41,829 nt of DNA from Burkholderiales bacterium. GTDB lineage: Bacteria > Pseudomonadota > Gammaproteobacteria > Burkholderiales > SG8-41. Below the pieces are notes generated by a model. It saw nothing but the letters and a program-made list of their open reading frames with translations. It searched no databases and was not told the origin of the DNA. Shown here in pieces: positions 1-41,829 of the stretch (its first letter is position 1; each line of letters starts with the position of its first letter). Location: positions 1-41,829 of the forward strand of contig JAIETP010000041.1 in the NCBI GenBank assembly GCA_019744975.1, in the 5' to 3' direction. Made by a program: the position numbers and the translations under genes.

Positions 1-1340
<1,340 letters not shown>

Positions 1341-1344
<4 letters not shown>

Positions 1345-2753
1345 GCGCTTTTCCCCTCTTCCCCTTCCTTCGCCAGCCTGCCCGCGACCGTGCCGATCGA
1401 ACCGGCACCCATCGCCAGCACCACATCGCCATCACGCACAGCGCCGGATATCGCCGCCGGCAGATCAGTCACCTGCTCGACAAACACCGGCTCCACCTTG
1501 CCCAGCACGCGCACCGCACGCACCAGCGCGCGGCCATCCGCGGCAACAATCGGCGCCTCGCCGGCCGGATACACCTCCGTTAACAACAAGGCATCGACAC
1601 TGGACAACACACGGGCAAAATCCTCGAAACAGTCACGGGTTCGCGTATAACGGTGCGGCTGGAAGGCCAGCAGCAGGCGGCGGCCGGGAAACGCGCCGCG
1701 CACCGCGGCGATCGTCGCCGCCATTTCCACCGGGTGGTGTCCGTAGTCATCGATCAGCTCAAAAACACCGCCACTCGACAGCCGCACTGCGCCGTGGCGC
1801 TGGAAGCGACGTCCCACGCCCTTGAATTCGGCCAGCGCCTTGACGATTTTTTCGTCTGCCACGCCGACTTCCATGCCAACGGCAATCGCCGCCAGCGCAT
1901 TCAGCACGTTATGCACCCCGGCGAGGTTCAACGTGATATCGAGGTCGGGCAGGCGCCGGCCGTTGCTGCGCAACACGCGGAAACGCATGCGCCCGGCATC
2001 GGCCGTCACCGCGGTCGCGCGCACCTGCGCACCTTCACCCAATCCGTAGGTCACCACGGTTTTGGTGAGCTTGGGCATGATCGCGCGCACATTGGCGTCG
2101 TCGTTGCACAACACGGCCACGCCATAAAACGGCAGGCGTTCGACAAAATCGACGAAGGCCTGTTTCAGCTTGTCCAGCGAGTGGTCGTAGGTCTCCATGT
2201 GGTCGGCGTCGATATTGGTGACCACGGACAACACCGGCTGCAGATGGAGGAAGGAGGCATCGGATTCGTCGGCTTCCGCGACAATGAATTCACCGGCGCC
2301 CAGCCGGGCGTGCGCGCCGGCGCTCTCCAGCCGGCCGCCAATGACAAAGGTCGGATCCAGTCCGCCCTCGGCCAGCACGCTGGCAGCGAGGCTGGTGGTC
2401 GTGGTCTTGCCGTGCGTGCCGGCAACCGCGATGCCCTGCTTCAGGCGCATCAGTTCCGCCAGCATCAGCGCCCGCGGCACCACCGGCACATGCCGGGCGC
2501 GCGCCGCCACCACCTCCGGGTTGTCGGCCTTGACCGCACTGGAAATCACCACGACGTCGGCGGTGTCAACATGCACGGCGGCATGGCCGATGTGCACCTG
2601 CGCGCCAAATCCAGCCAGGCGGCGCGTGGCATTGCTTGCACTCAAATCAGAACCGCTGACCGCGTAACCCAGATTCAGCAGCACCTCGGCGATGCCGCTC
2701 ATGCCGGCGCCGCCAATACCGACAAAGTGTACCTGTCGCACTTTATGTCTCAT
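1341..2753 (-). CDS. murC: UDP-N-acetylmuramate--L-alanine ligase
   Basis: Adds L-alanine to UDP-MurNAc, the first Mur ligase step; cytoplasmic. The 470-residue protein starts [22 protein letters not shown], with the Rossmann glycine-rich loop at residues 11-19. The Mur-ligase P-loop GTHGKTT is at about 112-118. Later come [11 protein letters not shown] and [10 protein letters not shown], both typical of MurC. The open frame runs on upstream to 2840 inside murG, but the ATG at 2753 has GAGG eight bases before it and fits the family N-terminus. It begins 10 bases after the murG stop. Confidence 0.97.
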
Positions 2754-2763
2754 GCCGGCCGCC

Positions 2764-3837
2764 TCATGCTGGTACAAGCTCCGTGCAGAATTCAGCCACT
2801 TTCTGCGCCGCGTCCGGTTTACCCACGGCCCGCGCGGCACGCGCCATCTCCAGCAATTTGCTACGGGTCAGTCCGCGCAAGGTCTCCGCCAGCGACTGCG
2901 GCGTCAGCGTCTTCTGCGGCATCAGCAGCGCGGCGCCGCGGTCGGCCAGATAAGCCGCATTGCGTGTCTGATGGTCATCCGCGGCGTACGGGAAGGGCAC
3001 CAGGATGCCGCCGACTCCGGCGACAGCGAGTTCGGTGATGGTGGTCGCACCGGCGCGACAGATCACCACATCGGCTTCGCCGTAACGCAGCGCCATGTCA
3101 TCGATGAAGTCGACGATTTCAGCATCCACGCCAACGCTGCGATAGGTTTCGCGCAGCTCCGCCACATGCGCCGCGCCAGCCTGATGCGTCACCACCGGCC
3201 GCTCGCTTTGTGCCAGCAGTGACAGCGCCTGCGGCACCGTGACATTGAGCGCCTTCGCGCCGAGGCTGCCGCCGACGACGAGCACCCGCAGCGGTCCGCT
3301 GCGGTTGGCGAAGCGCGCTTCGGGCGGTGCCAGATTGACGATGTCAGTGCGCACCGGATTCCCGGACCAGATCACATCGACCCGGCCGTTGAAGGCATCG
3401 GGAAATGCCGCCAGTACGCGATCGGCAACACCGGCCAGCACACGATTGGCCAACCCCGGAACTGCGTTCTGTTCGTGGATCAGCAAGGGTTTACCGAGCA
3501 ACGCCGCCATCATGCCGCCGGGAAACGCCGCGTAACCGCCCATGCCCAGCACCACGTCCGGGCGATGCCGGAAAATCGCCTTCGCGCTCTGCCAGAACGC
3601 GATCAGCAGTGATGCCGGCAACAGCAGCTTGCGCAACCAGCCCTTGCCGCGTACACCGCCGAAACGGATCCACACCGTCGCATATCCACGCGGCGGAATC
3701 AGGCGTTCCTCCATGCCGCCGCGGGCTCCCAGCCAGACCACGTTCCAGCCGCGGCCGCGCAGCACCTCGGCCACCGCCAGTGCCGGAAAAATATGCCCGC
3801 CGGTGCCGCCGGCCATGACAAGGATGGTCCGGCTCAT
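2764..3837 (-). CDS. murG: UDP-GlcNAc:lipid I N-acetylglucosaminyltransferase
   Basis: Transfers GlcNAc to lipid I to form lipid II at the inner face of the membrane; GT28 family. The 357-residue protein has the N-terminal loop [16 protein letters not shown], the second glycine-rich segment [26 protein letters not shown], the C-domain loop [12 protein letters not shown], and the UDP-binding stretch [11 protein letters not shown]. All are canonical. ATG at 3837. The bases around this start still contain a readable ancestral ftsW end (GFTP then TGA overlapping ATG). It is now separated from ftsW by a 124-base insert-like spacer, described separately. Confidence 0.97.
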
Positions 3838-3977
3838 GGCGTGAACCCCAAGAGGAGGGGATTTTCGCTACGACGTGCCTTTTGCTGCGCAAAAGTCCGT
3901 CTTCGCCGAAACAGACAGTCTGTAGTTAGTGCATTCACGCTATTTGCCGATACAAGTATCGTCATACCGTGAACCCC
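3838..3977 (-). mobile_element. Hairpin-rich insert at the ftsW/murG junction with 10-bp direct repeat
   Basis: A 124-base gap lies between murG and ftsW in a cluster whose other junctions are mostly overlaps. CGTGAACCCC occurs at 3840-3849 and again at 3968-3977, flanking the gap like a target duplication. On the minus strand the murG-side copy reads GGG TTC ACG CCA TGA, a ftsW-like end (GFTP, stop) overlapping murG as ATGA; the present ftsW ends GFTV. Inside are small perfect hairpins: 3879-3885 with 3889-3895, 3911-3916 with 3918-3923, and 3948-3953 with 3956-3961. There is no ORF. It is called an insertion by inference, and the element type is unknown. Confidence 0.55.
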
Positions 3978-5134
3978 CGCATGATCTGCCGGTTTTCCCA
4001 GTCAATGCGCAGCAGTACGGCCAGTGCACAGCAGGTTGCGAGAATCGCACTGCCGCCAAACGACAGCAGCGGCAGTGTCAGGCCCTTGGTCGGCAACACG
4101 CCCATGTTGACGCCCATGTTGATAATGACCTGGACACCGATCCACAGACCGATGCCCTGCGCCACCAGCGCGGCATACGGGCGTTCAAGGTCGGAGGCAC
4201 GGCGGCCGATCGCAAAAGCCCGCCACACAATCCACGCAAACAGCAGCGTCAATGTCAACACGCCGGCAAAACCGAGTTCCTCGGCGATCACCGCGAGCAG
4301 GAAATCGGTGTGGGCTTCGGGCAGGTAAAACAGTTTTTCAACGCTGGCACCGAGCCCGACCCCGAACCACTCGCCGCGACCGAAAGCGATCAGCGCGTGC
4401 GACAGCTGATATCCCTTGCCGTACGGGTCCGCCCAGGGGTCCATGAAGCCGATCACGCGCTGCATGCGGTACGGACTGCTCCAGATCAGCAGCAGGAAGC
4501 CGATCAGCAGCATCACGATCAGCCCCGCGAACAGCCGCCAGTTCATGCCGCCGAGAAACAGGATACCCATGGCAATCACGGTGATCACCGCGAAGGCGCC
4601 AAAATCCGGCTCACGCAGCAGCAGCCCTCCCGTCAGCAGCATCACACCGGCCATCGGCAAAAACCCCTTGCGCAGGCTGTGCATGAACGCCGCCTTGCGC
4701 ACGGTGTAATCGGCGGCATAGAGCACCGCGCATACCTTCATCAGTTCCGATGGCTGCAGGTTGGCAAAACCCAGCGGCAGCCAGCGCCGGCTGCCGTTGA
4801 CTTCGCGCCCGATGCCGGGAATCAGCACCAGTGTCAGCAGCACCAGTCCAAATACAAACAGGATGGGGGCGGCGCGTTGCCAGGTGCGCAGCGGCACCTG
4901 GAACACCAGTCCTGCGGCCACCAGGCTGATCAGCACATACGCCGCGTGGCGGCTGAGGTAATACACCGCGCTGTTGCCGGTGACACGGCTGGCTTCTGCA
5001 ATCGCAATCGACGCCGAATACACCATCACCATGCCAAACCCGAGCAGCAGTACGGTGACCCAGATCAGCGCGCTGTCATACTCCTGCCCCGCGCCGCGTG
5101 TGTTGACGGGATGGTTGAGCGTGGCGAAACTCAC
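3962..5134 (-). CDS. ftsW: Lipid II glycosyltransferase / divisome SEDS protein FtsW
   Basis: SEDS-family septal peptidoglycan polymerase of the inner membrane, working with the transpeptidase FtsI. About ten hydrophobic segments are visible. Family motifs are present: [25 protein letters not shown], the long loop [29 protein letters not shown], and the final [10 protein letters not shown]. The start is chosen as GTG 5134: it overlaps the murD stop as GTGA and has GGAGG five bases upstream. The GTG at 5140 lies within that ribosome site, so it is an unlikely start. The protein has 390 residues, and its last residue appears altered by the insert between it and murG. Confidence 0.96.
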
Positions 5135-6516
5135 GCGCACCTCCGTTGCAATGCCGCCACCGCAGCGGCAAACACTTCCGCGCGATGAATGTAATTGCGG
5201 TACATGTCGTAACTCGCGCAGGCGGGCGACAGCAACACCGCATCGCCGGCCCGCGCGGCATTAAATGCGAGTTCCACCGCCTGCTCCATGTCTGCGGCAC
5301 GCAGCAGCGGCACCCGGTTGCCGATGGCATCGGCGATGCGTTCGGCATCACGCCCGATCAGCACCACCGCACGCGCCTTGTGTTGTGCCGCCGCGGCGAG
5401 TGGTGCGAAATCCTGGCCCTTGCCATCGCCGCCGGCGATCAACACCACCGGTTGCGGCATACCGTTCAGAGCAGCGACGGTGGCGCCGACATTGGTACCC
5501 TTGGAATCGTCGTAAAACTGTATATTATTGATTTTATTGATATTTTTTACGCGGTGCGGCAGGCCGTCAAAGGTCTGCCAGGCTTGGGTGATTACCGCAT
5601 CGGCAACACCGACGGCGCGACACAAGGCGCCCGCAGCCAGCGCATTGGCCGCGTTGTGCAAACCGGCGACACGCAATGCAGCCACCGGTGCCAGCGCGAC
5701 ATCACCGCGCATCAGCATCGATTCCTTGCCCCTGCCGCCAATACCCCAGGCCTCCGCATCGCGCGGTGCATCCAGCCCGAAACGGACCACGCGGCGACCA
5801 GACTGCGCCATGCCATCGCTCCACCTGTCCTGGCGATTGAGCACCTGCACACCATCACCGGCAAAGATGCGACTTTTTGCGGCGGCGTATTCGCGCATGC
5901 CGTCATACCGGTCAAGATGATCCTCGGACAGATTCAGTACCGTCGCCGCGCGCGCTTGCAGCGATATCGTGCTTTCCAGCTGAAAACTCGACAGCTCCAG
6001 CACAAACACACCGGGCCGCTGTACGCCTTTTCCCGCACCGTCTTCAATTTCGGTCCATGCATCGAGTACCGGCAAACCGATGTTGCCCGCCACCACGGGA
6101 CGCAGCGCAGCGGCTTTACAGATTTCACCGGCCAGCGCGGTCACCGTGCTTTTGCCGTTGGAACCGGTAATTGCAATTACCGGCGTGGCATCGTTGCGCG
6201 CCGCCAGTGCCTGTGCGAACAATTCCACGTCACCCACCACCGGCACGCCCCGCGCTGCGGCCTGCGCGATGGCGCCGGCACGACGGTCCACGCCAGGACT
6301 CACCGCGATCATGTCGACACCATCAACGTCGGGGGCCACGCCAAGTGCCATCGGCAACTGCGGCAATTCCCGGCGCAGCGTGGCGGCATGCGGGGGTGCC
6401 GCGCGGCTGTCCGTCGCGCGCACTTCGGCGCCGCGGCGCTGCAGCCAGCGCGCCATCGACAATCCGGTATCACCGAGACCAACGACCATTACGCGTGCAC
6501 CCTTGAGATCGAACAT
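5131..6516 (-). CDS. murD: UDP-N-acetylmuramoyl-L-alanine--D-glutamate ligase
   Basis: Adds D-glutamate to UDP-MurNAc-L-Ala. 461 residues from ATG 6516 ([20 protein letters not shown]), which has AGGA five bases upstream. A GTG at 6537 overlapping a TGA is the alternative start and would add seven residues. The Mur P-loop GSNGKST is at 118-124, ELSSFQLE at 174-181, [11 protein letters not shown] at about 194-204, and DDSKGTN near 336-342. Residues 323-333, [11 protein letters not shown], are encoded by a strikingly AT-rich patch sharing 20 identical bases with an intergenic repeat at 39344. By alignment to remembered E. coli MurD, the spacing between HR and DSK is unchanged, so nothing was inserted in length. 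Confidence 0.96.
5528..5547 (-). repeat. AT-rich repeat copy inside murD
   Basis: On the minus strand this reads AAAAATATCAATAAAATCAA, identical over 20 bases to 39344-39363 and closely related to the copies at 20220 and 31477. It lies in frame in murD, encoding part of KNINKINN, in otherwise GC-rich coding sequence. Confidence 0.7.
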
Positions 6517-6533
6517 TGCATTCCTGCTCCCTG

Positions 6534-6599
6534 TCACCGCAGCTTCAGCGTCGACAAGCCGATCAGCACCAGCATCTTCGTGATGATCCAGAAGCGCAC
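6534..6599 (-). pseudogene. Duplicate 3' end of mraY (last 21 codons plus stop)
   Basis: Reading leftwards, this segment encodes [21 protein letters not shown]-stop, the same as the end of the intact mraY at 6773-6708 apart from one residue (K for M), but with about ten silent base differences. Its TGA at 6536-6534 overlaps a GTG at 6537 in the murD frame, so this looks like the original mraY/murD junction. The living mraY now ends 172 bases upstream on an AT-richer copy. It has no start of its own and no expected product. Confidence 0.75.
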
Positions 6600-6600
6600 T

Positions 6601-6685
6601 GGGTGGTTTTGGCTGCGGCCGCCATGTCGCGCGAGCGCAACATGGCTTAACCTGCCAAGCAGGTTAGCCTTCGCCGAAACCACCC
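6601..6685. mobile_element. 85-bp cruciform element with 13-bp terminal inverted repeats
   Basis: GGGTGGTTTTGGC at 6601-6613 and GCCGAAACCACCC at 6673-6685 are inverted repeats matching at 12 of 13 positions. Between them are two more stems: 6622-6632 with 6635-6645 (10 of 11 paired), and AACCTGC at 6649-6655 with GCAGGTT at 6659-6665, extended by GGCT/AGCC. Together they can fold as a three-way cloverleaf. It carries no ORF. It lies between the two copies of the mraY tail, and shares CTTCGCCGAAAC (6669-6680) with the ftsW/murG insert (3901-3912). It is MITE-like by structure only; mobility is inferred. Confidence 0.55.
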
Positions 6686-6707
6686 CGTCGTTCGCTTTTC
6701 TGTTCAT

Positions 6708-7793
6708 CTATCTCAATTTCAATGTCGAGAGTCCTATCAGCACCAGCATCATCGTGATGATCCAGAAGCGAACGACGACCTGGTTTTCTTTCCAGCCCTT
6801 CAATTCATAGTGGTGGTGCAGCGGCGCCATTCGGAATATCCGCTTGCCGGTCAGCTTGAATGACGCCACCTGCAGCATCACCGACAGGGTTTCGACGACA
6901 AACACGCCGCCCATGATGAACAGCACGATTTCCTGGCGCACGATGACGGCGATGGTGCCCAGCGCGGCGCCCAGCGCCAGCGCGCCGACGTCGCCCATGA
7001 ATACTTCCGCGGGATAGGCGTTGAACCACAGGAAAGCGAGTCCGGCGCCGGCCATCGCGCCGCAGATCACCGTCAGTTCGCCGGCGCCCGGGATATAGGG
7101 GAAGGCCAGGTATTTGGCGAACACGGCATTGCCGGCCACGTAGGCAAAAATGCCGAGTGCGCTGCCCACCATCACCGTGGGCATGATCGCGAGGCCATCG
7201 AGGCCGTCCGTCAGATTCACCGCGTTGCTGGTGCCGACGATCACCAGGTAGGTCATGGTGATGAAACCGATGGCCCCCAGAGGGTAGGCCACCTGCTTGA
7301 AAAACGGCACGATGAATTCGGTCTGCGCCGGCAGATTGGTCGAATAGGCGATGAATACCGCAGCGCCCAGGCCGATCACCGATTGCCAGAAAAATTTTAC
7401 CCGCGCCGACAGTCCCTTCGGATTGCGGTGTACCACCTTGCGGTAATCGTCGACCCAGCCGATGGCGCCGAAACCGACGGTAACAACCAGCACCACCCAG
7501 ACGAAGCGGTTCTGCAGATCCGCCCACAGCAGCGTGGTGATGATGATCGACACCAGAATCAGCGCACCACCCATGGTCGGCGTGCCGGCTTTCACCAGGT
7601 GGGTCTGCGGACCGTCGTCGCGCACCGCCTGGCCGATTTTTAACGCCGTCAGCTTGCGGATCAGCGCGGGGCCGACGATGAAGGAAATCAACAGCGAGGT
7701 CAGGCAGGCCAGAACCGCGCGCAGCGTCAGGTAACTGAATACATTGAAGGCGCGGGCATACTGTTCCAGCCATTGCGCCAGTTCAAGCAGCAT
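6708..7793 (-). CDS. mraY: Phospho-MurNAc-pentapeptide transferase (lipid I synthesis)
   Basis: Transfers phospho-MurNAc-pentapeptide to undecaprenyl phosphate, making lipid I in the inner membrane. The 361-residue polytopic protein carries [28 protein letters not shown] with the paired aspartates, [32 protein letters not shown], and [16 protein letters not shown] 7793 is chosen: GGAGG lies eight bases upstream and the start overlaps the murF stop by 11 bases; the frame's extension to 7832 is inside murF. The last 22 codons, ending in a TAG stop, differ in base composition from the neighbouring duplicate copy at 6534-6599. Confidence 0.97.
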
Positions 7794-9189
7794 TGCCTGT
7801 GCCTCCTGTCGTGGCATTTCCCATTGCAGCATTCCCGGTCACGGCTTCGATGCAGCGCACGACACGCTCCATCTGCATGAAACGCGAACCCTTGACCAGC
7901 AGGGCGGTCTGCGGGCCGAGCACAACTTCAATATCAGCGAGCAGTTCTTCGATACGCGGGTAATGCCGGGCACCGGCGCCAAAAGCGCGCGCAGTCACTG
8001 CCGCGAGCTCACCCAAGGCATACAAACCGTCGATGCCGGCATCGCGCGCATAAACGCCCACCTCTTCATGGAATGCCGCGCCCTGCGCGCCGACCTCACC
8101 CATGTCACCCAGCACCAGCAACCTGCGTCCGGGAGCCCGCGCCAGTACGTCGATCGCCGCGCGCACCGAATCCGGGTTGGCGTTATAGCTGTCATCGATC
8201 AGCATGGCGCCGCGGCGTCCGGTCTTGATCTGCAGGCGGCCCTTGACTGCGACAAACCGGGACAGAGCCCGCGAGCAGGCGGACAACGACGCACCCGCGG
8301 CCGTGGCAGCGGCGATCGCCGCCAGCGCATTACGCACGTTGTGTTCGCCGGCCAGCGGCAGATCAAATGCGGCATGTTCTTCGGGCGTGGTGACGTCAAG
8401 ATGCACCGAGGCTGCCTGCATCCGGCATTGCGCACGTACTGCGGCGGCCCGCTGCAGACCGAAGTCACGGACAGGGCGCGCGCCGGCGGCAGCACGCCAG
8501 ACGTCAGCGTGGGCGTCGTCAGCATTGATCACCGCCACGCCATCTTCCGCCAGCGCGGTGATCAGGCTGGCGTGTTCCACTGCAACATCAGCCACCGAGC
8601 GCATGAACTCCTGGTGTTCGCGTTGCGCATTGTTGATCACCGCAATCGTCGGTGCCGCAACGGCCGCCAGTTGCGCGGTTTCCCCGGGATGGTTCATGCC
8701 GACCTCGACCACCGCAACACGGTGCGCCTCGCGCAACGCGAGCAGCGTCAGCGGCAGCCCGATATGGTTGTTGAGATTACCGCGGGTGGCCAGCACGGCG
8801 GCATCGCCAAAATGCGCGCGCAGGCAGGCTGCAATCATTTCCTTGACCGTGGTTTTGCCGTTGGAACCGACGACTGCAATCAGTGGAATGTGGAACTGCC
8901 GGCGCCAGTGCGCGGCCAGCGCCCCCAGCGCAACGGTGGTGTCGGCCACGGCAGCCATCGGCAAGCTGGCGGCCGTGTTCACATACCTGTGATCCACCAG
9001 CGCAGCCACAGCACCGGCGGCAGCGGCCTGGCCGACAAAATCATGTCCATCGTATTTTTCGCCACGCAGCGCAATGAACAGGTCGCCCTTTTTCAGGGTA
9101 CGGCTGTCGGTGCACACATCATCAAACCGTGTATCGGTGCCGCGCAGTTCGCCGCCAAGCACCATCGCTGTCTGGGCCAGGGTCATCAC
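7783..9189 (-). CDS. murF: UDP-MurNAc-tripeptide--D-alanyl-D-alanine ligase
   Basis: Adds the D-Ala-D-Ala dipeptide to complete the UDP-MurNAc-pentapeptide. The 468-residue protein has the N-terminal [16 protein letters not shown] motif of MurE/MurF, P-loop GSNGKTT at 108-114, [22 protein letters not shown], and [10 protein letters not shown], all MurF signatures. The start sequence is GTGATG: GTG 9189 overlaps the murE stop as GTGA, and an ATG at 9186 follows directly. GGAGG lies 5 or 8 bases upstream, so either can serve. Confidence 0.97.
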
Positions 9190-10670
9190 CGCGCCCTCCC
9201 GGCCAGTACCGCGCGCACCACCGCCGCATCGCTGTAGCGGCGCTTGACGCCTTGTATTTCCTGGTATCGCTCGTGGCCCTTGCCGGCGATCAGCACGATG
9301 TCGCCGCGCCGCGCCTGTGCCAGCGCTTGTTTAATCGCCTGGCGCCGGTCTGCGATCTGCTCATGTTTTCCGGAAACACCTTCGGCAATCTCGGCAATGA
9401 TGGCCTGCGGATCCTCGCTGCGCGGATTGTCGCTGGTGATGATCACCACATCGGCGATGCGCGAGGCCACGGCACCCATCAGCGGGCGTTTGCCGCGATC
9501 ACGTTCGCCGCCGCAGCCGAACACGCAGAACAGCCGGGCGCGCTGGCCGGCAATCGTGCGCAGGCTCAGCAACACTTTTTCCAAAGCATCCGGCGTATGA
9601 GCGTAATCCACAATCACCAGCGGCGCGCGACCGCCGCCATAACGTTCTGTGCGCCCGGGAACCGGCATTACCTTTTCCAGCGCCGCCACCGAGTGGTCGA
9701 GACCGACATCGCTGACCAGCAGCGTCGCCAGTGAGCCGAGCAGATTCGCCGCATTAAAACCGCCAATCAGCGGGCTGCGCAGTGTCGCCCGCCCCCAAGG
9801 TGAGGCAATGTCGAAGGACACGCCGTCGAGACCGAGGCGCAGGTTGCGGCCTTGAACGCAGGGCAGGGTGACACGCGCTGTTCGCGCCTGAAAACCGTAG
9901 CCCAGCGCCTTCGCGCGTTTATGTTTCCAGCAAAGCGCCAGCTCGCGGCCGAAGGCATCGTCGAGATTCAGCACGGCATGGCTGAGCGTGGGCCAGCGGA
10001 AGAGCCGCGCTTTCGCCGCCTGATAACGCCGCATCGTGCCGTGATAATCAAGGTGATCGCGCGTCAGGTTGGTCAGCAGCGCGACATCGAATTCGACGCC
10101 GGCAAGACGGTCCTGATCAAGACCGTGCGAGGAAGCCTCCATACATACCGCGCGCGCCCCCGCGCGCACCATCGTACGCAGGCGCGCATGCAGGATCACC
10201 GCGTCCGGCGTGGTATTGATGGCATGGCCTTGCGCATCAAGCCGCCCGGGAAAACCGCTGCCCAGCGTGCCGATCACCGCGCATTTGCGTCTGGCGCGGG
10301 TCAGCGACTGCGCAATCCACTGACTGCATGAAGTCTTGCCATTGGTGCCGGTGACGCCGATGGTCCACAATTTTGCGCTGGGTTTGCCGTACACCTCGCT
10401 GGCGATGACGCCGGCCTGGCGCCGCAGATGCGCAACACCGAGGTTCGGCACCCGCCAGCGCGGATTCCACGCATAACCGCCGGAATCCCACAGCACCGAG
10501 GCCGCGCCGTTGGCAATCGCCTGCGCGATGTAATCACGGCCGTCACGCGATTCGCCGGGGCAGGCGACAAAGGTGTCGCCGGCCCTGACCGCCCGACTGT
10601 CCAGCGTCAGCCGGCGTACGCCAAGCTTGCGTACTGCCGTCTGCATGTCGTTCAGCGCGGCGGGCATCAC
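9186..10670 (-). CDS. murE: UDP-MurNAc-L-Ala-D-Glu--2,6-diaminopimelate ligase
   Basis: Adds the third residue of the stem peptide. The 494-residue protein has TLDSRAVRAGDTFVACPG near the start, P-loop TGTNGKT at 107-113, EASSHGLDQDRL at about 179-190, a lysine in QAAKARLF (K220) at the place of the carbamylated lysine, and DNPRSEDP at 414-421. The DNPR motif is the known determinant for meso-diaminopimelate rather than lysine, so a DAP-type Gram-negative wall is expected. The start is the same GTGATG arrangement as murF, with the GTG at 10670 overlapping the ftsI stop. Confidence 0.97.
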   Translation of the reverse strand: MMPAALNDMQTAVRKLGVRRLTLDSRAVRAGDTFVACPGESRDGRDYIAQAIANGAASVLWDSGGYAWNPRWRVPNLGVAHLRRQAGVIASEVYGKPSAKLWTIGVTGTNGKTSCSQWIAQSLTRARRKCAVIGTLGSGFPGRLDAQGHAINTTPDAVILHARLRTMVRAGARAVCMEASSHGLDQDRLAGVEFDVALLTNLTRDHLDYHGTMRRYQAAKARLFRWPTLSHAVLNLDDAFGRELALCWKHKRAKALGYGFQARTARVTLPCVQGRNLRLGLDGVSFDIASPWGRATLRSPLIGGFNAANLLGSLATLLVSDVGLDHSVAALEKVMPVPGRTERYGGGRAPLVIVDYAHTPDALEKVLLSLRTIAGQRARLFCVFGCGGERDRGKRPLMGAVASRIADVVIITSDNPRSEDPQAIIAEIAEGVSGKHEQIADRRQAIKQALAQARRGDIVLIAGKGHERYQEIQGVKRRYSDAAVVRAVLAGRAR

Positions 10671-12400
10671 ACTTCCTCCCGCACCAGCGGCACGTCTTCG
10701 GGCAGCAGCACCGTGGTTTTACCCGGTGCGTCGGGCGGCACCGCCAGGAATCGCAGCGTACCCGCCGCCACCTGGCTGAACACCGGTGCCGCCACCGCGC
10801 CGCCATAATGCTGTCCCGCCGAGGGCTCGTCGATCATCACCGCGATGATCACGCGCGGGCGCGATGCCGGCGCCATCCCGACAAACGAGGCCACGTAGCG
10901 GTTGGCGGCATAACCCTTGCCTTCGAGTTTGTGCGCGGTGCCGGTCTTGCCCGCAACCGTATATCCCGAAATCTGTGCACCGGGCGCCGTGCCGCCGGGC
11001 TGGGCGGCAAGCTCCAGCATTTTGCGCACCGCCAGCGCGGTTTGCGCGGACACCACACGCGTGCCCTGCACCGGACTTTCGCGCTTCAGCAAGGTCACCG
11101 GATGCAGCACGCCATCGGATGCGAATATGGTGTACGAACGCGCCAACTGCATCAACGACACTGAAATGCCGTAACCGTACGACATCGTCGCCTGCTCGAT
11201 CGGCTTCCAGGTTGCATGGGCGCGCAGGCGGCCCGACACTTCGCCGGGAAATCCGGATCGCGGCGGCACACCGAAGCCGGCGCGGCTGAACAGGCTCCAC
11301 AGCCCCTCCGATGACAACGCCAGCCCCATTTTTGCAGTGCCGACGTTGGACGACTTCTGGATCACCTGCGCGACTGTCAATGCACCCTGGGGATGCGCGT
11401 CATGAATGGTGCGATTGCCGATGGTCAGCTGTCCGGGCGCGGTCTGGATCACCGTGCCGGGCTGGTACAGACCGGCCTCCAGAGCAGCGGCGGCAGTGAA
11501 CGGCTTCAGCGTCGAGCCGGGTTCGAACAGGTCGGTAACCACGCGATTGCGGGTGCGGCGCGCATCCAGTTTGCCGCGATTGTTCGGGTTGTATGCCGGC
11601 AGGTTCGCCATGGCCAGGATTTCGCCGCTGTCGGCATCGAGTACGACAATGCCGCCGGCTTTGGCGCGATGCGCGGAGACCGCCGCCTTCAATTCGCGGA
11701 ACGCAAGATACTGGATACGCGCATCAATCGACAGCCTGAGCTGCTGTCCGTTTTGCGGCACACGGATGCTTTCCACATCCTCGACAATGCGGCCCAGCCG
11801 GTCCTTGATCACGCGACGGCTGCCCGGTCTGCCGGCCAGCGTGTCTTCGAATGCCAGCTCCAGGGCTTCCTGGCCTTTGTCATCAACGCCGGTAAAACCA
11901 ATGATGTGCGACATCACTTCGCCCGCCGGGTAATAACGGCGGTGCTCACGCTGCAAAAAAACACCAGGGATGCCCAGCTGCACCACGCGCTCCGCCTGCT
12001 CCGGCGGCAACTGGCGTTTCAGGTAGACGAATTCGCGCTGCGTATCGGACAACTTGTTACGCAATTCGTCATTGCCGATCTCCAGCAGTTTTGCGAGTTT
12101 GCGCAGATCGGCGGGATCGGCCTCGATATCGGCAGGGCTGGCAGCCACCGATTCCACCGGTGTCGAAATCGCCAGCGGTTCATTGTTGCGGTCAACGATC
12201 ATGCCGCGGCTTGCGCCGATTTCTACAACGCGCGAATACCGCGACTCGCCCTTGCGTTGCAGGAAATCATTGTTCAGCGCCTGCAGCCACAACGCACGCC
12301 CGGTCAGCGCGATAAACCATGCCGCCAGCACCACCAGCATCAGGTTGGCGCGCCAGGCCGGCAGTCTGGGTGTCGGATCGCGGTTTGCGCCCGGCTTCAT
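10667..12400 (-). CDS. ftsI: Septal peptidoglycan transpeptidase FtsI (PBP3)
   Basis: Class B penicillin-binding protein that cross-links septal peptidoglycan, partner of FtsW; anchored in the inner membrane with a periplasmic catalytic domain. 577 residues. A transmembrane segment is at about 18-38, then the pedestal domain with RGMIVDRNNEPLA. Catalytic motifs are STLK at 296-299, SSN at 350-352 and KTGT at 485-488. ATG 12400 overlaps the ftsL stop as ATGA; the frame's extension to 12541 is antisense-free read-through inside ftsL and was not used. The length is typical. Confidence 0.97.
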   Translation of the reverse strand: MKPGANRDPTPRLPAWRANLMLVVLAAWFIALTGRALWLQALNNDFLQRKGESRYSRVVEIGASRGMIVDRNNEPLAISTPVESVAASPADIEADPADLRKLAKLLEIGNDELRNKLSDTQREFVYLKRQLPPEQAERVVQLGIPGVFLQREHRRYYPAGEVMSHIIGFTGVDDKGQEALELAFEDTLAGRPGSRRVIKDRLGRIVEDVESIRVPQNGQQLRLSIDARIQYLAFRELKAAVSAHRAKAGGIVVLDADSGEILAMANLPAYNPNNRGKLDARRTRNRVVTDLFEPGSTLKPFTAAAALEAGLYQPGTVIQTAPGQLTIGNRTIHDAHPQGALTVAQVIQKSSNVGTAKMGLALSSEGLWSLFSRAGFGVPPRSGFPGEVSGRLRAHATWKPIEQATMSYGYGISVSLMQLARSYTIFASDGVLHPVTLLKRESPVQGTRVVSAQTALAVRKMLELAAQPGGTAPGAQISGYTVAGKTGTAHKLEGKGYAANRYVASFVGMAPASRPRVIIAVMIDEPSAGQHYGGAVAAPVFSQVAAGTLRFLAVPPDAPGKTTVLLPEDVPLVREEV

Positions 12401-12681
12401 GGCTGGGTCTCCGCGCGCAGCGGCGGCACCACTTCCACGCGGTTCGCCGCCGGCAAACGCATGCCCAGTTCGCGCGTGGCGATGCGCTCGATGCGCCCAT
12501 GGGTTCCCCAGGTTCCCTGTTCGAGCTGCAACTGCCCCCATTCGACATCCAGCTGCTTCGCCGCCGCCTGCTCCTTCTGCAGTTCAACGTAGAGCTTGCG
12601 CGCCTTGTGTTGTGAAGACACCAGCGACAGCGCGCACACGATCAGCGCGGCGAACAGGATGAAAGTCAGGCGCGCAGTCAT
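12397..12681 (-). CDS. ftsL: Cell division protein FtsL
   Basis: Small bitopic divisome protein that forms a complex with FtsB and FtsQ and helps activate FtsWI. It has 94 residues: a short cytoplasmic start MTARL, one transmembrane segment at about 6-22, then a periplasmic helix rich in K, E and Q (about 25-60) that would form a coiled coil. The ending [16 protein letters not shown] is the recognisable FtsL C-terminal motif. ATG 12681 overlaps the rsmH stop as ATGA and the stop overlaps ftsI in the same way, so it is embedded in a coupled operon. Confidence 0.93.
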
Positions 12682-13625
12682 GCTGCCGCCCCCTCATTTT
12701 CCCGGGAACGTTCGGCGACCCGCATTACTGCACTGCGCGCACGCGGGTTGGCCGCAATTTCTTCCGCACTGGCGCGCTGCGCGCGGCCGATCAGCCGCAT
12801 CCGCGGCTGCGGCAGATCACGGGCGCGCACCGGCAGCCGCGCCGGCAGTGCATCCGCCTGCGACTGAGTACGCAGGAACCGCTTCACGATACGATCTTCC
12901 AGTGAATGAAAAGCGATGACCACCAGCCGCCCTCCCGGCTTGAGCAGGTCTACGCATTGCGGCAGCACTAGCGATAACTCCTCAAGCTCCTGATTGATGT
13001 GAATCCGTAAAGCTTGAAACGTGCGCGTCGCCGGATCCTGGCGTGGCTCGCGCGCGGGAACGGCTTCTGCCACGATCGCGGCAAGTTGTCGTGTGGTGTC
13101 AACAGGTCCCCGCGTCCGAGCCGCAACAATCGCTGCTGCAATCTGTTTAGCAAACCGTTCTTCGCCATGGTCCCTGATGACCTCCCTGATTTTTGTCTCT
13201 TCCGCTGTCGCCAGCCAATCCGCCGCGCTGATGCCCTGACCCGGATCCATACGCATGTCGAGCGGCGCATCGTGGCGAAAACTGAAACCGCGACGCGCAT
13301 CGTCCAGTTGCGGCGACGACACGCCGATATCCAGCAACAGGCCGTCGACCGCCGTAACACCGTTCTCCCGCAGCACTGCCGCAACCTGGCTGAACGCGCT
13401 GTGCAGGATCGTGAATCGCGGGTCGTTCACCGCGCGTCCTGCCTGCACCGCCTCGGGATCGCGATCCAGCGCCACCAATCGCCCTCCTTTGCCCAGCTGC
13501 CCCAGAATCAGGCGGCTGTGACCGCCCCTGCCAAACGTGCAATCGACATAAATGCCGTCGGACCGGATGTTCAATGCTGCTATGGCTTCCTGCGCGAGTA
13601 CCGCGGCATGCGCGCCGCTCGTCAC
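12678..13625 (-). CDS. rsmH: 16S rRNA (cytosine1402-N4)-methyltransferase
   Basis: SAM-dependent N4 methylation of C1402 in 16S rRNA (formerly MraW). The 315-residue protein has [16 protein letters not shown] for SAM binding at about 26-41, [31 protein letters not shown], and late [13 protein letters not shown], all RsmH signatures. The start is GTG 13625, which overlaps the mraZ stop as GTGA. The partner methyltransferase for the same nucleotide, RsmI (2'-O), is encoded about 3 kb away at 16544. Confidence 0.97.
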
Positions 13626-14068
13626 AAGGAGAAACCCTCCAGCTCAGCCGGCAAACCACCTGCGCCGAAACTGCCCGCGCTGTCGATCAACTGCGTCCAG
13701 CGCTCTTCATTCCACAATTCGAATTTGCGGCCCTGCCCGACCAGCACCACGCTTTTTTCCAGCTGCGCGAAACGCCGCAGCTCGGGCGAAATCAGCACGC
13801 GCCCCGCGCTGTCGATATCGACATCAACCGCGAAACCGATCAAGCGCCGCTGCAGTTCGCGCACGCGCGGATCAAGATTCGACAGGCCCTCGAGTTTTTG
13901 CTGGATGATTTCCCAGTCGGGCAGCGGATAAACCAGCAGGCAATGATCCGCATCGGCGGTGATCACCAGATGTCCCGCGCAACGCTCGAGCAAGGCATCA
14001 CGATGGCGCGCCGGAACGGCGAGCCTGCCTTTGCTGTCGAGATTGAGTTGTGCGACCCCGCGAAACAC
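13622..14068 (-). CDS. mraZ: Transcriptional regulator MraZ
   Basis: DNA-binding repressor of its own dcw operon, built from two AbrB-like MraZ domains; forms ring oligomers. From GTG 14068 the protein is 148 residues and begins (M)[25 protein letters not shown], the canonical MraZ start. The second domain has [18 protein letters not shown]. The purine run AAGGGGGAAGC directly precedes this GTG. An in-frame ATG at 14128 adds 20 residues unlike the family and starts at the edge of the operator repeats, so the GTG is preferred. Three MraZ boxes lie upstream, implying autoregulation. Confidence 0.94.
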
Positions 14069-14121
14069 GCTTCCCCCTTGAGCGTGGAAGCGCTGCACAG
14101 CCGGAGGTCCGGCAGGCATTT

Positions 14122-14150
14122 CTCCCACTTTCTACCACTTCATCCCACTA
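14122..14150 (-). promoter_or_regulatory. Three MraZ boxes
   Basis: On the minus strand the run GTGGGATGAA-GTGGTAGAAA-GTGGGAGAAA shows three GTGGG/GTGGT units spaced exactly 10 bases apart. This matches the known MraZ operator pattern of GTGGG direct repeats. They overlap the predicted transcription start, consistent with repression. Confidence 0.85.
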
Positions 14151-14175
14151 TAAATAACTGGGCGATGCGGGTCAA
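14147..14175 (-). promoter_or_regulatory. Promoter of the dcw operon (Pmra)
   Basis: On the minus strand TTGACC (14175-14170), a 17-base spacer and TATAGT (14152-14147) form a near-consensus sigma70 promoter. Transcription would begin near 14140, inside the MraZ boxes. Confidence 0.8.
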
Positions 14176-14377
14176 GGGTCGAATTACCGAATTTCTTTTT
14201 AAGGACAAAGACTTACAGCAACTTGTTGACCCCGATTTTTACTGTTTTTTCTTGGGGTAATATATCAATTAAAACAATAGGATATTGCGCGTACTGAAAG
14301 TAGCGCATTAAGTAATTATGCTTAAAAATCAGGCAATTACAAGCGATTGATGCGTCGCCGGCCGGCGACAACCCGTC
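14176..14377. other. AT-rich non-coding spacer between mraZ promoter and rnpB
   Basis: About 200 bases without a supportable gene, clearly AT-rich against its surroundings. It holds a 16-base perfect palindrome GTCGCCGGCCGGCGAC at 14354-14369. It also holds a weak match to the window's AT-rich repeat at 14264-14285 (ATCAATTAAAACAATAG). The palindrome may belong to the rnpB transcript end. Confidence 0.5.
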
Positions 14378-14401
14378 AAAATCCCCCGGGAAGGGGAATT
14401 T
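14378..14401 (-). terminator. Possible terminator downstream of rnpB
   Basis: On the minus strand AAATTCCCC, a short loop and GGGGGATTTT can pair into a stem with a four-T tail. It lies about 35 bases after the RNase P RNA 3' end. The T run is short, so confidence is limited. Confidence 0.4.
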
Positions 14402-14435
14402 GCCCTAAAAACCAGGGGTTTTGTCCTGCCAAAAA

Positions 14436-14765
14436 AGGTGAAGCTGGCCGTTAAGCCGGGTTCTGTCGTGGGCAGCCATTCCTCTGGGCCGTACATTGCT
14501 GCACGGCTCAAGCCACCTACCCGCAAGCTCGGCGGGACGCGTCAACGCTTGCCTATTCGGTGTTGCTCCGGGTGGAGGTTACCGCGTTTCACCCCGCTGA
14601 ACTCGCGCCCAGCGGACTCGTCTCTGTGGCCCTGTTCCTCGCCTCACGGCGGACGGGCGTTACCCGTCACCCTACCCTGTGGAGCCCGGACTTTCCTCTA
14701 TGCGCGGCACGCACAAGTTGCCTTGTCCGGTTTGTTCCGCGCACAGCGGCTGCCTGGCCAGCTTC
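14436..14765 (-). ncRNA. rnpB: RNase P RNA (bacterial type A)
   Basis: Catalytic RNA that matures tRNA 5' ends. On the minus strand GAGGAAAGTCCGGGCTCC (conserved 5' core) lies near 14700, and ACAGAACCCGGCTTA (conserved 3' core) near 14460. The outer helix P1 is visible as GAAGCTGGCC at the 5' end (14765-14756) perfectly complementary to GGCCAGCTTC at the 3' end. The length is about 330 nt. The exact ends are taken from the P1 helix. A run of six T follows the 3' end. Confidence 0.95.
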
Positions 14766-14770
14766 GACGC

Positions 14771-14780
14771 GGATTTTATC
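14771..14780 (-). promoter_or_regulatory. Probable -10 of rnpB
   Basis: Minus-strand TGATAAAAT ends just upstream of the RNA 5' end at about 14765, at the right distance for a -10 element with a possible extended TG. No clear -35 was found. Confidence 0.45.
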
Positions 14781-14815
14781 ATGTGGACACCACCCGCCTT
14801 GGGATTAATGACCGC

Positions 14816-15436
14816 TCAGCGCGTTTCCCGCGCGCGCACTGCTGCCAGCAGGTCGTGCAAATGACGATCATGCACACCCAGTTCATCGAGGTGGCGCAGG
14901 GTGTTCACCAGGTAATCAACGTTGGGGCCGCGCTCACCGCAACAGGCGGCAATGATGGTGGCGGCCGTGTCGAGTTCCAGCCGACCGGCGTAACCGTCGT
15001 GGCAACGATTGGCGAGGAAGGTCAATGCCGTCTGGCGCCCTGTACCCATGCCGACCGGCAACAACCGTGGCACGTAAACCCGCCGCCGCATCTCGCGCAA
15101 CCACAGGGTTTCCAGCGCTTCAAGAACATCCGCGGCAGCGATGCAATACGCCGTGCCCTTGCAGGCCCCTCCGCGATCCAGCCCAAGCACCAGTCCGGGC
15201 GTTGCCACCGTGCCGCGATAACGGCTGGAATAAATGCAGAATGCGCGGTGATAACCGCGCAGCAACGCCGGCGCTGCTGCTGAAAAACGAAAACCGGGAT
15301 CCCACATCAGTGAGCCGTAGGTGAATACCCACAAGTCGCCCCGCGGCAGATCAAGCTGGCTGTAATGAAAGGGATCGTCGTGCGCCAAGGGCGTCAATCC
15401 GGCGCCGGGGAAGTGTTTTGATCCGGGCAGGCTCAA
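14816..15436 (-). CDS. ChaC-like gamma-glutamylcyclotransferase
   Basis: The ChaC family cleaves gamma-glutamyl groups, typically of glutathione, to 5-oxoproline; cytoplasmic. The signature is [14 protein letters not shown] near residue 40, with later [34 protein letters not shown] and [16 protein letters not shown], where a glutamate probably acts as acid/base. No ATG lies in the right place. TTG 15436 overlaps the pyrC stop as TTGA, with GGAGG 11 bases upstream, giving 206 residues. The longer frame to 15526 lies inside pyrC. Co-transcription with pyrC is likely. The exact substrate cannot be read from sequence. Confidence 0.85.
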
Positions 15437-16482
15437 GAGCCGGCGATCCTCCACTGGACCGCGGCACCCGCGCGCATCGGCACCAGCGTGTCGGCGCCGA
15501 ACGGTACGCTGGCCGGCACGTTCCACGGCTCCAACTTCAAAGTGATCCTGTCCTGGTTGCGCGGCAGCCCGTAAAAATCCGCACCGTAATGACTGGCGAA
15601 TCCTTCGAGCCTGTCAAGCGCACCGGCTGCCGCAAACACTTCGGCATACAACTCAATGCCGGCGTGCGCGGTGTACATGCCGGCGCAACCGCAATCGTTT
15701 TCCTTGGTATGCCGCGCATGCGGCGCGCTGTCGGTGCCAAGAAAAAATTTCGGATTACCGCCGACCGCCGCTGCGACCAGCGCTGCGCGGTGTGTTTCGC
15801 GCTTGAGTATCGGCAGGCAGTAGTTATGCGGCCGCACACCGCCGGTGAACAGCGCATTGCGATTCAGCAACAGGTGCTGCGGCGTCAGCGTCGCTGCGAT
15901 GCGCTTCGGTGCCGCGGTGACAAAGTCGGCGGCTTCGCGCGTGGTGATGTGCTCCATCACCACCTTCAATCCCTGAAAACGTTCGACCAGCGGCGCCAGC
16001 GTTCGCTCGATGAACACGCGTTCGCGATCAAAAACATCAACCGCGACATCCGTTACTTCGCCGTGCACCAGCAGCGGCATGCCGGCTTTTTCCATCGCAG
16101 CCAGTACCGGAAAACATTTCTCGATGGCGCTCACGCCGGAATCGGAATTGGTGGTCGCGCCCGCCGGGTAATATTTCACTGCATGTACCGCACCGCTTTT
16201 TTTGGCCCGGTCGATTTCTTCCGGTTGCGTGTTGTCGGTCAGGTACAGCGTCATCAGCGGCTCAAAGCGGCTGCCGGCAGGCAGCGCCGCGCGAATGCGA
16301 TCGCGGTAGGCCAGCGCCAGTTCCGTGGTGGTCACCGGCGGCTTCAGGTTCGGCATCACGATGGCACGGGCAAAACGCGAAGCGGTATGCGGCAGTACAT
16401 CGCGCATCGCCGCACCATCACGCAGATGCAGGTGCCAGTCATCGGGACGGGTGATGGTGACAGTGGTGGCGGAAGCGTTCAT
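15433..16482 (-). CDS. pyrC: Dihydroorotase
   Basis: Zinc enzyme interconverting carbamoyl aspartate and dihydroorotate in pyrimidine synthesis. The protein is class II type, 349 residues from ATG 16482, the usual length for PyrC. Metal and catalytic motifs are in order: [10 protein letters not shown] near the start, HAVKYYPAG with the lysine that is carbamylated in the family, LLVHGE, VMEHITT, and FLGTDSAPH with the catalytic aspartate. An in-frame ATG at 16494 is also possible; neither has a clear ribosome site. It lies about 60 bases after rsmI on the same strand. Confidence 0.96.
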
Positions 16483-16543
16483 GACGGCTTGCATGTTAAA
16501 CGGTGCATGAGGAACAGTAAAATGAGCAGTAAATTGCCGCCGC

Positions 16544-17482
16544 TCATGTTTCATCCCGATTTTTACTTTTAAGCGTCAGCGCCCGTTTGTACAACACGTT
16601 GCGATTGCCGTCGGTCAGCTTCACGGCCAGCGCCACCGCCTGTTTCACCGGCAATTCGGCGAGCAGGGTTTTCAGCACGGTTTCGATATCAACCCCGGCC
16701 ACTGTCGACTCCGCCGCCACCGCGCCCTCCACGACCAGCACAAACTCTCCGCGCCGGTGATTATCGTCGGCCTCCAGCCAGGCCAAGGCTTCATCGAGCC
16801 GGCAGCGGTGCAGGGTTTCGTGGATTTTGGTCAGTTCGCGCGCAATGACAATGGTACGGGCGCCGCCGAATGCGGCGCACAGGTCGGCAACACAGTCGGC
16901 GACGCGGTGCGGCGCCTCGTAAAACACCAGCAATGCAGTCTGCGCCGCAAGTTCGGCCAGCAGGCGGCGGCGTTCCGCCGCACGCGACGGCAGAAAACCG
17001 CAGAACAGGAAGCGGCTTGCCTCGAAGCCGCTGGCCGACAACACGGTTGCCGCGGCATTGGGGCCGGGGATCGGCACCACCGCATAACCCGCGGTGCGCA
17101 CCGCAGCCACCACCTGCGCGCCCGGGTCGGCAATACCCGGCGTACCGGCGTCGCTGACCAGCGCCACCGTTTTGCCCTCCGCCAGCAGTTCGGTCACGCG
17201 TTCCGCGGCGCGGCGCTCATTGTGTTCGTGCACCGCCACCAGTCTGCCGGCGATGCCATGGCGGTTGAGCAGGCGGATGGTGACCCGGGTATCCTCTGCG
17301 GCAATGACATCCGCGGCCTTCAGCACTTCCAGTGCACGCAGGGTGATGTCGCCGAGATTTCCGATCGGAGTGGCGACTACATATAATGTCGCCTTGTTGA
17401 CTGTCGCCGTCACATCGACCATTTCATCATTGATCATTCCATCACTGACCATTCCGCTATCTGTGTCCACATTCCGTTCCAT
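16544..17482 (-). CDS. rsmI: 16S rRNA (cytidine1402-2'-O)-methyltransferase
   Basis: SAM-dependent 2'-O methylation of C1402 of 16S rRNA, complementing RsmH. Recognised by [54 protein letters not shown] and VFYEAPHRV, the tetrapyrrole-methylase-fold motifs of RsmI/YraL. The start is uncertain: ATGs lie at 17521, 17497, 17482, 17452, 17437 and 17422, the last three inside a 15-base tandem repeat. 17521 would overlap the divergent lpoA start, so a middle ATG is given. It is next to lpoA in opposite orientation, as yraL is to yraM in E. coli. Confidence 0.94.
17411..17455 (-). repeat. Three 15-base tandem repeats at the rsmI 5' end
   Basis: Minus-strand units GGAATGGTCAGTGAT, GGAATGATCAATGAT and GAAATGGTCGATGTG follow one another exactly. 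In frame they encode [10 protein letters not shown] and EMVDV, each with an ATG that could start rsmI. Confidence 0.7.
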
Positions 17483-17512
17483 CGCCGGCTCATTCATTGA
17501 CAGATTAACCGG

Positions 17513-18618
17513 ATGACCCATCGCCCATTGCAGCAGATGCTGCGCATTGCCGCGTTCGTATTCACCTGCCTACTATACGGAGCGCCCGCGGCAATGGCCA
17601 GCGATGCGACGCCGCAGACCGGCGCCGTTGCTGCAACGGCACCGGTGCCGCACATCGCGCTGCTGCTGCCGATGAATTCAAAAATATTCGGCCGCCACGC
17701 GACTGCGCTGCGCGACGGCTTCCAGGCCGCCGCCAGGACGCAAAGCCGTACCGCATTGCCGGTGCGCGAATACGCGGTCTCCGAGAACGTGGCCAATGTG
17801 CTGGAAGGTTATCGCGCTGCCGTGGCCGCCGGCGCACAAGTGATCGTCGGTCCGCTGACACGCGACGCCGTCACCGCGCTGGCCTTCGGCGAACCAGTGC
17901 CGGTGCCCACGCTGGCACTCAATGTGCCGGACCATACCGGACGCAACCCCGGCAACCTGTACCTGCTGAGCCTGCAGATCGAAGCGGAAGCGCGGCAAGC
18001 GGCACGGATCGCCTGGCGCGACGGCCGCCGCAATGCGGTCACCATCAACGGAGGCGGCCCGGTAGAACGCCGCATGCAGTCAGCCTTCGCTGGCGAGTTC
18101 ATGCGCCTTGGCGGCAGGGTGGCGACGGATGTGGCCTATGCCTCCGATCCGGACAAGCTGAAAGCCATCACGCGCGGCGGCAGCGCAGCCGACATGTATT
18201 TTCTGGCGCTGGGCTACACGGAAGCCCGCACCGTACGCCCGTATCTCGGCGCAACCCCGGTTTACGCCACCTCCAGCGTACATGCCGGCGACCGGGGGCC
18301 ACTCGCCGGATTTGACCTGACTGGCGTCAATTTTGTTGACATGCCCTGGCTGCTCGAACCCAATCACACCGCGGTCATGGCCTACGCCCGGCCAAAACCG
18401 TACGGCGCCTTTGAACTGGAGCGCCTGTACGCGCTCGGCATCGACGCCTGGCGCATCGCCCAGTTGCTGCTCACTGGTGTCCGGGATATCCGCCTCGACG
18501 GCGTGACCGGGCAGTTGACGCTGGGCACGGACGGTCATATCGAGCGGGAACTGGCCGCCGGCCGTTACAGCGAAGGTCGCCCCCACGCCCTGGATCCGGC
18601 GCCACGTGAACCCGCGCG

Positions 18619-18622
<4 letters not shown>
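17513..18622 (+). CDS. lpoA: Penicillin-binding protein activator, LpoA C-domain type
   Basis: LpoA activates the bifunctional synthase PBP1A from the outer membrane in enterobacteria. This 369-residue protein has a signal peptide (hydrophobic segment about 9-25, AMA-SD as likely cleavage) and then a periplasmic-binding-protein-like fold. The start of that fold is PHIALLLPMNSKIFGRHATALRDGFQAA, with later GPLTRDAVTAL and ALGIDAWRI. It covers only the C-terminal half of E. coli LpoA; no TPR N-domain is present. No lipobox cysteine follows the signal segment, so lipidation is not supported. Identity rests on fold motifs and on the rsmI-yraN-gmhA-dolP context. Confidence 0.82.
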
Positions 18623-19601
<979 letters not shown>

Positions 19602-19640
19602 TGTTTTGTTTTGGCGTCGAATAAATTTTAGGAGTAATCC

Positions 19641-20207
19641 ATGCACAAGCTTTTGACATTGGTCTTTATCGCGCTGCTGCCGATCCTCTCCGGATGCATG
19701 GCCGTGGCGGTCGGTGGCGCCGCGGCAACCGGTGTGCTGATCGCGGAAGACCGCCGCACGGTGGGCACCATCACCGAAGACCAGGGTATCGAACTCAAGG
19801 CGGCAAACCGCATCGAAGAAAAAGTTAAGGACGCGCACATCAATGTCACCAGCTACAACCGCATGGTGCTGCTGACCGGCGAAGTGCCGACCGAGACCGC
19901 CAGGGCCGACGCCGAACGCATCGCGCGCGCAGTGGAAAATGTGCGCAGTGTATTCAACGAACTTCAGGTCGCGGGCAACACCGCGATGCAGTCGCGCACC
20001 AACGATGCGGTGATCACCTCCAAGGTCAAGGCGCGTTTTGTTGATGCCCGCAAATTCAGCCCGGTGCACGTCAAGGTGGTGACCGAGAACAGTGTCGTCT
20101 ACCTGATGGGCATGGTCAAAAAACAGGAGGCGGCGGACGCCACCGAAGTGGCGCGCACCACGGGTGGCGTCACCAAAGTTGTCCGGGTGTTCGAATACCT
20201 GGACTAG
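19641..20207 (+). CDS. dolP: BON-domain outer-membrane lipoprotein, DolP-like
   Basis: DolP (YraP) is a dual-BON lipoprotein of the outer membrane that concentrates at division sites and supports envelope integrity. The 188-residue protein has a lipoprotein signal with lipobox LSGC (Cys at residue 19), then two BON domains at about 45-112 and 118-188, seen as repeated VKDAHINVTSYNRMVLLTGEV and VKVVTENSVVYLMGMV. The context, last gene after lpoA-yraN-gmhA, matches E. coli yraM-yraP. The ribosome site AGGAG lies eight bases before the ATG. Confidence 0.9.
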   Translation: MHKLLTLVFIALLPILSGCMAVAVGGAAATGVLIAEDRRTVGTITEDQGIELKAANRIEEKVKDAHINVTSYNRMVLLTGEVPTETARADAERIARAVENVRSVFNELQVAGNTAMQSRTNDAVITSKVKARFVDARKFSPVHVKVVTENSVVYLMGMVKKQEAADATEVARTTGGVTKVVRVFEYLD

Positions 20208-20219
20208 AAGTCCAAAATA

Positions 20220-20241
20220 ATCAATAAAAACAAATACTTAT
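20220..20241 (+). repeat. AT-rich intergenic repeat, copy 1
   Basis: Core ATCAATAAAAACAAATA followed by CTTAT, in the 40-base gap between convergent dolP and the NTF2-like gene. All 22 bases are identical, on the opposite strand, to 31477-31498. Confidence 0.75.
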
Positions 20242-20247
20242 ATAATA

Positions 20248-20691
20248 CTAGTTCAGGGGCGCCGCAGGGCGCCCCTGGCGTTTCAGCAAGCGCAGCAAGG
20301 CGCCGATCCCCGGCAATTTTTCGTACAACTCTTCCGCCGCATCCCAGTAGTCGCGATGCACCGCCACCAGGCCCGCCGCGTCAAACGTCAGCAGGCTCGC
20401 GCCGTGGATACGCTGCGTGACCCGCGGCTGCCAGCGACGAAAGCGGAATTCGAAATCCCAGGTCAGCAATACGCGCGGCATCTCGATCACGCGCTCACGC
20501 ACGATGAAACGCGGCGCGTCGAGTTGATCGAACATGTGGCGGAAAATCGCCTCCAGCGCATGGTGGCCGCGCACATCGTTGAACGGGTCCTTGAAGCGGC
20601 AGTCGGCGGCGTAAAAATGCGGCAGCTCAGTAACAGATTGCGGCGTCAGTGTTTCGAAAAACTGCACCAGCGCATCCACGCGATCACTCAT
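20248..20691 (-). CDS. NTF2-like / SnoaL-type protein of the light operon
   Basis: 147 residues with a SnoaL/NTF2-like cone fold pattern: MSDRVDALVQFFETLTPQSVTELPHFYAADCRFKDPFNDVRG, then ALEAIFRHMFDQL and a beta-rich end. No catalytic residues can be assigned, and its function in these clusters is unknown to me. ATG 20691 shares one base with the SDR stop (TGATG). It is the last gene of the eight-gene minus operon starting at 27179, so co-regulation with LitR is inferred. Confidence 0.82.
   Translation of the reverse strand: MSDRVDALVQFFETLTPQSVTELPHFYAADCRFKDPFNDVRGHHALEAIFRHMFDQLDAPRFIVRERVIEMPRVLLTWDFEFRFRRWQPRVTQRIHGASLLTFDAAGLVAVHRDYWDAAEELYEKLPGIGALLRLLKRQGRPAAPLN
20253..20277. terminator. 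Strong GC hairpin at convergent dolP / NTF2-like ends
   Basis: CAGGGGCGCC, a four-base loop and GGCGCCCCTG form a perfect 10-bp stem covering the last codons of the minus-strand gene. It could stop transcription of either convergent operon, but neither side has a clean T run. Confidence 0.5.
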
Positions 20692-21467
20692 CACATTCCC
20701 GTCCCTTTGTGCACCAGCGCAAAATACCAGCGGTAAGGCAACAGTCGCAGCAGTTTCAGCCACAGCGTAAAACGCCGCGGGAAATGAATTTCAAAATTGC
20801 CGCGCGAAAAACCGGCGATGATTTCGCGCGCAGCCTCTTCAGCGCTGATAAGTGCGGGCATTTTGAAGGTATTTTTGTCGGTCAGCGGTGTTTTGACGAA
20901 ACCGGGATTGATCAGATACACCGCGATGCCGCGCGGCGCCAGATCCAGGTACAAGGTCTCCGCAAGATTGATCAACGCCGCCTTGGTCGCGCCGTACACC
21001 AGCGCCGTCGGCAATCCACCATAACCGGCGACACTGGACACGATGGCGATACCGCCGGATTTCTGCAGCAGCAGTTGCCCCACCACCGCAGGCAGCCCGT
21101 TGATCACACCGTTCAGATTGACATCGACCAGACGGCGCGCGTCAGCGGCATCGAGTTCCCAGGCCCGCACGGGGCTGTGCGAACCGGCACACCACAACAC
21201 GAGGTCAATGCCGCCCCAGGCCGCGACCACCTGCTGCAAGGCCGGCGCCACACTGGCGGCATCCGTGACATCCAGCGGCAGCACCAGCGTGTTTGCGCCA
21301 GGTGTTGCGGCAATCTTTGCCAGACTGGGCGTGCTGCGCGCCGACAAAGCCACCCGCGCGCCCTGCGCCAGCAATACACGCGCCAGTGCGGCGCCGATGC
21401 CGCTGGACGCACCGATGACCCAGACCCGCCGGTCGTGCCAGTCGCGGATGCACGGATTCAGGCCCAT
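20691..21467 (-). CDS. Short-chain dehydrogenase/reductase (light operon)
   Basis: NAD(P)-dependent oxidoreductase of the classical SDR type, 258 residues. The cofactor loop is GASSGIGAAL at about 19-28, LWCAG replaces the usual NNAG near 90, a serine lies in IVSSVAGYGG, and the catalytic pair is Y-x3-K in VYGATKAAL. The C-terminus FTLWLKLLRLLPYRWYFALV is hydrophobic and may associate with membrane, which fits a lipid-related substrate (inference). It is preceded by four 14-base repeats that carry its ribosome site. Confidence 0.9.
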   Translation of the reverse strand: MGLNPCIRDWHDRRVWVIGASSGIGAALARVLLAQGARVALSARSTPSLAKIAATPGANTLVLPLDVTDAASVAPALQQVVAAWGGIDLVLWCAGSHSPVRAWELDAADARRLVDVNLNGVINGLPAVVGQLLLQKSGGIAIVSSVAGYGGLPTALVYGATKAALINLAETLYLDLAPRGIAVYLINPGFVKTPLTDKNTFKMPALISAEEAAREIIAGFSRGNFEIHFPRRFTLWLKLLRLLPYRWYFALVHKGTGM

Positions 21468-21469
21468 GT

Positions 21470-21525
21470 ATCTGTCCTCATGTATTCGTCCTCATTCATC
21501 CGCCCTCATTCATCCGCGCTCATTT
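21470..21525 (-). repeat. Four tandem 14-base repeats carrying the SDR ribosome site
   Basis: On the plus strand ATCTGTCCTCATGT, ATTCGTCCTCATTC, ATCCGCCCTCATTC and ATCCGCGCTCATTT follow in register. On the coding (minus) strand each contains an ATGAGG- or ATGAGC-type purine motif, and the last serves as the SDR ribosome site seven bases before its ATG. The first unit read contains the DUF3833 stop. Confidence 0.75.
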
Positions 21526-22050
21526 ACGTTTGCTGAAACTCAACGTGACTTCGCCAAGGCGGACGCCGAACTTGCTCATCACCGAACGATTGAGCATCAC
21601 CCGGTCATCCATCAAATACATCCAGTCGTCAAAATCCACGGCCCAGGTCTTGCCGTCGACCTCAAGATTCATCACGTATTGCCAGCGCAGCGCATTGCCA
21701 AAAGCCTCACCCTCCGCCTCGCCGACGACGTCGGCCGCGGTACCGCGATAACGGCGCTCATCCAGCCGGGTGATGGTCCACACCCGCCGGCTGCGGCTGC
21801 CGTCGGAGTATTCGAAGTGTTCATCCAGTGTTCCGGTGTCGCCCGCCCATTTCGCGTCAATACGCACATAAAAACGTTTGACCACCCTGCCGCTGCGATC
21901 CTGGAACACCCCCCAGGCATCGATCGTGCCGTCAAAATAACGCCGCAGATCGAGCGCGGGACGCTCATCGCGATAGTCTTCCACGCTGACCGTGCCGCAG
22001 CCGGCCAATACAAACAGCATCATGGCCAATGCGGCCCGCCAGGTTTTCAT
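21520..22050 (-). CDS. DUF3833 family lipoprotein
   Basis: 176-residue predicted lipoprotein of unknown molecular function: signal MKTWRAALAMMLFVLAGCG with lipobox LAGC (Cys at residue 18), then SVEDYRDERPALDLRRYFDGTIDAWGVFQDRSG, the DUF3833 start. A lipocalin-like beta-rich body follows, ending NRSVMSKFGVRLGEVTLSFSK. ATG 22050 overlaps the MFS stop as ATGA. DUF3833 genes are commonly found with CFA-like and DUF1365 genes, as here. Confidence 0.88.
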   Translation of the reverse strand: MKTWRAALAMMLFVLAGCGTVSVEDYRDERPALDLRRYFDGTIDAWGVFQDRSGRVVKRFYVRIDAKWAGDTGTLDEHFEYSDGSRSRRVWTITRLDERRYRGTAADVVGEAEGEAFGNALRWQYVMNLEVDGKTWAVDFDDWMYLMDDRVMLNRSVMSKFGVRLGEVTLSFSKRK

Positions 22051-23375
22051 GGGGTATCTCCTGTCAGCAACGATTTCACGCGCCGGGATTCCGGCGCAGA
22101 CAGCCACAACAGCAATGCCGCCGCGAGTTTGATTACGCAGGGCAGCAGCGCATAAACCCAGGGCAGGGCGGAACCCGCACCGGCAACAACACCCGGCACA
22201 TAACCCAGCACCTGCAACAGCGGCAGCGCGACGCCGGCGGCCAGGGCCAGTGCGAGTTTTTCGAGCAAATGCCAGAGACCGAAATAAGCGCCATCGGGCC
22301 GCCCGTCCTGACCTTCATCGTCATCGATGACATCCGCCAGCATCGAGGCCGGCAAAGCCAGATCAGCGCCGAAAGCCAGTCCCGACAACACACACACCAC
22401 GGCGAATGCGACTACATCGCCGGGCCCGAGTGACCAGGCACTGATGAATGCCGCAACCGCCAGCAGCATCGCCAGCAGCCAGGCGCGGGCCTTGCCGACA
22501 TGCGCCGCAATAAGCACCCATCCCGGCATGCCGGCGGCACCCGCGATGAAGTACAACACCAGGAACAGCGCGGTCAGGTCCGGCCGCTGCAACACGTCCG
22601 CAACATAAAACAGCACCAGCGTCGCCGGAATTGCTGCGGCCACACCATTCACCAGAAAAATGACGGCAAGGCGGCGAAACCGCGGATTGTGCAAAGGCCG
22701 CAGCACATCGCGCAGGCGCAAGGTCGGGGCAAGGGCAATTGGCGCAACGTCGGTCGCCGGAACAACAGTCGCAGCAAAACGGGGCCCGGCCAGTACCGTC
22801 AGGGCAACCGCAGCGACCAGCACCAGGGCATAAAAAATGCTGAACAACTCGAGGCCCGCGGCTGCGCCATAACGTTGCGCGAGCCACTCCGGCAAGGCCG
22901 CTGCAAGCAATACCCCCGTCAATGCCGCGGCGCCGCGCGCCGCTGTGATCCGCGTGCGTTCGGCATAGTCACGTGACCAGGCACTGCCCAGCGCAAAATA
23001 ACTGATGCTGGCTGCGCTCAGCCCGAGATAGACCAGCATCAGTGACAACGCCAGCCACGATGCAAGTCCTGCGGCATCGGCCGGCGGATGAAACAACAAA
23101 AACATGCCTGCCGCGATCGCCGGCACCGACGCGACCAGCATCGCTTTACGTCCACCCCAGCGCTGCGGCACACGATCGGCCAGACACCCGAGCAGCGGAT
23201 CGCTGACGGCATCGAGCACCCGCACGGCCAGCAGCAATACGCCGATCAAGGCCAGATCGAGTCCCAATGCGGAATAAAATTTCGGCGCATGCACATACAC
23301 CGGCAGTGCTGCCGCGGCCAGCGGCAAGGCTGCAGCGGCATACGCCGCCAGCGCGCGCCTATTCAGGCCGGGCAT
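22047..23375 (-). CDS. MFS transporter, GPH (MFS_2) type
   Basis: 442-residue polytopic inner-membrane transporter with about 12 hydrophobic segments. The N-half contains LLAVRVLDAVSDPLLGCLADR, the typical GPH/MelB-type motif with an aspartate in helix 2, then RWGGRKAML as the loop 2-3 motif. A polar DDDEGQDGRPDGAYFG loop before the last helices is also GPH-like. ATG 23375 starts 17 bases inside the preceding gene. The substrate is unknown; in this gene set a lipid precursor rather than a sugar is plausible but unproven. Confidence 0.87.
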   Translation of the reverse strand: MPGLNRRALAAYAAAALPLAAAALPVYVHAPKFYSALGLDLALIGVLLLAVRVLDAVSDPLLGCLADRVPQRWGGRKAMLVASVPAIAAGMFLLFHPPADAAGLASWLALSLMLVYLGLSAASISYFALGSAWSRDYAERTRITAARGAAALTGVLLAAALPEWLAQRYGAAAGLELFSIFYALVLVAAVALTVLAGPRFAATVVPATDVAPIALAPTLRLRDVLRPLHNPRFRRLAVIFLVNGVAAAIPATLVLFYVADVLQRPDLTALFLVLYFIAGAAGMPGWVLIAAHVGKARAWLLAMLLAVAAFISAWSLGPGDVVAFAVVCVLSGLAFGADLALPASMLADVIDDDEGQDGRPDGAYFGLWHLLEKLALALAAGVALPLLQVLGYVPGVVAGAGSALPWVYALLPCVIKLAAALLLWLSAPESRRVKSLLTGDTP

Positions 23376-23892
23376 CGCGTCCGAGCAGCGCGGCGCGCAG
23401 TTCCGGCGTCTGCGTGCGTGGATCCAGCCAGATCGAAAAAAAACCCCGCGCAAACTCCGGATCTTCGATCGCGCCAAGATAGCCGGTGGCCGAATAAAAC
23501 AGCGCGCCGCGCTGCGGCACATGGACACCGATCAGCCGGCTGCCCGGAGCAACGTCGGGAAACAGCTTGCGCATCGCGGCTCCCCAGCGCGTGAGCGCGG
23601 CTTCATCACCGATGCCGAGGCGGCGCAGTTCGTCGACGCTGGTTTCCGCCAGTTGTGCGCCGGTCACGCGCCGCGCATAACGGATGTCGAGTGCGTACGG
23701 CGCCTGCGCCTGCCAGCGGCCGCTCGGCGACCACAAGGACGCGTCATAGACATGGAAACCCCACCAGCGCAACTGCCCCTCTCCAACCATGCGACAGCTC
23801 TGCAGCAGCGTGCAGGCAGCCGCCGGCAATTCCGCCACGGCGGCGGGCGCGGTGAACAGCAGCAACAGACCAAACAGAATGGTTTTATGCAT
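23359..23892 (-). CDS. Chalcone-isomerase-like periplasmic protein
   Basis: 177 residues with a signal peptide (MHKTILFGLLLLFTAPAAVA). The fold-specific pattern includes WWGFHVYDASLWSPSG, ALDIRYARRVTGAQLAETSVDELRRLG and FFSIWLDPRTQTPELRAALLG. Bacterial members of this family (chalcone_3) often bind fatty acids rather than flavonoids. ATG 23892 overlaps the upstream methyltransferase end by eight bases. A periplasmic lipid-binding role in the light operon is inference. Confidence 0.82.
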   Translation of the reverse strand: MHKTILFGLLLLFTAPAAVAELPAAACTLLQSCRMVGEGQLRWWGFHVYDASLWSPSGRWQAQAPYALDIRYARRVTGAQLAETSVDELRRLGIGDEAALTRWGAAMRKLFPDVAPGSRLIGVHVPQRGALFYSATGYLGAIEDPEFARGFFSIWLDPRTQTPELRAALLGRDARPE

Positions 23893-25096
23893 GGATCAGC
23901 AGTGCCTGGGTCACATCGGTGGCCCGCGCGCGAAAACCGGCTTCGCAATAAGCGAGGTAAAAACGCCAGGTGCGCATGAACCGCTCATCAAAACCCTGCG
24001 CCTGCACCTGCGCCGCCACGCTGTTGAAGCGTTCATGCCAGTGGCGCAGGGTTTCCGCGTAATCGAGACCGAAGTCGTGCATCTCGGCCACCGTCAGTCC
24101 CTGCGCCGCGGCCACTTCACGAAACCGGCCGGGCGAGGGCAACATGCCGCCGGGAAATATGTATTGCTGGATAAAGTCGGTGCCGCTGCGGTAACGCTCG
24201 AATTTGGCGTCGGCGATGGTGATCGACTGCACCACGGCGCGGCCACCGGGGCGCAGCCGGTCGCGCAGCGTCGAGAAATAACCCGGCCAGTAGTTTTCGC
24301 CGACGGCTTCGAACATTTCAATCGACACCAGGTGATCGAATTTACCCTCAATATCCCGGTAGTCCTGCAACCTCAATTCCACCCGATCCTGCAACCCTGC
24401 TTTGGCAATCCTTTGTTGCGCATACTCGAGCTGCGCCTGCGAAATAGTGATGCCGGTGACGCGGCAACCCGCGCGCGCGGCCTGTTCGGCAAAGCCGCCC
24501 CAGCCGCAACCCACTTCGAGGATATGCTGACCGGGACGGGCGTCGAGCGCGCGCAGGATGCGCGCGTACTTCGCGGTCTGCGCATCGGCCAGGTCACGCG
24601 TGGTGTCGCCTTCAAACAAGGCCGCCGAATAAGTCATGCCGGAATCCAGCCACAGCCGGTAAAAATCATTACCCAGGTCATAGTGGGCATGGATGTTTTT
24701 GCGGCTGCCGCTCCGGGAGTTGGGCCGCATCCAGTGACGCAAGCGGTATGCCAGCGTCGCCCACCAGCGACCGTGGATGGCCTGCTCGATGGCCTGTTCG
24801 TTCAACGCACCCAGCAGCAATAACTGCATCAGGTCGCTGGAATCTGCGCGCCCGGCAATATACGCCTCGGCCAGCCCGATATCGCCGCGGCTCAACATGT
24901 CGCCGCAGACATCCCAGTCATGCAGCGTCAGCGCAGCATGCGGGCCGGGGGTTTGGCCGGCAAAGGACAACTTCCTGCCGTCGGGACAACGCAACTCGAT
25001 GCTGCCGCAATGCAATTTCGACAGCAGCCGGAACAGCCAGCGCGCGGCAGCCGGCTCGGTTTGTGATTGGACGGGATTGCTGAGTGTGTTGTTCAT
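23885..25096 (-). CDS. Cyclopropane-fatty-acyl-phospholipid-synthase-like methyltransferase
   Basis: SAM-dependent methyltransferase of the CFA family, 403 residues from ATG 25096 (ATGA overlap with DUF1365). SAM loop VGCGWGG at 195-201, LQDYRDIEGKFD, SIEMFEAVGENYW, QQYIFPGGMLPS. Two positions differ from E. coli Cfa as I recall it: the YSCA cysteine is alanine (A158 in TYSAAL) and the histidine of HTIGS is glutamine (Q290 in VVQSIT). The MFE glutamate (E263) remains. The bicarbonate site is therefore altered, and a methylene or methyl transfer other than cyclopropanation should be considered. The frame's extension to 25324 lies inside DUF1365. Confidence 0.9.
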   Translation of the reverse strand: MNNTLSNPVQSQTEPAAARWLFRLLSKLHCGSIELRCPDGRKLSFAGQTPGPHAALTLHDWDVCGDMLSRGDIGLAEAYIAGRADSSDLMQLLLLGALNEQAIEQAIHGRWWATLAYRLRHWMRPNSRSGSRKNIHAHYDLGNDFYRLWLDSGMTYSAALFEGDTTRDLADAQTAKYARILRALDARPGQHILEVGCGWGGFAEQAARAGCRVTGITISQAQLEYAQQRIAKAGLQDRVELRLQDYRDIEGKFDHLVSIEMFEAVGENYWPGYFSTLRDRLRPGGRAVVQSITIADAKFERYRSGTDFIQQYIFPGGMLPSPGRFREVAAAQGLTVAEMHDFGLDYAETLRHWHERFNSVAAQVQAQGFDERFMRTWRFYLAYCEAGFRARATDVTQALLIHA

Positions 25097-25863
25097 CGGG
25101 TGATCTTCTCTGCCGGGGGCAGGGGTTTCGAATAAAAAGGCAGGTGCTTCAACCACAGCCGCAGCGCGTGGTAATGGATGCGCAGCATCACGCCCAGCGT
25201 CATCCAGGGATAACGGAAAAAAACGAAGGCCAGAGCCGGGGTTTGCAGCGGCGCCGCAACACCACCGACACTGGTCAGCAGCCGCGTACCACGGCCGTCG
25301 TCGTAATCGATGCGAAATGTGCAACGCGCACCGGTGTCGGTAAAACGAAAACGGTATTCACCGGTGACCGGGAAAAACGGCGAGACATGGAATACCTTGC
25401 GCGCCGTCAACCAGTCGCCGGAGCTGATCGGCCGCGCATCCGCATGGGCGACCAGATAATGGTGGTGTTCGCCGAAGGTATTGCTGACAGCGGCGACCAC
25501 CGCACGCAGCGCCCCCGCGCGGTCATGGCACAGCCAGAAACTGACGGGGTTGAAGACGTAACCGAGGACGCGCGGGAAGCTCTGCAGCCAGATCGCGCCG
25601 TTGGCGCAGTCCAGCCCGTGCTGCGCGAGTAAATCACGCAGCCACGGTTCCAGTGCACTGCCGTCGCGGGGGCCATGATCGGCATCATGAAAACTGAACA
25701 GGTTCCAGCGGTTGCGTGACATCAGCGCCGGCCAGCGCGCCGGCGGCGCATCGACACGCAGGCGCATGAAAAACACGCCATGGCGAAACGCATGTTCAAC
25801 CGGCGCGAGGCGGCGGTGCATGACCTCGCCCGTGTAAATAAGCGCGGCGGCTGTATCCGTCAT
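25093..25863 (-). CDS. DUF1365 family protein
   Basis: 256 residues beginning MTDTAAALIYTGEVMHRRLAPVEHAFRHGVFFMRL, the standard DUF1365 start. Further family features are LQSFPRVLGYVFNPVSFWLCHD, VSNTFGEHHHYLV and a late hydrophobic FFRYPWMTLGVMLRIHYHALRLWLKHLPFY. Histidine-rich patches suggest a metal or substrate site, but no reaction is established to my knowledge. It is coupled by ATGA overlaps to the oxidoreductase before it and the methyltransferase after it; this triplet is a recurring lipid-modification module. Confidence 0.92.
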   Translation of the reverse strand: MTDTAAALIYTGEVMHRRLAPVEHAFRHGVFFMRLRVDAPPARWPALMSRNRWNLFSFHDADHGPRDGSALEPWLRDLLAQHGLDCANGAIWLQSFPRVLGYVFNPVSFWLCHDRAGALRAVVAAVSNTFGEHHHYLVAHADARPISSGDWLTARKVFHVSPFFPVTGEYRFRFTDTGARCTFRIDYDDGRGTRLLTSVGGVAAPLQTPALAFVFFRYPWMTLGVMLRIHYHALRLWLKHLPFYSKPLPPAEKITR

Positions 25864-27179
25864 GCGGCAACCTTCAGCGCCGCGACCGGTGCCTGCCACG
25901 GCGCGGCGACGCCCAGTCCTGCGGCCACCGCCATGCCGGCCTTCAGGCCGTCTTCATGAAAACCATAACCGGCCCAGGCACCGCAAAACCAGGTGTTGCG
26001 CCGACCCTGCAACTGCGGCAAACGCGCCTGTGCGGCAATCCCGGCCTGGTCAAACACCGGATGGGCATAGCTGTACCGATCAATAACCGTTGCCGATCGT
26101 GGCTCATCGCCCGGGTTCAGCGTGACGATCACCGGCTGGCGAAATGGCAGCGGCTGCAGCTTGTTGATCAGATAACTGACGCCCACCGGCTGCGTCTGCC
26201 CTGCTGAGTCCTCTGCATGGTAATTCCACGCTGACCACGCCGCGCGGGACCGCGGCAGGAAGCGCTCGTCGGTGTGCAGCACCACGCGGTTGTCCTGGTA
26301 ACGAATCGCGCCCAGTACCGCGCGTTCGGCGACATCGACGTCGCCGAGCAGACGCAAGGCCTGGTCACTGTGGCAGGCCATCACAACAGCATCGAAGGTC
26401 CGCGAATCGCCGCCAGCGAGTTTTAACCTGGCACCACCCGCTTCACGCGTCACCGAAACCACGGGAGTGCCGAGATGCACATGCCCGATCTCCGCCGCGA
26501 GCCGATCCACGTAGGTTCTTGCGCCGCCAATTACGGTGCGCCATTGCGGCCGGTCGCTGACCTGCAACAAACCGTGATTGGCACAGAACGCAAAAAAAGT
26601 GCGCGCCGGGTAATCCAGCATGGTCGCCGCCGGGCACGACCAGATCGCACCCGCCATCGGCAACAGATACCAGTCGCGGAAGGCGCGGCCGTAACTCCCC
26701 GCAGCGAGGAATTCGCCGAGTGTCATCGCGAAACCGGTGCCGCCTTGCGCGATGGCGGTGGCCTGTTTATTAAAACGCAGGATGTCGGACAACATGCCCC
26801 AGAACCGTGGCCGCAGCAGGTTGCGGCGCTGGGCAAACACGGCGGCCAGATTGCTGCCGGCCCATTCGATGTTTTCGGCGGCGATACGCGCCGAAAACGA
26901 CATGTCGCTGGCGCAGGACGCAATGCCCAGGTGATCGAACAGGGCGATCAGATTGGGATAAGTGCGGTCGTTGAACACCAGAAAACCGGTATCGACCGGC
27001 GCAGTCACACCTTCCAGCGTGACATCGACGGTATGGCTGTGGCCGCCGAGGTAGTTGTTTGCCTCGAACAGGGTCACATCATGGCTACGCGACAACAGCC
27101 AGGCGGCGGAGAGCCCGGCAATGCCGGCCCCGACCACGGCAATGCGCCGGGCTGCCGGGTTATGTTGCGTCCCATTCAT
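25860..27179 (-). CDS. FAD-dependent amine-oxidase-family oxidoreductase
   Basis: 439 residues from ATG 27179, first gene of the eight-gene minus operon. The FAD Rossmann loop is IAVVGAGIAGLSAAWLL at about 13-29, ending in the acidic FEANNYLGGH; APVDTGFLVFNDRTYPN follows, and the C-terminal FAD motif is WFCGAWAGYGFHEDGLKAG. The family is often annotated as amine oxidase, but clustering with CFA-like and DUF1365 genes points to a fatty-acyl or lipid substrate (inference). The start codons of this gene and of LitR are 193 bases apart and divergent. Confidence 0.92.
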   Translation of the reverse strand: MNGTQHNPAARRIAVVGAGIAGLSAAWLLSRSHDVTLFEANNYLGGHSHTVDVTLEGVTAPVDTGFLVFNDRTYPNLIALFDHLGIASCASDMSFSARIAAENIEWAGSNLAAVFAQRRNLLRPRFWGMLSDILRFNKQATAIAQGGTGFAMTLGEFLAAGSYGRAFRDWYLLPMAGAIWSCPAATMLDYPARTFFAFCANHGLLQVSDRPQWRTVIGGARTYVDRLAAEIGHVHLGTPVVSVTREAGGARLKLAGGDSRTFDAVVMACHSDQALRLLGDVDVAERAVLGAIRYQDNRVVLHTDERFLPRSRAAWSAWNYHAEDSAGQTQPVGVSYLINKLQPLPFRQPVIVTLNPGDEPRSATVIDRYSYAHPVFDQAGIAAQARLPQLQGRRNTWFCGAWAGYGFHEDGLKAGMAVAAGLGVAAPWQAPVAALKVAA

Positions 27180-27205
27180 ACCATTGATACTCCGAAACAC
27201 GCTGA

Positions 27206-27251
27206 TTGGATGTCCATGACAGAAAGGCCGGGGGGCGGTTGTCACATCCAA
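27206..27251. promoter_or_regulatory. Candidate operator: TTGGATGT inverted repeat
   Basis: TTGGATGT at 27206-27213 and its complement ACATCCAA at 27244-27251 face each other across 30 bases in the divergent LitR promoter region. The first overlaps the perfect palindrome TGTCCATGACA (27211-27221). The position suits a regulator acting on both operons; binding by LitR is a guess. Confidence 0.4.
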
Positions 27252-27267
27252 ATTCCCCCGTGGACCG

Positions 27268-27296
27268 TTGACTTTGGGTAAACGCTAGCCAATAAT
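27268..27296 (+). promoter_or_regulatory. Promoter of the litR operon
   Basis: TTGACT (27268-27273), 17 bases, AATAAT (27291-27296). The predicted transcript start near 27303 rules out the frame's first ATG at 27295 and supports the start at 27373. Confidence 0.65.
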
Positions 27297-27372
27297 GTCT
27301 AGGTCAATGATGCCTTTAACAGGCAAAAATTCCCATTTTCAGGCTATAAAAGCCAATTCTGTCCAGGACATA

Positions 27373-28293
27373 ATGGAAACAGCCACCGTCTTGCCCGATG
27401 AGGCCCGCTACAACATTGCCGCCGTGGAGCGGGATACCGGCCTGTCCAAGGACACGCTGCGCGTGTGGGAGCGCCGTTACGGTTTTCCCACGCCGGTGCG
27501 CGACCAGCACGACGAACGTTTGTATTCGACGGACCAGCTCGAAAAACTGCGCCTGCTGCGCCTGCTGATCGACTACGGCCACCGCCCCGGAAAAATCATC
27601 AATCAAAGCAATGTCGAGCTGGCGCAACTGATTGCCTCGCGCGCGCCTGAACAAACGGCACCACCGGAAATCGCCGCCTTGCTGGAACTGCTGTTCAAAC
27701 ACGATGCCGACGGCCTGCGCAACGCATTGCTGCAAGCCCTGATGAAACAGGGGCTGCTGCGTTTTGTCACCGAAACCGTGGCCACGCTCAACCACTGGAT
27801 CGGCGAAGCCTGGCTCGCCGGAAAAATCGCGATTTTCGACGAACACCTGTACTCGGAACAGATCCAGAACATCCTGCGCAACGCGATCATCGCGCAGCCC
27901 GGCCGCGGTTCAGCGCCCCGGGTGCTGCTGACTTCGCTGCCCGGGGAAAAACACCGCATCGGCCTGTTGATGGTGGAGGCCGTGCTGGTCGCCGAAGGCG
28001 GTGCCTGCGTCGCGCTGGGCACGGAGACACCGGTGATCGACATCAAAAATGCCGCGCCCGCCTACAATGTTGATGTGGTCGCGCTGTCGTTCAGCAGCGC
28101 CTTCACCCAGAACGCCGCGCTCGCGGGGCTTGGCGAGCTGCGCGCGCTGCTCCCTGACAGCATCGAAGTGTGGGGCGGCGGCGGCGCCCTGGCGCGCGCG
28201 CGCAAGGCGCCCGCGGGTACCCTGCTGCTGCGCTCATTCGACGACATGCGTTATGCGCTCGAGCGCTGGCGCGTCGAACATGCGCAGCGCTGA
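27373..28293 (+). CDS. litR: LitR/CarH-type MerR photoregulator with B12-binding domain
   Basis: MerR-family repressor that uses adenosylcobalamin as a light sensor in the CarH/LitR family. 306 residues. The N-terminal winged helix-turn-helix is YNIAAVERDTGLSKDTLRVWERRYGF (13-38). A helical bundle has the adenosyl-pocket motif W-x9-EH (W147, E157, H158). The cobalamin-binding domain contains E192-K-H194-R-I-G197, an ExHxxG version of DxHxxG. ATG 27373 is chosen because it lies after the predicted transcript start and has AGGA upstream. Divergent operon and photolyase neighbours support a light-response role. Confidence 0.92.
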   Translation: METATVLPDEARYNIAAVERDTGLSKDTLRVWERRYGFPTPVRDQHDERLYSTDQLEKLRLLRLLIDYGHRPGKIINQSNVELAQLIASRAPEQTAPPEIAALLELLFKHDADGLRNALLQALMKQGLLRFVTETVATLNHWIGEAWLAGKIAIFDEHLYSEQIQNILRNAIIAQPGRGSAPRVLLTSLPGEKHRIGLLMVEAVLVAEGGACVALGTETPVIDIKNAAPAYNVDVVALSFSSAFTQNAALAGLGELRALLPDSIEVWGGGGALARARKAPAGTLLLRSFDDMRYALERWRVEHAQR

Positions 28294-28296
28294 ACC

Positions 28297-28437
28297 ATGC
28301 CCAGGGCCATGCGCAAATCAGAACTCCCGGAGAAAACCTGCGTGGCCTGCGGCCGGCCGATGGTCTGGCGGCGGCGCTGGGCAAAAGTCTGGGATGCCGT
28401 CAAATACTGTTCGGAACGCTGCCGGCGCAACCGCTGA
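28297..28437 (+). CDS. DUF2256 zinc-ribbon-like mini-protein
   Basis: 46-residue protein between litR and the photolyase gene: MPRAMRKSELPEKTCVACG, then RPMVWRRRWAKVWDAVKYCSERCRRNR. Four cysteines (C15, C18, C38, C42) in two CxxC/CxxxC pairs suggest a zinc site. The CGRPM-W-RR-W and KYCSxRCR pattern is that of DUF2256, which is regularly found next to cryptochrome/photolyase genes. It starts three bases after the litR stop and ends three bases before the next ATG. Function unknown. Confidence 0.9.
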   Translation: MPRAMRKSELPEKTCVACGRPMVWRRRWAKVWDAVKYCSERCRRNR

Positions 28438-28440
28438 ACC

Positions 28441-29973
28441 ATGCGCAAACTGATACTCGTGCTCGGCGACCAGCTGAGTCTCGACAATCCCGCGCTCGCC
28501 GGCATCGACCGCGCGCAGGACTGCGTGGTGATGATCGAAGCCGCGGGAGAATCCACCCACGTGTGGAGTCACCGGGCGCGCATCACGCTGTTCCTGTCGG
28601 CGATGCGCCACTTCGCGGAAGATCTGCGCGCACAAAAGCTGCCGCTGCATTATGTCGCGCTGCAGCCCGGTGCAGGCGGGGAACCCGGCCTTGGCGTGCA
28701 GCTCCGCGCCGTCATCAATGAACGGCGGCCGGCCAGGGTCGTCATCTGCGAACCCGGTGAACACCGTGTGCTTGAACTCGTCAAGACGGCCTGTCGCGAC
28801 GCCGCTGTGCCGCTGGATATCCGCTCCGACAGCCACTTCCTGTGCAGCCGCGAAGAATTCGCCGAATGGGCCAAAGGCCGCAAAGAACTGCGCATGGAAT
28901 TTTTCTACCGGCAGATGCGGCGCCGGCACGATGTATTGATGGAAATGGGCGAACCCGCCGGCGGAAAATGGAATTTTGATGCCGCAAACCGCGGCTCATT
29001 TCCCAAGGCAGGTCCCGGCGCACTGCCGCAACCTCCGCAGTTCCCCCCGGACGCAATCACACGGCAAGTGATTGCACTGGTCGGACAGCGTTTCCCTCAA
29101 CATCCGGGTTCGCTCCAAACATTCGGCTGGCCGGTCACCCGCGCCGATGCGCTGCAGGCCCTGCAGGATTTCATCAAACACCGCCTGCCGACTTTCGGCC
29201 TCTATCAGGATGCGATGTGGAGCGGCATGCCCTTCGGTTGGCATTCGCTGCTGTCGGCCGCGCTGAACCTGAAATTGCTCGATCCGCGCGAAGTCATTGC
29301 CGCGGCCGTGGCGGCCTGGCGCGACGGCCATGCGCCGCTGGCCGGCGTCGAGGGTTTTGTGCGGCAGATCCTCGGCTGGCGTGAATTCATCCGCGGCGTC
29401 TACTGGCTGGACATGCCGGGCATGCTCGAGGCCAACCACTTCGACCATCAGCGCCCTCTGCCGTCATGGTACTGGACCGGCGAAACAGACATGAACTGCC
29501 TGCGCGAAACCATCACCCAGACGCTGCGCCACGGCTATGCACACCACATCCAGCGCCTGATGGTGACCGGCAATTTCGCATTACTCGCCGGCATCGCGCC
29601 CCGCGCCGTGCACGAATGGTATCTGGCGGTCTACGTCGACGCCGTCGAATGGGCGGAACTGCCCAACACCGCGGGCATGGCGCTCTACGCCAACGGCGGG
29701 CGGTTCACCAGCAAACCCTATGTCGCCTCCGGCGCCTACATCCAGCGCATGAGCAACTACTGCAACAACTGCCGTTATGACCCGAAAATCAGGACCGGGC
29801 CGCGCGCCTGTCCGTACACCACCCTGTACTGGAACTTTCTCGACCGCCATGAGTCGGTATTCAAGCGCAATCCACGCACCGCGCTGATGGCGGGCAATGT
29901 CGCACGACTGACCGCCGCCGAACGCGGCGCGATCCGCACCGCGGCCGGCAACATTCTGGCAACAATTGCGTGA
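28441..29973 (+). CDS. phrB: Fe-S cryptochrome/(6-4) photolyase family protein
   Basis: Flavoprotein of the bacterial iron-sulfur photolyase/cryptochrome group (CryB/PhrB type), repairing (6-4) photoproducts or sensing blue light. 510 residues. Start MRKLILVLGDQLSLDNPAL is typical. C353, C441, C444 and C457 have the same mutual spacing as the four [4Fe-4S] ligands remembered for Agrobacterium PhrB (350, 438, 441, 454). RHGYAHHIQRLMV (363-375) contains the conserved active-site histidines. LPNTAGMALYANGG and SKPYVASGAYI are family hallmarks. Repair versus signalling cannot be decided from sequence. Confidence 0.93.
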   Translation: MRKLILVLGDQLSLDNPALAGIDRAQDCVVMIEAAGESTHVWSHRARITLFLSAMRHFAEDLRAQKLPLHYVALQPGAGGEPGLGVQLRAVINERRPARVVICEPGEHRVLELVKTACRDAAVPLDIRSDSHFLCSREEFAEWAKGRKELRMEFFYRQMRRRHDVLMEMGEPAGGKWNFDAANRGSFPKAGPGALPQPPQFPPDAITRQVIALVGQRFPQHPGSLQTFGWPVTRADALQALQDFIKHRLPTFGLYQDAMWSGMPFGWHSLLSAALNLKLLDPREVIAAAVAAWRDGHAPLAGVEGFVRQILGWREFIRGVYWLDMPGMLEANHFDHQRPLPSWYWTGETDMNCLRETITQTLRHGYAHHIQRLMVTGNFALLAGIAPRAVHEWYLAVYVDAVEWAELPNTAGMALYANGGRFTSKPYVASGAYIQRMSNYCNNCRYDPKIRTGPRACPYTTLYWNFLDRHESVFKRNPRTALMAGNVARLTAAERGAIRTAAGNILATIA

Positions 29974-30016
29974 CCATAATATGTTCCCCTCTGCCCGCGA
30001 GGCCAAGGAGCCCCTG

Positions 30017-30880
30017 ATGCAGCCCAGCACCGAGTTTGTCACCACCAACCGCATGCTCTACCCGGAGATTTTCAAGTCGCTGGAACGCATCCGCTGGAAC
30101 ATGGCCGATGATGTTCCCTGGGACCGCTTCGACGGCTCGCAACTGTCCGACGAACAGGCCCTGACCATCAAGATGAACGCGATCACCGAGTGGGCCGCGC
30201 TGCCGGCCACGGAAATGTTCCTGCGCGACAACCAGCATGACAGTGATTTCTCCGCCTTCATGTCGGTTTGGTTCTACGAGGAGCAGAAACATTCGCTGGT
30301 GCTGATCGATTACCTGCGGCGTTTCCGTCCCGAAATGGCGCCGACGCCGGAGGAACTGCACGCGGTGCGTTTTGCCTTCGACCCGGCGCCGCCGCTGGAA
30401 ACCCTGATGATGCATTTCTGCGGCGAAATCCGCCTCAATCACTGGTACCGCTGCGCGATGCAATGGCATACCGAGCCGGTGATCCGCCACATCTACAACC
30501 TGATCTCGCGCGACGAGGCACGTCATGGCGGCGCCTACCTGCAGTACATGAAGCGCGCACTGAACACCGTTGGTGAATCCGCACGCGCGGCCTTCTCCAA
30601 AGTCGGTGTGCTGATGGCCAGTTCCGGGCGCAGCGGCAAACCGCTGCATCCGACCAATCTGCATGTCAACAAAAGCCTGTTCCCGAACGATACCGTGCAA
30701 AGCAAACTCCCGGATCCGGCATGGCTTGAGCGCTGGCTGGATGAACAGATCCGCTTTGATCGCGACTGGGAGCAAAAGGTGGTCTCGGTAATCCTGCACA
30801 ATCTGTCACTGCTGTTCGGGCGCAAATTCGAATCGGTGAAGGACCTCAACCGCTTCCGCAAGGAAATGATCGCGGTCTGA
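30017..30880 (+). CDS. Ferritin-like di-iron protein, acyl-ACP-desaturase-like
   Basis: 287 residues from ATG 30017, which has AAGGAG six bases upstream; the frame extends to a TTG at 29966 but without such a site. The di-iron ligand pattern of soluble acyl-ACP desaturases can be read: E in TEWAALPATE, EEQKH, E in CGEIRLNHWY, and DEARHGG. The family introduces double bonds into acyl chains using O2. It follows the photolyase by 43 bases and may belong to the litR operon, adding an oxidative acyl enzyme to the lipid genes opposite. Substrate unknown. Confidence 0.8.
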   Translation: MQPSTEFVTTNRMLYPEIFKSLERIRWNMADDVPWDRFDGSQLSDEQALTIKMNAITEWAALPATEMFLRDNQHDSDFSAFMSVWFYEEQKHSLVLIDYLRRFRPEMAPTPEELHAVRFAFDPAPPLETLMMHFCGEIRLNHWYRCAMQWHTEPVIRHIYNLISRDEARHGGAYLQYMKRALNTVGESARAAFSKVGVLMASSGRSGKPLHPTNLHVNKSLFPNDTVQSKLPDPAWLERWLDEQIRFDRDWEQKVVSVILHNLSLLFGRKFESVKDLNRFRKEMIAV

Positions 30881-30940
30881 AGCAGTCGCCGGTCTTCCGG
30901 CGTTTGTCGCAGCCCGCGCGCCCGCGTAGACTGCGGCCTC

Positions 30941-31438
30941 ATGCATGACACTCCGGATTTCGAACGGCGCATCTGCGCCCCCGCCGACGCAGCAGGGCGC
31001 GTCACACAGTTATCCCGGCCGCTGGTGTTCACCAACGGCGTGTTCGACATCCTGCACCGCGGCCATGTCACCTACCTCGCACAGGCGCGCGCCCTGGGCG
31101 CAAGCCTGATCGTCGCACTGAACAGCGATGCCTCCGCCAAACGCCTGGGCAAGGGCGACGACCGCCCGATCAACACGCTGGCCGACCGTGCGGCCGTAAT
31201 CGCCGCGCTGGGCTCTGTCGACCTGGTCACCTGGTTCGATGCCGATACGCCGCTGGAACTGATCCTCGCGCTCAAACCCGATGTGCTGGTCAAGGGCGGA
31301 GACTGGAAAGAAGGCGCCATTGTCGGCGCCCGCGAGGTGCGTGGTTGGGGCGGCACGGTGCATTCCATCGCCTTCACCCACCAGCGTTCGACCACCGCAT
31401 TACTGGCCAGGGTACGCACTGACAGCCCTAACAAGTAA
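30941..31438 (+). CDS. rfaE2: D-glycero-beta-D-manno-heptose 1-phosphate adenylyltransferase
   Basis: Forms ADP-heptose from heptose 1-phosphate for LPS core synthesis. 165 residues, a stand-alone version of the C-terminal domain of HldE. Nucleotidyltransferase motifs: FTNGVFDILHRGHVTYL with HxGH, NSDASAKRLGKGDDRPIN, PDVLVKGGDWKEGAIVGA, and the ending THQRSTTALLARV. No kinase domain (HldA/RfaE1) is attached, so that activity must be elsewhere. Convergent with the SPOR gene across a gap holding an AT-rich repeat. Confidence 0.95.
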   Translation: MHDTPDFERRICAPADAAGRVTQLSRPLVFTNGVFDILHRGHVTYLAQARALGASLIVALNSDASAKRLGKGDDRPINTLADRAAVIAALGSVDLVTWFDADTPLELILALKPDVLVKGGDWKEGAIVGAREVRGWGGTVHSIAFTHQRSTTALLARVRTDSPNK

Positions 31439-31476
31439 GAGCCAAGAAGTAAGCGCCCGCTAACTTATAGCTAGTC

Positions 31477-31498
31477 ATAAGTATTTGTTTTTATTGAT
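31477..31498 (-). repeat. AT-rich intergenic repeat, copy 2
   Basis: Minus strand: 22 bases identical to 20220-20241 (core ATCAATAAAAACAAATA plus CTTAT). It sits in the 64-base convergent gap between rfaE2 and the SPOR gene, ending four bases before the SPOR stop codon. Confidence 0.75.
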
Positions 31499-31502
31499 AA
31501 TT

Positions 31503-32207
31503 TTATGATTTCGCCGGGGCGCTAACCGGGCAGCCCCCGGTCTTGATTTCCGCCGCCGGAAAGTCCTTCTGCAACTCCGCCAGCCGCGTCAGCGTCGCCG
31601 CAGCGGGGTCGCCCACCACAAACACCACCTGCTTCAGGAACCGTTCGCGGCGTGTGACTGTGGCTGACCGTACACCCAGCGCGCGCAGGCGTTCGAGTTC
31701 GGCTTTCGCCGCGTCCTCGTTTTTGAACAGGCCCAGCGACAGCGCATTGCGCCACGGACCGGCATCGGTAACAACAAAAAATTCCGCGACGCCCAAGGCC
31801 TTCAGTTCGCCCATCTTGCGCTCCACGTCGCTCTTGGTCTTCTGCGGCGGCATGTGTACCCAGTAACCATCCACCTCGGTGACGCGGCGCTGCGCCCCGC
31901 CCGGTAAAGCCAGCGCGGTCAATGCCGCATCGGCGCGCGCGACTTCAGAACCGGCAAACGGCCCCCATTCGGCACAGTTTTTCGGCGCAGATTGTGCTGT
32001 GGGCACGGCAGGCGCAGCCGGCGCGGAAGCCGAAACGGCGCCTGGCGCAACCGACGACACCGTTTCAACACCAACCGGAACAATTTTCTCCGGACTGATC
32101 TGCAGGGCGGCAATCTGCGCCGCAGCCCCGTCGGCCTCGCCAAGAAAATGGTGATAGGCAAAAAAACCAAGATTGGCAAACAACAGCAGCAACAACAGAA
32201 TTCTCAT
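31503..32207 (-). CDS. SPOR-domain protein
   Basis: 234 residues: an N-terminal hydrophobic segment (about 2-18) as membrane anchor, an Ala/Pro/Val-rich linker (about 45-75), then NCAEWGPFAGSEVARADAAL and a region with VHMPPQKTKSDVERKMGELKALGVAEFFV and SLGLFKNEDAAKAELERLRALGVRSA, the SPOR repeat pattern. SPOR domains bind denuded septal glycan. ATG 32207 overlaps the coaX stop as ATGA. The same birA-coaX-SPOR order is common in betaproteobacteria. Confidence 0.82.
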   Translation of the reverse strand: MRILLLLLLFANLGFFAYHHFLGEADGAAAQIAALQISPEKIVPVGVETVSSVAPGAVSASAPAAPAVPTAQSAPKNCAEWGPFAGSEVARADAALTALALPGGAQRRVTEVDGYWVHMPPQKTKSDVERKMGELKALGVAEFFVVTDAGPWRNALSLGLFKNEDAAKAELERLRALGVRSATVTRRERFLKQVVFVVGDPAAATLTRLAELQKDFPAAEIKTGGCPVSAPAKS

Positions 32208-32947
32208 CGCGGGCTCATTTCAGGCTGCAGCGCAATCTGCAGCAATCCTTCCAGCACCAGATTATCCACAACCGTCACCGGCGCGGTAAGCCGCTTTTCG
32301 ATCAATGCCAGGCCGCCGCCGGACAACACCACCGGCGGCAGCGCCCCCGTGCTCTCCTCCAGATAACGCTGCACGCGGTCGACGGCGCCGGCCAGCGCAT
32401 TGACCGCCCCGCTGAATATCGCGTCCCCGGTATTGTCGGGAAAATAACTGAACACGCCTTCGCGTGCGGCGAGGTTGGCGGTGTCACGCGCCAGTGCATC
32501 CCGCATCAGTGTCGCGCCGGGCACGATGCAGCCGCCGAGAAACACCCCCTCGGCGCTCAGCGCATCCACGGTCATGGTGGTGCCGACATTCACCACCACG
32601 CAGGCTGCCTGGGTCAGGTGCCAGGCGCCGATCAGCGCCGCCCAGCGATCCGGACCCAGGGTCTCCGGTTCCGCGTAACCGCTGCTGACGCCGCATTGTG
32701 CAGCGGTGCTGGTGATCCACAACGGCGCGGGCGCCGCGGCATTCAAACCGGCCGCAACCTGTACCCGAGCCGCAGCGCCGGCCACATTCGAAATCACCGT
32801 GCGCTGCGCCACCGGCAGTGCGGCAAACTCAGCGGCCAGTTCGGCGGCGCGCGCCGTCGCCACCCAGCCCTGGCGCACCCAGCCGCCGGCCTCGCTGTAA
32901 CCCCACTTGATGCGGGTGTTGCCGATGTCGATGGCGAGTATGTTCAT
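32204..32947 (-). CDS. coaX: Type III pantothenate kinase
   Basis: Phosphorylates pantothenate, first step of CoA synthesis; ASKHA fold. 247 residues: MNILAIDIGNTRIKWG (phosphate-1 loop), LGPDRWAALIGAW (pantothenate-binding GxDR), VVNVGTTMTVDAL, GGCIVPG and LSGGG. These are all the type III motifs, though the usual GTA[TI]T appears as VGTTMT. It overlaps birA and the SPOR gene by ATGA at both ends. Confidence 0.95.
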   Translation of the reverse strand: MNILAIDIGNTRIKWGYSEAGGWVRQGWVATARAAELAAEFAALPVAQRTVISNVAGAAARVQVAAGLNAAAPAPLWITSTAAQCGVSSGYAEPETLGPDRWAALIGAWHLTQAACVVVNVGTTMTVDALSAEGVFLGGCIVPGATLMRDALARDTANLAAREGVFSYFPDNTGDAIFSGAVNALAGAVDRVQRYLEESTGALPPVVLSGGGLALIEKRLTAPVTVVDNLVLEGLLQIALQPEMSPR

Positions 32948-33936
32948 CCGCCACCCCCGGCCCGCGCCGGGCGCAGGCTGACTTCACCACTATGATGGCG
33001 CGCGATGCCGGAAGCGGTTTCAAGCAGCAGCACACCGTCATCGGCTACGCCGCAAGCGCGCCCGGTCAGCTCGCTGCCATCGGGTAAAGTCAGGCATACC
33101 GGCTGGTCCTGATGCGTGTGCAGCGCCTGCCATTCCGCGCGCAAAGGCGCGAAACCGCCGGCGGTGAAGCGCTCCAGTACCGCGGCCAGTTCCACCAGCA
33201 GCTGCGCCAGCAGGCGGTTGCGGTCCACGCTTGCGCCCGTCGCCGTTTCAAGGTCGGCCACCGGTTGATCGACCGCGGCAATCACGCGCGGGTCGGGCCG
33301 CACATTGATGCCGATACCGATCACGGCGGCACTCGGCCCCAGCACGTCGCCCTGCATTTCGATCAGGATGCCCGCGAGTTTGCCGCCGGGCAGCACCACA
33401 TCGTTGGGCCATTTGAGCTGCGCGTCGGGCGCGCCCGCGGCACGCAACACCCGCGCCAGCGCAACCCCCACGGCGAGGCTCAGCCCCGCCAGTTCGCGCG
33501 CGCCCTGCGCAAAGCGCCACAGCAGCGAAAACGTCAGCGTACTGCCGATGCCGGACTGCCAGGCCCGGCCGCGCCGGCCGCGCCCCGCCGTCTGCGCCTC
33601 GGCCGCCAGCGCGAGTCCGCTGCCCGCACCCTGCGCCGCGCGCAGCATCAGCTGGGTATTGGTCGAATCCACGGTATCGCAGATTTCGAGGGTAATGCCG
33701 CTGGCATGCACCCCGGGATCACGCCGGATGTACTCCGCGTCAAGCAAAGACACCGCCCGCTCCAGACGGTAGCCGCGGCCGTGCACCTTCTCGACCTGGA
33801 ATCCGGCATCGGTGATCTCGCGGATGCCATACCAGACGGCACTGCGCGTGACGCCCAGCGCGCGCGCCATGGTTTCACCGGAGTGGAAATCGCCGTCCGC
33901 AAGCAGGCGCAGCGTCTGGAAAGCCGTGGTTTTCAT
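32944..33936 (-). CDS. birA: Biotin--[acetyl-CoA-carboxylase] ligase / BirA repressor
   Basis: Attaches biotin to the carboxylase carrier protein. 330 residues from ATG 33936 (MKTTAFQTLRLLADGDFHSG). An N-terminal helix-turn-helix (about 17-60, RALGVTRSAVWYGIREI) indicates the bifunctional, DNA-binding class. The catalytic part has VDSTNTQLM, AEAQTAGRGRRGRAW (biotinyl-AMP loop), LKWPNDVV and GIGINV. Family-typical small C-terminal domain. Upstream is a short divergent promoter region shared with a Bug-protein gene. Confidence 0.95.
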   Translation of the reverse strand: MKTTAFQTLRLLADGDFHSGETMARALGVTRSAVWYGIREITDAGFQVEKVHGRGYRLERAVSLLDAEYIRRDPGVHASGITLEICDTVDSTNTQLMLRAAQGAGSGLALAAEAQTAGRGRRGRAWQSGIGSTLTFSLLWRFAQGARELAGLSLAVGVALARVLRAAGAPDAQLKWPNDVVLPGGKLAGILIEMQGDVLGPSAAVIGIGINVRPDPRVIAAVDQPVADLETATGASVDRNRLLAQLLVELAAVLERFTAGGFAPLRAEWQALHTHQDQPVCLTLPDGSELTGRACGVADDGVLLLETASGIARHHSGEVSLRPARAGGGG

Positions 33937-33996
33937 TGCAGGCCCATAGCATAGCCCAACACGGCTAATATAACGCTCCACACACAGGGAGGCGTC

Positions 33997-34968
33997 ATGA
34001 AAAAAACAATATCGCTCGTGCTTTGGTGTTTCCTGGTCATGCCCGCATCACAGTCGGTGGCACAGACGTTTCCGGCAAAACCCATCCGCATCGTCGTGCC
34101 GTTTCCTGCCGGCGGCACCTCCGACATCCTGACCCGCCTGATCGGCGCCAAGATGACGGAATCCTGGGGCCAGCAGGTGCTTCCCGACAACCGGCCCGGC
34201 GCCAACGGCAACATCGGCGCCGACATGGTGGCGCGCGCCGCACCCGACGGCCATACGCTGGTATTGATGGATGTCGGCAACCTCGCGATCAGCCCCAGCG
34301 TGTTCGCAAAAATGCCCTTCGATATCATCAAGGATTTTGCGCCGGTCACCGTTGTCTCGTACTCGCCGCACATCCTCGCAACACATCCGAGCATGCCGGC
34401 CAAAACCGTCAAGGAAATCATCGCGCTGGCCAAGGCCCGGCCCGGCAAACTGAATTACGCCACCGGCCTCGGCGGCGCGCCGCACATGGCCGGGCTGATG
34501 TTTGCCTATCGTGCGGGAATCAACTGGGCCTACATCCCCACCAAGGGCGGTTTTGCCAATATCCTGATCGTGACCACCGGTGAAGCCGATCTCTTGTTCA
34601 ACGGCATGCTGGCCACGCTGCCACACACCAAGTCCGGCCGGCTGCGCCTGATCGCGGTGTCCAGTGAAAAACGTTTCCCCGCGCTGCCGGACACGCCGGT
34701 GGTGGCCGAAATGCCCGGACTCGAAGGGTTTGTCACGGGCTCCTGGCAGGGCGTACTGGCCCCGGCGAAAACCCCGCCCGAAGTGGTGGCCAAACTGCAG
34801 GTGGAAATCTCCCGCATCATCCAGCAGCCCGACATGAAGGAAAAACTGACCAGCCAGGGTGCTGATCCCATCGGCAACAGCCCGGCGGACATGGCGAAAT
34901 GGCTCGCCGCGGAAAAAGACCGCTGGGCCAAGCTGATCAAAGCCACCGGGTTCAAACTCGAACAATGA
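33997..34968 (+). CDS. Bug-family (TctC) periplasmic substrate-binding protein 1
   Basis: Solute receptor of the tripartite tricarboxylate transporter family, 323 residues. Signal peptide to about SVAQ (23), then FPAKPIRIVVPFPAGGTSDILTRLIG, the Bug start, followed by VLPDNRPGANGNIGADMVARAAPDGHTL and late PALPDTPVVAEM and SWQGVLAPAKTP. The ribosome site GGGAGG lies just before the ATG. No TctA/TctB membrane partners are in the window, so it is an orphan receptor here. Ligand not predictable. Confidence 0.92.
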   Translation: MKKTISLVLWCFLVMPASQSVAQTFPAKPIRIVVPFPAGGTSDILTRLIGAKMTESWGQQVLPDNRPGANGNIGADMVARAAPDGHTLVLMDVGNLAISPSVFAKMPFDIIKDFAPVTVVSYSPHILATHPSMPAKTVKEIIALAKARPGKLNYATGLGGAPHMAGLMFAYRAGINWAYIPTKGGFANILIVTTGEADLLFNGMLATLPHTKSGRLRLIAVSSEKRFPALPDTPVVAEMPGLEGFVTGSWQGVLAPAKTPPEVVAKLQVEISRIIQQPDMKEKLTSQGADPIGNSPADMAKWLAAEKDRWAKLIKATGFKLEQ

Positions 34969-34991
34969 CACGCCACATCGAGGATGAAATC

Positions 34992-35960
34992 ATGCGCCAT
35001 CTGCCACTCACTGCCGCACTCCTCACCGCGCTGTGCCTGCTGCAGGCGGCCCCGGCCGCCGCGCAGAATTACCCGAGCCGGCCGATCCGCGTCGTCGTGC
35101 CCTATCCGCCGGGCGGCATCACCGATGTCACCACACGCATCGTCGCGCAGGAACTGTCGAAGAGCATCCAGCAGAACGTGCTGGTCGACAACCGCCCCGG
35201 CGCCAACAGCATTCTCGGCGTGGAAATCGTGTCCAAGGCCAGCCCGGACGGTTATACGCTGGCCTCGGTCATCGCCGCGCATGCCGCCAACAAGACGCTG
35301 TACCCGAAACTGCCCTATGACCCGGTGAAAAGCTTCGCCACGGTATCGCTGCTCGCCACCGCGCCGCTGATCGTCTGCGCCACCAACAGCCTGCCCGCGA
35401 AGGATGCGCGCGAGCTGGTCGCGCTGGCCAAAGCGAGGCCTGGTGCATTGTCATTCGGCTCCAGCGGTGTCGGCGCGGCCGCGCACCTCACCACCGAACT
35501 GCTGATGCTGACGACCGGCATCAAGATGACCCATGTTCCGTACAAGGGCACCGCGCCGGCGCTGCAGAGCCTGATGGGCGGCGAGATCCAGCTGCTGATG
35601 GATACGCCGTCCTCGATGCTGCCGCACGTGCGCTCGGGCAAGATCAAGGTGCTCGGCATGGCCTCCGAGAAACGCATCGCCGCCGCGCCCGACATCCCGA
35701 CCCTGACTGAAAACGGTGTGGCCGTGACGGGCGGCACCTGGGTGGGCTGGCTGGCGCCGGCAAAAACGCCGAATGCTTCAGTCGCCCGGCTGGGCAAGGA
35801 AATCGGCGGCATCCTGCAGCGCGCGGAAGTGCGCGAACGCTTCACCCAGATGGGCATCGACCCTGTCGGCAACACGCCTGCGGAGTTCGCGAAGTTCCTC
35901 GATGATGAAGTCGAGAAATGGGCCAAGGTGATTCGCGCCGCCAACGTTCGCATTGAATAG
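34992..35960 (+). CDS. Bug-family (TctC) periplasmic substrate-binding protein 2
   Basis: 322 residues from ATG 34992, which gives a clean signal peptide MRHLPLTAALLTALCLLQAAP ending AAAQ; GAGG lies nine bases upstream. An ATG at 34965 overlapping the previous stop as ATGA would add nine polar residues and is possible. The mature part starts YPSRPIRVVVPYPPGGITDVTTRIVA, followed by DNRPGANSILGVEIVSKASPDGYTL, HVPYKGTAPALQSLMGG and late GWLAPAKTP. The tandem with the previous Bug gene suggests duplication or joint acquisition. Confidence 0.92.
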   Translation: MRHLPLTAALLTALCLLQAAPAAAQNYPSRPIRVVVPYPPGGITDVTTRIVAQELSKSIQQNVLVDNRPGANSILGVEIVSKASPDGYTLASVIAAHAANKTLYPKLPYDPVKSFATVSLLATAPLIVCATNSLPAKDARELVALAKARPGALSFGSSGVGAAAHLTTELLMLTTGIKMTHVPYKGTAPALQSLMGGEIQLLMDTPSSMLPHVRSGKIKVLGMASEKRIAAAPDIPTLTENGVAVTGGTWVGWLAPAKTPNASVARLGKEIGGILQRAEVRERFTQMGIDPVGNTPAEFAKFLDDEVEKWAKVIRAANVRIE

Positions 35961-35997
35961 CCCCTTCCTGCATCCATGAACAGGGCGGGTTGAACAC

Positions 35998-36702
35998 TTG
36001 AAACGCCAAATCATAGCCATGGGCGGCGCCGCACTGACTCCCGAACTCGACAATCTGTTGTTAATTCGCTATTTCCTGCAGCAAACCCACAAGCGCAAAC
36101 CCAAAGTCTGCTTCATCGGCACCGCGCACGGTGATGCCGAAGCCGGGCGGTTGCGCTTTTATGCCGGCCTGAGCCAATTCAGCTGCACGCCGACCCACCT
36201 GCCGCTGTTCGCGCGCACACCGCGCGACCTCGCATCCTTCGTGCTTGAACAGGACGCCATCTTCGTCGGCGGCGGCAACACCCGCAGCATGCTTGCGGTA
36301 TGGCGTGACTGGGGTCTGGACGTTCATCTGCGCGCGGCCTGGCAGCGTGGCGTCGTGCTCGGCGGCTGGAGCGCCGGTTCGATCTGCTGGTTCGAGCAGG
36401 GCATCACCGATTCCATCGCCGGACCCCTGACTGCGCTGGATGGCCTGGGATTTCTGCCCGGCAGCAATTGCCCGCATTACGACAGCGAGGTTTTGCGCCG
36501 TCCGACTTACCGGCGGCTGGTGGCCGGCGGCAAAATCGCCGAAGGTTATGCCGCCGATGATGGCGTTGCCCTGCATTTCATTGATGGCCGGCTGCTGCGC
36601 GCAGTGTCGAACCGGCCACGGGCGCGCGGCTGGCGCCTGTCCCGCAGCGGCAAACGCGCGGTGGAACGCGCACTGCCCACGGCTTACCTCGGAAAACGCT
36701 GA
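35998..36702 (+). CDS. Peptidase E-like protein (S51 family)
   Basis: Cytoplasmic serine peptidase family that cleaves N-terminal aspartyl dipeptides; class I glutamine-amidotransferase-like fold. 234 residues from a TTG start at 35998, needed to keep the first beta strand (KRQIIAMGGA); the ATG at 36019 would remove it. Nucleophile elbow GGWSAGSICW, earlier DAIFVGGGNTRSML, and NCPHYDSE with the likely catalytic histidine. Substrate specificity is not proven. Confidence 0.88.
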   Translation: MKRQIIAMGGAALTPELDNLLLIRYFLQQTHKRKPKVCFIGTAHGDAEAGRLRFYAGLSQFSCTPTHLPLFARTPRDLASFVLEQDAIFVGGGNTRSMLAVWRDWGLDVHLRAAWQRGVVLGGWSAGSICWFEQGITDSIAGPLTALDGLGFLPGSNCPHYDSEVLRRPTYRRLVAGGKIAEGYAADDGVALHFIDGRLLRAVSNRPRARGWRLSRSGKRAVERALPTAYLGKR

Positions 36703-36735
36703 TCCCGGGACGGCAAGGGGTAAAATGCGGGATCA
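36700..36735. promoter_or_regulatory. Inverted repeat around a TAAAAT box before glnS
   Basis: TGATCCC (36700-36706, starting with the peptidase stop) and GGGATCA (36729-36735) are perfect complements around TAAAAT (36721-36726). It could be a -10 region or a weak transcript-end hairpin. Confidence 0.3.
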
Positions 36736-36756
36736 TCCAGCAACCGTTTGAGCAGC

Positions 36757-38526
36757 ATGTCCAAAACCACGAAGTCCGGCGCCGAACCGGCTGCCGCATC
36801 CACCTCGAATTTCATCCGCAGCCACATCGAAGCCGACCTCGCGGCAGGCCGCTACGCTGCTCGCACCTGGGGCGGCAAACCGGGGCCGGCACGCACCCAC
36901 GCCGGCGCAGCCTCCGACACGGCGAAAATCCGCACCCGCTTTCCGCCGGAACCCAACGGTTATCTGCACCTCGGTCACGCCAAATCGATCTGCCTGAATT
37001 TCGGCCTCGCACTGCATTACGGCGGCGCCTGTCACCTGCGTTTTGATGACACCAATCCGGAAAAAGAAGAACAGGAATACGTCGACTCCATCCGCGATGC
37101 CGTGCAATGGCTGGGTTTTGACTGGGGCCCGAACCTGTATTTCGCCAGCGACTATTTCGACTTCATGTACGAAGCGGCGGAATATCTGATCACCGCGAAC
37201 CACGCCTACGTTGATGAACAAAGTGCTGAAGAAATGCGCGCCAATCGCGGTACGCTGACCCTGCCCGGCCGCCCCGGACCGTGGCGCGACCGCCCGACCG
37301 CGGAATCCCTCGCGCGTTTGCGCGAAATGCGCGCCGGCCAACATGCTGAAGGCAGCATGGTGCTGCGCGCGAAAATCGACATCGCCTCACCCAACATCAA
37401 CCTGCGCGATCCGACCATCTACCGCATCCGCAAAGCCACGCACCACCGCACCGGCGACGCCTGGTGCATCTACCCGATGTACACCTATGCGCATCCGGTC
37501 GAGGATGCGCTGGAACAGGTCACACATTCGCTCTGCACGCTGGAATTCGAGGACCAGCGGCCGTTTTACGACTGGCTGCTCGGCAAACTCGCCGACGGCG
37601 GCCTGCTGGCGCGGCCGCTGCCGCAGCAAATCGAGTTCGCCCGACTCAACCTGACTTATGTCGTACTGTCCAAACGCAAGCTGATCCAGCTGGTCGATGA
37701 AAAACACGTCACCGGCTGGGATGACCCGCGCCTGCCCACCCTCGCCGGCGCGCGCCGCCGCGGTTACACGCCCGAGGGTTTCCGCCGCTTTGCCGAACGA
37801 ATAGGAGTATCCAAAGCCGATTCGTGGATTGATTATTCGGTGCTCGAAGACTGCATGCGCGAACACCTGAATGAAGTGGCCGAACGCCGCATCGCCGTGC
37901 TCGACCCGGTGAAACTGATCATCGACAATTATCCCGCGGGACAACAGGAAGAGTGTTTTGCACCCAACCATCCGCAAAAACCGGAACTGGGCAAACGCGT
38001 GCTGCCATTGACGCGTGAACTGTGGATCGAGCGTGAAGATTTCGCCGAAACTCCGCCCAAGGGCTTTTTCCGCCTGTTCCCCGGCAACAGCGTGCGCCTG
38101 CGTTATGGTTATGTCGTCAAATGCACCGGCGGTGACAAAGATGCCGCGGGCAATATCACCGCGGTCCACTGCGAATACCTGCCCGAAACCAAATCGGGCA
38201 CGCCGGGTGCCGAAACGGTGAAAGTCAAAGGCAACATCCACTGGGTCAGCACGACACACGCCTGCGCGACGGAAGTCCGCCTGTATGACCGCCTGTTCAA
38301 AGCGGAACATCCGGGCGCCGGCGACCGCGATTTCCTGCTTGATCTCAATCCTGATTCGCAAAAAACCGTGACTGCGCAACTGGAACCGGCGCTGCGCGAG
38401 GCACTGCCGGGCGCACGTTACCAGTTCGAACGCCACGGTTATTTCATCGCCGACAGCCGCGACTCCCGGCCGCAGGCACCGGTATTCAATCGCGCGGTCA
38501 CGCTGCGTGATTCATGGGCCAAATAG
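36757..38526 (+). CDS. glnS: Glutaminyl-tRNA synthetase
   Basis: Charges tRNA-Gln with glutamine; class I synthetase. 589 residues from ATG 36757; a TTG nine bases earlier is less likely. HIGH motif in [23 protein letters not shown], acceptor-binding [16 protein letters not shown] equivalent [11 protein letters not shown], and the C-terminal beta-barrels with [13 protein letters not shown]-terminal about 55 residues are a low-complexity extension ([15 protein letters not shown]) before [15 protein letters not shown]. Presence of GlnRS suggests direct charging rather than only the amidotransferase route. Confidence 0.97.
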
Positions 38527-38551
38527 AAAACTTCATCGGAGGACTTCCGGC

Positions 38552-39307
38552 ATGAGCACAGCCAAAACCGCAGTCATCACCGGCGCCGGCAGCGGCATCG
38601 GCAAGGCAACCGCCCTCGCCTTCCTGCAAGACGGCTGGAACGTCGTGTTTACCGGGCGGCGCCAGGCGATGATCAACGAAGCGCTCGCCGAAGCCGGCGC
38701 CGACCAGGCGCGTGGTATCGCGATCGCGTGCGACGTCAGCGACCCGCAATCCGTCGCCGCCCTGTTCGAACAGACCGTCAAACGCTTCGGGCGGATCGAT
38801 GCACTCTTCAACAACGCCGGCCAGAACGCACCCGGCGTGCCCTTCGAAGACCTGCCCTACGATAAATGGAAATCCGTCGTCGACACCAACCTGAGCGGAA
38901 CCTTTCTCTGCGCGCAGGCGGCGTTCCGGGTGATGAAGTCACAGACACCGCAGGGCGGCCGCATCATCAACAACGGATCGATCTCGGCGCACGCACCGCG
39001 CCCGGATTCCGCGCCCTATACCGCGTCCAAACACGGCGTCAGCGGCCTGACCCGCACCATGTCCCTCGACGGCCGCAAATACGGCATTGCCTGCTGCCAG
39101 GTGGATGTCGGCAATGCAATGACGGAACTCGCGGCGCGCATGTCCAAGGGCGTCAAGCAGGCGGACGGCACGGTCAAGGCGGAACCGATGATCGACGTCA
39201 AGGACGTCGCGCGCTCGGTACTGTTCATGGCCAACCAGCCGCCGGGCGTGAACATCTATCACCTGATGGTGATGGCGACCAACATGCCTTATGCCGGTCG
39301 GGGCTAA
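38552..39307 (+). CDS. Short-chain dehydrogenase/reductase
   Basis: NAD(P)-dependent oxidoreductase, 251 residues. [11 protein letters not shown] near residue 10, NNAG near 90, [21 protein letters not shown] giving Ser, Tyr and Lys of the catalytic set. The ribosome site GGAGG lies nine bases before ATG 38552. A GRR segment after the second beta strand suggests NADP preference (weak inference). It follows glnS by 25 bases but is probably functionally unrelated. Substrate unknown. Confidence 0.92.
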
Positions 39308-39343
39308 ATAAAAACGCCCGAATTCGACCGCTGCGGTTTCGTT

Positions 39344-39378
39344 AAAAATATCAATAAAATCAAATATTTATTGATTTC
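39344..39378 (+). repeat. AT-rich intergenic repeat, copy 3, with inverted repeat
   Basis: AAAAATATCAATAAAATCAA at 39344-39363 equals the murD copy. The bases at 39350-39371 match copies 1 and 2 at 20 of 22. Here ATCAATAAA (39350-39358) and TTTATTGAT (39367-39375) are a perfect 9-bp inverted repeat. It lies in the convergent gap (39308-39436), which otherwise shows no gene. Confidence 0.7.
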
Positions 39379-39436
39379 CAAACTTTCAAGGGCATGAGTC
39401 GCAGGCGTCAGGCCGGCTCGTTCAGCCTAACGCGGT

Positions 39437-40771
39437 TCACTGCACAGCGGCCTTTGCAATCGCACCGGCATCCGATAATTCCGTCAGGCTCCAGCACAGC
39501 TCCCGCAAACGGTTGCTGTGCGTCGTATCAAGAATGCCTTCGGTCAGCGCCCTGAACTTCTTTTCGAGATCCGCATCGCTCATTGGCCTCTCCAGCGAAC
39601 CCAGGGGATGCGGCACATAACGCTCCAGCGTACGACCGTCACGGAGTTGTATCGAAACTTGTGCCTGCGTCCACAGCAGCGTCTTGTCAACGGACGCCTT
39701 TATCCTGCCCCGCAGGGCGACTACAGCGGATTCCTGTACACAACTGTCGCTGAACTGCTCTTCACCGGCAGCGCCGTGGACAATTGCTGCAGCTGCCGCA
39801 TGAAAAACGCTGAACTTGCCCTCAAGACCAGTGCGCGGATCCGTCTTGCCCGTCAGCTCCAGCACCAGCGGCGCAACCTTGAGATCAATGCGCTCGATCA
39901 TCCCGGGCATTATTTGATATTCATTACGCAGCTGGATGCAGCCGTCGATAACCCCATGCACGACCAGTCCGCAGGCAAAAGGCTTGTACATGTTGGACGA
40001 CAGTTCGTAACGCACACCCCATTCCGCGGTAATCACTGCAGGGTCAAAACGGGTGGACAACACCTGGCCGAATCCGCGTTTCGCCTCCAGTCCCTGCTCG
40101 GAACTGGTAAAACCCTCCCGGGCCAGCAAAGCCGCATGCAGCCCGTTCTGCGCAGCCCGCCCGGGATGCAGGCATTTGCACATCGAGCCGAACATTTCAC
40201 GCAAGCCCGCGGACTGGGTCGCTGCGATGCCCAGCGCCCAGGCCATCTGCTGCTCGTTCAACCCCAGCAGCTTGCCCGCAGCTGCGGCCGCGCCGAAAAC
40301 GCCTGCGGTGCCGGTGATATGCCAGCCCGCGTCGTAGTGCTGCGGGAACACGGATCTCCCGATGCGGCATTCGACCTCGACACCCAGCACAAAAGCGTGC
40401 GCGATTTCGGCGCCGCTGAACCCGCGCCACTCAGCCAGAGCCAGTAATGCCGGCAGTACCGGAGAACTCGGATGGATGGCCTCGGCCTGGGTATCGTCGA
40501 AATCGAGTACATGTGAACTGATGCCGTTGATCAGTGCCGCGCTGAGGATGTCCATGCGCTCGCGGCGGCCGAACACGCCCGCCTGCGCGGGCCCGGCAAA
40601 CGGCATCACCGCCGCCAGCGCGCGGTCCACGGTTTCATGGTGCGAACCGCCGATTGCGCAGGCACACCAGTTCAGCAGGGCCCGCGATGCCTCATGCAGT
40701 ACAGAGGCCGGCAGATCCTCATATCGGGATTCCACGACGCGGCGCGCGAGTATCCTGGTGACGTCCTGCAT
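39437..40771 (-). CDS. MmgE/PrpD family protein
   Basis: Family of 2-methylcitrate dehydratase and related enzymes (including cis-aconitate decarboxylase), 444 residues. Recognised by LNWCACAIGGSHHETVDRAL, INGISSHVLDFDDTQAEAIHPSSPVLPALLALAEW, GWHITGTAGVFGAAAAAGKLLGL, CLHPGRAAQNGLHAALLAREGFT, and a late KTDPRTGLEGKFSV. ATG 40771 has GAGGAG a few bases upstream; the frame extends to 41053 through a decayed dioxygenase and was not used. With the nearby Bug and LysR genes it suggests carboxylic-acid catabolism, but the substrate is open. Confidence 0.9.
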   Translation of the reverse strand: MQDVTRILARRVVESRYEDLPASVLHEASRALLNWCACAIGGSHHETVDRALAAVMPFAGPAQAGVFGRRERMDILSAALINGISSHVLDFDDTQAEAIHPSSPVLPALLALAEWRGFSGAEIAHAFVLGVEVECRIGRSVFPQHYDAGWHITGTAGVFGAAAAAGKLLGLNEQQMAWALGIAATQSAGLREMFGSMCKCLHPGRAAQNGLHAALLAREGFTSSEQGLEAKRGFGQVLSTRFDPAVITAEWGVRYELSSNMYKPFACGLVVHGVIDGCIQLRNEYQIMPGMIERIDLKVAPLVLELTGKTDPRTGLEGKFSVFHAAAAAIVHGAAGEEQFSDSCVQESAVVALRGRIKASVDKTLLWTQAQVSIQLRDGRTLERYVPHPLGSLERPMSDADLEKKFRALTEGILDTTHSNRLRELCWSLTELSDAGAIAKAAVQ

Positions 40772-40818
40772 GATTCTCCTCGGCCGGCGTGGGCCTGTCG
40801 TTTGTTTTACCGGCGCGT

Positions 40819-41025
40819 TCAGCGGGGAACACTGCCCTCGATTGTGATCCGGTACAGCCGTTTGCACTGCGGCAACCCTTAATTCGGCGTGGCCGCATTG
40901 TCCCACATCACCATATCGTTCCTGCGCCAGACATGCCTGTAGATGTACTTCGGCTGAATGCAGTGTCCGGTCAGCTCTGCGATCAGGTCCGGCACCCGCT
41001 TCTTCGCCATGCCGTCCGGATCGAA
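40819..41025 (-). pseudogene. Remnant of a TauD/TfdA-type dioxygenase C-terminus
   Basis: Read leftwards, the frame gives FDPDGMAKKRVPDLIAELTG, then HCIQPKYIYRHVWRRNDMVM and WDNAATPN, an in-frame TAA, then GLPQCKRLYRITIEGSVPR and TGA. QP-Y-x-H-x-W-x3-D-x-V-x-WDN and RLYRxTIEG-VP are the C-terminal pattern of alpha-ketoglutarate-dependent TauD-family dioxygenases. The 5' part, including the metal-binding HxD, is missing, and the stop breaks the end. It lies in the 328-base gap between the MmgE/PrpD start and the LysR fragment. Confidence 0.65.
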
Positions 41026-41099
41026 TCATAAAAACACGGCTGTCATTCTGCAAAAGACTTTTATTTGATTTACCCAGAACTTCTGGTTATGGTTCCGGC

Positions 41100-41306
41100 A
41101 TGAAGCTCCAGCAGCTACGCTACCTCTGTGCGGTGGTCGATCAGGGTTTCAACGTAACCGCGGCCGCCCAGACCTTGTTCACCTCGCAACCAGGGGTCAG
41201 CAAACAGATACGCCAGCTCGAGCGAGAACTCGGTGTGGAAATTCTTTCCAAAAAGTTCGGTATACGGAGAAAAAATTCTTATGTCATCGGTTCGTTCCCT
41301 GATTAA
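41100..41306 (+). pseudogene. Truncated LysR-family (CysB-like) regulator
   Basis: The first 52 or so residues, MKLQQLRYLCAVVDQGFNVT through SKQIRQLERELGVEI, are an almost complete LysR helix-turn-helix of the CysB type. After this the frame gives unrelated LSKKFGIRRKNSYVIGSFPD and stops at 68 residues, where a LysR protein should continue for about 250 more. No effector domain follows in any frame up to the next gene at 41420. A remnant is more likely than a functional short regulator. Confidence 0.75.
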
Positions 41307-41419
41307 AATGATCAGATCGGTGTCCCTGCAAGCCGGCAGCAGGCAATAACCGGCGGGACCGCCGACCTTACCGTGCGTCGAGTGACGGCACGGCATGCCA
41401 CAAAACCGAGGAGATCCAC

Positions 41420-41829
41420 ATGGCCATTGCCCAACTGCTGACCGGCGTCACGGCATTCTGCTTCGTCGTTGCCACCGCCATTGCCCAACCCTACCCTGCA
41501 AAAACCATTCGCCTGATCTCCCCCTACCCTCCGGGCGGCGGAACCGACGCGACGGCGCGCATCATCTCCCAGGCCCTTGGTGATCAGATGGGACAGCAGG
41601 TCATTGTCGACAGCCGCGGTGGCGCCAGCGGTCGGATCGGCACTGAACTCGCAGCGAAATCGCCGGCAGACGGCTACACCATGGTGCTGGGCAATGTCGC
41701 GCCCCTGGCAATATTGCCGGGCTCCGGCATCAAGCTGCCCTACGACGCCGTGAACAGCTTTACGCCCATCAGCCTGATGGCGCTGTCCGACTACGTGCTG
41801 ACGGTACATCCCTCCCTGCCGGCACGGAC
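41420..41829 (+). CDS. Bug-family (TctC) substrate-binding protein 3, N-terminal part
   Basis: 136 complete codons before the window ends. Signal peptide MAIAQLLTGVTAFCFVVATA ending IAQ, then YPAKTIRLISPYPPGGGTDATARIISQALG, VDSRGGASGRIGTELAAKSPADGYTMVLGN and LPYDAVNSFTPISLMAL, the Bug pattern. The ribosome site GAGGAG lies before the ATG. It follows the LysR fragment, an arrangement typical of regulator-linked Bug genes. C-terminus and ligand unseen. Confidence 0.92.
   Translation, partial: MAIAQLLTGVTAFCFVVATAIAQPYPAKTIRLISPYPPGGGTDATARIISQALGDQMGQQVIVDSRGGASGRIGTELAAKSPADGYTMVLGNVAPLAILPGSGIKLPYDAVNSFTPISLMALSDYVLTVHPSLPAR

Follow-up and report, generated by a model that had tools for sequence, protein, structure and literature searches.

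Hundreds of evenly spaced putative IHF sites in the genome of a presumably uncultured Burkholderiales bacterium

Copies of the repeat in the analysed window

The window, a stretch of 41,829 nucleotides, belongs to a genome of 3.69 Mb in 44 contigs, referred to here as G000. Gene calls place its convergent gaps at 20208-20247, 31439-31502 and 39308-39436, and each of them contains one copy of an AT-rich repeat. A fourth convergent gap, at 15284-15432, was predicted when the same gene finder was trained on other sequence, and was taken as spurious because its plus-strand ORF overlaps the RNase P RNA. The candidate sites and the adjoining hairpin are listed below.

20213..20250 (core 20220-20241), plus strand: strong site, 56.0 bits, in the convergent gap that separates a dolP-type lipoprotein gene from an uncharacterised one
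31469..31505 (core 31477-31498), minus strand: strong site, 59.3 bits, in the convergent gap that separates rfaE2 from an uncharacterised gene
39342..39380 (core 39350-39371), plus strand: strong site, 58.6 bits, in the convergent gap that separates an SDR gene from an MmgE/PrpD-like one (the third gap)
5512..5548 (core 5520-5541), minus strand: weaker site within murD, 41.8 bits, ATA instead of TTR
14256..14293 (core 14264-14285), plus strand: weak site on the downstream side of the RNase P RNA, 27.0 bits, ATA instead of TTR
20254..20277, no strand assigned: GC hairpin beside the dolP-gap site, in the 3'-terminal coding sequence of the minus-strand gene and outside the repeat

As the initial annotation had claimed, the 22 bases at 20220-20241 (plus strand) are identical to those at 31477-31498 (minus strand), and 39350-39371 (plus strand) agrees with them at 20 of 22 positions. 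Allowing up to three mismatches, the 41.8-kb window contains these three copies only, and 100 dinucleotide shuffles of it gave no match.

Among the flanking genes, rfaE2 scored above the TIGR02199 cut-off; the dolP-type lipoprotein gene matched PRK11023 with 155 bits, under the 184-bit cut-off; the SDR gene matched many SDR models, the best ones scoring under their specific cut-offs; and the MmgE/PrpD-like gene gave a weak match of 49.5 bits. The genes labelled NTF2-like and SPOR in the initial annotation had no NCBIfam match.

The two weaker sites, found by the weight matrix only, lie outside the three convergent gaps. The one within murD (assigned by a TIGR01087 match) is translated in frame as 11 residues directly ahead of FYDDSKGTN, and the other is flanked by the RNase P RNA and by the minus-strand gene that follows, which starts at 14068. 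The RNase P RNA itself (14436-14765, minus strand; Rfam RF00010, 247 bits) adjoins what we take from gene order, and from the checked identity of murD, to be the dcw cluster. The window also contains three diverged 91-base repeats, within 34171-35262 and 41594-41684, in three predicted genes that presumably encode TctC/Bug-type binding proteins.

Gene context, conservation in place and spacing

Further copies, whose absence would have refuted the annotated idea, are abundant, as the genome-wide count proposed in the initial annotation revealed: with up to three mismatches, G000 contains 234 copies (113 and 121 on the two strands), compared with none for the reversed-pattern control. A weight matrix of 29 positions, trained on 82 copies and applied to 842 kb of G000 at a threshold of at least 16 bits, identified 116 sites, and none in three shuffles of the whole 842 kb; for the intergenic part, 77 real sites compare with a mean of 0.05 in 20 shuffles. 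By extrapolation, the G000 genome carries about 500 sites.

The 116 sites are distributed between tandem gaps (68), convergent gaps (19), divergent gaps (12) and coding or unassigned sequence (17). In the 842 kb, a site is present in 19 of 94 convergent, 64 of 628 tandem and 12 of 95 divergent gaps, so that the claim of a copy in every convergent gap holds for the window (three of three) but not for the genome. If sites simply followed the distribution of noncoding sequence, divergent gaps would hold more of them than they do (12/99 sites, P 0.002) and convergent gaps about as many (19/99 sites, P 0.5). Placement is in part random with respect to gene orientation, an outcome that had been named as counting against the annotated idea. 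After matching for gap length, convergent gaps exceeded tandem ones 1.72-fold (P 0.056) and divergent ones 2.3-fold (P 0.076). In syntenic stretches of seven relatives, 18 of 29 convergent gaps had a site at a threshold of at least 14 bits, and in the genome G096 only one of 26 did. The full occupancy of convergent gaps in the window was therefore partly luck. Convergent-gap specificity as a general rule was rejected, and the insulation of convergent transcription is not supported as the general role, given that tandem and divergent gaps carry sites, and in view of the length-matched comparison and of G096. Four copies (G000:C1:13068, C1:188786, C10:9809 and C10:13803) lie on the coding strand close to the start of predicted genes, within 10 to 80 bases, and translate as MNKIKYL-like N-termini, which appear signal-peptide-like by eye.

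Of the 68 tandem-gap sites, 44 lie nearer to the stop codon of the preceding gene than to the start of the following one, as could be expected of a transcription terminator or an RNA 3'-end element acting between neighbouring genes. The GC hairpin beside the dolP-gap site, with fold z-scores over 91 bases of -5.6 (plus strand) and -4.3 (minus strand) and also visible by eye in the alignment of relatives, would fit such a function, as would the minus strand of the third gap, which folds better than its shuffles (z -3.1). However, site orientation relative to genes is near even (39 same and 29 opposite in G000, 13 and 15 in G415, a genome of another family), and the genes therefore do not share one RNA sequence; little structure is seen in the rfaE2 gap (z -1.9 and -1.1), and terminator-like sites in 19900-39600 number 28, compared with 23.5 in shuffles (sd 4.7). 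Among the three window copies, only that at 39350 has a stem of its own. An intrinsic terminator as the common function was rejected on account of the near-even orientation and the lack of a GC stem in the repeat, and we regard the broader terminator or 3'-end explanation as very improbable. The earlier remark that the repeat is no classical terminator was fair for the repeat itself, although a GC hairpin adjoins its dolP-gap copy.

All 20 genus-mates carry the repeat, in 34-187 copies each, and conservation in relatives, which the initial annotation had proposed to check, was evident at the two gaps aligned. In the dolP gap, the element is in place in all 18 relatives with an alignable gap (G003 and G017 were left out), and in the rfaE2 gap in all 15 whose locus spans the gap, with a query identity of 70-84% (G002, G003, G010, G014 and G017 were left out, and a 16th locus, L233, stops short of the gap). 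In both cases the rest of the gap drifts around the retained element. Degenerate copies have the AATAAAA half altered in some cases and one- or two-base gaps in two, and all retain CAR-NNNN-TTR; at the dolP site, CAR and TTR are constant across species and the spacer takes many values. At a threshold of at least 14 bits, the murD and rfaE2 sites were each found in seven of seven syntenic relatives, the dolP site in six (it falls below the threshold in G013) and the site at 14264-14285 in six of eight species. The murD site was found in all eight species, with TTR in none and an ATA codon near its end in seven. For the third gap, a site lies at the matching place in G018, G019 and G013 (0-62 bases from the aligned block), while in G005, G020, G016 and G001 the last aligned block ends 1.5-1.7 kb short of it, so that orthology is not established there. 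Exact copies in a public scan were, among the matches listed, mostly from Burkholderiales or Betaproteobacteria metagenome assemblies, with single matches elsewhere; the lineage is presumably a Burkholderiales family without cultured members.

The conservation in place bears on the possibility, considered in the initial annotation, of a mobile repeat that is tolerated only between 3' ends; such a repeat would here be a MITE or a REP element. The existence of hundreds of near-identical copies, some of them in the first codons of predicted genes, is what a mobile element would produce. Nevertheless, the element occupies its place in all relatives compared at the two aligned gaps while the remainder of each gap drifts, no empty orthologous site was seen at either, and the sequence logo has neither terminal repeats nor a hairpin. 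The presence-absence variation at orthologous places and the terminal repeats that define MITEs were accordingly not observed at these two gaps, although some other sites differ from species to species, and we consider mobility to be scarcely credible.

The sites are spaced more evenly than expected. With overlaps merged, 113 sites in the 842 kb of G000 have a mean spacing of 7.3 kb and a CV of 0.594, compared with 1.10 for random placement in intergenic gaps and 0.90 for placement in distinct gaps, and under neither null was the CV as low in any of 1000 simulations. Only 14 spacings are shorter than 3 kb, versus 34-43 expected. Across five thresholds, the random intergenic null was rejected each time (P 0.01 or less) and the distinct-gap null in four (P 0.086 at 40 bits). 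At 12 bits, the 24 sites of G001 (P 0.005) and the 18 of G096 (P 0.017) are evenly spaced too, the evidence being weaker at 24 bits (P 0.062 and 0.165, respectively); the exact-core sites of G415, among those listed, have a CV of 0.78, for which no null was computed. Neighbouring sites are in the same orientation in 44 cases and in opposite orientation in 62 (9 and 14 for those closer than 4 kb), and with no clear orientation effect there is no indication that recombination between direct repeats, or its avoidance, causes the spacing. In G415, site orientation follows the GC skew (7 plus and 19 minus versus 16 plus and 5 minus, Fisher P 0.001; contigs C6, C7, C13 and C15) and is not tied to transcription. 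Such replication-strand polarity is absent in G000 (32/26 in regions of positive skew and 20/17 in regions of negative skew).

Sequence pattern and protein repertoire

The conserved pattern comprises an A-tract followed by AATAAAA-W-CAR-NNNN-TTR. It was evaluated at 70 sites of G000 with only AATAAAANCA fixed and the remaining positions counted freely: a purine follows CA in 69, TT occurs exactly four bases on in 59 (0-9 at six other offsets), and the next base after TT is a purine in 65. In G000, the base before CA is A or T in 95% of cases (A in 44%), the NNNN spacer is biased, with ATAC favoured, and the frequency of A reaches 0.60-0.81 at positions -16 to -12, counted from the base before CA, an upstream A-tract of the kind that marks strong IHF sites. 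The same pattern emerged elsewhere, with TT at the expected offset in 34 of 49 sites of seven genus-mates (partly homologous loci), five of five in G096 and 29 of 40 in G415.

The IHF consensus is given as WATCARNNNNTTR, with an upstream A-tract in strong sites (PMC9519438), and an E. coli footprint consensus is described as AAA-nn-CA plus a TT core, with the base before CA free (PMC10380432); in the form printed there, CA-nnnn-TTT, it is displaced by one base if the core is anything but the final two T. The table of the review PMC6907758 has the IHF and H-NS motifs in swapped rows. Judged by its pattern, the repeat agrees strongly with the published IHF site, A-tract side included, and of the roles suggested in the initial annotation the binding site for a nucleoid protein is the favoured one, with IHF as the protein that we infer to bind. 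Relative to the IHF pattern WATCAR-NNNN-TTR, the T before CA is relaxed to W, and the sites in murD and on the rnpB side lack TTR though conserved.

These deviations could instead point to another sequence-specific chromosome protein whose site resembles that of IHF. Letters conserved beyond the classical IHF consensus (TCAATAAAA and the preference for ATAC), the conserved sites without TTR, the even spacing and the replication-strand polarity in G415 would all be compatible with such a protein; the coincidence with the published IHF site, extending to the A-tract side, and the lack of strand polarity in G000 argue against it, and on the whole we find it improbable.

G000 encodes two proteins with PF00216 matches, IhfA and IhfB, both scoring above the NCBIfam cut-offs and aligning, for the greater part of their length, with the E. 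coli subunits of solved structures (1IHF); neither a third PF00216 match nor HU was found in this genome. Core-pattern counts in 74 genomes of the family were 59-235 in genus g1 (21 genomes), 341 in g6 (one genome), 30-62 in g7 (three genomes), 117-610 in 13 of the 14 genomes of g9 (12 in the remaining one, G091) and 0-10 in five other genera (35 genomes), with 0-2 for the reversed control. The DNABII genes read in site-rich genera are of IHF types throughout, and HU was read in g2, g3, g4 (G062) and g5; G004 and G088, with no DNABII match, were left out of the interpretation. HU loss as the sole cause of site expansion looked clean within the family at first and was then rejected, since it failed at G021, G023, G031, G063 (78% complete) and G091, which have IHF-type genes only yet few or no sites, and at G415, which has 105 exact-core sites together with an HU-like gene, matched best in NCBIfam by HU-beta (94 bits, under the cut-off).

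In a survey of 399 genomes of the order, where 50 exact-core copies or more defined a site-rich genome, the best HU-query E value was above 1e-16 in 26 genomes, 11 of them site-rich and 15 site-poor; among the other 373, only G415 was site-rich. Few evolutionary events lie behind this association, because all 11 site-rich genomes belong to one family, and the Fisher value computed for it takes no account of relatedness. HU absence accompanies site expansion and is neither necessary nor sufficient for it; HU loss may have eased the expansion, but is not an explanation alone. In a survey of 377 genomes of the class, besides G000, a member of a different family, G783, stands out with 58 copies (control 1), followed weakly by G751 with 31 (control 1), and all remaining genomes have 18 or fewer.

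The main rival to IHF binding is a DNA uptake sequence, for which a very similar distribution would be predicted: competent cells would prefer motif-bearing fragments, and the motif would accumulate through biased uptake and recombination. The conservation in place and the intergenic bias of the repeat fit uptake sequences too, as does its genome-wide enrichment in both orientations. Even spacing has been reported for the Haemophilus USS and was counted in favour of this explanation. Neisseria uptake sequences are described as mostly intergenic, more conserved than their surroundings and located in permissive places of the core genome (PMC2397512). ComEC (PF03772) was detected in 15 of the 16 genomes tested, the 11 site-rich members of this set among them, and the only genome lacking a match, G091, is also the low-site genome of g9 (12 versus 117-610; five g9 genomes were tested for ComEC). 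This absence is, however, insecure, as the ihfA neighbourhood of G091 is rearranged compared with G093 and a contig end is close by, and ComEC is also present in all four other site-poor genomes tested (G021, G022, G027 and G031). In addition, the USS of H. influenzae, as presented in PMC7811141, relies on a short central core and recurs roughly every 1 kb, whereas the motif studied here has the bipartite IHF layout with a variable spacer and a wider spacing of about 7 kb. Overall, we hold the uptake explanation to be unlikely; if right, it would be equally notable, since it would place an uptake sequence outside Pasteurellaceae and Neisseriaceae, the families named in PMC7811141. G091 also carries an extra divergent IhfB-like gene.

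Possible role and comparison with known systems

With moderate confidence, we lean towards the interpretation that the copies are IHF sites kept in permissive places, where they would bend DNA at intervals and thereby organise the nucleoid. An IhfA-IhfB heterodimer would occupy each copy, an AT-rich stretch of some 36 bp in which the A-tract lies to the left of W-CAR-NNNN-TTR, and would be expected to bend the DNA sharply. The roughly 500 sites would be retained where an AT-rich 30-mer does little harm, often near stop codons and less in divergent gaps. IHF at these sites could fix plectoneme tips or loop boundaries every several kb and, since no HU was detected in G000, could take over part of HU's organising work. 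The occupancy of the sites by IHF and their architectural role are inferred, and the proposal does not predict that site orientation follows GC skew in G415. The interpretation offered in the initial annotation is, taken as a whole, partly supported.

In simulations, plectonemes become pinned by IHF, which can also partition DNA into topological domains (PMC9519438), and the E. coli chromosome is reported to have 400-500 supercoiled domains (PMC3820752), a number of the same order as that of the sites estimated here. A tentative and rather doubtful extension of the IHF interpretation is that, in this uncultured lineage without HU, IHF is the main sequence-addressed organiser, and that selection maintains an even lattice of about 500 sites, which would delimit loop or supercoil domains some 7 kb long. 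If so, domain boundaries would be written in the sequence and readable from it. In E. coli, supercoil-domain boundaries are usually described as variable rather than sequence-fixed. Evenly spaced, retained candidate sites of a bending protein would make the placement of such boundaries in bacterial chromosomes directly testable. Among the openly accessible papers listed in literature searches, none was seen to describe this motif or an even spacing of IHF sites.

Enterobacterial IHF sites (WATCARNNNNTTR with an upstream A-tract) share with the repeat its bipartite layout and A-tract side, and IhfA and IhfB are both encoded here; the putative sites described here differ in the relaxation of T to W, the longer conserved core, the hundreds of near-identical copies and the regular spacing. 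In Geobacter metallireducens, according to the account in PMC2700814, multicopy sequences were proposed as IHF/HU sites; three sets of them occur in this one species, a closely related one having none identified, and a fourth is likened to multicopy sequences known from many genomes. That description mentions neither spacing nor conservation in place, and the sequences themselves may coincide with the present motif.

The REP/BIME elements of E. coli are likewise intergenic, present in several hundred copies and proposed to act at domain boundaries. Some of them carry IHF sites (RIB/RIP). About 600 BIMEs are mentioned as possible domain barriers in PMC6907758, where they are described as palindromic, whereas the consensus of the repeat is not palindromic; BIMEs are also tied to RAYT transposases (PMC2817692), while the element studied here was not seen to move. 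The Correia or NEMIS elements of Neisseria are another intergenic repeat with an IHF site, one that binds IHF in vitro, but Correia units are MITEs of 105-155 bp (PMC2229807), and here the site is the whole unit. The DUS of Neisseria and the USS of Pasteurellaceae resemble the repeat in their hundreds to thousands of copies, occurrence in both orientations, intergenic bias and conservation in place, and differ from it in the layout of the motif.
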